A DNA stretch of 64,000 nt from Liolophura sinensis (taxonomy: Eukaryota > Mollusca > Polyplacophora > Chitonida > Chitonidae): positions 8,507,704 through 8,571,703 of the forward strand of contig NC_088304.1 in the NCBI RefSeq assembly GCF_032854445.1, given 5' to 3'. Made by a program: the position numbers and the translations under genes. A model generated the notes under the pieces. That model was not told the DNA's origin. It saw only the letters and a list, made by a program, of their open reading frames with translations, and made no database searches. Shown here in pieces: positions 1 through 64,000 of this stretch; within the stretch, counting starts at the first letter, position 1, and every line of letters starts with the position of its first letter.

Positions 1-490
1 GCCCGTGTGTGTTGTGTGAACGTCAACATGCGGACTTCACGCTGTTTTATGCATATGTTTATATGTGCGTGTTAAACTTAGCCACGACGTGACTGGTCGT
101 TGTTTTGTTCTCACAATATACCAGCATATGCCGCGATCATAGAAAGCGTTCGCGAACTACACGTCTTTGATTTGCGAACCAAATGCTAAATCACTCGGTT
201 TTACAAAGTGGCTGACAATGTCAAGACAACAGCAGGCTACGATCTGCATTCTAAATTCATTGAGTTAGTCTATGGTTCGGTCCTCACCACCTGAGTGAAC
301 TGTCTGGATCACCCAGCATAAAATAAAGTGAACGGTAAGTCAAGTCTTGCCGCGTGGCGCTCGTATCAGACAGCGTAGCTCAATAACATAACAGGATTGG
401 GATGTAGCTCAGGTGCCCGACATAGCAACGGCGCACACTATAGGTGCCAGATCCATACCAGCCTTGCACTGGCAGGAGATTTGTACATCC

Positions 491-734
491 ACTCAAAAAA
501 TTAATCTATTAATTGTCACAGAAAGCCTGTTACATGCGAGTGATGCTGGAATGTATTCGGCTATTTGTAACAGATTATTCTGTTAAATATACCACATCGA
601 TTCTATTAATTCAACGTGAAATTTCGATTAGACTAACAATATTATGTTGAATATCACAGTAGTATGTTATAACAGAATACATTCCAGCATCACACAGACA
701 AAAGCCTTTATGTTAAAATTAACATTTTTTGAGT
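491..734. mobile_element. M1 foldback MITE, copy 1
   Basis: It starts ACTCAAAAAATTAATCT and ends in the inverse complement TTAACATTTTTTGAGT. The inner arms carry GTGATGCTGGAATGTATTC and its complement near 680-700. Imperfect inverted repeat of about 75 bp around an AT-rich centre, no ORF: a non-autonomous foldback DNA element. Two further copies occur in this window. Confidence 0.75.
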
Positions 735-789
735 GTGCCCCACTGTCTCTGTTAACAGATATGCTGTATATCTTTTAGTGAGAGTGTGC

Positions 790-1150
790 TTGGGGTTTAA
801 CGTGATACTTAACAATTTTTCAGTCATATGGCGACGGAGGAATCCTTAGGGATCGTGTAATGTGCCTCCTTGTTGCAGGACGGATTTCCACCACTCTTTT
901 ATCTAGTGCTGCTTCACTGAGGCGCCTAACACCGAAGGTAAGTAAGCTGCCCCACCCGAGCCATTACACTATCCCCCTCATGCTGAACGCCAAGCGAGGA
1001 AATTACAACTTCCTCTTTTAACGTCTCCACCCAGGATTGACTCCGGATCTGTCGTCTGCAGAAGCGGGCTGTATATGTTTTATATTGTAAAGTAAACCAC
1101 ACAGCGTTGACGAGGTGCATGATCTCCTACCGCCTGATTCCCCTTAGAGT
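790..1150 (-). mobile_element. SINE-B copy (tRNA-derived, minus orientation)
   Basis: Read on the plus strand it runs from the tail (TTTAACGTGATACTTAACAA, CATATGGCGACG) through GCAGGACGGATTTCCACC and CTAGTGCTGCTTCACTGAGG to a decayed tRNA-like head near 1130. The same order occurs at 10725-10945 and 44373-44575, and in plus orientation at 18877-19110 and 25000-25317. Confidence 0.75.
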
Positions 1151-1436
1151 GTACTGCTTCAAGCAATTTTTAACAAATGGATCTAATGAATTTAGGATAA
1201 ACTGAGCTTTAACCACACAGTACATGTAGCTTGGTTTTCATTTCACACAGAAATACAATCGCATTTTGATGCGTCTGAGGCAGATTCCACCAAGCCATTT
1301 TAAGGTGAAGACAAAGTTTGTCAATTTATGGATCCTGAAGGAGATCAAATTGGTGGCTTGTATATACAGTAACTATTATAGCAGGAAAATTTATCACAAA
1401 TGGTGCGTTTTTGGTCGTAGTATGACTGGAATGTTA

Positions 1437-1687
1437 ACTCAAAAAATGATCTGTTAGATTTAGCAGAAAGTCTGTTGTCTGAGTGATGCTAGAATGCATT
1501 CTGTTATTGCAGCAGATTGTACTGTTATATTTAACACACATATTCTATTAATCGAACACAAATATTCTGCATGTATGAGACTTACAAGACATGCTGTTGA
1601 GTATGACACCGTATTATGATATAATAACCGAATAAATTTTAGCACCACTCAGATTTTCCTTTTAAAAATGACTGATCACTTTTTGGG
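1437..1687. mobile_element. M1 foldback MITE, copy 2
   Basis: Same terminal ACTCAAAAAATGATCTGTTA and internal GAGTGATGCTAGAATGCATT as copy 1. The right arm is decayed (ends ACTTTTTGGGT). Only about 700 bp from copy 1. Confidence 0.7.
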
Positions 1688-2649
1688 TGAACGCGTCAAA
1701 GAAAACACATGTATAAATGAAGAACAGACGAGGAGAAGTGTTCAGCAAGCTCAACACGCCGAAATTTTATTGTATCAGAACCCGAGGTGAGAATTTCTCC
1801 ACTCGGTATCCTTGAGACAGTTAGGCTGGCGAGTAGATATGGTGCATGACCCTATTACAGCATTAAATAAGTGTGGCAGATCTTAAGTACAAACTGTTTG
1901 TTATTGGCTTAAAGCGACTTTACCCGGTGTAACAGAACAAAAAAAAAAGTCCAACAAAAAAGCGTCGTACTGAATAAGCAAACAAAAACGAATGGCTTTG
2001 ATATCGTCAGTGTCTTTCATTGAATATAAAATTAAAATGTTTTGTAGAGCAGTTTAAACAGCTGAACTTCGGTCAAACAGCTTGTATAGCCTCTGTTACG
2101 TCACTGGTTAGTCCAAGATGCTTATCTCCATGACAATGCCTTCATGTGTCTTGACGATTTCTGACGTCATCAATCCGCAGACATCACGTGGTCACCTGGA
2201 CTACGTGTGCTCTCGACGCAGTAACGTTCATGGCTCGCAGAAATATACGTAGAACTGAAAATAAGCAAATTGTTCTGGTTAATTTTAACGTGTATCCAAC
2301 TCACTCAAATATCCATTTGTAACATATGCCACTGAGCATGGTTAGTAACTGATTATCATTGTCATTTACTTTGCAGTTCGGGCAAAATGGTTTCTAACAG
2401 GATAAAATTGATCATTTATTAAAAATTATCTGTTTCTCGATAAACACGCTATTTCAAATTATAAATACTATGAGATGGTTAAAGAAACTACAACAGACGC
2501 CTTGGAAGAAACAATGCAATGTCATAAGGAAAGATTTGTTCCTTGCCTTGTTTGATGGGTTTGTAACGTGGCTTTCAATATTAGTTCGGTCTTTTCAAGA
2601 CGATGTCTCCTTGTAGCTGACACTCAATGCCTCCATATAAGCATGCTTG

Positions 2650-2850
2650 AGCAGCACAATGGGAGCCCCTCGCCAATGTGGTCGCTGTGAGTTCAAGTCC
2701 AGATCTTTCTGGATTCCTCTGCGGTCTTCATCCAGCAACCTGCGGATGGTCATGGGCTCGGTTTTCTCCCACTATAAGTATGAGTGAAATATTCTTGTGT
2801 GTAGGTTGATGCACCAATCAACTAAATAAATAATAAATACATAAACAAAT
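2650..2850 (+). mobile_element. SINE-A copy, decayed
   Basis: Contains GTCGCTGTGAGTTCAAGTCC, CAACCTGCGGATGGTCATGG, AGTGAAATATTCTTG and a tail CACCAATCAACTAAATAAAT. These blocks are shared with the better-preserved copies at 15541-15805 and 51114-51387. Confidence 0.75.
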
Positions 2851-3156
2851 TGTAGCAGACATAAGTTTCTGGCACTGCCTTACTGGCATGATACTCACAC
2901 TAGGGCGACCAATACTTGGCCAATTCCTTTAATGCTGAGCAAGCAAGCAGGGCAGTGCCAAATTTTTCGGGATCGAAACGTGTCTGATAGAAAGCCAGTG
3001 ATGCCAACTGGAAAACTATGTCCGTCTGAGGTGAACTTCACACCTTCAGAAAACCAACCGGTTTAGTATAAACCCTACATCTGACAACAGTTTCAAACCA
3101 CACAAAATTTTTATGTGCGTGTACACATATCATTTGGTGTTGCGTTTTTTTCTTAC

Positions 3157-3236
3157 CTCGTCGATATAGCCAGTGAAATTCTGATAGCCTTGTCCGTGAC
3201 CTATGATAAGAGGGCTATGCGTACGCCTGATTATAC
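3157..3236 (-). CDS. PIF: Pif-like exon 10: LamG domain, last part seen
   Basis: 80 nt, phase 1 in and 0 out: GIIRRTHSPLIIGHGQGYQN then FTGYIDE. The I-G-x-G...F-x-G-x-I-D-E end is the last strand of a LamG fold; the closing hydrophobic strand and cysteine should be on the next exon, which I could not find at 1-3156. Acceptor TTTTGTTTTCAG, donor GTAAGA. Confidence 0.85.
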
Positions 3237-6200
3237 CTGAAAACAAAAAAGTATCATGCAATGTAAAACATAAAAAAGACCCCCGCGTTACCCACGTTTC
3301 CACCATTACTAAAAACTTTCTTTGGAATTAAGCCTATTTCTATATATCTTTAATTGGTTGTTTTACTCAGAAATCAAGAACATTTCACTTACACCCTGGT
3401 CAGTGCGAAAAACACGCCATGGCGTGGTAAATTTACAAGCACAGGCATTAATGTACTAGCTATCAATTGCCATGACGTGGTGCGTTTACAAGCACTGGCA
3501 TTTGATAGAATGCTATCAGTTGCCATATAGTAGTGAGGTCACAAGCATTGGTATTAGATAAAACACTATCAGTTGCTATGACGTGGTGCGGTTACAAGCA
3601 TTGGCATTAGATAGAATGCTATCAGTTGCCATGCCGTGGTGAGGTCACAAGCACTGGCATTAGATAAAACGCTATCATTGCCATGCCGTGGTGAGGTCAC
3701 AAGCACTGGCATTAGATAAAACGCTATCATTGCCATGTCGTGGTGAGGTCACAAGCATTGGCATCAGGATAAAAAAATGTTGTCAAATGCTATGGCGTTC
3801 AGAGGCTACCAGCATCAGCATTATGGTACACACTTTCAAATACCATGACGTAGTGAGGTTACAAACATTGTTATTAGAGTAAGCACTGCCGACTGCATTG
3901 ACTTTCTGAGCTTACAAGCATCGGCATTAAGGTATAAGCTGCCAGTTGCCATAGTGGACCTACCTGACAGATCCACGGACTGTGTCGACGTGGCGGAGGT
4001 GCCGCTCATTTCACGCCTGTCGTACACATACCTCACGTCCGTCCATCCGTCCTGAAAGGGAAACATTTGAATCACTGACTTGTTGATTGGTTAAATGAAT
4101 GGTTTCTGAGCTGTGGATGTTTGCCATGGTTTACGAAAAGAGGGACATTCCGTGATTCATTTCAATAGGGGCATCACGTGGTTTACTACAAGAGGAACAT
4201 CACGTGGTTCACTTAAAGAGGAACATCACGTAGTTCACTACAAGAGGAACATCACGTGGTTTACTCCAGGAGGGAGTTTCCTTTAGTGTGAAAGGTTCAT
4301 TTTAAAAGAAGCATGGAGTGCTAGATAAACATAACGAGGAAAAGAGGAGCATTTCGTAGTTTACCCTAAGAAAGGCATTACGTCGTTGCCCCAAAGCGGA
4401 GCATGGCGTGGTCAAGAGGGACATACGTACCCTGTAACTGGTCTGTGTCGTCGCCTCACCCTTCTGCGTCTCCGTGTAATAACTGACGTCATTGGAACGG
4501 CGTTCCGAGGAGATTGCCAAGGACGGTTCATCACCGCAGTTGCCATTGGTTACCAGCGCCTCGGGTTGGCTGCCACTTGGCGATTGATCGGATTCTTTAA
4601 ACCGGAAGCGGATTTCGACGTATGGCGGGAACTCGATGTTGTTGTAGCGGTAAATCCAGACAGCGTCTGAGCCATCGAATTCCCCGGCCCCTCCGCCGAC
4701 AGCCCCAGAAACTTGAGCGATGACCGCCCCTGAGTTCCCAACTCCTCTGTCCCAACCTGAATGATCAGCGAAGTCTTCGTCCATCGGCAGGTAAACATCA
4801 GGTTCGCATCCTGTCGATTAAAACATATTAAAATAGAAATCTTCACGTAGTGTAGTTTAAACTTACGTTGAGTAATTAGCTACACTGTAGTTTGCTGTTT
4901 TGATACCTAGATGAATAAACCGGGAATGCGCGGGTGGACAAGCAGCATCCTCGAGGAATTGTCCCTTAACATTGCTTTAATCTTACTGTCCATTAAATAC
5001 GACAACACAGCATTTTGATCAATTTTAGACCAGTACATGAGATCCAATAAACTGCAATTAACACATCTGCATTTTGGGGGTTTAATTCTTCTTAAGCCAA
5101 CGTGCCAGAGGCTACCATTTAAGCCTTTGGATGAACAGTTCGAAAAAAAAAACCCCGAGAAATGGACAAGAGGGCCGTATTTCACCAGTTACGTTTGATC
5201 ACTTGCCAAAAAAGTCATGGCTGCTTTTGTTTTGCTTGCAGTGTTGTAGCCTATAGTCTTGTATTGTCCAAGTTATCTCTTTAAAAAAAATTCGTCTCGT
5301 CCTTACATGTTAAATGTGATGACAACACAGCGTTTTGAGAATTCTATACCACTGACGTCCAATAAATTGCAGTTAACATTGTCCATTTTTTTTTACGTAA
5401 TTCTGCTTAAACCATGGTGCCAGGGCTCGTGTAATTAGGACTATTTATGTATTTACATGAACAGTTAGAATAAAAGCCTGACTGCGGTAAATGGACAGGA
5501 GACCATATTTCACCTGTTATGTCTGACCATTTGCCAAATATCACCCAGTCGTGACTGCTCTTGTCTTACTCGCTATGCTGAAGCCTACTGTCTTGTATAA
5601 TCCAGGTTATCTCCATATTCCCTCACAGTTATTTACTTTATTTTCTTGCTTGTTGTTTAACTCACGAATGTTTGACTTATACGATGGTGGTCACTTATGG
5701 GTAGAGGAAAACGACTTCATGTCCACCAAATTCTCGCTTCTCTATGTGAATTTTCTGGGAAATGATAGTTTCGCGTGATCACACCATGCAAATCTCGCTT
5801 TAAAATGTGATTTCGCCTTACACGAATTTCAACCTAAAAAGTTATGACGCGTATAACAGCAGACAATGATGGGGTTTTTGGCCGACTTTTTTAAGCGTGA
5901 ACGTTCAGTATTATTCCGTTTTAAACCTATATTTAAGCAGCTCAAGAAACCGTGATTTCGGATTACACCAATATCACCCAGCAGAGAATGATGTTTTTTC
6001 TCTACCTTGAGAGACCGACTTCTTTAGGTGAGAAATGTTCCATATTATTCTGTGTGAAGCCATTGTGAAAGGGATACAGAATCGATGCTGATTGGCTGAA
6101 CCCTGATCCCTTCAGATTTGGCTAAGCATAGCCTGGGCATTCAGCCAATCAGAATCGCATCCCTTCAAAGCAGCATAAGAATCGAATTTCGCCATGACCT

Positions 6201-9200
6201 TACCCGTAACAGGTCTCTGAGTGGGTAAACCTATCCTCTTGTGACAGCCACAGGTTGTCTGGACAAAGGCTAAGCCCGCCGCACACGGTTGTCTCGTCTT
6301 CACACCGTTTACATCGACCAAGAAAAACCTCTCGTCGGTGGAATCCGCCAAGAAGAGACAGTCTCCTAGAATCGATAACATATCGTTGGCTACCATTGGT
6401 TCAGTACAACTGTTCAGTGTTATTTTTGATTATTTCGATTCTACATCTATATAGTTCTTTTTTTAAATTGTTTACAGGATTATTGTTTAACGCCATACTC
6501 AAGAATGTTTCAATTATACGACGACCCGGTCAGTTTTAAGGGTTGAGTAAACCTGAGTGCCAGGGGTAAAGAACAAACCTTTGGCAAGTAAATGACGAAC
6601 TAACGAGTCCAGGCGATTGAAAGCACTTTTTTCGGCCACGATCCACATTTAATACAGCGCTGTGTTTAGATGAGCAGCTGCATCTAAACAGACTTTCCAA
6701 TATACCCGGATTGATCCGGGTTATATCGAAGAATATTCGGATTTGTTTTAAAGAGCCATATTAAATAATTTATAACTCAAAGAAATGATTCAACATTTTT
6801 CACGAACTGTTGGCCAACACCCAAAGACAAAAAAGAAACATCAGGATTTTCTATCCCACCGATCAATGCATGCAATTTTATCACTTACCTCCCGGATTAC
6901 CGACACGGCAGAAAGCGCTAAGACAGTTGTTGTCTCTGACGCACTCTCCTCTGGCATCGTCAAAAGCAAAGTTTTCTGCACAGCACCTCTTGCCGAGCGT
7001 GTAACCGTTGCCACAAAGCCAGTAGACACCACAGTCGGTTGGGTCACCATAAGCCTTCAAACCAGTCTCCGTGCGGCATCGGTCTGTGCAAAACCAGATA
7101 CAGAGAGGAATCCGGATGAAGTCATGTAAAATTCGCGCGACAATTTTTTTCCGTATCGATCCTGTCTATTTCACTGCTTTGTAGTTAGTTCTTTATCGCC
7201 CTACTTAAAGGCAAATAAAACAATAACGTGAAGTATATATCAATGAAATACCATTAAAGACTGTCCATAAAATATTTCGATTTATTTCGGTTTTTCAACC
7301 TAGAAAAATGCATTTGGAACTTTGGATTCTAAGGTGGCCTTTTTTTACCATATTTGGACCAGCAACGTCACAGTGTGTCTTTGCCACTTAAAACACATAT
7401 ACTGTTAGATTTCGCCATTCAAATTACATGTACATACAGATTTATGAATGCATTCACTGAATGCTCATTCAGACGAAACATTGGAAGTAAAATACTATGG
7501 ATACGATACAATATATGATTTTCAATATTTTCTCGGCTGGAAAAAAATCTAAGACAGTAAATCGAACAGTGTTTATTGGCCGTTCATCAGGTTTTCTTTG
7601 ACTTTAAATATTTTAAGTATTTACTTTATGGTCACACGCCAGAATTTTTCACCTGCACGATGGCGCTTAGTTTTATCGGTAAAAAGCGGGGGAAAACCAC
7701 CGACCTTTAGCAAAGTTGTTACACACTTCCCCACGTGTGACGTCCAGAGATACACACGCTATACCGGTGGAAGAACCTTGGTACTCAACGAACGTAAGAC
7801 TGCACAAACGGCATCGTTGACTGATTATTGCCACCATGCACACAATGAACCGTGAAAAGGTAAGTGTGAAAAATCAGTCGTGTTTTTTTTGGTTTTCCAC
7901 AGCGCCTCGCAGGAGCCGGGCTAATTTCCAGATGTAAAGTCACAACCCCCTTTATTCAGACAGGACTCCACTAATGGCCAGTCTGAAGTACTGTAACACT
8001 AAGACCGGATGACATGTCTTAGTATATAATTTACGTATATGACTCATTCAGCCGACAGATGACTTACCTACGATCAGTAAGTTGGACAGGCTGAGTCACC
8101 ACGAGATAAGCTCATTTGACTCATCTTGTGGACAGATGACCTATCTGAGTCACACTGACATTTTACTCACCTCCAGGACATTTAACCTGGTTAGGGTAAC
8201 GACAGGTCAGGGTGTCTTCTTGGTCCCAGAACAAGCCTCGGGGACAGTCAAATACCACTGGCGCAAAGGCTCGGAACTTCCCGTTACCCAATGTCTGTAT
8301 ACTGCATCGAATGAACTTCTCACACGAGTCGGGGTGGCGAGCAAACCCGGCTCCGAACTTGATCCGACAGTCTTCGCAGCCTGAAACACATTCATGTTGT
8401 TTAAACCTTGAGCTCTTCAGTGTCTGGAGGTAATATGGGATAGCTTCCAACAGATTTCCGCAATCACCCAGCTGTCTGTGTCCACTCTCACATCTCACGA
8501 ACAAGAGGCCTCTGTGTGGCTTTTCTGGAAACCCAATTCAGTGACGCAAAGGCTTTCCCCGGAATTCTGCTGCATCAATGGCTAATGGACAGCTCTAATT
8601 ATCAGTTCATATTATGGTAACTCTAACAGAGATACAGCTTTGGTTTGTTTTTCTATCTGTCGAACCGGGTCTTTAAAAATCGCAAAAATTAAAATTTGCT
8701 GATCAAGAGTATGTAGGAAACAGACTTTACCGACTGAGAAACTTGTCTATCCTTTTAAGCGCAGAAAGAATCGTCACGATAAAAAGCTGACTGTAGAAAC
8801 AGACTCACCTGGTGCAATAGGATCAACAGGTCCTATTCGCGTCGACGTAGTCGTTCTCGTTGACCACGTTGACGGGGTACGCGTTGTCGTTGTCCATGGT
8901 GTCGTGGTGCTCCTTGTCCGTGGAGTTGTTGTTGTCCACGTTATCGGAATACGCGTTCTCGTTGTCCACGGTATAGTAGTGATGTACCTTGGCGTTGTAG
9001 TGGTGCGCCTTGTGGTTGTCCATGTTATCGGAATACGCGTTGTCGTTGTCCGCGGTGTAGTGGTGCGCGTTGTCGTTGTCCACGTTATCGGAGTACGCGT
9101 TGTCGTTGTCCACCGTGTCGTGGTAGATGGTGTCCTTGGCGTGGTGGTTCCTTTTCATGAAATAAGAACCACGTTATTAGCTATAACATAAGGCTGCAAT

Positions 9201-12200
9201 ATAATCTCCAGATAATGTAAAGTACCCTTGTGTATCGGCCTTTCTATGTCAAACTAGAATCTGGATGTCTCAAATACCCACTTCCATTCCGCCAACATTT
9301 CCAAGAATAAATAAAAGTAAAAATAATAATCGGGCTGTCGTTATTATTAAGCATGTAGATGTTTAAATGATATAAAAGATCTGCACAAAGTTACAGGGAA
9401 ATCGGTGAAATATATGTATTTTTGCAGGAGTTGTATGCAGAAAATCTGTGTACATGAAAATCACTTATGGCACTAAGTACCTGAACGGGAGAAATAATGA
9501 AAATAATTACCCGATCGTAATTCAACTTAAGAGTGCAAACATGTACACGACAGGGGATATATCATGGAAATAGGTGCAGTAATTTGGAAAGAGTTGCTTG
9601 GACAAAATTTGAATACATGGAAAAGCACTATTACGAAAAAACGTGTATAAAGACAGACGGACAGAAAGACAGAGGAACAGTGAAAAGTACCTTGTAGTAC
9701 AGTGGATATACAGGCTACACTGTCCTTTCGGCTACTATACTCTGCGCTAAACAACAGTGCAGCTCGCATCATTGAAGCGAACAGGATCAAAACCGTATGG
9801 CTCGAATTTTTAAGTACATATCTGTTAATCTGTCAAATCTGTCAAGAGGGAATGCCCTCACTGCGAAAACGAGACCCTCTCTTCAAGAACAGAGTTTGTC
9901 AGAGCATAGTAATGCTTCTGAAACGAGGATTCTCAAGCATTTACGCTTTCCCTATTAGTTCACCATTTTGAATTTATTGTCTCTGCCTAGGGAAAATCTC
10001 AGCCAATCAAACGGCGGCAGTTCATCAATGGCTGGGTCTTATGAACAGGGGAGTCAAGGCAGGGGACTAGCTTGAGAAGGATCTCGTTCGCCTAATCGTA
10101 GACGAACAAAGATGCTTAGTCCAGGAGAACTTGGACTATATAAACACGGAAGTAGAATTCGAATGGACCAACATTGGGCGGACTTGGAATAGGCATTACA
10201 TGCATTTCTGTCTTAGTTCGTGATAAGTCAATATAGATAGCACCAACTAGATTTGACCTCCGTGAGACAACAATGACAAACTGCCGTTTTCCACTGTTGA
10301 TGAATTTGACCCTAGCTTAAGTTTTCATCGAGATCACGGCAGTTAGTCATATGGGTGGAGGAGACCACAGAGACCTTTGACACGCTACTAGCAAACTTTC
10401 CATCATGTCACGAACAGATATTTACATTGTGTTAATGGACGACAAGTGGTCATCAACAAACGTAAGAACCTGCTGATGTTCGTGGGTTTCCTCCGGGCTC
10501 TGCCCGATTTCCACCCACCATAATGCTGAAATATTCCATATAAAACACCTATCAAATAAATACATAAATAAATAAATAAATAAATAAATAACAAACGTTA
10601 GAGTACGCAAAACATCACATGAGCGAAACGTCAACCACAAATTGTTCCCAAGGCCCAACAAGCAATGGAATCGACAAATTACCTGTGCATGGCTGATTTT
10701 TAACCCGCATCTCGTATGTTACTGTATAAGAGTGAGAAAGTGAGTCCCTGGGGTTTGACGTCGTACGTAACAATTTTTCTTGTCATGTACCTCCTTGTTG
10801 CAGGACGGATTTCCATCGCTCTTTTATCTAGTGCTTGCTTCACTGAGACGCCTTACCGAAGGCAGGTGAGGTCTTAGGTGTGACTCCTAACTGACCCTGG
10901 ATCTACCGCTCCCGAAGCGAGCGCTCCACCAACTGTGCTATAGGGGACGGTTATTGTATTAGAAAAGCAGACACTTTTAAACAGTAGACAACTGTTCGCT
11001 CACTTGTTTTCGTACTCCGCATACTGAATAATACACGTAAATCAACATAACTAGCAGGCCTATACTCACCGCAATCGAAAACTGCGCTGAGCTTCTCGGC
11101 ATAGTTAATCATGGCAAAGTCGTCGAAAGTTTTCGGAGTGAAGACAAGATCTTCACTACTGGCTATCTTTTTCAGCTCGTCTGTGTCAATTTGTCCTTCA
11201 CTTCCTATACCTATTGATACCAACTTGATGTTCTGATTACGGGCTTGTCTGGCAACGGCGACCGTCTCGTCATTGTCGATGGACACACCGTCAGTGATGA
11301 GCACAGCGATGCGGTTCTCATTAGGTCGACCGTACAAACGGAACATCTCCTCCATGACTTCGATGCCCCGAGCTATGTTCGAACCTTTGCTCGGCAATCG
11401 GAGGTTGTCGACGGAGTTCTTGAGACTGGCGGACGAAATGGTGTTACTCAAACGAATGTCAATGGTGGCATCGTTACTGAACATGACCAATCCCATGCCA
11501 GCCCGGCCGTCGCCCAGACTGAAGTGGTCGATCTGGTCTTTGACAAAGTCTTTCATGATCCTCTCCTCTGCTACGCTGATACTTTCGGACCCGTCGAAGA
11601 TGAAGACAATGTTGCCGTTCAGTTGACAACCTGGAGGTATGTCAATACGGAAAGTTAAAAACAACAACAACAACAACAGAGGGTGTTTGGACTGTCGATG
11701 TTACGAGATCACATTCAGCGTGATCCACCATCGATGGTGCAAATCACTGCACTTTATATGCATACAATAATGGAAATTATCAACAAAAGATGTATTTTTT
11801 CGACTTACCTTGCTAATCGTCCAAATTTAATATTTCATAAAAATGTCCTCGTCATGTATAACATTTATTATTGTATATACCTGCATCATACACCTTACAG
11901 CGCATGCGTCGCTCTCTACCAGTAGCAGCCGTAGAGAGCGGCGCATGATCTGTACAGAGTATACTCCTACAGTTGAAGTGACAGCCCGGACGTAATCAGA
12001 AATGAATCACATTTCACAGCGTCAAGCCGCTCTAAAAAAGACATTTTTAAATGAAATTCCCACTAAGAAATGCAAGTTTTTCTTACGCAACCATACGTAC
12101 CATAATGTCGTAAAAACAACACACTATTTAATGTGGACGTAAATTTATTACCCGCAAGAAATAACGGAAAAGAGCTTTCAATGAGATATACAGACGTGTT

Positions 12201-14955
12201 CCACCCACTGCTGTGTCATACCACAATGTGTTAGATATTTCATCACGCTCTCTACTTAATAATTGTAATTCCTTATTTAATATACGCCACCAAAACACAT
12301 GGGAATGTTCTTGAAAATACAAAAGGACTGAAAATCTTATGTTCACTGTAAGCAGTTCGGCGTTAACCGAACCTATGTAACGGCCCAGAAAACACAAGCA
12401 TGAAATATATGTCAGATAAAGGTCTATACAGTACCGTCCAGGAAAATAATTAAATTTGTTTTTTTAGAATATTTTTCGATCTAGTGAAATGCATTTTCAG
12501 CTTTGGATTCTGTTTTCGCCTTTTCTAATCATATTGGGACAAGTGACGTCACAGCAGGTTTTGGCACGTGACAGATTGTTAGATTTCATCACTCAAAGTG
12601 CATCTACAGTCACTAAACTGTGAATGCGTTCACCAAATGGACCCTGAAACAAACTATTTCAAGCCAAAAGTACAGCTGTGATGTCACTGATACACCCAGG
12701 GTCCCACCGTAGAATCCTATGTTTTAAACACCTGTTGCTTGGTAAGAAAAATTCGTCTCGGATTATAAAACTTTACATAATGGCTTGCAAAAGATGTTAC
12801 TTACCCTGGTCGTTGCGTGGTGTTGTTGTGGCTGTAAGTGACAAACAAAAGAAAAGAATCGTGAAATTAACTTGGCATTTTGTGCGCAACTACTCCAGCT
12901 TATACTTTGTGTGGAAGAAAGGTTTCAGTTATACATTTACATGGATAAACACTGAGATTATGCTGCACAGACTAAGGTAATACTGCCCTGATTTTAGCCT
13001 ATGTTGCATAGGTTTCATCTTACATTGTACAGGTTTCAGCTTATACTGTGTGTACAGTTTTCACCCAACCGTGCCCTGGTTTTTCAGTGAAGCTATTTAA
13101 GCCTTGATCGTCTTGATGACGTGTATTGTTAACTGGGACAAGCAGCTATATAAGTAACTCGGTTTGTCGGTCAGTCAGTTGGTCCAATTTTTGACATCCC
13201 ATCTTATAGCATCGGCCATTGTCTTAACCTGGGAACTACATGCAAGATGACATCAACTTTTCGTGAAATGTTGCAGCTAATGTCTACTGGGAAATTGTCC
13301 TTTTCTATCTTCATCTATCAATGATTGTTGCCGGATTTAATCTAATTAGTTATTTTCATTGTTTCTGTTAAAACCGTCAATTGCAGGATTATGCTTTTTG
13401 TCGCATTGATTAATACGTCAGTATTAATTAGGATCACCAATACTGACGTGATCATCACATCGTTACCATGACAACCACCGTATTAAGGTACGTACTCATG
13501 ATACAGATTTCGTGGTATGGAATCCTCAGCATGTCCAAAGCGGGGAAATTCTCCACTTTCTTCACAAATTCCGGCTTAGACGCAAGCGCTTTGAGTTCTG
13601 TATCGTCCGTTTCCGGTCCGACGCCGACGGCTACAATTGAAATGTTATTATCTTTCAAGGCCTTTGCCTCCAGGCGAGGCGGCGACTTGTTTCTGGTATC
13701 ACCGTCAGTGATGAGAACAACGATCTTGGTGGCATCTGGACGTCCATGAGCTTTGTACAACTTCGCAGCCTCTCGCAATGCACTCGCTGTGTTAGTTCCA
13801 AGTCGGGGCTGTTTTAACTTCATAATGTCGTTTTCCAGCTGATCCACGTTAGTGTTGCTATTAAAGGGAATCACGTCAGAAACGTCGTCGCTGTAGACGA
13901 TCACAGCCACGTTAGCGCCGTCATCAAAGACGTTCAATGCTTCCACTTCTCGCCTGACGTAATGTTGTGTTATGTTGAAGTCTGAGCGACGGATACTTTC
14001 CGAGCCGTCCAGGATGAAGATGACGTCAGCAAAGGGAGAGCATCCATGCTCACGAAGAACTGTCAACAAAATAGAAAGCAGATGACGTAAAATCACAATC
14101 ATGATGCCACTTGAAACTAAATTTAAGGCACCGTATGCTCTCGAAAATAGGGGAAATTACCCGATTCCGGTAGTTTTAAGATTCGTCAAAGTTTAAACCT
14201 TAAACCCCACACAGTCATTTACGCCTAATATATTGCAATCAACATCTCTCCATTGTTTTTACGTAGTTCTACCTAAACCATGGTGCCAGGGGGCATATAA
14301 TCTGCAACTATTTAAACATTTACATAACTGAGGTAAATTGACAAATGTGACCATTGCCAGCTATCACACTATCGTCGCTGCTCTGGTTCTACTCTCTATA
14401 CTGTACGTCTATAATTACATAAATAATGAGGCCACAGTCCCTGAAAATGCCAGCACCTGTGTAGAAATATGAACGATTTCAGCTCATAGAGTAAAATCAG
14501 GACAGTGACGACTCTGACCCTGTGAAATGCAGCTTTCTTAGTTCTCTGGCGGTTTGTGCTAAGCGTCATTTTGAGAATTGGCCTTGCTATTTGACCTGGA
14601 ATGTCCATTTTGGTTGATAGTTATTATATGAATATCTCTTTCGATCCGGATATTCCGAGTGTTCTTGTAGGTGATTAATACGTAGCAACTTGGAAACCCC
14701 TAACATCTTGGCGTAAGTTGAATTATGTCAAAAAAGGGCAGTTACTGGTTTAAAAATACTGAAAATGCCGTGCTGCCATCACATTTAGTAAAGAATCACA
14801 ACAAAAGCAATGACAGTATATATGTATAAAAGGGGAAAAATAAATTTAAACTGGTGGAATGATACTCACGGTTTCGTGACAGAGAAACTGAGATAAATGT
14901 AAGGAAAACAAAGCCTTGTAACATGTTGGCAGCCATTGTCCCTGCGATAGGGGAT
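3157..14955 (-). CDS. PIF: Pif/BMSP-like shell matrix protein gene (2x VWA, chitin-binding, LamG), 3' end not seen
   Basis: Ten coding exons, read on the minus strand: 14936-14870, 14059-13496, 11630-11070, 9150-8809, 8380-8171, 7083-6889, 6365-6204, 4810-4431, 4051-3964, 3236-3157. All junctions are GT-AG and the phases join exactly, giving 2649 nt or 883 open codons. Domain order: signal peptide (1-20), VWA (about 33-205), VWA (about 216-395), Thr/Arg/Pro-rich linker (399-511), peritrophin-A (513-581), peritrophin-A (583-646), a Cys-rich module (648-700), LamG/ConA-like (702-883+). VWA plus chitin-binding plus LamG is the known layout of the mollusc Pif and BMSP families, secreted nacre/shell matrix proteins that bind chitin and mineral. 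Pif usually has one VWA and BMSP four; two here is intermediate. No in-frame stop is reached after exon 10, so the C-terminus is missing. The family call is firm; Pif versus BMSP orthology is not. Confidence 0.9.
3430..3955. repeat. 52-bp minisatellite in a Pif-like intron
   Basis: About ten imperfect copies of a 52-bp unit with core GGTCACAAGCACTGGCATTA and AACGCTATCA..TTGCCATG. Successive ACAAGCA blocks start near 3436, 3488, 3539, 3592, 3645, 3696 and 3748. It fills most of the intron between exons 9 and 10. Central copies are nearly identical and outer ones diverged. Confidence 0.85.
3964..4051 (-). CDS. PIF: Pif-like exon 9: LamG domain, middle part
   Basis: 88 nt, phase 0 in and 1 out: DGWTDVRYVYDRREMSGTSA followed by a Ser/Thr-rich turn ending VDLSG. 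D-G-W-x-D-V-R-x-x-Y-D is the central strand of LamG domains in Pif-like proteins. Acceptor TTTCCCTTTCAG, donor GTAGGT. Confidence 0.88.
4140..4300. repeat. 28-bp minisatellite in a Pif-like intron
   Basis: Four or five copies of about 28 bp with core GAGGAACATCACGTGGTTCA. Degenerate units extend to about 4430 (AGCATTTCGTAGTTTACCC, GGCATTACGTCGTTG). It abuts the donor of exon 8. Confidence 0.8.
4431..4810 (-). CDS. PIF: Pif-like exon 8: LamG/concanavalin-like domain, first part
   Basis: 380 nt, phase 1 in and 0 out. It begins GCEPDVYLPMDEDFADHSGW and continues GVGNSG, then GGGAGEFDGSDAVWIYRYNN and PPYVEIRFRFK. The opening (P-x-D-x-x-x D-x-x), the GxFDG turn and the V-x-I-R-F-x-F strand are typical of LamG/pentraxin-like jelly-roll domains. 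Acceptor AATCGACAG; donor CAGG|GTACGT. Confidence 0.88.
4985..5270 (+). mobile_element. M2 MITE-like element, copy in a Pif-like intron
   Basis: Starts near TACGACAACACAGCATTTTG, then ATAAACTGCAATTAACA, the block TTCTTCTTAAGCCAACGTGC, TGAACAGTTCG, GGGCCGTATTTCACCAG and CTTGCAGTGTTGTAGCCTA. The same block order recurs at about ten places in the window. Confidence 0.7.
5308..5592 (+). mobile_element. M2 MITE-like element, second copy in tandem
   Basis: GATGACAACACAGCGTTTTG, AATAAATTGCAGTTAACA, TTCTGCTTAAACCATGGTGC, CCATATTTCACCTGTTA, CTCTTGTCTTACTCGCTATG. It lies directly after the previous copy in the same orientation, in the intron between exons 7 and 8. Confidence 0.75.
6204..6365 (-). CDS. 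PIF: Pif-like exon 7: third cysteine module, degenerate peritrophin type
   Basis: 162 nt, phase 1-1. It starts GDCLFLADSTDERFFLVDV and contains QPCAAGLAFVQTTCGCHKR. The pattern C-[PA]-x-G-x-x-F-x4-C-x-C resembles the C-terminal half of a chitin-binding module found after the canonical domains in Pif-type proteins. It has fewer cysteines than exons 5 and 6, so chitin binding is uncertain. The donor chosen is ACGG|GTAAGG, which keeps phase 1; a weaker GT lies upstream (GTTTAC). Confidence 0.8.
6889..7083 (-). CDS. PIF: Pif-like exon 6: peritrophin-A chitin-binding domain 2
   Basis: 195 nt, phase 1-1. The frame reads DRCRTETGLKAYGDPTDCG, then VYWLCGNGYTLGKRCC, then NFAFDDARGECV and NNC. Six or more cysteines have peritrophin-A spacing and the Y-W pair follows the C-x-x-Y pattern. 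This frame is not found by simple ORF calling, because longer antisense and out-of-frame ORFs cover it. Acceptor TTTTGCACAG, donor GTAAGT. Confidence 0.9.
7275..7510. repeat. E-family interspersed repeat, copy 1
   Basis: Shares GGAACTTTGGATTCTA, GGTGGCCTTTTTTTACCATA, TTGGACCAGCAACGTCACAG and GTTAGATTTCGCCATTCAAA with copies at 12455-12790 and 45045-45500. No ORF. Lies in the intron between Pif-like exons 5 and 6. Confidence 0.65.
8171..8380 (-). CDS. PIF: Pif-like exon 5: peritrophin-A chitin-binding domain 1
   Basis: 210 nt, phase 1-1. It begins GCEDCRIKFGAGFARH and shows the CBM14/peritrophin-A spacing: Cys, then H-x3-C-x2-F-x2-C, then F-D-C-P-x-G-L-x-W-D, then two closing cysteines (TCRY, VKC). 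Aromatic residues F and W sit where this family contacts chitin. Flanked by a strong acceptor (GTGTTTCAG) and the donor GTGAGT. Confidence 0.92.
8809..9150 (-). CDS. PIF: Pif-like exon 4: Thr/Arg/Pro-rich repeat linker
   Basis: 342 nt, phase 1-1, residues 399-511. The frame set by splicing reads GGTTTPRTPSTTTRW and continues as imperfect repeats of the type TTTTRTPITW, nearly half threonine with regular Arg, Pro and Trp. It ends VDPIAPG into the chitin-binding exon. Such Thr-rich linkers are probably O-glycosylated spacers. The DNA is a GC-rich minisatellite. Another minus-strand frame is also open over its whole length and would be Asp/Asn-rich, but only the Thr-rich frame joins both neighbours in phase. 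The acceptor ends GAAAAG and the donor is CCAG|GTGAGT. Confidence 0.82.
10425..10945. mobile_element. SINE-A fragment followed by an inverted SINE-B fragment
   Basis: 10430-10591 has the SINE-A 3' half in plus orientation (CGTGGGTTTCCTCCGGGCTC, CCACCATAATGCTG, AATAAATACATAAATAAAT). 10725-10945 is SINE-B in minus orientation: GGGGTTTGACGTCGTACGTA, then GGACGGATTTCCATCGC, ending in a tRNA-like GATCTACCGCTCCCGAAGCG segment and CCAACTGTGCTATAGGG. Lies in the intron between Pif-like exons 3 and 4. Confidence 0.75.
11070..11630 (-). CDS. PIF: Pif-like exon 3: second VWA domain
   Basis: 561 nt, phase 1-1, residues 211-397. The MIDAS residues are D223-x-S225-x-S227 (DGSES) and D324 (LITDGV). The third position is S294 (KGSN) where exon 2 has Thr, a conservative change that should still be able to coordinate metal. 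Core strands NIVFIF, GMGLVMFS, RIAVLITDG and IKLVSIGIG are clear. The exon ends in VFDCG with donor GTGAGT. Domains 1 and 2 are clearly diverged, so the duplication is old. Confidence 0.92.
11885..11965. mobile_element. Short hairpin: fused TIRs of the F-family MITE
   Basis: Arms CAGCGCATGCGTCGCTCTCT (from 11898) and GTAGAGAGCGGCGCATGATC (from 11931) are near-complementary over 22 bp with an 11-bp loop. The arm matches the terminal repeats of the F element at 53451-53784, so this is an F copy reduced to its ends. Lies in the intron between Pif-like exons 2 and 3. Confidence 0.7.
12455..12790. repeat. E-family interspersed repeat, copy 2 (longest)
   Basis: TCAGCTTTGGATTCTG, CATATTGGGACAAGTGACGT, TTGTTAGATTTCATCACTCA, CGTTCACCAAATGGACCCTG, CACCGTAGAATCCTATGTTT. 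The last block also occurs at 45415 (CACCGTAGAATCTGGTGTTT), which shows the full element extends well beyond the first block. Confidence 0.65.
13496..14059 (-). CDS. PIF: Pif-like exon 2: first VWA domain
   Basis: 564 nt, phase 1 in and 1 out, encoding residues 23-210. The metal-ion-dependent adhesion site is complete: D40-x-S42-x-S44 (DGSES), T111 (in LGTNT) and D141 (in LITDGD). Hydrophobic VWA strands VIFIL, VAVIVYS, IVVLITDG and ISIVAVGVG are all present. The acceptor is TTTGTTGACAG. The chosen donor is A|GTACGT; a second GT lies 4 nt downstream, but only the first keeps the frame into exon 3. Confidence 0.92.
14195..14405 (+). mobile_element. M2 MITE-like element, partial
   Basis: CCCCACACAGTCATTTACG, TATTGCAATCAACATC, TTCTACCTAAACCATGGTGC, CTATCACACTATCGTCGCTG. 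Same block order as 5308-5592. Sits in the first coding intron of the Pif-like gene. Confidence 0.6.
14870..14955 (-). CDS. PIF: Pif-like exon 1: 5' UTR end and signal peptide
   Basis: The start ATG is at 14936-14934. The 22 residues encoded start MAANMLQGFVFLTFISVSL, with a hydrophobic core typical of a secretory signal peptide, and likely cleavage near residues 18-21. The donor GTGAGTATC follows directly (phase 1). A good acceptor (pyrimidine-rich, ending CCAG) lies 19 nt upstream of the ATG at 14956, so a separate upstream non-coding exon is implied but was not found. ATG at residue 5 is a possible alternative start. Confidence 0.85.
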
Positions 14956-15540
14956 CTGGAATGAAGATCAAAAATGAAGAATAATAGAAACAACTATATT
15001 GTTACACATAATCCGTCTAAAAAGCTACCTGTACATGTAAATATCAGAGAATAAAGTTTCATGTGATATAGTCTAGTTGTGATCTCGGAGTCTTGAGTAA
15101 AAATAGTATATTTAGACGACCAGAATGTCATGCAAGGTACTGAAAATACCCCACCCCCCATTCAATAAGCAGATAGCTGTTTCGAGTGGTGAGTCAGAAC
15201 GCGTGTGCGTTACATGTCATAGGTGAGATAAATAATAGCATATGGTCATTGTTTATGACTATAGTACAACATTAAAGTCTTCGCCGACAGCCCAGAATTC
15301 AACTCTTCAAATGTATTTTTCTCATATTTCGACTTGAAACTGTGCTAGAACCCATGTAAAGTCTCAGATGTCACAACGAGTGGAATAAAACACACGGAGT
15401 TTGCTGAACTGTGTGTTACTGCCGAGGGTCATAATGCTTTAACACGGTCATGTGGATTTGTTTGTGACGCAGCGATGAAATCTCGATCATGCGCACTAGA
15501 AACAGTTATCCATCTTATTGTTGGGTGGGGGGTGGGGGGG

Positions 15541-15805
15541 GCTCCGTGGCTCAGTTGTTAGCGCGCTAGCGCAGCGTTATGACCCAGGAGTCTCTCACCA
15601 ATGCGGTCGCTGTGAGTTCAAGTCCAGCTCATGCTGGCTTCCTCTCCAGCCGTACGTGAGAAGGTCTGGCACAACCTGCGGATGGTCGTGGGTTTCCCCC
15701 GGGCTGTGCCCGGTTTCCACCCACCATAATGCTGACCGCCGTGGTATAAGTGAAATATTCTTGAGTACGGCGTAAAACACCAATCAAATAAATAAATAAA
15801 TAAAT
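15541..15805 (+). mobile_element. SINE-A, near full length
   Basis: The head GCTCCGTGGCTCAGTTGTTA (A-box-like) is followed by GTGAGTTCAAGTCCAGCTC (B-box-like GTTCAAGTCC), body blocks CGTGGGTTTCCCCCGGGCTG and CCACCATAATGCTGACCGCC, and the tail TTGAGTACGGCGTAAAACAC then (AAAT)n. Typical tRNA-derived SINE layout. A second, minus-oriented fragment follows at 15845-16005. Confidence 0.88.
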
Positions 15806-15844
15806 ATTGTCATCTGACGCCATGGCCGATTTGAATTTTCTGGG

Positions 15845-16005
15845 ATTTATTTATTTATTTGATTGATCAAGAATATTTCACTTATATGACGAAACAAGCA
15901 TTATATGATGGGAGAAAACCAGGTAGAGCCCGGGGGAAACCCGTAATAATCCGTAGGTTGCTGACATACCTACCCACATACGACCGGAGAGGAAAACAGC
16001 ATGAA
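15845..16005 (-). mobile_element. SINE-A 3' fragment, inverted relative to the previous copy
   Basis: Begins with (TTTA)n TTTGATTG, then AAGAATATTTCACTTATATG, GGTAGAGCCCGGGGGAAACC and CATACGACCGGAGAGG. Tail-to-tail with the copy at 15541-15805, giving a potential foldback of about 150 bp. Confidence 0.75.
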
Positions 16006-17289
16006 CTTTTTTGGGAGTATTTATGATTACGAATATGCTGATATGCTGTTGTAACTGTATTGTTTTGTAATTTGTCTTGCAGTAACAATGTATTTAGTGG
16101 GTTTTCATTCCTTTGCCCTGATATAGTGTGTGTGTGATCTCAGTTCGTTTCAAGGCACGTTTCCGTTTCATTACATGGTTACAGTAACATAGGAACATAC
16201 CCCATTCCCAACCAAAAGAAGAATTATATGCAAAAATATTAACCATAAGAGCAAAAGAAAATTCCCTAAGTGGAATGGCTAATTGTAATGTTTGACGAAG
16301 CAATCCACTAAGATATTCTAGGCAAAATATGCTTCTCACAAAACAATTAAACACTGGCAATGTATTCTCAATATTTTATGAAACACACAAATATTGTGTT
16401 ACACACCATGACAAAAGTGGACGCTACTTCATCGTTGTCACAGGTGCATCTAATTCCGCTTAAGGTTAGGAACATGTTAACATTCGTGCTCATTGCATTA
16501 ACATAATACTTTTATGAACAGTTGCAATAAAAGCGCGATAAAGATATCTATATGTGTATTCCACCTGGAAATCATTCACACTGTACGAGTTCAAAATTTG
16601 AACTGGATATCATGCCTAGAATAATGTCTTTCATCCATCATTCAAAACTGTTGACCGTTTCTCTCTTGCACGTTACAAGCTGTACTTATAATGTATAGGT
16701 TATTTCTTACAAATTTTCCGGAAAATAGAGTTTTAGGTTGGTTTTGAAACGAGTCGTGTGATTACCAATTTGGAATGCTTTTATTGGTGTACGTGTGGTT
16801 TACGAATGCCGTTCCTCACGCTCAAATTCTGACTTTGCGTCTGTGAAAGTGATTTACGCTGATTCACCTTCCGGCAAACCTGTTTATTTACTACAAAGGC
16901 TATTTCCACAAACCTAAACTGCAAACACAATGGTGTCACACTTCGCACGACATCAGTACAAAATCACGTGTACGTAATCCTGCCTGTATCCCGCCTGGGT
17001 GGCCGAACGCCTCCATGCTTCGCGTCATTCGTCCAAGTTGACCTATCTGAAATCCATTGTGTTTGTTTTTTTTTTTTTTTTGTTTTTACCCCACTTTTTT
17101 GTCAAGGTTAAGAGTTTAATTAGATTGGCAAAAAGCTGTTAAATGCGTTATTTTGACGTAAGAAGCCGTCTGCGTTGTACCGCCACATGTCAGACGCGAG
17201 ATCACGCGTCTCTCCACGAGAGTTGCTGTTATGGAGATTAGGCGCGTAATGAGTTGATGGTAAAGAGGGTTGATTGCTTCCATGCTATC

Positions 17290-17430
17290 GTTTGTTCAAT
17301 TTAACGATAACACAGCATTTTGGGTAATTCCAGGCCGGCGAGGCCTACTGAATTGCTGTTAACATCACTGGATTTTTTCTACTTACGTCACGGTACTAGG
17401 GATGTATAAGTTGCTGCTGTTAAAACTTTG
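17290..17430 (+). mobile_element. M2 MITE-like fragment
   Basis: TAACGATAACACAGCATTTT, TGAATTGCTGTTAACATCAC and CTTACGTCACGGTACTAGGG match the first half of the M2 element. Confidence 0.5.
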
Positions 17431-17664
17431 CAAGAATTTATATATTGTTTTACCGATTGATGGTATGAACTGTGACTTGGGTACTTGTCTTACTATAGTA
17501 TAGGTGTACATTTCAGTTTGCTACTTAAACAAAGTTCTTCGCAATTCCTTTTTAATAACATTTATTATTCTCACAATTCAGAGAAAAATTCTCTTCGGGT
17601 GAAAATATTGATCATCTTGATGAAATATCATGCCGTATACCCACGCAACACGCTGGTGTAACTT

Positions 17665-17915
17665 ATATTTATTTATTGATTTGGTTGGTGTTTTACGCCG
17701 TACTCAATACATACGACAAATATATAATATTTCACATATACCACGGCGAACAGAATTATGGTGTGAGGAAAACGGACACAGCCCTGGGAAAACCGACGAT
17801 CATCCACAGGTTGCTGGCAGACCTTCACACGTACGGCCGGACAGGAAGCAAGCATGAGCTGGACTTCAACTCACAGCGACCGCATGGTGAGAGGCTTCTG
17901 GGTCATTACGCTGGT
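17665..17915 (-). mobile_element. SINE-A copy, inverted
   Basis: TTATTTATTGATTTGGTTGG, GTTTTACGCCGTACTCAATA, CCCTGGGAAAACCGACGATC, CGTACGGCCGGACAGGAAGC, GGCTTCTGGGTCATTACGCT. The 5' end (tRNA head) is truncated. Confidence 0.8.
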
Positions 17916-18429
17916 GTAACTTATAAATTGACGTGTATATTCTTGATTTCCAAACTTTAACAACAGTTGTTTACAGAAATATATTTTTTGTTAGGTTTCA
18001 CTTTGCATAATTCCGTCCTAATTTCGTGCTTCACATACATCCTTAGCTCTTAAGTGGTTTGTGTTATCCGTCGTTTTGGGAATTGTCCTTGCGATTATTG
18101 ACCTGGAACGTCCTTTCTGGTTGACGGCTAGCAAACGAACGTCTGTTTCGACGCACAGACTCACGAATACCATATTTGCACATATTTAGACCTTAATGTT
18201 AACGATTTCTTACCACGCCGGTTCACAAAAGCAATGATATCATTACTAGTTTTACTTAAATAACACGTTCCTGGATACATGTTGTGTGTGGACTTCACAT
18301 ATCTTGCTTTGTAACGTGTATTACATGTTGTTTATCGAGTCCTGATTTCAGTGTATTTCACAAATTATTAACTGAATATAAAATGTCTGTATACTCAATG
18401 TATCGCGTGTATTCATTTTAGCTGTAACT

Positions 18430-18560
18430 TCATTTATTTCTTTGATTGGTGTTTAACGCAGTACTCATGAATATTTCACTTGTTCGACGGCGGCCAGCAT
18501 TGTTGTCGGAGGAAACCGAACAAAGCCTGAGGGAAACTTACGAATTTGCGCAGGTTGCTG
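18430..18560 (-). mobile_element. SINE-A 3' fragment, inverted
   Basis: TTTGATTGGTGTTTAACGCA, ATATTTCACTTGTTCGACGG, CGGCCAGCATTGTTGTCGGA, then a decayed end near 18560. Confidence 0.7.
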
Positions 18561-18876
18561 TCAGATTAGCCATAACTTTACATCGTGTTAGTGCATGAAT
18601 GACTCAGATTTGAACACTGCGAAGAAACATGAGAAGATGCGCTTTAAAATTCAGAAGAGAGCCTTTTGTGGTTGAATTACAAACTCTCATTTCAGCTGTA
18701 AGTGTTCATAATGTAGTATTGTGTATGTGTCATATGTGCTTTCATCTGTTCAGAAATTTGGTTTAAACAACAACATGAAACCATGCTGTACAGCACCTTG
18801 CTTATGTAACGACATAACTGGCTTTAAACTTACAATTAGAATAAGGTTGTCACAGTTATTCAAACTGACATTAACC

Positions 18877-19110
18877 AGTGGATAGCTCAGCCGTTAGTGC
18901 ATCCGCTTCGGCAGCGGTAGATCCAAGATCAATCCTCGGTTGGGTCACACCTAAGACCTTAAAAGAGGCTTGGCGTTCAGCATTAAGTGAAGTGCAACGA
19001 CTGGTTGACCCATATCAGTGTAATGGCTCGTGTGAGGCGGCTTACTTGCCCTCGGTAAGTCGTCTCAATGAAGCAGCACTAGATAAAAGTCTAGAGACCG
19101 CCCATGCATT
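18877..19110 (+). mobile_element. SINE-B 5' portion with tRNA-like head
   Basis: GTGGATAGCTCAGCCGTTAG (A-box-like), TCCGCTTCGGCAGCGGTAGA (anticodon-arm-like hairpin), AGATCAATCCTCGG (degenerate B box), then the body GGCTTGGCGTTCAGCATTAA, TTGACCCATATCAGTGTAAT and GAAGCAGCACTAGATAAAAG. The best-preserved tRNA-like head of this family here. The ORF over it (18878-19150) is repeat sequence, not a gene. Confidence 0.8.
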
Positions 19111-20619
19111 CGTTAAACAATGTATTAACTTTGCATTAACACGACTATAATCCAGGCGTCGTAACAGTCATTCATATGTCAGTCGTCGATCATAATGAAT
19201 GTTCCACGTATCTCCATATAAAACTCCATATTTCCCAAACAACTTTTAACAAAAAACACTAAAGAGGTAAGAAAGTAACGAAAAATATAGGAATGAAGAT
19301 TCATATAAAGAGGTGCATGCAATCAACAGTTTGTATGCACTTACAAGTTATCAGGATCCAAAGCGTGCCCCAAGCTTGTTTTTAACTTATTGCTAATCAA
19401 AATTTGTTGTTCAGTTGAGCTTTGACAGGACCTGTTGGAATATCCAACATGGCGCTTTCATTTAATGTGATTTGTTCATATTTGAGCCCATATTATTCAT
19501 ATGTTATATAACACAAGCCTTACTAATATACTGTAGAGGATCTATTTGACTTACTATCGCTAAGACAGACTAGGCAGTGGTTCAAGGTATAAACTGCGAT
19601 AAGGTGAAATGTGTCAACTGCGAAATGTGAAACTCTTCGTGTAATGATATAATACCAAACCTACAAATCTGTAGTATTTTGATGAAGTTTTTAATCAAAT
19701 TAGCACACTGGTGATAATATTGGATACAATAAAATGAATGACTTCATAAATTCAATTTTTATGAAAATCAACGGAACATACAAAGGTGAGACATACTCAA
19801 AGCCATTTCAATAATATATACATATATTAAGCAAGTCCTGTATTTAGAGCTCTATGCTCACAATTGTATAGAAGACGCAGTATAGGCTTAGCTGTATAGC
19901 GACACGACTGTGGACGATGTATTGTTTATAATGGGCGAGTTAAGTTTACGCCGCCCCAACTTTTAAAGCTATATGGACATGAATACATGCATAAGAAACA
20001 AAACTCTTGTCCTGTATAAAATTACCGGTCTTATACAAAGCTGTAATCCTTCTGTCTACATAACTAAGTCTTGCGTACACATTTCTGGCTACAGTGTCAA
20101 CCCTTTGTTTGCTCTCTCACCCATACCTTTATTTCAGCATGACAATTGTGGCAGCACTGTGAGACTCTGAGCTCACCGTTAGATTTGTCGCTCGTATGTA
20201 ATATCAAATATAAAAAGTAGCGTTCAAATATTAGTCCTCAAACACGTTCTGAAAAACGGTGAAGCGGTATAAGGTTGATTATTGCGTTGAACTGTTTGTA
20301 TTGGCATCAGGTGCTTATTTAATAGTCAAGTGAGTTAAGATGAGATGTAAAAGCCTTTCTTGCCTTTGTGATCCAAGGCTTCGTGTAGAGATACAATAAA
20401 CACCTCTGACAGACGATAGAGATCGACATTAACTGTCCGCTGTACCTCAGTAGTAGGTTCAAGACCGGCGTCCGACTATTTGTACATTCATTGCGCTTTG
20501 CGACAGGATTCCGGAAGTACAAACATAAATGAAGATTTACAACATGTAGAGCAAACCATAACAGCGACGATATTGTGATTATTGGCAAATGGTTACACGT
20601 AACTGGTGAAATGCGGCCA

Positions 20620-20830
20620 ATTGTCAGTTAAAACCTCAATTACGGTTTTATTCAATCTTATCACGTAAATGCTGAAACAGAAGGGAAGTAACAGTATCCC
20701 CTAGCACCATGGGTTATGCAGAATTAGGTGAAAGAAAATGCATTCTTCAAAACTGCAATTTATTTGAAGTCAGTGTACCGGAATTAAGCTAACTGTCCGT
20801 GACCGGTGTGATAGCAATCCACAAGTACAT
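20620..20830 (-). mobile_element. M2 MITE-like fragment
   Basis: AAACCTCAATTACGGTTTTA, CCCCTAGCACCATGGGTTAT, GCAGAATTAGGTGAAAG and AACTGCAATTTATTTGAAGT are the complement-orientation M2 blocks. Confidence 0.55.
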
Positions 20831-22218
20831 GTATAAGTGAATACGAGTCACACACACTCAAAAATGATTACTTGCTGCATGTACGTATTCCTCATGAGAT
20901 TTCTTCTTGATCCCTGTTATTTTTCATGCAAAGCAATCTTGCATGATTGATTGCACGCGCTTGAACATTTTATGGCTTTTTGCTGCATGTATCTACCTGC
21001 ATTATCTGTCTAATTACTGCATGTGAGTTGACATCCAGTTTTTTTTTAAACTACATGTATGTATTCGTCATGCGACCTCTTTTTATTTTGCATGTATTGT
21101 TTCACTCATGCCCTTATTGCACATCATTCAGTTGAATGGAGACGCCAATAACTTCAACCAACCAATATCTCTGTCATGATAATGCTGTTAGGCTTACATC
21201 TTTGCATTTAAGGCTTTGTTTTATAATTGATAGTAATTTCCACATTGGAACTCAGTTTTGCATATGCTGGCTATTATGAGTCACAATGGGACACTTTTCG
21301 TTGAAATTTATCCCAGAACATAATTTTCTTTACCCTAGAGAAAACGTCATCGTATCCACATATACATATCCAATGTTTAAAATGTGTTGAACCGATTCTG
21401 AATTTAACGTGTCCTTTTTCACGATATTGCTACAGTAGACAGCTTTAAAAACGCATTCAAAGTGATGGAAGCACACTGAGAACAGGCAAGTTTAAATATG
21501 AGAAAGATTTTCATAATCATCACTGGGACGGTAAAAGTATATACATCTAGCTGGTTTGACCCAGTGCAGTGAAGCTACGACGCTGAAGCGAACACTGGTT
21601 CAACTCCATCTCGTTCAAGCGAGAACTTCCTGATATGTGTACAGAAGTAAACATAAGTGAATGAAGTTCTTTTTCCTGAACGGTTACTTATTTTTTGCAA
21701 ATGACACTGCAACCTCATAAGTAAACTACAGTTTCTACACCTATATACTGACCTTCAGTAAAAGTTTAGCAAATCATCCCATACCTGTTCAGCTACTGCA
21801 TGCACGCACGCACTGAATTTTACTTTTTTTGCAGTTTGACTTTTGAAAAGAGGGGACAGTAGGCCAGTTTCTTGTTCAAGGAAGTGTACAGAAGGATGGA
21901 ACGCTTTTGCAGTGGAACTTCATGACATTACAGCTGTCATTTGGAGGCCAGACTTCGAGGCTCGCGAACACCAACCACAAAGGCAACTGTAGTCTTTCAT
22001 CATATGCCTGCTCTTTGCATAAAGCAGACATTCTCTCGGGTGGTTACCAAAAACAAAACACGACCTTTTAAAAGCAGGGCCAGTAAGTAACTTCCCATGG
22101 AGGACAAACATCTTATTGTACTGCCTTGCAAATGCAGCTCGGTCTGTTGTAGGGTACGATTTCGTGCAGCAGACCGTCTAGTTACAGAAAAAGGTTAATA
22201 AGCCCAATCGGCATTCCA

Positions 22219-22434
22219 GGGGTCTCACGAGTTCACGCAGATATTGGCGATGCAGGTGGGGGTTCTCGAAAACTACCGCAGCTAAAAGACATGATTTTAC
22301 GTTCTGTGCCGTCGAGTCGACAGGTAGATGTGTATTCAATCTAGCAACTACCGTAAAATAACGACTTTTATCTGCGTTAGTTTGCGAGAGCCCCCCACCT
22401 GTCTCGCCGATATCTGCGTGAGCACGCGAGACCC
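22219..22434. mobile_element. Foldback element with 83-bp inverted arms
   Basis: Left arm 22219-22301 begins GGGGTCTCACGAGTTCACGC and ends ACATGATTTTACG. Right arm 22352-22434 is its complement, ending GTGAGCACGCGAGACCCC. The arms agree at most positions, with a loop of about 50 bp. No coding capacity; most likely a MITE unrelated to M1, M2 or F. Confidence 0.75.
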
Positions 22435-23049
22435 CAGTTCTGGCACAAGGTCCATTTCTGGCAAAAAGATCATCACTAAATTGAAGAATATTTCTGACAA
22501 AAGAACCATTTCTAAAATGGACGATTTCTGACACAGGAACCATTTCTCACCAGGGAGAAATGTGGTTGTAACATATGGATTATACGTAAGCAGGGGCCAT
22601 TTATGACATCGCCTTCAACTTCAGTTCAACTACATATCAGAAATCAAATCCAACCTGAAATCTTATATCATTGTCTAGATACAATAGAACATGGGTCAGT
22701 CGTTCTTCATAAAATTCCCATGTGATTAGCTGTTAGGACAATAATGACATGAAGTTCTCCTAGCCCCGGATTAATATCTTTAAATGTTACCATCAACCAA
22801 CGTTTCAGCTCTTCCTTGCGAGAGATTTTCCATGAATTGAAACTTTTCTACTTGAAATAGTCGTTATAAAAGTGAAATTACATTTTAAATGTACAATAAT
22901 ATAAAAACAGTGGTAATTTCCCATAGCTAGTTTGGTTCATTAAAGGTTTGAACTTGCATGTTACTTTAGCATTGCGGTTTGTGCTGTATTCCACGAGCAT
23001 TTAATAGGTCTTATATTAAAATTGCCTATCTTCCGAATATCACGTATTA

Positions 23050-23310
23050 GGGGCATCTGTGCGCCGCCAAGGTGGTTAGCGTGCCAGCGCGGTGCAATAG
23101 CACAGTCGCTATGAGTTCGTGCATCTCATGCTCTCTCCCTCTCCAGCCGTACGTGGGAAGGTCTGCCAGCAACCTGTGGATGGTCGTGGATTTCCACGGG
23201 GTCTGCCCGATTCCTCCCACCATAATAGTAGCCGGTGTCGTATAAGCGAAATATTTTCTAGTACGGCGTAAAAGACTAATCAAATAAATAAATAAATAAA
23301 TAAATATCAA
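23050..23310 (+). mobile_element. SINE-A copy, near full length
   Basis: CAAGGTGGTTAGCGTGCCAG, CCAGCCGTACGTGGGAAGGT, CAACCTGTGGATGGTCGTGG, TAGTACGGCGTAAAAGACTA, (AAAT)n. AATATCA flanks both ends (a weak 7-bp duplication). Confidence 0.8.
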
Positions 23311-24394
23311 ATATAATATTCCACCGCTCTCGCTGTTCGTCCAGAGAAGCGATTTTGTGACAATAAACATGTTATTGCTTTGTTTAGTTAAACACTTTAT
23401 AGCCGCTGTGTTTCAGAGTACAAATCTGATAGAACAGCTTACCTCACACGGATAATGAACATTCACTACGAAGTGAGAAAAATTCCCCCTTTCTAAGTAT
23501 TACCGGTAATGACTGCCTGTCACGTATTGTCGTATATATTGTGCCGAGGATCAAAGCCAAGTTTGTATTGGATAAGACGATCGTCCCAGGCCGAAATTGA
23601 AGTGATTTGAGGTAGTCACGAATTTTTGTGGTTAAAGATACTGGAAAACCGACTTAAGTTCTACTTTTCAACCAATGAAAATGTCACCTCCAAAGCCGGA
23701 ATGTGTCACAGTTCTTGGAAGTGGTACGCAACCAAGAGCCTTAGTCAAAAATATGTCCGGTATTACGGATTGTTAAGCTAAACAAATGGTAATAAATACA
23801 GGAGATTCTGTGTCATGATTGACCTTGGTTAAGGGAGAAGGAATACTTAGTATTATCATGGTTATATAATCCACTAATTCTCAGATCAACTCTAATACTG
23901 TCCAAACAAAACCTTACTCCTAACGAACCCGCAAACAGCTGACCTGACTTAGGGAATGACATAATTTGCTGCATGAATTTACATATGTCTACCTGTTTGA
24001 TAAAACAAAGCGTCACATCTGTTCATGGAAACACGCTCCAGGAATTAACCATTAGACTAGTGCAAATGCGTTAGTTATTTTTAAAACAATGTGTTTGTGT
24101 TGTGGTTTGGTGCCGGAATGGTACATTGCTACATGGCGTCACTAGTACAGCATGTCCGCATTCCACGAACCATCCAACAAACTCAGTCAAAAGAGTACAG
24201 ACTGGCACAGAATGATCTACATTCACTCGTAGACAGCGCATACCATTTTGACCAACGAGACTTATTACTGAATGCGCGAACAACGCATGCTGTATAAGTT
24301 GACTTTTTTTGTTTAGTTTTGGGTGTACCACTTGACATTCGTGTTCCAATCGTTAAATGTATATATATTCGCATGAATATTTGCAAGCGTTATT

Positions 24395-24800
24395 AACAGT
24401 TAGAATAATACCCTGGCTGAGGTAAATTGACAAGAGGCGGTATTTCACTGGTTACGTTTGACCTTTTGCCAGCTATCACACTGTACTTGCAGCTCTGGTC
24501 TTACTATCTGTGCTGTACTATCTGTCATGTAATTATATTCTATTTGTACATAAAATCTAGACCACTAACGACTAATAACTTGCTTTTAACGTGACTCCAA
24601 CTTTTTTTTACCTAATTCTGCTTAAGCCATGGTACTAGGGGGCGTGTAAATTGCTACCATTTTGGCATTTACATGAACAGTTAGAATAAAAGCCTGGCTG
24701 AGGTAAATTCACAAGAGGCCATATTTCACCATTTACAAGTGACCATTTGCCAGCTATCACACTGTTATGGCTGCTCTGGTCTTACTCTCTATGCTGAAGA
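24395..24800 (+). mobile_element. Two tandem M2 MITE-like 3' halves
   Basis: TAGAATAATACCCTGGCTGA..TGCCAGCTATCACACTGTAC occurs at 24400-24530, and again near 24670-24800 as TAGAATAAAAGCCTGGCTGA..CAGCTATCACACTGTTATGG. Between them is TTCTGCTTAAGCCATGGTAC. Arrangement resembles the tandem pair at 4985-5592. Confidence 0.65.
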
Positions 24801-24999
24801 TCTTTAATTATATCATTCTGTTCGACTACACTATATTCCACCTCATTATCAATTTTAGTTATTTTAGTCAATTATCGCAAAATTTTGAAAATAACTACAT
24901 GTAACTACATTCGCCTATAAACTATAGCAAAATCGATAATTACAAATATTCGTGAAATTGTTTAAATTGTTAAAATTAAACGAAAGGCTATCACATAGC

Positions 25000-25317
25000 T
25001 TCACTGAGCCACTGGAAAACATTCTGAGATCCAGGATCAATCCTGTGTCGAGTTGTGACTTCCTCGCTTGGCGTTCAGCATGAAGGGATAGTGGAACGAA
25101 TGGTTGACCCGTATCAGTATAATTTCTCGGGCGGGGCCACTTACTTGCCTTCGGTAAGTCTTCTCTGTGAAGCAGCACTAGATAAAAGAGCGGTGGAAAT
25201 CCGTCCTGCGACAAGGGGCACAATACATACACCATAAGGATTCCTTTGTCGTCATATGACTAAAAATTGTTGAGTACGACGTTAAACCCCAAGCACTCAC
25301 TCGCTTACTCACTCAAA
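25000..25317 (+). mobile_element. SINE-B copy, most complete body and tail
   Basis: Decayed head (GAGATCCAGGATCAATCCTG), then CTTCCTCGCTTGGCGTTCAG, GTTGACCCGTATCAGTATAA, AGCAGCACTAGATAAAAGAG, GGAAATCCGTCCTGCGACAA, TGTCGTCATATGACTAAAAA and the tail GAGTACGACGTTAAACCCCA followed by (CACT)n-like sequence. Confidence 0.8.
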
Positions 25318-25664
25318 TCCATAATACTAGTCTTTTTGAAAGACATGCTGCATACTTCGCATATACAAAGTCCATACTACATTGTCGACGAAAACTGTGA
25401 TCAGTTAAATGACATTAACACTATTATATTGACTAAATATAGATTATATTCGTCTTTAATTACATAAGAAAACGTTTCTGTCAAATGCAGGCTGAGAATT
25501 CTGCATCCTGATGTTCCAGGAAGGTTTCTGGTCAGAGTTTCTTCAAAGGGTATTGCGACTTAATAACTTTAGTCCAGACTCATGTGTCATTCTCGTCCTT
25601 AGTAGGATAATACTTGCATTATTACTGAAGCCTGGCTTAGCGTTTAATACCCACGTCCAAAGCA

Positions 25665-25800
25665 TAGAGAGTAAACTTTGAGCAGCGATGACAGTGTGAT
25701 GCTTGGTAAATCATCAAGCGTAACCGGTCGAATACGGCCTACTGTCAATCTACCTCAGTTACGGTTTTATTCTAACTGTTCCTGCGAATACATAAAAAGT
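25665..25800 (-). mobile_element. M2 MITE-like fragment
   Basis: AGCATAGAGAGTAAACTTTG, CAGCGATGACAGTGTGATGC, TACCTCAGTTACGGTTTTAT: complement of the M2 3' end. Confidence 0.6.
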
Positions 25801-27829
25801 GCACATTTGAACAAATTAATAATATAAAAGGTTTCGTGACGAAGTTTTTGGAGTTTTTGCAACAAATGATGTTTTCATTAACAACTGAACACTATCTTGA
25901 GGAAGACCACGGCTGCGCGTTCATGTTCTGTTCGCCCTGTTTGTGGCCAATACTGACAGCAATCCTTTAATACCAATATTTGAGATACATGCAAACGATA
26001 AAAAATATTACTTGACATTTCCACAAGACATGTAGGTAATTTGTATAAACATGCGGGAAAAGGGAGGAGGAATGTGTGTTTGTTTGAGAGAACGCTTCCA
26101 CGAAAATATAGGGTAAAATTTCTTGTATGTTTTGTCCGCTAGGCGTTGTTAGTTCTCGATTGAATGGATAAATAAATGCCTGGGAGTTAACGCCTCCAAA
26201 TACACTTTCGTCTCGGCAAAACCACTATAAATTGAAAGCAAAACATGAACTTAGCGTGAATGGGAAGGCCACTCTGAGTACATCTAAAACGATCTTTACC
26301 TTTTTTATTTTTTAGATGTCATTGCTTTCCACCTTCCTCAAAAAGTCTTTAGGAAAATAAGGAAAAGTATTTCTGTCTACAGCTATAACTAGTCTTGTTC
26401 GTGATGCTTACCTTACGTTCATGTGTCTAACGGTTAATTAGGCAGAGCAAGTGTCCAGGCATACGTCCACATTCTTAACTGATCAAGGCCAACGACCCAC
26501 TCAAAGTGGAAACCCCGAAAACCAATGAGTTTGACTTCAAGCCCCGTTTCAGTTTATGCTAAAAGATCTACTATGCTTGCGCATGCCATTCCATGAATTT
26601 GTGACTGACTGCATTGATGAGGGACAATATGGTCGACATTTTGTTCCACCCACTGTCAGTTGATAATGAGGGTGTAAAATGAGTGAATTCATCATGGCGG
26701 ACATGAATAAAGGCAGGCATTTCTTTATCTATACAGGCAATGGTTTTATTAGAAGGGTAAGGGCGATAAAATGCCAACTTCGCCCAGCTTGCAATTAAAC
26801 GACGATTTGAGGCTATTAGCATTTTATATTAAAAGTATTACCTATGGGCTATGTTAATTACTTTCCATTACTATTCACCTGTGTCAGCATGAATGTAATC
26901 TTGCTTAAAAGCTTGTTTACCAAGGATGGTCATTTTAATGGTAAACCATTATGCTTTCTGTTATCATTGACGTATGTGAACAGAGTAATGAGCAAACTCG
27001 GCTGCGAACTCATCTCCATTAATAAACATGACGGCGGATTATCCATCGAGTTGGTATGCGCACCAGTTTGACGATAAGGCGTGTCATTGTGAAGTTAGAG
27101 GTCAATTAGTAGTTTTTACAAGCAAAAGAAAAAGGTAAATTTTTTAAAGCCTAATTTTACTCAATTACTCACCCATTCACACATTACTTACAATTGATCA
27201 TATATTTGTTGAATTCCTCCGGTAATTTTATGTTAATAGGTTATGTTTTTTCAAAAGTTGGGTTGACTGTAACTCTCATGATAAAGTACCTCTCAGTTGG
27301 CTGATAGGTTAATGGCCACAATATTGATTTCAACTTCCTTCAAGACGAATTTCCGGTACTTTCATAACTAATCCTCCTATAAGGCTGATCCAGGTTACCC
27401 ATTCTAAGCTACACGAGTCATTTATGCATTTTTTTTGATGTTATGGTACTCAGTGCTAACGAATATTTGTGTTAGATGAGGTCGACCTGATTTTTGGGTG
27501 GCGAAAGCCGGACTAAGCCCAGATGAACCACCGCGCCTTTTCAGAAATCTCCTGACTGAGCCACAACATAAACGTGATTCGACCCCCGCGCCACAGTTCC
27601 ATTGCTGACGACAATGGCCTGAACTGACGTCCAGATTCCTCGCCAATATGTTCTGATATAGAAAGAAAATGGAATTCGTTTTGTTTGTACTCTGTATAGA
27701 CTTTACATTTCTTTCCTTTTTTCACTTTTGTCTTTTTTTTTCTTCTTTCCCTTCCTTTATAAAAAATTTCTTTCCACCTCTTACCATTATTTGTGTATGC
27801 TTGGTGGCTCTCAACTTCTTTACAGAACA

Positions 27830-27990
27830 ACTTTCGGCTTCACTTCAGTACAACAATATATGCTCAGTGAAGCCTTAACGTAAGAACTGTCGGCTTCATT
27901 TCAGTGCAGTTATATACGTTCATTGCAGCCTTTACCGAACAACTTTCGGCTTCACTTCACTACATATGTACATATGTATAGCCAATTGCA
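27830..27990. repeat. Three-copy tandem repeat of about 58 bp
   Basis: AACTTTCGGCTTCACTTCAG near 27830, AACTGTCGGCTTCATTTCAG near 27887 and AACTTTCGGCTTCACTTCAC near 27942. Each is followed by a TATATG/GCAGCC segment. Confidence 0.75.
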
Positions 27991-29964
27991 GCCGAAACTT
28001 CCAGTTTATTTGTATAGTAAGACAGATGAGTGTGAACGCTGACCGCATCATTGGTGAAGGCCACTTATTAAAACCTATCAGAGGTGTCAAATTTTAAATT
28101 CGCATTTTTTATTTTTCTTAATATTTTTTCGCTTTGAAAACAAGACATAAATCCCAATTTAGCACCAAAAAAATCACAAACGACAAAGTGTTGGCGAAAT
28201 TTCACGAAGTCACGTTGTTTAGGTTCAAATTATCATGCTCTGAAGTTTCGAATGACGACAGAGTAAGTTCTTGTGTGGCAGTACCATTCCACGGCTATAC
28301 CGTCATGTATATAGAGTCAGAATACCTTTCTAGGTTAAATTCACCGGAGGCTGTGTGTTCAGGTTTCAATTTGTCAAAATGTCATACAGAGAAAACCAAT
28401 GCTTTGCTCTGAGGGTTGAATATTTCAGGGCTTAGTGTTGTTTTTATGTTCAGTTTAAGATGCTGGCTTTGGGAATGCCCTGGCTTAACCTAGCATACTT
28501 GTGGCTACCTAGAAATACACATCAACATCACACGTACGGCTTTGTTTTTACAGGCTTACCGTCAACAATGGGGAGAAGAGGTTATGACTTCTTACACATC
28601 GTTTTTCGTTTAACTCTTGACATAAAAAGGCGTATGTAAGACATAATAGCGTCTGTTGGTGATACGGAGAAGTTCCGGGTAAATTTATGACCGAAAAGCA
28701 GATATTCTTTAACAAGTGTTACACGTATGTTCAAGAGTAAAGACAGAGATATGCATTTTTAAAATATAACTACAAAAATATGTACCACATATTCTTTACA
28801 CTGAATACAAGCCAGTAAATCTTCCACAAATTTGAAGTGATTCTTGTCAATGCGCGTTTGTTAACGTATGTGGATCAATATCGGAAGGTTAACCATAAAC
28901 TGAGCACCTAGCTAAAAACGGTGACTGTTGCGGAAAATGGTTTATTACCGAAACATATACGGAGAGTGAGTCGAAATTTCCAGATTCCCTGTTTAAATCC
29001 GCAATTAATCGTTACATATAGTCACATTCATCTATCTGTTTATCCACTAGAAAAATGAATACATTGTACAAGACACGTACCTCTTTCAACCGACAAGAGA
29101 GACTGAAATCTTCCTGTCTAGTCCAACCAGGTGTAATAACGGTCCGAGTCCAAATGTAAGACTGACACTTTTCCCCGAACACGGACTTTTGAGAAGCAGA
29201 AGTTCGCTCCAATTCGTAGTGCTGGGTGCTATAGCTGTCCACGTGCTACTTACGTATTCCGCTACACACACCTGTTTTTTTTTACATCACTTAACTCGAT
29301 CGTGTTGAAGTCGTGGGGTAACGTCCATAGCAATACGGATAATCCAAACGGCAATTAAAAATTGCAAATAGTCCTTTTTTCATTAAACGAACTCACAATG
29401 AAGCCTGGAATGCGCTCGGCACAAAATAGGGTGCAGCATAAAGGGTTTATTAGGCGACGCTAGCTCCTGAATTAATTACAGGTAAGGTAAACAGAGAGCT
29501 CTTCCTCAAAACTGATTTACTATGTGTACCCACGAAGCCAACTGGTGACAGTCAGAGAGTATTTCACAAAGTATAGCCCAGGAAAAGCCGCTGACATTTT
29601 CTCCGACCAAACTTTACCCAGCCATTGGTGGAATAGTTTTGTATGAGCGAGGGCGGACTAGCCAACAAAACAATGGCTAAGGTCACGTGACTTCATTTGC
29701 TCTCACAGATTCTCACATCAGGTAGATGAGATTTAGTCGGTATTACTGGCTCCAAATTTGTCTATTTATAGTATCTAAACAAATACCCATCACCAGGCTT
29801 TATAAGCCTTTACTTATCTGGCTTAAATTTTAATTTTCGTTTTTACTTCTTATATTTATATATACTCTCCCATACAGAAATAAGCAGATGGCCCACGGTG
29901 GTGACGTCAGATGCCGAGATGAACGTCCACCTGTGTGAACAGATGTCATCCCTTAATGAGCATG

Positions 29965-30215
29965 TGTTGCTTACTTTGTTCTCAGCACTAAGAAGTTAGA
30001 GCAAAGACACAGGACTGGTTGGCCCGGTGTCTGTATAATGTGACTGGGTGGGTGTCATGTGTGGTGTCTTCGGCATGACATTTCAGTGACGCCAGCACTT
30101 TGGCGGCATGGACTCGCCCTGCCACAAGAAAACACAGTATATATGTAGCCTACACACGCCTAATGACTTCTCGTCGTCATGAATGAAAAATTGTTAAGTA
30201 CGACGTAAATCCAAG
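29965..30215 (+). mobile_element. SINE-C copy
   Basis: TTAGAGCAAAGACACAGGAC, GGTTGGCCCGGTGTCTGTAT, GTGTCTTCGGCATGACATTT, ACTTTGGCGGCATGGACTCG, CTTCTCGTCGTCATGAATGA, TTGTTAAGTACGACGTAAAT. The tail is shared with SINE-B; the body is different. Other copies: 46905-47090, 50645-50905, 54570-54745. Confidence 0.75.
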
Positions 30216-30257
30216 AAGTAAAGACGAGCACCTTATACATTCAGCAACTGCGGTGGC

Positions 30258-30500
30258 TAACTCATTTATTTATTCGATTGGTGTTTTACGCCGTACTCAA
30301 GAATATTTCACTTATACAACGGCGAACAGCACTATGGTGGGAGGAAACCGGGCTTAGCCCAGGGGAAACCCACAACCATTCGAAAGTTGCAAACAGACCT
30401 TCCCACGTAGGCCGGAGAGGAAGCTAGCATGAGCTGTACTTGAACTCACAGCGACCGCATTGGTGTGAGGCTCCTGGGTCATTGCGCCGCGCTGTCGGCA
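30258..30500 (-). mobile_element. SINE-A copy, inverted
   Basis: TTATTTATTCGATTGGTGTT, GCCGTACTCAAGAATATTTC, GGGCTTAGCCCAGGGGAAAC, CATGAGCTGTACTTGAACTC, CACAGCGACCGCATTGGTG. A solo SINE-A tail, TTCTTAAGTACGGCGTGAAA, follows at 30545 and again at 31010-31070. Confidence 0.82.
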
Positions 30501-32689
30501 ACGGAGGCTCTCTGATGGCTCATAGCGTTTTCTTTTGGAGTTAACCTTCGGTTTAACCTTAAGTATTCTTAAGTACGGCGTGAAAGTCTTAAAAGAAGCC
30601 GTCATAGATTTCTCTTTTCACTTTCTTTTTAAAAGAAGATAGACCTGATCGAAGTTATAGATTGGAATGATAATAGGTACACTTCGTTCCATTACAAACA
30701 ATAACGATGAATGTTTGATAACAGTGCTAACCATATTTTCACACGCTCGAAGTAAATGGATAAAAGAGTTTTCCTTATTTTGACTCGAAGAAGAAAAACA
30801 ACTCTTCTGTTAACATTGACTACACAACATTCGGACATGTGAAAGAATCATTTCCTGATGGCATTGTCTCACCACTTTGGTGTTGTACACAAGGTTTTGA
30901 TCTGAAAGGAATAGTTTTTGTAGTTATTGTCAGCAAGTTAATTCTCGCAAAATTATCACCTGGAATTCTCCTTGTGTCCGATGGCCGCTGTCGTTGTTGT
31001 AAGCGAAGTATTCTTAAGTACGGCGTGAAATCCCAATGGAATAAATAAATAAATGAATAAATAAATAAGATACGACCACAGACCCCGCATTTGTTACGTA
31101 ACGTTTTAGTCTTTAATAAATCGACATTTAGTACAAAATATAGAAATACCAAAAATACTGATGGAATGTATTGTTATGCATAAACTTAGATAATAGTTTT
31201 CAGTCACGTGCGTCAACGAAATCTAATATACATATCAATACTACATCAGAAATGAACACGAAATAAACCAACAAATCATACACAGTTTCATGGCAACGAT
31301 AAATAGTCAAATATGCGTGTCAAAAAGTTACCAAATTTACAGAAAATATATGTTTTTAAGAGATATACGTGTATATATGTATATATACACCATTATCAAC
31401 CGATAAGTAAATGCATGATGTAGTGCATGATTTTGAGCATTGATTGATGTAATGTACATCTATAATGATGAGGTCGTGCCATCTTTTGCCTCTTTACAGA
31501 ACCAAGACTGAAACCCTGTGTTGAACAATGAATGGTGTTGACGATTTTGATAGATTTGAATAAAAAACATCACAGAATAACTCCTAGTCCAGGCTGTACA
31601 CTTATTGATACAAGTTATCCATCGATATCGTTCTTGTTTTTCACGTATAACGTTCCAAGCTGACAATGTGAAGCACTTGGAACACAGAAACGTTTCCAAC
31701 CAATATTTCTTGCGCTGCATTTGAAGTTCACATGTAATTTAAGAGACTTCAATCTTGGACAAAAAGCAAAGGGAGATAACCATACAGAAAGTGGATCCAA
31801 TTGTACGTGAAGCACAACCCTTCGGCTGTGAAGTTCTACATAACAACTTTTACAAGAGAGTCAAACGGAAAAATAAGAGCTGACAGCTAACATTTTGCCA
31901 AAAATTTCAGCCATTGTTGACACCATTAAATACAAAGTCAATGCAAGATGATACATTCCATAAAAATACAACATACAACATTATAGTGGATTTCTATTCG
32001 AAGAAGCCTTTAAAATGCTTTTCATTGGTATATGAACTTACGTTCACTGTTTTTCCCCCTGTAAAATGTCATGCACGAATCCTACTGAGTGAAAGCCACA
32101 AGAACGACTACTTGCAGACCTACTAAATAACAAAACTATGCAGCAGAGAAAAATGCTTACAACGTTGTGCTAGGTGCAAATATTACTCCAGATGTACCCA
32201 GTTTCCAAACTGATATCTTTTGTCTTACAACACAGAACAGACTCAAGCTTGTGAATGGAAAAATACAAGTAGACTAATATTAATGCACACAAAAATTAAC
32301 GCACTGGATATTTCCATTCAATCTCGACGCTTTTCTGCACCAGAATACTTCAACGTGCACAATTACAGTTTTATATTAAAACTAACCAACACTTACACAA
32401 ATGCATAGCTTAAAGCATATATATCCCAATCGTTTGAGAGTCTAACGCCGTCCTCAACGAGTATCTCTCTTACTGTCCACTGTACCTGGAGATGATTATG
32501 TTGTCAGAGCGGTAGAGGAAACCGGAGTACTGGAATAAACCACCAACCTCGGAGTCTTTCTTGTCATAGTATGAACCAGTTACACAGTACCAGGCTGTGT
32601 GAAATGTTGTGTCTTAGATACAACAGTGGATTAGTAATAATATGTGCATAGAGAATAGGAGATTATAGGAGGTGTCCGTCATGCATGAC

Positions 32690-33350
32690 GAGGTGTCTCA
32701 CAAATTTCTTGACGCCATGTATGATACTATGTAAGGCACCATGTATCATACATTATTTGACATCGAAGATAGCACTATATATGACACACAAGATGACAAC
32801 AGGTAAGACACCATGTATCACACATTGTCTGAATTCCAGGATAACGCCATGCATGACACCTAAAATGACGCCCAAGATGACAACAGGAAAGACACCATGT
32901 ATCACACAATGTCTGACTTCCTGGATAACATCCTGCATGACGCCCAAGATGACAACAGGTAAGACACCATGTATCACACATTGTCTGACATCCAGGATAA
33001 CGCCCTGCATGACACCCAAGATGACAACAGGTAAGACACCACGTATCACACAAAGTCTGACATCCTGGATAACGCCATGCATGACACCCAAAATGACAGC
33101 ACGTAAGACACCATATATTACACAGTGACATCTAGGACGACACCATATTTGACACCATGTATGACATCGTGTAAAACACCATATATGACGCCGTGTACGA
33201 CAATCCAGGATGACACTATGTACAACAAGAATGACATCATGTCTTGGCACGTATGAAACCCCGGATGACACCATAAATGACACTTAGTATGACAGCCAGG
33301 GTGACACATGTATGACAACACATTTGATACCATGTATGACACCAATACAC
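32690..33350. repeat. 72-bp minisatellite with 12-15-bp substructure
   Basis: Well-matched 72-bp units start at 32891, 32963 and 33035 (GACACCATGTATCACACA, then TCCAGGATAACGCC.TGCATG, then AAGATGACAACAGGTAA). The flanks to 33350 are shorter, diverged GACACCATGTATGA-like units. Because 72 is a multiple of 3, both strands read open here (147 codons plus, 176 codons minus, Thr/Met/Cys- or Cys/His/Val-rich). I regard those as by-products of the repeat, not genes. Confidence 0.85.
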
Positions 33351-33849
33351 ACGTTCACAAAACGCAGGAATTAGTAGTTTTCCTAGCTGCATGGCTGCAC
33401 AGTGTACTGAAAATGAACAGGTCATCTAAACTGAGCAGTATAGTACATATGCATTTACTATAGTGGGTGAAGTAATGTGAGAGAAGCAAATATATGAGAC
33501 TCACACTGTGACGCTGCATCTCTTCTCACCTTTTTATCGATAACAAATCGAAAATAACGATAGGACATGTAAAAGCACCACAGGACAAACATCACACAGT
33601 TCCATTTCAAGGTTCTGCGAAACGTTTCACTGGCCAGGAAGTATGTTAAAAAATTTAAAAAAATTAATCTCAGTTATGGCAGCCACTGATCCACCCCGAG
33701 ACTTCGGCGAGGTTTTTCGTGATTTCGCGAGACAGAGCGACTTGTCTCCGGTTCAATGTTCTGGAATGTCTTAAACATTTCGCGTTTTCTAGAATAATCC
33801 AAACGCATGATTAAGACTTAGATTTAATATCAGCTCAAATCACAAAGTA

Positions 33850-34095
33850 CTTAAGTAATGAATTTGGTAATTTACGTTAAGTAATATACACTCAGAGCAA
33901 CAACGGTGGGACATATCCCTCGTATCACTGTACTGTATAGATACGGTATGAAAAACTCCAAAACATTCAGTGCTCTTTGACATACCATGCTAACATTGAA
34001 ATCATGATGAAATATGTTCAAGCACAGTTAGATACACAGGCGCAGTTCCCGAATTCACAACAACTTTGACAAGAAATTTCCGGTTTTAACATTAG
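33850..34095. repeat. H-family interspersed repeat, copy 1
   Basis: AATTTGGTAATTTACGTTAA, CAACGGTGGGACATATCCCT and GATACACAGGCGCAGTTCCC-like blocks are shared in order with 44700-44900 (AATTTGGTAATTTACGTTAA, GCGATGAAACATCTCCCTTG). No ORF; function unknown. Confidence 0.5.
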
Positions 34096-34849
34096 CATAT
34101 AATTCGGTGGTGCGTCACACCATTTCCTGGGTAGCTGGATTGTTCAATACAGCTACATATCTCCACAGCTTCTGTGGACATGTAACGGTTAAAACGTCAG
34201 AAATCTAACGAAATCTATCTTGACAAATGAGATCGCGAGAAAGGAAGAAAAACCGCGAGAAAGGAAGAAAAACCGCTTGAAATTACCGGAATTCTCGAGG
34301 AAGACGTCTTGGCTGCCATAACTTTCTCTCCACTTTACATAAAAATACACTACTGCCACAACAAATCTCAGTATTAAGAAACACCAAGCAAATGCAAACT
34401 AATACGTAATAATACCGTCATACCTTCATCAAATTCTCGTTGACATCAAATTGTAACTACTGACAGATACTGCGATAAACACTCAATATATAGCTATTCA
34501 TTTGAAACAAGAAAAACCACAAACTAAATGAAGACATGCGGCAAAGACAAAAGCAAAAGTTAAAAGAGAAAAAAAAAAACGAAAATGCCATGTGGCGTAA
34601 TTAAAAGCAAACAACCAATAGATAATGAATTTCAAGGGAGCCGGAAATTATATTATTAGTAATATATTCAAGATTAAAGCTAAAAATCAAATGATATCAT
34701 ATCTTGAGAGTATAATATCATTAATAAACTAATAATATTAAAAACAGATCATGATTTTAAAGCAGCGAAGCCAGGGGCCTATATACACATCTCACAAATC
34801 TATGCATACCATTTTCTTTATCCTTCTATCAGTTTGTAACCAAACCTGC

Positions 34850-35060
34850 CAGATTGATTTTAACTGGCTTTCTTTTTTACCTATCTATCCTTCAGCCTTG
34901 GTGTTGGGGCACATGTAATTTGCTTCTGTTTATTATTTATATTAACAGTTACAATGGAACATTAACTGATGTAAATTGAGAAGAGGGCGTATTTCACGGG
35001 TTACATTTCCCAACCATCACACTGTAATCGCTGCTCTGGTTTTACTTTCTTTGCGGTAAG
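34850..35060 (+). mobile_element. M2 MITE-like fragment
   Basis: CTTGGTGTTGGGGCACATGT, AGAGGGCGTATTTCACGGGT, CAACCATCACACTGTAATCG, GCTGCTCTGGTTTTACTTTC. Confidence 0.6.
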
Positions 35061-36133
35061 CCTATTATTATATCATATTCTAACTCATATTTGCATAAAT
35101 AACCTTGACTCCATTGGAATACAGTCCTGGTCTCAGCTGTTCCAAAGTATTGGCTAATACTGGGATGTAGGCAAATTTCATAATTACGATTTTAGCAGCC
35201 ACTACAGCTGATGAAAGTATAAAAGTATAACAGTAACAGACTTAGGCCTATATACCGTTATGCAATTATATTTGGGCCATGTACAAAATTAAAGACTTGG
35301 TTTAAAGTTAAATCTGGTATTAATTCTTCAAACAATTTTGAACAACCTCAAACTTGTTTTTATTTTAATTATTCGCCACCATCTTTATCCACTGAGCTGC
35401 ATGTAGGAATAACGCGACTTGGGATCTATATGTGTAAATGGTCGCCTCTTTTCTATTAGGTTCCACACATTCATCAGAATTCTGCAACTCTAAGTTCTTC
35501 ATTCTTCAACCAAATCCAGAAGAAACGCAGTATTTTGAGTATACATGGGAATATTGCAGAAAAAAAAATTACTAAAATACTCAACATAAATAAAGAAAAC
35601 TCAACAAAACAAACAAAACAGGTTTAAATTGTAACAACAAGAATTGAAGCTCTTCTTTCACGCAGCACTTTCCGCCCGGAAACTACCTAGAGGAGAAACA
35701 AAGTCACATACAATTTAGCACAGCTTTGATCTCACACATTGTTTATGTTAGCCACTGGCTCGATTGCTCTGTAAAGGACATCGTATACCTTGTTCAACGT
35801 TCCAGTATCAGCGACATTTTCATCCACTTGTGCTTACGGTGGCTGCTACAAATATTTTGGGAATATGCTCACGTAGCAGTTATGGATAATGCGGAACACC
35901 AACAAATCTGTACGGTGATTATTCCGAAGGGCTTTCATATTCGTGTTATCAAATTAACACTAACCCCTTTAGCACTAAATTGTGTTCGATTCGCTGTTAG
36001 CCTCCGGAGACAAAATTACCTCCCTTGGATTGTTCGACTGCCCGGCACTTCTTGGGGATAGTTTTCAGTATGTGGGTTACGGTAAAGGAATGAATTCCTC
36101 TCTGTTATCAATAGACAGATGGGAGGTAACTCG

Positions 36134-36190
36134 CTATCGGGTGCTGGTGCGTGGTTTACAGTGTTGTCCGTGCTCAAGCCACCCTTTGAT
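36134..36190 (-). CDS. MYND gene exon 7: last two zinc ligands and stop
   Basis: 57 nt: IKGWLEHGQHCKPRTSTR then TAG at 36136-36134. W-x2-H-x3-C supplies H1458 and C1462, exactly the spacing needed to close the MYND finger. Strong acceptor TTTTTTATCGTTTGTTACAG. The finger ends seven residues before the C-terminus, as in other proteins with a terminal MYND domain. Confidence 0.92.
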   Translation of the reverse strand: MKGWLEHGQHCKPRTSTR

Positions 36191-39100
36191 CTGTAACAAA
36201 CGATAAAAAAGAATGTTTGCTCAGACAAACGGGAAAGTGATGTTTTTGTTGTGGATATAAATTGCACGTTGTAACCTTAAGGTGACTTTTATAGCCTTCA
36301 TGCCTTTCCTTACACATAGGCTGTTAATATGATCTTTAATAGGATTCTGTCAGTGGATTATGTACCCGTGATACCGGGTCCCTTTGTATTGTTTTATGTT
36401 ATTGTCTGTTAAATGCGATGACAACATAGTATTTTGAATAATTCTAAACCGTTGGCATCTAATAAATGTAATTGATATCACTGTCTCTGTTTACATAATT
36501 CTGCTTAAGCTATGGTTCTAGGGGTCGTGTGATTAGCGACTATTAAAATATTTGTATTCCCTGAGTTAAAATAGCAAAAGGCCGAATCCCACTATTGTCG
36601 CTGCTCTCGTTTTACCCTCATACTGTAGTCATGCATATTTTACCCAATTCTGCGTTTTGATAGTTTCAGCTAGAGATACAGTATACAATGATAGAAATAA
36701 ACAATGAAATATTGAGGTATATATAAATGAGTAGAATACATATTACCATTATCATATCAGAAGTTTACCTGACATTCCCTCGAACAGTAGCGAATAGATT
36801 CACATCTTGAACAGATCATGTTCGCCTTCCTGTTGCATTCCGCACAGTTGAAATCAGTCGACCTTGACCCTTGCCTCTTTTGGCCACTCTCGCCACCCTT
36901 TGGTTGTGACGGCACACGCCCCTGCATGGATAGCAAAAAAAGATATCAGATAGGATAGCGCACGATACACACGTGTGACCACATATTGTTATGTAACACT
37001 GCAAATGAAGCACCTTCTTTACTGGAAAAGTCCAAGTAGGTAGAACTCTAGGCGAAGTGAAAAGAAGATAAATCCATGAATAACAAATCTTTTCGACTTG
37101 GTTCAATCTAAAACGACTTACGTGTGTCCTGTTGGTGAACTGTTGATTAGTTGGCTGTCGATCAGCAAATGGATGGGCAGCAATCTGATGGGCAGAGCTC
37201 TGTGGAACGTGACTTTGGTGCACAGAAGTGTGGTGTCCCACAGAGAGATGTGTCATGGCTTGATGCATCGGATTCTCTTGAAGATGACCGTGGTTCACGG
37301 GACTCTGTCGAACGCTTCCCTGTTTTGAGGGGCTGTGACTGACAAGTCGTGGATGTTGTTGTTGCGGGCTCTGATTTGTAGGTCGGCCGCTGGCCTGTGG
37401 CTGAGGACCTCCAGACGCTGTGTGGATCCCTGATAGGTCCTTAATGTGGTGACTTGGCAAATAACCAGGGGGTCTGTCATCTAGATTATTCCTGCGGGGT
37501 AGCTCCACAAACTTCCCTACGACTTCAACGTTGTTCGAGGAAGGCATCCTCATATAACCAGCAGATGAATTAGGAACGGCAAACTGCTGGATGGGAACAT
37601 TATGGTTCGGGTATCTCTGTGGATGATAGGAACCTTCAGGGCGATACGCATTCGGAGGCCTCATTGAGGGATTGTGAGCATCTTGCACTTTGAAAAATGT
37701 CTGGCCCTGCCCGATACCTCTTGGGTCAGGCATTTTCTGCCGAGGTGGCATGAAATGAGACATCCGAGGCCGCATTGGTGGACTGACGAGGGCTTGGACC
37801 AGCTGAGGAGGGTGGTGCCCAGCTGATGATACGGGTACTCCTCCTCGACCAGCCATAACAACCTCGGCAGAGGGCGGATGCGCATAATGTACGGGAGTCC
37901 CACGAGGATGTGTCAAGAACTGGCTATGCCCTGGAGTGAGCTCTTTTTGCCCCGGCGCCACAAATTGTGGTTTGTCCGAGAAGGGGTTTGTAGTATTCAC
38001 AGAGGTTTGGTTGCCAGGGGGCATTGGTTTAGCGGGTCTGACTTGGGCTGAGTACGGCGGCATCGTGTAGATCATATTGCCAGAGGGCTGAGGCTTCCCT
38101 TGTGATGTTGCAGGGTGCGGCTTGCTCATGTGAGGCGCCATTAACCCGCTAGTGGTGCTTTGTGGATAGCATGAAGCCCCATCAGGGCGTCTGATTAAAT
38201 TACCTGGATGAGACGTAGGTTGCCAAGGAACCATATGAGGCTGCAGTGAGTCGTGGTCGTGAAGTTTAGATCGTCTCTGCTTCTCAATTGTTGCAGCAAG
38301 TTCTCGTTGAACATTTTGCTCCTTCTCAGATGCCATTGTTGTCCTGTGCTGTAGTATCTGGGAGTTTTGCTGGACAGAGGTTGGCAAACCATGAGACCTA
38401 ATTGGGGCTGTTTGAGAAAACTTCTCGCTGGGATAAGTCCCGAAATGTAAGCCTGGTGGAAGTGGTACCCTTCTAACTATGTTCTCCGGAGATTTGCGCA
38501 AGTCTACATACTCAAGCATGGTTCTTGTTTTTTCCGAATATCCCGAAGCCGCCGGGTTAAGCTGTTCCGAGCAACTGTGCTTTGTCGGAGAGGCTACGGG
38601 AAGTTTCATGTGGACTGCGTCCGTCAGTCCTTGCGGCGGTGGTCCACTGCAATAAAACTGAGGAGGTCGATCTTGCAACGTCCCAGCAGGTCGACTTGAA
38701 TTCGGCTCGTTTATCTGAGAACCATGGGGTGAACCATGTGTTTGCTGAATGGTGCCAGACTTGATGGGTACACTGCTTAGGCCCTTCTCCTGGCCGGATA
38801 TGTGTGTTACGTGAGGTCTTTGTGAACGTGCCATTCGGTCGTCAGGTTGAGCTGTGATAATTACCCCTGCTATTTCAAAGGGCTTTTGCGAATGAGCTGG
38901 GTGAGCTTTCAAACTTTGATCCGATGCTTTCAAATACTCTGGCACTTCGTGCGTCGAGGATTGTACATAGGGACAAGTGGAAATAGCAGACTTTGATGCC
39001 TGAATGGATGGAATATCCATCATTGTCCACACGGAATCAACGGAGGGTTTGGAGTGAGCTTGTGGTGGGTTGACCTGACCCGAAACAAGCCTGCGCTTGG

Positions 39101-42100
39101 CGGATAAATCTATTCCTGTGCTTGTCCTATGCCTTTTGCCTGATGGTCTTAACATACTGCTTTCAGATCTGGTGTTTTTAACACTATCCGAAGACACAGA
39201 CGAAAAGGGATCACCCGAACTGTGGCGTAGTCTGTTAGACTCTGGAGTCTGAGGCGAGCAAGGTATGTTATAGGTATTATTGTTGTTCCTGTTGGCAGAG
39301 CAGAATGGGATTTCCGAGTATTCTGCAGGTGATGACATGAGTTCTCTGACCTGGAACACTTCCGTCCAGTCGGGATCATGATCCTGCTCTTCTGGCTGAA
39401 GTGACACGTTTCTACATTGGGAATCCGTGTTCCGCGAAACCCCTAGACGTTGTCTCATGTAATAAACCAACTCTTCTTTCTTTTGTTTCCGGAGAGACAG
39501 AATCTTTTTCAGTTCTTTCTCTGTCTCTTCAGCTTTCTTTTCCAGCCCTTTGAACTCCTTGATAAGCACTTGCAGCTCTGTTGAGGGCGGTGAGGAAGGA
39601 CTATGTTCCTGAAATGAGGGTTCCGCAATACAATCTATCTCACCACCGTTCAAACTGCTTCTCTTTAGATGTCCAAAGTCAGTATGCGTGCTACCGGGTC
39701 CACTCAAAGCTGCAACTGAGTCTGCGCTCGACGACCTCAAAATCCCGGAATCTCTCGAATTTTCAACACGTCTCTCAGCCCACTTCTCCCGCGTAACCAC
39801 GCCAGGCTCCTTCTGGGATTCGTTTGACGCACACTGTTCCAAGGGCGGCCACTTAGACGAGGCAACAGACAGAGGAACTAGAGCTGGAACAGGTGGCACT
39901 GGTCCCCTCCCTTGGCTCGGGTGCCCCTCGTTCAATGCACCTTGTGAACTGGGAGCTTGTGGAGTCGACAACGTTTGAATCAGCTCAGCACTGCAACGCA
40001 TAGCATGTTTCACAGAAGAGACGAACTCCTCCGGGCTTGAATTAACCCCTTGTTTTACAAGAGGGAGGACTTTTAGTACAGGTGGACCGTTTTTCATTGT
40101 CTCGGCAAGTGGCACTGCAAGATAATGAAATGCAGCCAGTTACGTTATGCTAAATAATGAATCAGACCAGCAGAAAAAAAGCGGAAAGTAATGATTCAGA
40201 TCATCTGCTTGTAGCATTCCCTTATTTTAAAATTAAGGTAATGCATTGTCGTAAGATTTGATTTGATGGGTGTTTTACGCCGTACGCAAGAATATTTCAC
40301 TTATACGACGGCGGCCAGCATGGTGGGAGGAAACCGGGCAGAGCCCGGGGGAAACCAACCATCTGCAGGTTGCTGGCAGACCTTCCCGCATAGGGCCGAA
40401 GAGAAAGCCAGCATGAGCTGGACTTGAACTCACAGCGACCGTATGGGTGAGAGACTCCTGGGTCATTACGCTGCGCTAGCGCGCTAACCAACAGAGTCAC
40501 GGAGGTCCCGACTGTCATAAGAAGAAACAGAATTAGTGAACTGACAATGGCATGCCAGTTCTTAGTCTATATTTTTTGTTCATATATATACGCATTTTTA
40601 GGCTTTACATTGAAGGGAAACGTACTACGAACAACATTTCAGCTGAGAATTCAGTGAGTGTGTAGCCATAGCAGATTACTCACAAAACGCCTCACTTACA
40701 GCAGGGGCTGAATTCGAACTTGCGATCGCACTGGACTTTGTGGGCAGACAACAGCGGAATGAACCATGAAGTGAGAGTATGAGTGACAGCTCCCACGGGG
40801 GCTTTGTTTGCTTTCTTTGATTCTTGTTTAACACCATGCGAAAGTATTTTCCACTAGGAAGGTGGCGACCATTTTCATGGGTGAAGGAAACCAGAGAGCT
40901 CGGGGTAAACCATCACCCTTTGGCAAGCTGCGGGCAAACTTTTTCACAGAGATGCTTACGCCATATTAATTGAAGACAAGTTGCAATTAACGTACGTTAG
41001 ACTTTCTTTTACACTCATAAACCGTGACGGGGCGTCTACGATATCACGCGAATCTAGTTATATGATACCGTTAAAGACGTACAGCATAGAGAGTAAGACC
41101 AGAGCAGCGACGACAATCTGATAGCTAGAAAATGGTCACAAGCTACCGGTGAAATACTGCCTCTTGTCATTTTACCCCTGTCAGGGTTTTATTCCAACTG
41201 TTCATGTGAGTGCATAAATGGTAGCAATTTACATGCCCCCTGGCATAATGGCTCAAGCAGAATTAGGTAAAAAAAAATGCAGTGATAGTAACTGCAATTC
41301 ATTAGACGTCACTGGTTTAGGAATTACTCTGACTTATGTGTTGTCATCACATTTACATACAATCACAATGGCTTGAGTTAAATCTAATCTTAACCTGTGA
41401 CATTATCCCTGAACTTACAAAGATTTGAACTTAAGACAGTTTGTCAGATACCAGGTGAGATGCACTGGTGTCTCCTGAGTTATGTCCCATTCCTTCCTCA
41501 TCCTTCTCAAAACAACTCAAGAAGGAAACTAAGATATTTATTTATTTGAAAGGTGTTTAACAAGATGCCCATCTTTACATTTGTCACGCCAGTCAAATGT
41601 AGAGCCAACAGTAAGGCTGGAGTACACCACTGACATTTGACAAGTATCTAACAAACCTGCTGACTTAAAGCCGCAGTAGATACTTCGGGAGCTGGAATCG
41701 AACTCGGGACCCCACAAGTCAAGGACCTGACAAGAGGACTTCGTCAGTAAATACGTTTCAACAAATCATAATACCTGATGCTTCCGTATTCTGTGATTGT
41801 ATCTCACTGGGTATGTTAACAGGAAAGTTCTTCTCTGGTTGCCAAGTGCGATCTGCACAGGAGCATGCAGAAATGAGAAAACGGGGATATATTAGTCTAC
41901 GATAAGAGTATTATCGTTACATGAAATAGACCTTGTAATAATAAACCATTGTTCCTTTTTCAGTCATAAGTTAATGATGTAATACACTGATGAACAAAAA
42001 AAAAAACTACACATGTTTAAGTCCATTATTTAAGTATCATCATTAAGTGCCTTAGCGCATGCGAATGCTGACTGGAATTCTCACATTAAAATATAATAAG

Positions 42101-45100
42101 CAAATAAATGGAATTAATATTGCACAGGAAAAGGCCTGTGTGATAAGGAAACGTTATCATTTCATTTAGCACGAAACCTCAGTGAGAACATGACTTAAAT
42201 TTCCAGTGTGGTAAGGTGATCCTCTGTTGAGAACAAATACCACATACTGTAAGTACCACATACTTACCAAAAGGTCTCACAGAAGGCGTTAATGTTCGAA
42301 TATATACAATGTTCAACGCCGTTAGTAAAAACCTAATCTTGCGGCATCTTTCATAATAACATAGACGGAGAGTCAGCGCCATCTTGCGGACAAGAGTGTG
42401 CTCTACTTCAAGGTTTATCAGGCGTATCACCGCCAGATGGCCACGTGTTCGTGAACAAAACACTACAGTGTTTTACAGCTGCTTTCTCATTCTTTATTAT
42501 CACACTTTACTCGCTGACTAATGGCCTTTACAACACCTTCCCGCCTTCTTTTCTCAGAAGGAATGCGGAATATCGATTGTTGAGATTCACTATCTCTTAT
42601 ACTAAACTGATGAGATAGGTGAGAACTTCTTTAGTATGACATTAAACCAAACGCCTTACAGCGCATTTGCCGCTCTCTGCGCTCGGATAACCAACACAAA
42701 TTTGACCTTTAGAGCCTGTACTACTCACGTTTAGTCTTGTTTAGACTTAGCCCTCTCATTGATGTCCCCGCGCGGGGCTATTTAATCAGCATGCAGCAAT
42801 AAAATTGTTTCAGGTACTGAATAGAATCATGTTGGGCATACTTTAGAAAAAGAGAATGGGTGTGTACACGGTATTGTTAGAAAGATAGGTTAAGACAGAG
42901 CTTTTCTTAGTTCAAGATTTGTGTACAAATTTTGCCAGTGGTGGCAGTGTGTAAAACGACGTACAGAGCGCTGTGAAGTGAAATGTATTAAACAATATCC
43001 AACGCAATCAACCAATCCAGCATTCAGTCAGTCAAACCGATTGACGAATCTTCTACAATAGCCCTTTCACAGATTTTCAAACTTTGCTTTTGATTTAATC
43101 AAACATAAACTTTTTCACAATGTTCTTATAGATTTGATTTATTTATTTACTTGATTGGTGTTTTACACAGTACTCAAGAATATTTCAAATATATAACGAA
43201 TGTGAGCATTATGGTCGAAGGAAACCGGACAGAGCCCGGTAGAAACCCACGACCATCCGCAGGTTGTTGGCAGACCTTCCCACGTACGGCCGGAGAGGAA
43301 GCCAGCATGAGCTGGACTTGAACTTACAGAGAGCTAGAGGCTCCTGGGTCATTATGCTGCACTAGCGTGCTAACCAACTGAGCCACAGAGGCCCCCTTTT
43401 TATATAGACAAAATAATCACCTAGAGGCTTTACACATAGATTCAAAGGCACTTGTGGATCGTCGGTATTGGGTATCTGCGCGCTTAGGCTTCTAGACTCT
43501 CCCTCCCTGCATAGCGGTGTTGATGTGTCACTGATGGTTAAGGCGCAATCCGATCTGAAACAAAAGTGGAGATTTCTGAAAATCTATTGATGTCAACAAT
43601 AACATCAAGGCCAATGACTGACAGGTGCTTAATGCAATACTCAAGAACTATTCACTTATGTAAGTTCTATGAGTGGAAGGAAATCGGAGTGCCCTCAAGT
43701 GACTCATGCACGCCATATTGGTGGTATGCAAATGGTCTTCAACTAACGTAAGACTTGTTGATCGCTGATTATTGCCAGTGCCACTTGCGAACAATGAGAG
43801 AGAAAAAAAACCCAGACTTTTACAGCTGTACGGAGGTGGCGATGACAAATGCCCAAGTTTGTTTGTTTATTTATTTATTTGATTGGTGTTTTACGCTGTA
43901 CAAATATTTCGCTTATAGGCCTACGACTGCAGCCCGCATTATGGTGGGAGGAAACCGGGCAGAGGTACTTGGAAACACGCAGCCACACGCTGACAGACCT
44001 TTTCACGTACGACCTGTCTGAAACTAGTAAGAGCCGGAACTCAGAGTGACCACATAACCTCAGAGTTATTTCGCCGCGCTGGCACGCTAATAACTCGGCC
44101 ATGGAGACCCCTGGAAAATATAGTTTGGTTTACTAAGTGCACTCGCCAGTAAGGACTGAACTGTAAGGGAAGTAACAAATGATTAGGTGCGGCTTAACAC
44201 ATCAAATAAATCAATAATAATAAAGAAATAAAATAAATAAAGATTTGACCATCTAACTTGGCCTGGGAGCAGGCTCAAATACAAGAGCTTCACTTATTCC
44301 ATTGCCCTGAGGTGCTTGCATTAACAGGGGCAAATGATATTCACCACACATGCATAGTTTTATCCCTAATTTAGAGTGAGTGAGTGAGTGAGTGCATGGG
44401 TTTAACGTCGTACTTAACAATTTTTCAATCATATGACGACTAAGGAGTCCTTAGAGTGCATGTAATGTGCCTCATTGCTACAGGACAGATTTTCACCGCT
44501 ATTTTATCTAGCACTGCTTCACTGAGATGCCTCATCAAAGGCAAGTAAGCTGCCTCGCTAGAGACTAAATTAAACTATGTGTCCGATTAATGACCATTAA
44601 ATAATGTTCATCATTTAGAATAAGTAGCAAGACTACCAAAGAGCTTGTCTGTATGAGAAACACGAATGCAAAACTTCAGCACAACGCATAAAGATCTGAA
44701 ATCGTGAATTTGGTAATTTACGTTAATTAATATGTTCACAGAGCATTAGCGATGAAACATCTCCCTTGTGCCATTCTGCTTTATATGGATGTAGTACTTG
44801 TTTAAGATGCCAACCTTAACATTTTGTTTTACAGTGATTCTAACACACAATACACCAAGTCAGGAATTCAGTAATTTACTGTATTTAATATGCACACACC
44901 GAATCTACGAATATGCTCTACATATGTGTAAAACGCTGAGCTCAATACATGCTTAAGATACCACCCCTAACATTTTATTTAACACTGCTTTCTGTATATC
45001 ATTGAACGCTGACGTCGACGCTCTGGGTACGACATAAGCCACAAAGCAGTAAATGCATTGGAAACTTTGGATTCTATATGGTGGCCTCTCCTGGCCATAT

Positions 45101-48100
45101 TGGGACCGATGACATCACATCGGGTTTATGCTATTTAACACAGATATAGGCTGCAGATACAGATATTTTCCTAAGTGGACCTTGAAACGAATTATTTCAA
45201 GCAAAAATTATGGATCTGATTTATTTATTTGATTGCTGTTTTACGCCGTACTCAAGAATATTTCACTTACACGACGGCGGCCAGCATTATGGTAGGAGGA
45301 AACCGGGCACAGCTCGGGGGAAACCCACGACCATCCGCAGGGTGCTGCAAGATCTTCCCAATTGCAAAGAAATATGGATGTGATGTAACTAATAACCTCT
45401 TGGTCAGTAGAGACCACCGTAGAATCTGGTGTTTTAAAATCATTTTTGTCAGCTGTAAAAACTCTACACAAATAAAGGGAAATATTTTCATGAACAATGT
45501 CTAACTATATACTTCATTTCTGTGTTTCCTTTGCCTTAAAACAAAACGGTCATTTGATGTCGCGCCAAATCTAGTATAACGCTAATCTAAAAATTGAACC
45601 ACAAGCACACTAATCTTCTACCTTTGGAAATGATAATAATGAAAAAAAAAGAAACTTCAAAAAAAGAAGAAAGAGTTACTTACAGTAATATGCCCTTGTC
45701 GGTTTGCAATGATTCCATTTCAGAATGTGTTTCCAAATGCGGGTTGGAGTTGGAGAGCATATCAACATTATCACTTCCGTCCGTCTTTTGTAGAGGTGCG
45801 GACACAGTAGGGTCATTGGTTGCGTCAGAATTTTCGGTCCCTGACTGATGTTCCGGCGCCTCATCATCCACCCTCTCTGTCACGGAAACCGAGCCAACAT
45901 CTATTAAAGCAGCTGGTGTTCCACGTTGGGAGCCGGCAGAGATTTCTCCGTTCTGTCCCGTCAAGCGACCATCGGCGTCACTATTGGCTGTTTCACGGCA
46001 CATGTCTCCCGGTGGGTCGTTTTGTTTATCCAGCTTTGCGTGGTGGATAATGCTTTCTATTGTGGCCGTAAACGGCACTTTTTCGCGTGATTCGGATACA
46101 AATTCCTCGCCGTTGACCTCATCATCCCGACTCCTGCCATTTTGCTCAACTGACCTTGACCTTTGGTCATCAGTAAGATTTCGGTTAACCTCAGCAGTGG
46201 TCTCCGGTTGCTGGCTTCCGTCGGTGTCTGGCATATCCAGGGCATTGCAGTTGGTCTGACTAGCTGAGCCGATAGGCGTAAGTGGTGGTGGACAGTCGTC
46301 AGTTTGTCTTAGCGTCGACTTGGCGTCGGTCAGGGAACTCGGTGACGGGGGCTTTGAAGTCGTAGGCACAGGTGAAGGCGAGGAATTTGTGTCCGATGAC
46401 GTCTTTTGTCCCGCGGTGATGTTCTTAATTTTATTTTCTAGCCAATTGTGCCGTGGAAATTCCCGGGCCAATCGCGAAATATTGCCGTCCAAGGGGTCTT
46501 CCATGGCCTTCTTTGGAGGCTGTGGTGTTTTGGTCTGGGTACGGCGGCGTTTCGGGGGTAAAATCGTCGGCAGATCATCCGTATCTGAGGAAGACAAAAA
46601 GAAAGATCGATTAATTTTATACCACAACAGACAAAGTGACTGACAAAATAGCCGACTCCAATGTCATCTAGCTAGAACACCAACGGGACAAGTCATAGAC
46701 TTCTACAGACGACCAGTGGACTAAAGGGCATGGAAAACCGACAGATTCATTGATTGGCAAATTATTTAACTGACACACTGGATCATTGGTGAATCGACCC
46801 ACAAGGTCACATTGTGATTAGGGACTGATTCATTGTATGACCCATTGCTTAACCCATGTGCTGATTAACGTGACCTATTGGAAGGACGCGTAAGGTTACA
46901 GTAATCAATTTTAGATCGGATTCCATGTCTTCGGCATGATACTTCATTGACGGCTGCACTTTGGCGGCATAGACTCGCCCTCTCACAAGAATACACAATA
47001 TATGTACACATACTTGTAGTTATTGACTCCTCGTCGTCATATAACAGAAAAATTGTTAAGTTCGTCATTAAACCCCAATCATACATACATACACACGTAG
47101 GAAAGATCGTCAGAATCTTGCCAAATTTCTGTGGATTACTACGCGCACTCCGGTTTCCTCTTTCCATCGTATTAGTGAAAAACTGTTGCATAGGGTGTTA
47201 AACAACAACGGAAGGAATGAATAAATCAATAAATCAATCAATCAATCAATCAATCAATAAACCATGTGTAAAAATATGCAAAATCGTCTGTGGGGAACAC
47301 ATAATGCTCATGAAATAATTTCGAAAAATAAAAAAACACCTGAAATATAAGACAAACAACAAAAAAGAAATACATATCAACAAAAAAAATAATAAAACCA
47401 TAAACAGTGGTGTTCTTTACAATCACGTTGATCTCAAATATAATAGACGCTTTGAAAACTGATACGAGGGTACACTACACAATACTGTGAAAATCAAGCC
47501 GACCTATACAAAAGAAATATAACAGTTTAGAGCCAGCTAGAACAACGTTTCCACATCAGCGTTGTGGTGGAGGAGAAAAGGATGTGACAAATGATACCTG
47601 ACTGCCTGGGATGCGAAATACAAGTATGCGATGTCATTATTCGTCACAGTTTGACTCAAATGAAACCTGGAGTGGACGATACCACGACGAATTCCCGATA
47701 AAAACGTTCAACACTAATCCTCAACAGATAAAACACTACATGAGTTTAGTTAAGTTCTTTGCAAATGCAGGGAGGTTACTCCACTTCCGTGTTTGTCGCG
47801 GAAAGACACAATGCTGCCGCACAGCTGAAGATAAATCCCTTGGCCTGTTTTCTCTTCGAAAGGTCGGAGAACAATGTGCAGGCATGACAAAAGAAAGTGG
47901 TAATTTCCACTGCAAACCGAATAATCAGAGGCGCTGAAAAAAGAAAATAGTAACGTCGTCTCTAAGGATACTCGTGTGTAAGATGTTATCACCTAGCATT
48001 TTACAGCATATACACGTTTTGTGATTACGGTGTTTTCATCGCGCGCTAATCGGTCCTAACGTATGGATAGTGGTTTTTGTCCACGATTGAGTTCTTTGTT

Positions 48101-51100
48101 GCAGAGTGTGGCACAGGTGCAAAGTGTTGTTATCTGGGGGCTCCAGAAGGCACACAAGCAGAATGTTGCTATCTGAGGACACCAGAAGGCACATAGGTAA
48201 CACAATATACGAGAGGTGCAGAGACAAATGATGGTATGAGAAGAATGCCTTTGAAATAGGAGACACAACAAAGAAACATGTTTTAAGAGCGCTGTATGGA
48301 GAATCAAAGTGTGACACAAGAACGTTATGCGAGGACAAACTGTGGTACCAGAACTTTACGCGAGAATAAAACTGTGACATGAGAACGTTGGCATCTGGAA
48401 TGTTTTGTGTGGCACAAGAGCGGTATGCAAGCTGACACTGGCAAGAGAGCCTTATTCAAGGACAAACTGTGGCACGAGAACCTTATGCAAGAACAAACTG
48501 TGGCACGAGACCGTTGTGCAAGGACAAACTTTGGCACGAGTACGTTATGCAAGGACAAACTGTGGCACGATACATTATGCAAGGACAAACTGGTACGAGA
48601 ACGTTATGCAAGGAGACAATGTGGCATGAGAACCTTATGCAAGGACAAACTGTGGCACAAGAACCTTATGTAAGAACAAACTGTAGCATGAGACCGTTGT
48701 GCAAGGACACACTGTGGCACGAGAACGTTATGCAAGGAAAATTGTGGCATGAGAACATTATACGAAGACAAACTTTGACGTTTTGGAATTTTTTTTATGA
48801 TGAGAAACTGTATCAGAGCGATATGTGAAGACGCCATGTGACATATGAAATGTAATATAACCTTATGAGTTACCAGTTGCAAATTCCACCTGTACATAGC
48901 TTTAAAAAGCCAAGTTACCTTCTGTAAGCAATAAACGGTCTGCTTTCTTTAACACACTTTCCAATCGATACTGAACAGATAAATGGGTATGCAATTAAGC
49001 CGCAAACTTTCAAGTGAAAGGCAGAGATTGGCTAGTTTACCTTTACGTCTAGTCATTCTTGGCGTGTAGCATCAAATCAATGAAACTGTCTATAACTGAA
49101 AGTATCAACTGCTCTCTGAAAGCCCAGTAGACGAATATCACAGCTGCAGATTATAATAGCGTCTCGATAATGATAACCCCTGATGCAGACGACAGCATAA
49201 AGAGATTGTATGATAGTAGAGAGGAAGTGGGCAGGGGAGGGGAGGGCTGAACATGTTGACAGTGAGAGAAATGATGGATATAACCTTGCAACATAACAGA
49301 TAGGAGCCATGAAATGGCCGATTCAGGATTCAAGGACAATGCTAAATGGCCTAAGCTGTTGCTTAGAGTAAAAAAGAGTAATTTTAAATGTAAACTATTG
49401 CTTTGGGTGCGGAAACTTTCATTTTTCTAGTGTTATAGTATCTTGAAAACACTCCTAAAAACACATTTCTAAAATCAATGGAAGTTTACTAAGGATTTAA
49501 CAAAAATGAGTCATGGACTTAGACATGGACTAGACTTTATGTCATTTACTATATTTCCAACCAAATAATCACAATAATGGGAAGTTTTCACTTAATTTAT
49601 TTATTTATTTGATTGGTGTTTTGCGACGTACTCAAGAATAGTTCACTTATACGGAGGCGGCAGGCATTATGGTGGGAGGAAACCGAGCGGAGCGCGGAAG
49701 AAACCCACGACTGTGCTAGAATTATATGTATGGGATACAACAGGTCTCTCACCAGACTTTACTCCCGCCATACGATTGTCATATCTAAAGATTACATCAA
49801 ATCTTTATAAATATGGTGAATAAAGGTAATATAAATACAGAGTTTCCCGCGGCCGGAGAGTAAGCCAGCATGAGCTCAAGAATATTTCACTTATACGACG
49901 GCGGCCAGCATTATGGTGGGAATAAGCCGGGCAGATCAGGGGGAAACCCACAACCATTCTCAGGTTTGCTTGAAGACCTTCCCACGTAAGGCCGAAGAGG
50001 AAGCCATCATGAGCTGGGCTTTAACTCACAGCGACCGCACTGGTGAGAGGCTCCAGAGCTACTGCACCGCGTTGGCAAGCTAACTACCTCGGCCACGGAG
50101 GTCCCCAGTTTTCACTTCAGAATGTCCTTCCACATTCCACTTGTCATGTTCTTCACTGAGAACGTTAATATTTTGGTCTATGGAATGGATGCACATGTGT
50201 CATCTGTTCACATCTGTTAGCTTTTACTCCTGACATCGCCGGGGGGAGTTTTCCAATTGTGTCAGACACCTAGCGAAAAGATCCACACGGCGCTTGCTTT
50301 ATACATCAAGGCTGAGGTTTATAAATGATACTCTGTCCCAAGGCATAATGTTTCGGTACAAAAGGTAAGCAATTTTAAACTCTCGTCCACAACAATACCA
50401 GACAACATATTCCCCATCAACTAGCTTTTAAGCCCCTGTATATATAAGTTCCAAAGGCTGCTAAAGCAATGGAATATATAGTTCTTGAACTGAAATACGC
50501 TGGTGACATCTGGAAGGGAAAACAATGATATCAGCATGCCGCTGATCTTTAAAGTGAGTTCCGCTTTTAAAAACTGACAATTATCGGCACAATGGAATGA
50601 CTTTTTATAGAAAGTTTCGATTTCCCAGCGTATTTAGATTTCATGTGTGGTATTGTGGTATGGATGTAGTTATGTGTTTTTTGTCAGTCATATGACGACG
50701 AACAGTCATTAGGTGTGTGTACATAGACTGTGTCGCTTTGTGGCGGGGCGAGTCCACGCCGCCAAAGTGCTGCCACCAAAGTGCTGCTGCCACTGAGGTA
50801 TCATGCCGAAGACACCAGGCATGACACTCCATCCAGTCACATTATACTGACATCGGGAAGACCAGTCCTGTTTCCTTGCTCTAACCTCTCGGTGGTGAGC
50901 GTCATGCGTGGCAGCAATAAATACCATTTTTAAAGATTTTGGCAAGACCATAGGCCAGTTTCATAAAGATGTCCTATATGTACGATAATCGCAAAATAAT
51001 AAAATATCGCACGACAAATGTACGATAAAAAAATGTGTCGTACGCCGCTTTGTGTAACTGTGCCCAGGCATCTGCAGGCGAAGTGACACAGCTCTGTATA

Positions 51101-54100
51101 CGAAGCTATTTTCGGGGGCCTCCATGGCTTAGTTGGTTAACGCGCTAGCGCAGCGTAATGACCCAGGAGCCTCTCACCAATGCGGTCGCTGTGAGTTAAA
51201 GCCCAGCTCATGATGGCTTCCTCTTCGACCTTACGTGGGAAGGTCTTCCCGCAAACCTGCGAATGGTTGTGGGTTTCCCCCGGGATCTGCCCGGCTTAAT
51301 CCCACCATAATGCTGGCCGCCGTCGTATAAGTGAAATATTCTTGAGTACGGCGTAAAAAACCAATCAAATAAATAAAATAAATAAATCGAAGCTATTTTC
51401 CCTCTTCGAGAGAGTCATTAATATCGGTATATGTGATTCACCAAATGATCACTAGTAAATGGTTCATATGTATTACTGGTGAAGCTGGGTCGACATAAAT
51501 CCATCGGAAAATGCCGATAGTATTCAATAATAACTTCAAATTGGCCATCGGCGAAACTCACTCAATAGATGGTCATACCTAAATACTGGCTTCAAAGATA
51601 CCATCGGCGTGATTGTCCTGAAAATGTCAATATGCCCCCCCCCCCCCAAAAAAAAAATAAAAAACAAAACACAACAATACATTAAATCGGAAGAGTATGA
51701 CGGAAATGTACCGGAAATTGCGGTAAGTCGAGAATAAAGACAGGCTTTGTTCCACGCAGCTTGATGCGTGATATTCCGCCAGAACTCAGCTGATGGATGC
51801 ATAATGCCATTCACGCGTTCGAACAGAAAAAAAAGCATTCATAGCCTGGGTTTTTACTCAACAGAACCCATGCTTCGCGCAAAAATAAAAATGGTTAATC
51901 AATGGACATTAGAAAAGTAACTTGGATAGCGGTTATTTAAAATAACTATACCCTGAAGAGCTGTGTGGGGAACTGACTGTCAAATAGCACGACATAATTA
52001 ACGAAAACCACGGCTGAATGAACCACTACTAACACCATCAGTTTAAACTAAATTCATTATGAATTAAACTATTGTATATTCCGACATTACTACATGTTGC
52101 TGATATGAACTACACACAGTCTAATGCATTTGACATTCTCAAAATAATGAGACTAGTAAATTATTAACATAGTGAGTTTGAAAGTGTCTGGGTGCGAAAG
52201 CGTCCTGGTCTCAGCCACTAACCTTTCTCCCTTTGAGCACTTAGTTGGACTAACAGCCAAATTCTCTCCCCAGGCACACCAAATCTGCCATTCCTATATC
52301 CTGGACATCATGTTTATCAATAAAGGACAAAAGGGTACAACTCTTTCCAGCGAATGGCAAAATGGCGGCCATGGACACTAGAGGCTGATCTGTCAGCAAC
52401 CTTGACCCGAGGGGTTAAAAAGTTGAGTACATGTACGTCTGAATAAACGAAAAGATTGACTTACCCCAGCCGCAAAACTCTATTATATGGCATGGCCCAT
52501 TGTGATGTAATATACTGTCACCTTAATAACTATTACATCTGATTAAATCAGAATTTATACTTGCAGGCATACAATGTATCATTTGCGATACTGCAATATT
52601 CTCATATATTAAGTTTCTGCAGATAAAATGAATAAATAAAAAGATAAATAGATAAATACATTAAACTAGATGGAGTTTACAAGGATATACACCTACCTCC
52701 ATTGTGTTGCTGTGGGTAATATTAAGAAACACAACAACGCATACTGGGTAGAGCAGACCCGTTCACAAAGGAGCATAACACTCAAACTCAAGAAAAATTG
52801 AAACTAATCTCTGAATCGTAGGACAAATTGAAATAAAAAAAAATAGCAAATATTATCAAAGTCTGATCACGTTATCAACACCATGATAAAAAGGGCTGCA
52901 ATTTGATAGGTTTGTGAAAAACATTTCTCACAATGTAAAGTATTAAAAACATAAAAATTTGATCCTGTCTAAAGTCTGAAAAATCCGGAATAATGGGAAA
53001 AATGAAGAAATTATGTTCAAAATTTAATCAAGTCATAGCCATGGAGCCGAAAACGTGTATCCACCAACATGACGCCGGATAAATTCATGGTGAAGAAAAC
53101 CACCGCCCTCCGGAAGGATACTCACCAAAATTTCTGACTTAGAAGGAACAGTGGAAAGATTTTTCCGAACGCATTGGTCAAAGATTGATTTCTTCTAGCG
53201 AACACAACATTCTACTCAAAATACGACGGACAAATAAAGGCGCAAAGTCGCAATATCTGAATGATCCCACAAAAAGTCGAGGTCGTATGGCACGCAGGCT
53301 TCCCCTAAAGCGAATGATCCATTTTAAAATATAGGATGACAGACATGAAACTGACGTGTTCACCAATCGACCGACAAATAGACAAAACAACAGACTGACT
53401 TAATTAAAGAGATACAGAATCGACGATTGACAGTGGGAATCGGATTTCCTGGGTTAAACCATACTCCTTGCGGCGCATGCATCGCTCTCTACCTTTCGCT
53501 TTACATCACTGCCATCCTTGGACAAGCTTTAGAGTCTATGAGAGGCAGGTAGGCTTGTTTAGCCTTAGCCCTATCCCCATACCCCAGATAAAGAGACTGC
53601 ATATGGGCAAAGTATTATTAGAGACAACGTTTGGGCTGGATTGTTAGTGTTCTCTGACATCACTATAGCCCCAGTGACCTCGGCGTTGGTCAAGATTTCT
53701 GTACAAAATTGGGTAGTGGTGGCAGTGACGTAAAGAGAAAGGTAGAGAGCGCCGCATGCGCTGTAAGGAATATGGCTTAAACCCTCCAGCTTTGGGAACG
53801 CTTGAAGAAATCTGTCATAGTCAAAATTCAGTTTAGTCTGGGCAACGTCTGGGCTTGCCTATCTCTCACATCAGCTAATCAGAATCGATTCGGCGTCCCT
53901 TTAAAGAACTGCCTATCAGAGCTTAAGTTCCAAGAGAATCAAATTTCACTTGACACTGATTACTCATTTGTAACGCTTTGGTTACAATACATGCGTGGAG
54001 AAACAATTAATCTGTTACTTTTAACAGTAAGTCTTTTGCCTGAGTGATGCTAGTATGTATTTTGTTATTATAACATAACATTGTGTCATATTCAACATAA

Positions 54101-57100
54101 TATCCTGTTAGTCTAATAGAATCTATATGTTGATTTAATAGAATATGAGAGCTATATTTAATAGAATAGCCTGTTGCAATAACAGAATACGTTCTAGCAT
54201 TACTCAGACAGCAGACTTTCTGTTAAAATTTACAGATTAACTTTTTGAGCGCAGTTTATGTGGAGAACTTGAAAAGAGTTCAAGCCTTATTGATATCCTA
54301 AATAGCAATCTGAAATTATGGTAATTTCGTTGACCCCTAATTCTAGACAGAGTAAGAACAACGGAAGCACGGAAATCATGAAAAATTATCTATAACATGT
54401 AAAACCTAAGCAGCGAAGACATTGCGATACATTGCATATGGTTACACGTTAACGGTGAAATACGGCCTCTTGTCAATTTAGCTCAGTCAGGGTTTTATCC
54501 CGACTGTCCATGTATATGCTTAAAACAGTAGCAACGTACACACCCCCAACCAGCGTAAGCAAACTTGGGGATGTATGTATGTTTGGAGTTTTACGTCGTG
54601 GTTGACAGTTACTCAATCATATGACGACGAGGGGTCATTAGATGTGTGTACATATACTGAGGCCAAAGTGCTGCCGCCACTGATGCATCATGCCAAAGAC
54701 ACCAGACATGACATCCCACCCAGTCACATTATACTGACACTGGATCTAAAATCCAGACGAAACAGACGAAGGGAACGTACTGACTGCACGTTTTACACCC
54801 ACATCTCAATGGAGGCCAGCAAGCAGATCGGGAAGAGCGAATAGATGAAGATAATGAAAATGTCTTTACAGCTCAGAGAAAAGAATCTGATATCATGTTC
54901 CTATAAATAACCCTGACAGACCTAACCTGTGTGCCTCGAGCAGAAACGTTTATGAGACGCATATGTAGGCTTCGATCCTTGCCTGTCAACCACGGCTAAC
55001 AAGGTGGCACACCTGTATATATATATATGTGTGTGTGTTGTCAATACAGCAGGTACCGTCGTATCATCTGGCCTCCTGGGTGTTCAACCAAACCATGCTC
55101 CTCTTGTTTTTTTCTGTTCATAATATCAAATGGCATGTCAGCTTCTCAATCAGCAAGGCCACGCGCTCTCAGTCAGTTTTATCAGGAATTATAAGATCAC
55201 CTACCTTTGCTCGGACTGGCAGCAGATCTGCGCCATGACAGGGGTAGAGCTATATAACTTATCCCTGGTGAGAACTTCGCATGGGCAATGTACATATCTG
55301 CGTACTTATACAGTCGACGAAACCATCCGCGTCGGACAGGCTTCGTCTGCTGTCGGTTTTCAGCCTCGCTTGTTGCCGTTACACAAATGCATTTGTATAC
55401 ATAAAATATGCATGCTCAGAGAACGATGCACTGCACTGCATGCTCTATTGAGGACAGAAAACTAATTTACTTTGGAGAGTACACACACAAAAAAGATTGA
55501 ATTTGAATCTCATTCAGGCTGTGGCGGATTTGGATTCTTTACAATTTATTTCTATTTGTAGATTTGTTTATAATCACGAGTTGTGACGGGAAAGTTAGAA
55601 AAAAAACACGCTGTTAGTCATGGGAACCATGCTCTGTAATGGAATTTACCGGTGATGGCCGACATGATACGATTGTCCCTGAAATTGCAAAAAAATACTG
55701 CATGACTAGAACACTAGAAGTCTCTCATTAATACGGTCGATGTCAGTCCGGCTGATGTTAGGTTCCTCTCCGGCCGTATGTGGAAGGTCTGTCAACAACC
55801 TACAGATAGTCGTGAATTCCTCCGCGCTCTGCCCTGTTTCCTCCCACCATAATACTGGCTGCCGTCGTATAGTTCTTGAATACGGCGTAAAACATCAATC
55901 AAAAAATTAAATAAATACTTCATCTCTATGCGTAAGGCGTGTGTCGATTGTCATATCTACGTTTGTTTTGACCAGTAATATTGCCCTAATTACACATCTT
56001 CCGTGTGATCACTCGAGTCCGCTGTTTCCTGTTTCAAATGTTCGGGTCGCACCCACTAAATTTTCCAAGAGCATTAACTTATAAAGACCCGACCCATTGA
56101 TGATAACCTATTTAAATAATGGCTGTTCCAATAACTTTTCTAGACCTGACGTTTACATTGCTAGTGACAAACGCACTTGTTTGAGGATTTAAAACTTATT
56201 TTACACACGAATATTATCGACATTTAGAGGGCCTAAAACTAGAGGGTGGTATGTATTTAATTGTTGTTTAATGCCATGTAACGGTCAGTTTCATGAGTGG
56301 AGGATAGCAGAGAGCACAGGGGAAGTTTGGTGGAGGGTGGGGGGGGGAGGGGTAAAAAACCTAGCTTTAGCAACTTACTGACAAACTTTCGCACCATATA
56401 ATAATTAAATGCTTTATAGCCTGCGAACTTTTCTCTTAGACAAAGGAATCTTCTTTGCTCCGCAATAGCGACAAAAAATATTCTAAAACTACGATCAGAT
56501 ATCTCATAAGAGACGTAAAGAACCTAATGTTGTGATTAGCGCACTGAATTTGTGCTTCAATGATCTTGGCTTTGTTCAAAATTTGAATACATGATTTGCC
56601 TGTAGACTTGTCTTAATATCTATTTATTTATTCGATTGGTGTTGTACATCGTACTCAAGAATATTTCACTTACGGAGGCAAGCATTATGGTAGGGGAACC
56701 GGGCAGAGCCCGAGGCAAACCCACCACCGTCCACAGGTTGAGTAGCAGTTATATAAAGCGAGTGCAGAGAGCGGCACATCCGCAGTAAGGAGTATGATGT
56801 AAAAATTTAAATCGCCAAAAGGTGGATCCCCGATAATTTTAACATTATGTTTATGATAGGTCCTTGGTTCCTTCAGTGTAATTAATAGTTGGTAAATTTA
56901 TGTTTATCAATTTCCTTCCACAAAAGAACAGAAATTAATTCGTTTCAGTTACACATAAGGGACGATCCGAGACAACGCGGAAACGGGCGGAGTGGTCGGA
57001 AATGGTAGCTCTTCAGCAGTTCGAGATCGGAGCAACCATGGCGGCGTTTTGTCAAAGTGACGAGTGTTCAGCGGACAGGCAGCCCTGCAATGCACCTACT

Positions 57101-59077
57101 TGCTTCCGCCTGATATCCAACAACACTAGAAGGACTTAAGTGGAACGTAAAACCGTTTATGCTATTCAACAAGAGAAAATAACACCACGCACTGCAATGC
57201 AAACACTTCCCGGCTCTGTCCGTTTTATATAGCTCTCTGCAATGAAATTGTTGTAGTGTTCAAATTTAGCTGTTCACAACCCAACATCCACCACGAAGCA
57301 GTTCTGTTTCATATCCTTCGTTGTCTGTTCCCTATAAGGACTAAGAGCATACATCCATACATACATAAATTAGGTCACATGGCGACTCCTTTCCATGGAA
57401 TGATTTGTGCCAAGGTAATACGATGAGTTTCAGGGATGGACTAAAAACTTAAGCGCAGGTATTATTTAAAACCGACGTGATAATTCGCCATTTTTTCATC
57501 TTCAAACGTTGAAAACAATTCTTTTCTAGTGATTTCAGCAGCACAATGGTCAAATCTACAATTATCGTTTCCTAAACAATTTTGTTTAGTGCGACTGAAG
57601 GTTATGCAGAATATCTTATAGACACTAGAAAAATATGAAATCTTGGCAAGAGCCTGAGCATGTGTTTTGACACCTGGAAAGCAATTCTTCACAACAGTTA
57701 CCATCTGGCGCCATATGTTAGAAATTTTAAATTGAGACGCAGCATTTGTCCGGTAATGTGTTTTGATCTATTATTATAATGCAGAAAGTTTTCCGTAACA
57801 GTACGGATTATACAACATTTGCTTTCAAACACAACTTTAGCCAAAAACACCCCATTATCACAGAACACCAAATGGCGTCCTGCAAACATCATATTGTTAT
57901 ACATCATAATATCATCCAAATACTTTCATTTCCATTGATAAGCTCTATCAAGTAGAGTACTGTGGTAATTCCAACAAAAGATACAAGGTGACGCATGATT
58001 CAATATTTCAGTTTCATTTAAAGCATTTTCAATGGTTTAGTTTCACAGCCTAGTCGATATCCAGCTGTCTTTTATTTATTTATTTATTTGATTGGTGTTT
58101 TACGCCAAGAATATTTCACTTATACGACGGCGGCCAGCATTATGGTGGGTGGAAACCGGGCAGAGCCCGGAGGAAACTCACGACCATCCGCAGTTTGCTG
58201 ACAGACCTTCCCATGTACTACCGGAGAAGCTGTCTTTTATACTTTACTGTGACCTGCTGAATGTGTAATTTATCACTCGTTTGTTTTATCTATTTATATT
58301 ACATCTTTATGTCTATGTTGTGGCCCCACTGTATGTACTTAGTACAGTACAGTCTTAGTATAATATACCTGTTCATTCAACGTGTTGTTTCTGCTCTGTC
58401 CACTATAGCATATTTCATTTTACCCTCAAAACATTGTCTCCTATGTATATATGCCATCTTGCACAATTTCATTTATTCTTGAAAACGGTTTCAATAAAAC
58501 CGACATATTGAATCATGCATCGCCTTGTATCTTTTGTTACAGTGACCACAATACTCTTGTATTTTTTGTTACAGTTACCACAATACTCTGTTACAGTTAC
58601 CACAATACTCTTGTATCTTTTGTTACAGTTACCACAATACTCTTGTATCTTTTGTTACAGTTACCACAATACTCCGCATAATACGATCCACTTTCTAGAC
58701 ATCGGTCAGGCTCATTTAAACACAAAGGGCGGGGATCGTCGGTACTTCGATTTTTTTTTTGCCTCAACCCTACATCTGATTGATGTTACACTTGTGGCTA
58801 TACATTGCTGGGGGGCCGAAAGTGTACTGTGGATTACTACTAACAATTTTTGTGGCTTAACAATCTGCCAGATCATATACTACTTGTTTCCTATGAATAA
58901 AGTTTGGCTGCACACAAATGACGCTTTTGTTATGATTAGTCTTTAACCCTTATTCACAACAAATCGTGAACAGTTTAACCTACCTTTCGCAAGACGTCGA
59001 TATTCCTGAAGTTCTGTCAGATACTTAGGAATGTACCAGTCGCATTGCCCGAGAAAGTAGTCCGGCTGTGCCGACAT
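36134..59077 (-). CDS. Large C-terminal MYND zinc-finger protein, probable nuclear regulator
   Basis: Seven coding exons on the minus strand: 59077-58984, 46584-45684, 43554-43421, 41852-41775, 40114-37122, 36921-36769, 36190-36134. All are GT-AG, all phases match, and the total is 4410 nt (1469 aa plus stop). Features: basic NLS-like PPKRRR at 41-46; PLNLC at 368-372, similar to the PxNLS/PxDLS docking motif for CtBP corepressors; coiled coil at about 581-629 (KEFKGLEKKAEETEKELKK); about 800 residues rich in Pro, Ser, His and Gln; canonical MYND finger at 1426-1462 with C-x2-C-x7-C-x2-C-x5-C-x3-C-x7-H-x3-C. MYND fingers recruit proline-containing peptide motifs in transcription and chromatin factors. 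No PHD, bromo, PWWP, SAND or SET domain is visible, so it is not ZMYND8/11, DEAF1 or SMYD. I do not recognise a named orthologue. Exon 1 to exon 2 linkage rests on phase only. Confidence 0.82.
36400..36630 (+). mobile_element. M2 MITE-like element in the last MYND-gene intron
   Basis: GATGACAACATAGTATTTTG, TTCTGCTTAAGCTATGGTTC, AAATAGCAAAAGGCCGAATC, CTATTGTCGCTGCTCTCGTT. It fills most of the intron between exons 6 and 7. Confidence 0.65.
36769..36921 (-). CDS. MYND gene exon 6: first six zinc ligands of the MYND finger
   Basis: 153 nt, phase 0-0, 51 residues. A basic lead (PSQPKGGESGQKRQGSRS) is followed by FNCAECNRKANMICSRCESI and RYCSRECQ. It provides C1426, C1429, C1437, C1440, C1446 and C1450. 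Acceptor TTTTTGCTATCCATGCAG, donor CAG|GTAAAC. This exon is in a different frame from the ORF that overlaps it. Confidence 0.93.
37122..40114 (-). CDS. MYND gene exon 5: main exon, coiled coil and Pro/His/Gln-rich chain
   Basis: 2993 nt, 997 whole codons, phase 1 in and 0 out, residues 404-1400. An N-terminal alpha-helical stretch (PEEFVSSVKHAMRCSAELI) precedes Ser/Pro-rich sequence, a coiled coil with heptad Leu/Lys/Glu (STELQVLIKEFKGLEKKAEE onward, to YYMRQRLG), a second basic cluster (GKRHRTSTG, SAKRRLVSG), and then a long low-complexity Pro/His/Gln/Ser region ending TNQQFTNRTH. Donor CAC|GTAAGT at 37121. The open frame continues about 300 nt into the intron by chance; that tail is not coding. 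Confidence 0.9.
40257..40512 (-). mobile_element. SINE-A, full length, inverted, with near-perfect TSD
   Basis: From TTTGATGGGTGTTTTACGCC through GCCCGGGGGAAACCAACCAT, AGCTGGACTTGAACTCACAG (B box complement) and GCTAGCGCGCTAACCAACAG to CACGGAGGTCCC. Flanked by TGTCGTAAGA (40247-40256) and TGTCATAAGA (40513-40522), a 10-bp target-site duplication with one mismatch. Confidence 0.87.
41075..41375 (-). mobile_element. M2 MITE-like element, near full length, inverted
   Basis: AGCATAGAGAGTAAGACCAG, CAGCGACGACAATCTGATAG, GCTACCGGTGAAATACTGCC, CATGCCCCCTGGCATAATGG, AGTAACTGCAATTCATTAGA, TGTGTTGTCATCACATTTAC. The most complete M2 copy here, and a good template for defining the family. Confidence 0.72.
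41535..41760 (-). mobile_element. Another tRNA-derived SINE, inverted
   Basis: TTATTTATTTGAAAGGTGTT tail side, then GCCGCAGTAGATACTTCGGG and TGGAATCGAACTCGGGACC, which is the complement of a tRNA B box (GGTCCCGAGTTCGATTCC). Distinct from SINE-A, -B and -C. Confidence 0.6.
41775..41852 (-). CDS. MYND gene exon 4
   Basis: 78 nt, phase 1-1: DRTWQPEKNFPVNIPSEIQS then QNTEAS, joining to VPLAETM in exon 5. Acceptor CTCCTGTGCAG, donor TCAG|GTATTA. The other two frames either hit a stop or break phase. Confidence 0.8.
42643..42993. mobile_element. F-family MITE, decayed copy
   Basis: Left end TTAAACCAAACGCCTTACAG, CGCATTTGCCGCTCTCTGCG; internal TAGTCTTGTTTAGACTTAGC; right part GCCAGTGGTGGCAGTGTGTA, ACAGAGCGCTGTGAAGTG. 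Same order as the better copy at 53451-53784. Confidence 0.65.
43135..43400 (-). mobile_element. SINE-A, full length, inverted
   Basis: GATTTATTTATTTACTTGAT, GTTTTACACAGTACTCAAGA, GGACAGAGCCCGGTAGAAAC, CACGTACGGCCGGAGAGGAA, CTAACCAACTGAGCCACAGA. It ends 20 bp from the donor of MYND exon 3. Confidence 0.85.
43421..43554 (-). CDS. MYND gene exon 3 with PLNLC motif
   Basis: 134 nt, phase 2 in and 1 out, residues 333-376: begins SDCALTISDTSTPLCREGES and ends DDPQVPLNLCVKPL. The P-L-N-L core resembles CtBP-binding motifs (P-x-[DN]-L-S), with Cys in the last position. Acceptor TTTTGTTTCAG; donor CTAG|GTGATT. Too short for ORF calling; found by splice and phase matching to exons 2 and 4. Confidence 0.82.
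43600..44110 (-). mobile_element. Two inverted SINE-A copies, one decayed
   Basis: 43620-43770 is a decayed copy (ATGCAATACTCAAGAACTAT, GGAAATCGGAGTGCCCTC). 43865-44110 is clearer: TTATTTGATTGGTGTTTTAC, GCATTATGGTGGGAGGAAAC, CGCGCTGGCACGCTAATAAC, CTCGGCCATGGAGACCCC. Confidence 0.75.
44373..44575 (-). mobile_element. SINE-B 3' portion, inverted, with (GTGA)n end
   Basis: GAGTGAGTGAGTGAGTGCAT, GGTTTAACGTCGTACTTAAC, TTTTTCAATCATATGACGAC, CAGGACAGATTTTCACCGC, TCATCAAAGGCAAGTAAGCT. Confidence 0.8.
44700..45030. repeat. H-family interspersed repeat, copy 2
   Basis: AATTTGGTAATTTACGTTAA and CATCTCCCTTGTGCCATTCT, as at 33850-34095. A related block recurs internally (GTACTTGTTTAAGATGCCAA near 44790; ACATGCTTAAGATACCACCC near 44946), so the element may itself be duplicated. 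Confidence 0.5.
45045..45500. repeat. E-family repeat, copy 3, split by a SINE-A insertion
   Basis: 45045-45219 and 45374-45500 match the E copy at 12455-12790 (GAAACTTTGGATTCTATATG, GGCCATATTGGGACCGATGA, TCAAGCAAAAATTATGG, then CACCGTAGAATCTGGTGTTT). The interruption is a SINE-A piece, so this E copy predates that SINE insertion. Confidence 0.75.
45220..45373 (-). mobile_element. SINE-A 3' fragment nested in an E repeat
   Basis: TTTATTTATTTGATTGCTGT, CGCCGTACTCAAGAATATTT, CACAGCTCGGGGGAAACCCA, CATCCGCAGGGTGC. Flanked by ATGGATCTGA (45210-45219) and ATGGATGTGA (45374-45383), a 10-bp target-site duplication with one mismatch. 5'-truncated as is common for target-primed insertion. Confidence 0.85.
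45684..46584 (-). CDS. MYND gene exon 2: acidic, Ser/Thr-rich region with NLS
   Basis: 901 nt, phase 1 in and 2 out, residues about 32-331. It opens DTDDLPTILPPKRRRTQTK, then REFPRHNWLENKIKNIT, then a long Ser/Thr/Asp/Pro-rich disordered chain. Acceptor TTGTCTTCCTCAG; donor ACT|GTAAGT. The ORF extended upstream of the acceptor uses a TTG and intron sequence and is not coding there. Confidence 0.85.
46905..47090 (+). mobile_element. SINE-C copy
   Basis: TCTTCGGCATGATACTTCAT, CACTTTGGCGGCATAGACTC, TGACTCCTCGTCGTCATATA, TTGTTAAGTTCGTCATTAAA. A different SINE tail follows (CCATCGTATTAGTGAAAAAC, then (AATC)n) at 47140-47260. Confidence 0.7.
48300..48780. repeat. 31-bp minisatellite in the first MYND-gene intron
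   Basis: About 14 copies of a 31-bp unit with core TGCAAGGACAAACTGTGGCA followed by CGAGAACGTTA. Copies between 48440 and 48720 are close to identical, and edge copies are degenerate. Open ORFs on both strands here (48405-48828 plus, 48325-48588 minus) are repeat artefacts. Confidence 0.85.
49041..49056 (-). CDS. Possible alternative first coding exon of the MYND gene
   Basis: ATG at 49056-49054 codes MTRRK and then splices (AAAG|GTAAAC) in phase 1, which would join exon 2 as MTRRKDTDDLP. It is only about 2.5 kb upstream of exon 2, much closer than exon 1. An acceptor-like ATACTTTCAG lies 54 nt upstream, but the segment between has in-frame stops, so it could only be a leader. Transcript data are needed to choose between this start and 59077. 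Confidence 0.3.
49594..50106 (-). mobile_element. Two-unit SINE-A insertion sharing one TSD
   Basis: An inverted SINE-A 3' part (49598-49715), about 130 bp of unrelated sequence, then a second, almost full SINE-A (49850-50106, ending CTCGGCCACGGAGGTCCCC). AGTTTTCACTT flanks the whole at 49583-49593 and 50107-50117 (11 bp, perfect). No duplication is evident at the inner edges, so it appears to have entered as one piece or as nested insertions. Confidence 0.75.
50645..50905 (-). mobile_element. SINE-C copy, inverted
   Basis: TGTCAGTCATATGACGACGA, GGCGGGGCGAGTCCACGCCG, CTGAGGTATCATGCCGAAGA, CCAGTCACATTATACTGACA, CCTTGCTCTAACCTCTCGGT. Confidence 0.75.
51114..51387 (+). mobile_element. SINE-A, full length, perfect 13-bp TSD
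   Basis: Head GGCCTCCATGGCTTAGTTGG, CGCGCTAGCGCAGCGTAATG, body GGGTTTCCCCCGGGATCTGC, CATAATGCTGGCCGCCGTCG, tail TTGAGTACGGCGTAAAAAAC and (AAAT)n. CGAAGCTATTTTC flanks it at 51101-51113 and 51388-51400. The perfect duplication and intact ends mark it as one of the younger insertions. Confidence 0.93.
53451..53784. mobile_element. F-family MITE with about 54-bp terminal inverted repeats
   Basis: Left end GGGTTAAACCATACTCCTTG, CGGCGCATGCATCGCTCTCT; right end GGTAGAGAGCGCCGCATGCG, CTGTAAGGAATATGGCTTAA ending ACCC. Reverse-complementing the right end reproduces the left with few mismatches over about 54 bp. The 334-bp length and lack of an ORF indicate a non-autonomous DNA transposon. Confidence 0.82.
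53998..54250. mobile_element. M1 foldback MITE, copy 3
   Basis: Arms TTAATCTGTTACTTTTAACA, TGAGTGATGCTAGTATGTAT and, inverted, ACGTTCTAGCATTACTCAGA, TAAAATTTACAGATTAACTT ending TTTGAGC. Only about 200 bp to the right of the F element. Confidence 0.75.
54405..54550 (-). mobile_element. M2 MITE-like fragment
   Basis: TAACGGTGAAATACGGCCTC, TTGTCAATTTAGCTCAGTCA and GGGTTTTATCCCGACTGTCC match the M2 3' end. Confidence 0.65.
54570..54745 (-). mobile_element. SINE-C copy, inverted
   Basis: TTTTACGTCGTGGTTGACAG, CAATCATATGACGACGAGGG, AAGTGCTGCCGCCACTGATG, CCAGTCACATTATACTGACA. Confidence 0.7.
55735..55915 (+). mobile_element. SINE-A copy, 5'-truncated
   Basis: CTCTCCGGCCGTATGTGGAA, CCTCCCACCATAATACTGGC, TTGAATACGGCGTAAAACAT, (AAAT)n. 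The head before the B-box region is missing. Confidence 0.75.
56620..56805 (-). mobile_element. SINE-A 3' fragment followed by a solo F-type end
   Basis: 56620-56745: TATTTATTCGATTGGTGTTG, CGTACTCAAGAATATTTCAC, GGGCAGAGCCCGAGGCAAAC. 56750-56805: GCGAGTGCAGAGAGCGGCAC then ATCCGCAGTAAGGAGTATGA, which resembles the right terminal repeat of the F element. Confidence 0.65.
57038..57139 (+). CDS. Small ORF in a CpG-rich segment, function unknown
   Basis: The 33-residue ORF starts MAAFCQSDECSADRQPCNAP, in a strong start context (GCAACCATGGCGGCG). About 130 bp upstream and through the ORF the DNA is clearly more GC- and CpG-rich than the surrounding intron. It ends at TAA, followed by a donor-like GTAAAA 9 nt on. 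It could be the first exon of a plus-strand transcript nested in the MYND gene's long intron, or just a short GC-rich island. No homology is recognised. Confidence 0.25.
   Translation: MAAFCQSDECSADRQPCNAPTCFRLISNNTRRT
58076..58227 (-). mobile_element. SINE-A 3' fragment, inverted, 13-bp TSD
   Basis: (TTTA)n TTTGATTGGTGTTTTACGCC, CGACGGCGGCCAGCATTATG, GCAGAGCCCGGAGGAAACTC, truncated at CTACCGGAGA. AGCTGTCTTTTAT flanks it at 58063-58075 and 58228-58240 (perfect). The body is close to consensus, so a recent insertion. Confidence 0.9.
58541..58675. repeat. 32-bp minisatellite near MYND-gene exon 1
   Basis: About four to five copies of a 32-bp unit (ACTCTTGTATCTTTTGTTAC then AGTTACCACAAT), one copy shortened to about 22 bp. 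Each full unit contains a TTTTGTTACAG, which resembles a 3' splice site on the plus strand, antisense to the MYND gene. Confidence 0.85.
58984..59077 (-). CDS. MYND gene exon 1 (start codon)
   Basis: 94 nt coding 31 residues beginning MSAQPDYFLGQCDWYIPKYL, then a phase-1 donor (AAAG|GTAGGT). An in-frame TAA lies two codons upstream of the ATG, which fixes the start. The short charged/aromatic peptide reads as real protein. It is assigned to the MYND gene because strand and phase fit exon 2 and no other minus-strand gene is visible; the 12.4-kb intron makes this an inference. Confidence 0.65.
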
Positions 59078-59400
59078 GTTTTATGAGCCACGTGGCTGAA
59101 GTATCAATGCGAAGACTTATTCCACATTTTCTTCGTCCACGTTACCCAGAAAAGCCGGGTCCGGAGCTGCTTAAAGAAAAGTTCTATTAAGCTTGCAATG
59201 TACTCTGACCAAGGTTTTTGCGCGTCAAACCAAATAGAGCTGCTCATTCCGGATAATTCTTAAGGCGGCAAATTTTTACAGGGTGTCAAACACTGCATTT
59301 CCGCTTTCGCTTGTCTCCAGCTATCCAGGGAGAGAGCTGAAGTGGTCACTTCCTCAACAGAAGATCGGCTGTAATTTAGTGTTTACTTCACGATGGGAAA
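59078..59400 (-). promoter_or_regulatory. Putative 5' UTR/promoter region of the MYND gene
   Basis: Directly upstream of the exon-1 ATG. It has moderate GC with several CpGs (CCACGTGGC E-box-like palindrome at about 59090, TCCACGTTACC, AAGCCGGGTCCGGAGC), no repeats and no minus-strand ORF into the ATG. No clear TATA box. Assignment is positional only. Confidence 0.35.
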
Positions 59401-59929
59401 CCGTTCAAAGCAATTAACAGAGCTCGTCATACCGGTTGACAAAAGCCATAAATACATATGTATGTGTCCAGAGCAAAGGTCGCTCACATTTTAGCGTCAT
59501 CAGATTACAGCAGGAATAACTGTCCCACTGATTCACACGGACGGATGGTAATGATAATAGGAAGCTGGTAATGACAATACGTACTGCGTAATGAGACAAA
59601 GGGGACCTGGCAATGACAATGTCGATCTGATAATGATAACTGACCCCACTCCACATGTACAGAAGTCGAAGAATGAAAATTTTGCATAACCTATTTATGT
59701 TCAGAGCTTACACGCCGCACAGATGTTCATTATATCTATTCATTTGTTCGCACCTTTTTCACAAGTTTTTTACGTTGTTATTTCCTTTATTTATCTGTTA
59801 ATTTGAATCAGCGTATAATGTTTACGTATCTTACAAATGGCATTATTAGTTGTTTTAAATCTATTTTTGACCAATTTAGATCATTGCCTAGAGCAATTCA
59901 CTTAAATGATGGCGATTACGTCGCTATGG

Positions 59930-60310
59930 GATGAGAACGTTATCTCCCTAGGTCAAACTCCACAGACCTATACGGAAGGTGTGGGTTCAAACCCGGTCTT
60001 GGACATGGAATTTGTAGATTTTCACCTCTCATAGCTTGTGGAGCCTTGATGACGGTATGCAAGCGACGAAGCTAGTGTGGCCGTTTGCATAGTCTCACGT
60101 TTGTTGGCGACCACTTGTCTTCGCCAATAGGGTGTGCATATCTTTACGTCACATATGAAAATGTTCTTCAGTAACTTGCCAGTTGTCACTGGTTTATACA
60201 GACCACTCCGGTTTCTTCCACCCAAGAATCGCCCGCCATCGTATTAAGTGAAAAATGTATTCAAGAGTATGACATTAACATCTATCAAATTAATAAAGAA
60301 ATCAATAAAT
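59930..60310 (+). mobile_element. SINE of a further tRNA-derived family
   Basis: GTGTGGGTTCAAACCCGGTC contains a B-box-like GGTTCAAACCC. The body GCCGTTTGCATAGTCTCACG and GACCACTTGTCTTCGCCAAT follows, and the tail CGCCATCGTATTAAGTGAAA, GAGTATGACATTAACATCTA resembles the SINE-A tail in layout. The same tail type is at 47140-47260. Confidence 0.6.
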
Positions 60311-61009
60311 AAAACAATATAGGAACTCCACGCAAGGATTATTTGTTTGTTTTCACAGCAGTTAAACGTGAATTTGGACACCCTACAATTTTCGTTACGA
60401 TAACGTTTCACTGATGAGTAAACTGTCATTAAAAGCTTGTTGTGATGTCACCCTATTCAGAAGCTGTAATTCAGGAAAGCACCACTTGCATCTGAACAGC
60501 CCAGCCAGGCATATCTTGGTCATGTCGCCATATATGAAGAATCAGAACTAAAACATAGTCCCCGTGCTATATGCGCACTTCGTATCCACACTACTTCCCA
60601 CTCTTGAACACAGAAATCGTTTATTATGTAACACTAATGCAACAGTTTAAGTGGGGAAAAGACTTCGTAACTGTACATCCGCCCATCGTACTTTCTTATC
60701 CAGGAATGTACAGTTACTCGGTCTCTCTCAACACCGGAAATATAGAGGTGGTACTAAATGAAATCCAAATGCCCAAATACTCCCACAAATGCTTGATTAA
60801 TGGAACTAGCGCTACTGGCCCGCTCATAGTACAAATAAATACAATGCAATCGTGAACTAGTAAACCTTAAAGTTGAAGAAATAAGCAGTTTTCAGCGATG
60901 TAAGAATGTTATCAACAGTGTCAAGTTAGATGTGTAAACCATGACAACGTATATTTAACCATATTCATAATTTAATATACTCTGGTATTAAACAAGTAAG
61001 TATTCTATT

Positions 61010-61095
61010 ACATATAAAAGACCACAGCATAGAGAGTAAAACTAGTTAAGCGACGATAGTGTGACAGTTGGCAAATCATCACACGTATCATGTGA
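61010..61095 (-). mobile_element. M2 MITE-like end
   Basis: AGCATAGAGAGTAAAACTAG, GCGACGATAGTGTGACAGTT and ATGTGATATCCGGCCTCTTG match the M2 terminal block. Confidence 0.55.
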
Positions 61096-61547
61096 TATCC
61101 GGCCTCTTGTCAAACAGCCCCACTCCAAATATACTGTAGTTAAAGAATAGCATGCAAAGCATTTTGCTCATATACATGGACAAAAATTGTTTACGCTTAG
61201 AACTATCCTCTAGTATTCTATTAATTTGAGTGATTTTTTACTGGCAATTTTATAAAAACATTACAAATTTAATACGTTTAACTGCTGTGAGGTGGTGGTA
61301 GTGGTGGTGCAAACCTCAGGCTAAAAATTGAGAGAAACTCACAACCTGTATAGATGAATATTTTGTGTTGAAAATAAAATTTCAAGAAAAAACACTAAAA
61401 TCACCCAGTTACATCCCCCATCGCCACCCTCCACCTCTCTCCCCCATGATCCGTGGACCTTGAATCTAAATGGAAAACATCTAAACATTCAAGTTGTTGT
61501 CTACAGGTAGAAAGGTTTTCCGGTAAATACATAAGTACAGTATTTAC

Positions 61548-61795
61548 TTATTTATTTGATTGGTGTTTTGCGCTGTACTCAAGAATATTCGCTTATACAA
61601 CGGCGGCTAGCATTATGGTGAAAGGAAACCGGGCAGAGCCCGGAAGAAACCCACGATCAATCGCAGGTCGCTGGCAGACCTTCCATCGTACATGTACAAT
61701 CGAAGAGAAAGCCAGAATGAGCTGGTAGCTTTATTGAGAGGCTACTGGGTCATTGTGCTGCTCTAGTATGCTATTCGAACAGTAAAGCCAGGCGA
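61548..61795 (-). mobile_element. SINE-A copy, inverted
   Basis: TTATTTATTTGATTGGTGTT, GCACTGTACTCAAGAATATT-like GCGCTGTACTCAAGAATATT, GGGCAGAGCCCGGAAGAAAC, TACTGGGTCATTGTGCTGCT. The head region is decayed. Confidence 0.8.
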
Positions 61796-62840
61796 TCCCC
61801 AAGTCGGGGTCGCCGCATGACCCATGGGGAACAACTGTGGGGATGTCTGTCTAGGGTATAAACATATAAAGATTTGTCTCCCTTCATATAATCGTCGTCT
61901 ACAGGAAAAGGAAACAATTCTTAATACTGTTCGGATGATGCAATAGTTCAGCTATCTCATTCGCTCTCTCGTACTTAACTTTTGGGGTTTGGAAGGAAAC
62001 TGTAGTTGATGAAAATTGTCCCCGATTTTCTGAAGTAGTTTCCAGTTTCAGACTGTACAGCCGCAGTGTGTTTTTGCATCTCTATAAGGTTTTCTTCTAT
62101 TTGGGTATAAAACCCGACTAGAGAATCGTTATTGTGAAGCACAGCACTGTTCGCACTCTTTAGCTGCATGATACAGAATGGTCGTATTTCCAGTGATTCG
62201 GCCAGGCCATGATTATCAAAAATGTGTGTTGCGGGTAAGGTGACCGAGTCGTTAATTTCGGGCCGACTCAGTTTTTTCCCTGAAATGTGAGAATTTCTTG
62301 ATTTGGGAGACAAACACAGACGTATGCACTACTCAGATTTACCTAAATTTTGGGTGAATTTGGGCATTGCAATTTCATTTCTCCCAATTTATATGCTGTC
62401 CTAACAGTTTTCTTTGTGAATCATCACCAGTCGAACTTGTCAAAAACTTTGTATATTGAACATATTCAGAATTAGTTAAAAGTATCTCTATGTCCTGATT
62501 AAATATCATCAGATATATCTCGGCTAAGCGGCAAAGCGACGTTTTTAAGATCCTACATGAATACTGTACTATTAAATTCACTCAAATTATTTTTGCTGGG
62601 GTTGAAAATATTTTTAGGGTTTTGGTTTTGAAGGTCATAACAGCTTATTGTGCAAAATAGGGCGAAAACCTTATATCACGCGACCTACCCTATACAGTGC
62701 AGCGGGTACATCCGGCGTATTTGTTATTCCAGCACCTCGTGGTCTATAGTCGTGCTGTTTTAGCTGCCATCTTGGCGAAATTAACAAGTTTTGAGAGTTT
62801 TGGTGGTAGGACAAACATTTACAAGCAAATTTCATTTGAT

Positions 62841-63112
62841 CACGGGGGTATGCGTGGCCGAGGCGGTTAGCACGCCAGCGCGGCGCGATGACCCAGGAGA
62901 CCAATGCGGTCGCTATGAGTTCAAGTCCAGCTCATGCTGGCCTTCCCTCCGGCCGTACGTAGGAAGGTCTGTTAGCAGCCTGAGGATAGTCGTGGGTTTC
63001 CCCCTGGTTCTGCCCCTGCTTCCTCCCACCATAATGCTGGCCGCTGCCGTACATGTATAAGTGAAATATTAAGTATGGCGTAAAGTACCAATCGAATAAA
63101 TAAATAAATAAA
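62841..63112 (+). mobile_element. SINE-A, full length, perfect 10-bp TSD
   Basis: CGTGGCCGAGGCGGTTAGCA (A-box-like), GTCGCTATGAGTTCAAGTCC (B-box-like), CCACCATAATGCTGGCCGCT, tail and (AAAT)n. TTCATTTGAT flanks it at 62831-62840 and 63113-63122. Confidence 0.9.
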
Positions 63113-63399
63113 TTCATTTGATTTCCGGGCCAAAAATAATAAAAGCTTTGTTTTAGCATGCTGCAGAAATATTAATCTGTTTGTCTGAATGGGGTTGAAC
63201 ACCGCTTTTAACATTAATGGGGTGATAACAAAGAAACAATTGCACTGGAATTAAGCAGTCATTGTAGACGTGGTCTGATCGATCTTATGCAGGATCGCCT
63301 GAATCAAATTTTAAATAACTGATCATATGACGTGACTGTTCCCGAGAACCCTGACGTGGAAAAACAAAATATTCGGTTGGGGGTGGGGGGGGGGGGGGG

Positions 63400-63602
63400 C
63401 TCCGAGGCCGAGGTGGTTACCATGCCAGCACGGCGCAAATGACGTGTCGATGTGAGTTCAAGTTCAGCTCACGCTGGCTTCCTCTCTGGCCCTACGTGGA
63501 AGTCTCTGCAAGCAATTGCGATTTCCTCCCACCATTGGCCGGCGTCGTATAAGTGAAATATTCTTGAGTATTCCAATTAAGTAAATAAATGAATAAATAA
63601 AT
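63400..63602 (+). mobile_element. SINE-A copy with internal deletions
   Basis: CTCCGAGGCCGAGGTGGTTA, GTGAGTTCAAGTTCAGCTCA, then a shortened body (CCTCCCACCATTGGCCGGCG) and tail TATTCTTGAGTATT and (AAAT)n. Preceded by a G homopolymer at 63380-63399. Confidence 0.78.
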
Positions 63603-63810
63603 TGAGTTATATGTTATATTTTCCCTTAGACAACATCCGAATTGCCCTACAGTCTATTATGGTCATGGGCCATAACTTAGTATTGTTCCCCATACGTATA
63701 CATGATAACCGCATTATCACAGTTGGTTCATCACGTGAGTTTGTAACCCAGGGACAATTTTGTATTTGCATGAAGCAGACATAACACAGCAAACGCCGCT
63801 GACGATAAAA

Positions 63811-63957
63811 ATGGATCACGGAAGACTTGTAGATCAGGTTTTGACAGCTTTTATTCGCGATAAAGAAGTGGTTGCTACGGGGGACGGAATTTCACCTTTC
63901 ATAAACGCGGTTATGCGTCGGCGTTTTCTGGGTGTCTCAAACCGTCGTATGAATTGA
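63811..63957 (+). CDS. Short ORF of unknown function
   Basis: 48 residues beginning MDHGRLVDQVLTAFIRDKEV and ending SNRRMN, in a good start context (AAAAATGG). The chain is balanced in composition and reads more like protein than most random ORFs nearby, but it has no recognised family and no repeat match in this window. It could be a first exon (a GT lies at GGGTGTCTC) of a plus-strand gene continuing past the right edge, or a chance ORF. Confidence 0.25.
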   Translation: MDHGRLVDQVLTAFIRDKEVVATGDGISPFINAVMRRRFLGVSNRRMN

Positions 63958-64000
63958 TCTTTTGTAAACTTGCGCAGTTTGAAAAGCTGTGCACCCTACC

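What the first reader, a model, noticed from the sequence alone, without database searches (positions are those of the whole stretch)
3157..14955. A Pif/BMSP-like shell matrix gene with two VWA domains, recoverable only by exon joining
Seen: ten exons with GT-AG borders and matching phases give 883 open codons with order VWA-VWA-Thr/Arg linker-CBM14-CBM14-Cys module-LamG. Known: Pif has one VWA and BMSP four, both with chitin-binding domains. The two-VWA form with a Thr-rich spacer is an unusual intermediate that may illuminate how the shell-matrix family diversified.
Basis: partly seen in the sequence, partly recalled or inferred. Interest (0 to 1): 0.7.

Follow-up and report, generated by a model that had tools for sequence, protein, structure and literature searches.

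The report
Chiton two-VWA shell-matrix-type gene
This is a real gene of a chiton (an eight-plated mollusc) for a probably secreted, chitin-binding protein of the Pif/BMSP shell-matrix type; having two VWA domains is not a unique evolutionary intermediate, because the same genome holds many related genes with none found, one or two of these domains.

Summary
On the minus strand, ten exons with GT-AG borders and matching phases join into exactly 883 open codons in the stated order. The model was incomplete: it ends at a splice donor, not a stop. A small last exon at 2254-2228 (FYVYFCEP, stop) completes an 891-aa protein; a like exon follows in 10 of 10 family members in which the preceding exon was found. 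Contig sizes identify the genome as the chiton Liolophura japonica.

Pif/BMSP-type membership is well supported: two VWA and two CBM14 domains, and the Cys-Cys doublet in the second chitin-binding repeat described for Pif and BMSP.

The "unusual intermediate" reading is not supported. Two-VWA members and Thr-rich spacers are published in Lottia. In this genome 18 loci share the LamG-like exon; two carry two VWAs, ten carry one, four show none within 9-10 kb upstream, two were not examined. The other two-VWA gene has the same whole order, Thr exon included, and is sister to a gene with no VWA found (99/96). VWA number looks labile. Expression and function are untested.

The parts
14870..14936 (-). 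Exon 1: start codon and hydrophobic N-terminus (signal-peptide-like), ends in phase 1
   Evidence: signal peptide judged by eye, no predictor run
13496..14059 (-). Exon 2: first VWA domain, phase 1-1
   Evidence: VWA, 127 bits
11070..11630 (-). Exon 3: second VWA domain, phase 1-1
   Evidence: VWA, 101 bits
8809..9150 (-). Exon 4: 114-aa Thr/Arg/Pro/Trp linker (57 Thr, 16 Arg, 14 Pro, 7 Trp; net charge +15), tandem repeats in the DNA, phase 1-1
   Evidence: weak acceptor; Thr-rich phase 1-1 exons at the same place in three paralogs
8171..8380 (-). Exon 5: CBM14 chitin-binding domain 1, phase 1-1
   Evidence: 40.9 bits
6889..7083 (-). Exon 6: CBM14 domain 2 with Cys-Cys doublet (KRCC), phase 1-1
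   Evidence: (26.7 bits)
6204..6365 (-). Exon 7: four-Cys module, degenerate CBM14-like, phase 1-1
   Evidence: (14.3 bits, below cut-off)
4431..4810 (-). Exon 8: LamG-like domain, first part, phase 1-0
3964..4051 (-). Exon 9: LamG-like domain, second part, phase 0-1
3157..3236 (-). Exon 10: LamG-like domain, third part (..GYIDE), ends in phase 0 at donor GTAAGA
2228..2254 (-).

Best explanation
One member of an expanded Pif/BMSP-type gene family in the chiton Liolophura japonica. It encodes a matrix scaffold of about 891 residues. Its CBM14 repeats would anchor it to chitin in the forming shell plates or girdle sclerites. Its two VWA domains, both with a metal-site-like motif, would bind other matrix proteins. 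The basic Thr-rich linker would space the two ends, and the C-terminal LamG-like domain would add a further binding face. Shown here: exon structure, domain content, paralogs of the same module order. Inferred from work on other species: secretion, chitin binding, protein binding, a role in mineralised parts. The second VWA reflects loose gain and loss of phase-1 VWA exons in this family, not a fixed intermediate stage.
For: Spliced frame and domains. Same module order in all 7 loci rebuilt from DNA, counting this one. Cys doublet in the second CBM14 in 7 of 7 (sequences), as described for Pif, BMSP and Lottia relatives. Matching last exon in 10 of 10 loci in which the GYIDE/GYMDE exon was found, of 11 looked at. 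Both VWAs keep DGSES, GTN or GSN, and TDG (meaning of the motif recalled). Pif97 VWA interacts with five nacreous-layer proteins of Pinctada (abstract of PMC11291548). Chiton homologues g24122 and g24110 have highest mRNA in girdle (PMC7850002 section 6). Mussel PTMP1, a two-VWA matrix protein, is the second-best solved relative of both VWAs (E 7.5e-28 and 2.5e-28) and is reported to bind collagen (abstract passage of PMC4754843).
Against: No transcript, proteome or second-chiton sequence was available, so use of the exons and any role in mineralised parts are untested. The LamG-like part has no Pfam match, no PDB profile match better than E 0.91 and no Foldseek match under 0.001. The best solved VWA relative is vertebrate-type collagen VI, so VWA similarity alone does not say 'shell'. 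No Pif80-like acidic stretch was found on the gene's strand in window 1-15000, so direct control of carbonate is not suggested.
Confidence: 0.8

Rival explanations
1. The two-VWA form is an evolutionary intermediate between one-VWA Pif and four-VWA BMSP.
For: It has two VWAs, numerically between one and four. The second two-VWA gene here has the same whole order, so a shared two-VWA ancestor inside chitons is conceivable; holding this gene, 27.27 and 27.295 as one clade is not rejected (p-AU 0.192).
Against: Two-VWA members are published in Lottia and the authors infer independent duplications. The other two-VWA gene is sister, on LamG plus CBM1, to a locus with no VWA found (99/96), and joining the two two-VWA genes as one clade is rejected at p-AU 0.0224 (this gene has a long branch). 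VWA1 and VWA2 are 26% identical, less than each is to several paralog VWAs.
Confidence: 0.07
2. The two VWA exons belong to separate genes or alternative isoforms, so no protein carries both.
For: Both exons are phase 1-1, so either can be skipped in frame; the intron between them is 1,865 bases.
Against: No signal-peptide-like start between them was listed by a coarse pattern search; phases match across the join; a paralog shows the same VWA-VWA-Thr-CBM14 order.
Confidence: 0.12
3. A general extracellular-matrix or defence-type VWA/chitin-binding protein (for example of gut or cuticle) rather than a shell or sclerite matrix protein.
For: Collagen VI and byssal PTMP1 are the best solved VWA relatives; CBM14 is common in this genome (149 matches, a lower bound); no expression data.
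Against: The Cys-doublet second CBM14 together with VWA is the combination described for Pif/BMSP and Lottia shell proteins; chiton Pif homologues are girdle-biased.
Confidence: 0.25

Closest known systems
Lottia gigantea Lgi140660 (BMSP clade) and Lgi236719
   Same: Two tandem VWA domains, in a matrix-protein family with chitin-binding domains and a Cys-doublet second repeat
   Different: Sequences not compared here; the 140660 model has no signal peptide and is thought a fragment; no Thr/Arg/Trp linker is mentioned for it in the passages read
PifN subfamily (bivalves) and Lottia 239574, 228264, 232022
   Same: Thr-rich stretch before the chitin-binding domain; complete LG domain in PfuPifN
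   Different: Here two VWAs and a strongly basic Thr/Arg/Trp linker; the Lottia motif is 59% Thr in the one case given, here 50%
Pinctada Pif (Pif97/Pif80)
   Same: VWA, chitin-binding domains, LG-like C-terminus
   Different: One VWA there; LG split there by a long insert rich in Asp, Arg and Lys, uninterrupted here
Bivalve BMSP
   Same: Tandem VWAs, then chitin-binding domain
   Different: Four VWAs there, two here; no BMSP100-like part seen here
Acanthopleura granulata Pif (g24122) and Pif-like (g24110)
   Same: Chiton members of the same family, highest in girdle
   Different: VWA number of those genes not given in the text read; orthology to this gene not tested
Mussel PTMP1 (PDB 4cn8)
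   Same: Two tandem VWAs in a mollusc extracellular matrix protein
   Different: Byssal; described as composed of two VWA-like domains, so without CBM14 or LamG-like parts

Membership tests
Pif/BMSP family (Shimizu et al. 2024) | One or more VWA domains upstream of CBM14 | tested here: met
Pif/BMSP family (Shimizu et al. 2024) | VWA falls in the Pif/BMSP clade of conchiferan VWAs | not testable with these tools
   No conchiferan sequences held. Within this genome both VWAs lie on the side of a 92/91 branch that holds all 11 paralog VWAs used plus two other VWAs; holding paralogs and this gene as one clade is neither shown nor rejected (p-AU 0.289)
Pif/BMSP family (Mann et al. 2012) | Second chitin-binding repeat with an extra Cys doublet | tested here: met
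   KRCC in exon 6; doublet in 7 of 7 rebuilt loci; description
Pif/BMSP family (Shimizu et al. 2024) | LG domain, whole or in two parts, at the C-terminus | tested here: inconclusive
   No Pfam match; conserved exons in paralogs; exon 8 model, pLDDT 90, aligns to jelly rolls, best Z 9.3, thrombospondin-1 N-domain Z 4.7; Z under 8 may be only a common arrangement
Pif/BMSP family (Shimizu et al. 2024) | Expressed in mantle or found in shell | not testable with these tools
   No RNA or protein data; hydrophobic N-terminus seen in sequence only
BMSP subfamily | Four tandem VWAs (bivalve form) | tested here: not met
   Two VWAs; a profile search of window 2001-22000 on both strands finds no third at E<=0.01
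Pif subfamily (sensu stricto) | LG domain interrupted by a long polar or acidic insert (Pif80) | tested here: not met
   Exons 8-11 run without insert; no 30-residue stretch with 10 or more Asp/Glu in minus-strand frames of window 1-15000
PifN subfamily | Thr-rich insert between VWA and CBM14 | tested here: met
   114 aa, 50% Thr
PifN subfamily | Grouping with bivalve PifN sequences and presence in nacre | not testable with these tools
   No sequences or proteome; chiton plates lack nacre according to PMC7850002

The most novel reading that the evidence does not exclude
In chitons the Pif/BMSP family evolves by shuffling whole phase-1 exon cassettes (VWA, Thr linker): members with no VWA found, one and two VWAs sit in one genome, and the second VWA of this gene was captured from another family member rather than copied in place. 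VWA copy number would then be a quickly tuned binding valence of matrix scaffolds, changed independently of the bivalve and gastropod expansions.
Probability: 0.3. Interest if true: 0.5.

Novelty: new member of a known kind. Interest (0 to 1): 0.35.

Why it matters
Chitons belong to Aculifera, the sister group of Conchifera, and their matrix genes bear on what the ancestral mollusc used. Varney et al. report two Pif homologues in the chiton Acanthopleura; here 18 loci in one chiton genome share the LamG-like exon, with variable VWA number and linkers. That is a natural series for testing what VWA number and spacer do, but this single gene is an ordinary member of it.

Tried and rejected
Intermediate hypothesis: tested by counting VWAs per paralog and by a gene tree; weakened.

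My own first reading that the second two-VWA gene lacks a Thr linker was wrong: its listing had hidden short Cys-free frames. A later check found a Thr-rich frame with phase-1 borders between VWA and CBM14 there and in two one-VWA genes; C3 showed none.

VWA trees do not resolve whether VWA1 and VWA2 are sisters: p-AU 0.41 and 0.471; all six pairings tested are unrejected, so no claim is made on where the second VWA came from. One search put paralog VWA 27.27a, with 34.40, weakly on the outgroup side (43/48).

Terminal exon: one search listed 25 candidates for a motif set by eye. In one search the pair FYVYFCEP / LKVYLCKP ranked 14th, below pairs that look like repeats or low complexity. The motif was written after seeing that pair, and it was no denser on the gene strand (3 in 31.9 kb) than on the reverse strand (4 in 44.7 kb; shuffles 0.385 per 15 kb), so the motif alone proves nothing, and two of five genes had none under it. 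Six more paralogs settled it: short exons such as LYVYLCAP, LYVYLTCRP, FRVYKGCLPEL and LYIYKCLV follow GYIDE or GYMDE in all 10 loci where that exon was found (11 looked at; 34.40 lacked it). In most of them other candidates also passed the looser filter; the choice rests on likeness.

LamG: one PDB profile hit, E 0.91 (9 rows); Foldseek none under 0.001. VIA-align rows are mostly clostridial toxin binding domains and an S-layer domain of jelly-roll shape; taken as fold only.

Rows dropped: the VWA tree used 31 rows, two of them ours, of about 150 VWA places per search; pieces under 140 aa were dropped, including both halves of the frame-broken VWA in L032, and one duplicate piece of L024. Alignment A3 used 17 of 18 LamG-like rows. 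Five weak LamG hits on C7 (E 0.006-0.48) were not followed. One-VWA status of 26.92, 26.946, 26.958, 27.00 and 27.21 rests on coordinates; in 26.92 and 27.21 the VWA lies 12-18 kb from the CBM14 exon and may belong to another gene. Loci 17.38 and 30.93 were not examined for VWAs.

One search used a poor pattern and the wrong strand for minus-strand loci; redone. tRNA and Rfam scans of the window: nothing. Two large ORFs at 36816-40139 and 45680-46663: no Pfam match; the phrase 'two VWA domains' occurs in none of the 12 papers listed (of 49), but Shimizu writes 'two tandem VWA domains'. Liu et al. 2024 on chiton plate proteins is known only from a sentence in PMC12046283; it was not among the six papers listed.

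Full report
WHERE IT IS. The window is G000:C10:8507704-8571703. G000 has 609,464,459 bases in 632 contigs. The published Liolophura japonica assembly has 609,495,693 bases in 632 scaffolds (passages of PMC11068029). Contigs C1 (96,433,062), C8 (58,388,612), C9 (37,343,639) and C4 (25,057,479) have exactly the published lengths of scaffolds 1, 4, 5 and 12; C6 differs slightly from scaffold 2. The genome is therefore that chiton. The identification is mine, from sizes.

THE GENE MODEL. On the minus strand the ten exons run 14936-14870, 14059-13496, 11630-11070, 9150-8809, 8380-8171, 7083-6889, 6365-6204, 4810-4431, 4051-3964 and 3236-3157. Exons 2 to 7 are all phase 1-1. Exon GC is 0.518 and intron GC 0.394. 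DNA alone cannot show that every exon is used. Exon 4 has the weakest acceptor and repetitive DNA that is open in other frames too; separate Thr-rich phase 1-1 exons at the same place in three paralogs speak for it.

THE MISSING END. Exon 10 ends at GAG|GTAAGA after the peptide GYIDE. In 10 of 11 family loci looked at, this one included, the matching exon ends in GYIDE or GYMDE before a GT donor. In all ten a tiny exon with a stop follows: FYVYFCEP here, and LKVYLCKP, LYVYLCAP, LYVYLTCRP, VEVYFNCFPDET, FQYFDCLP, FRVYKGCLPEL, VRISKCL, and LYIYKCLV twice, elsewhere. Here it lies at 2254-2228, 902 bases on. The protein is then 891 residues. Early motif tests alone were no better than chance on the reverse strand; the paralog set is what carries the claim.

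DOMAINS. Pfam: VWA 215 bits over two copies; CBM_14 56 bits over two copies; exon 7 matches CBM_14 below cut-off (14.3 bits); nothing for the 183 residues of exons 8-10 at E<=1. Both VWAs keep DGSES and TDG, with GTN in VWA1 and GSN in VWA2; reading these as a metal site is recalled knowledge. The linker is 57 Thr, 16 Arg, 14 Pro and 7 Trp of 114 residues, net charge +15, in a protein that is -14 overall. The first LamG-like exon, modelled from 17 aligned family rows, has mean pLDDT 90. Foldseek finds nothing under 0.001. A second look aligns it to jelly rolls with Z up to 9.3, and to the thrombospondin-1 N-domain at Z 4.7. That fits a LamG-like fold but does not settle it.

THE FAMILY IN THIS GENOME. 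A search with the LamG-like part gives 25 matches: three are this gene's own exons, 17 became paralog rows, five weak ones on C7 were not followed. With this gene that makes 18 loci, 16 on contig C10, ten of them at 26.8-27.3 Mb. In the seven loci rebuilt from DNA, counting this one, the order VWA, CBM14, CBM14, Cys module, LamG-like is constant. VWA number is not. Two loci have two: this one and C10:27.26-27.28 Mb, whose VWAs are 39% identical. Ten have one: five read in DNA (7.59, 27.147, C3, 26.83, 34.40) and five by coordinates only. Four have none within 9-10 kb upstream: 27.295, 27.197, 7.552 and the C6 locus. Two were not examined. One single-VWA copy (26.958) has a frame break in its VWA. 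A Thr-rich stretch lies between VWA and CBM14 in 6 of the 7 rebuilt loci: as a separate phase 1-1 exon here, in 27.27, 27.147 and 26.83, and in the open frame of the CBM14 exon in 7.59 and 34.40 (1464 aa in 34.40). C3 showed none. So the whole order claimed as unusual recurs in 27.27.

TREES. On LamG plus CBM1 the two-VWA locus 27.27 is sister to 27.295, where no VWA was found (99/96). Holding this gene and 27.27 as one clade is rejected at p-AU 0.0224, though this gene has a long branch; holding the three together is not rejected (p-AU 0.192). VWA trees are poorly resolved: VWA1 and VWA2 as sisters is not rejected (p-AU 0.41; 0.471). Identity between them is 26%; VWA1 is closest to the C3 locus (35%) and VWA2 to 26.946 (32%). 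Either the duplication is old or the second VWA came from elsewhere. The data do not choose.

COMPARISON WITH WHAT IS KNOWN. Shimizu et al. 2024 (PMC11291548; abstract and sections 12, 13, 17, 19 read) define the Pif/BMSP family: bivalve BMSP has four VWAs, two Lottia members have two, the octopus and scaphopod BMSPs have one, PifN has a poly-Thr insert, and PfuPifN a complete LG. They infer independent VWA duplications and place chiton Agr_g24110 at the base. Mann et al. 2012 (PMC3374290, section 13 read) report two VWAs in Lotgi1|140660, a Thr-rich motif before the chitin-binding domain in Pif-related Lottia proteins, and a Cys doublet in the second chitin-binding repeat of Pif, BMSP and the Lottia proteins; they doubt whether that repeat binds chitin. 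The doublet is present here in 7 of 7 loci (sequences). Varney et al. (PMC7850002, section 6 read) report two chiton Pif homologues, highest in girdle. Among solved structures, collagen VI and the two-VWA mussel byssal protein PTMP1 are the nearest VWA relatives; PTMP1 is reported to bind collagen (passages of PMC4754843).

MECHANISM. Most likely a secreted scaffold: chitin-binding repeats hold it on chitin, VWAs hold other matrix proteins, the linker sets distance, and the LamG-like end adds another contact. The domains are shown; the actions are inferred from Pif97 and PTMP1. Two VWAs would double the binding valence at one end. No Pif80-like acidic stretch was found, so direct control of crystals is not suggested.

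VERDICT. As biology it is a new member of a known family. The interesting part is the surrounding family, in which VWA number ranges from none found to two.

Noticed in passing
G000:C10:26.8-27.3 Mb (outside the window; loci L004-L006, L008-L011, L015, L017, L019, L021 and others): Cluster of ten Pif/BMSP-like loci on the same contig, including a near-identical pair (26.946 and 26.958) of which one has a frame break in its VWA exon.
   Followed up: partly
G000:C10:34402300-34417000 (L035, L053, L007, L025): A single-VWA paralog whose CBM14 exon lies in an open frame of 1464 aa, most of it Thr/Pro/Ser-rich repeats.
   Followed up: partly
G000:C10:27298100-27308600 (L066, L071): A Pif-like locus with a signal-peptide-like frame upstream of its CBM14 but no VWA found within about 10 kb, sister to a two-VWA gene.
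   Followed up: partly
G000:C10:27145764-27156950 (L019, L050, L008, L026): A one-VWA paralog with a separate, almost pure Thr/Pro linker exon (phase 1-1).
   Followed up: partly
window 3416-3774 and 4127-4273: Minisatellites (53-base and 26/52-base units) inside two introns of the LamG-like part.
   Followed up: no
window 32731-33124, 48439-48774, 58524-58674: Further tandem arrays with units of 72, 31/183 and 32/54 bases.
   Followed up: no
window 36816-40139 and 45680-46663, minus strand: Long open frames (1107 and 327 aa) without Pfam match; possibly exons of one neighbouring gene.
   Followed up: partly
window about 2790-2840, 10490-10590, 15600-15830, 17670-17890, 18430-18560: Similar-looking dispersed stretches, some beside TAAATAAATA runs, perhaps one interspersed repeat family; judged by eye only.
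   Followed up: no
G000:C4:17.96-18.03 Mb: Long array of VWA-bearing frames about 1.8 kb apart with equal or nearly equal scores.
   Followed up: no
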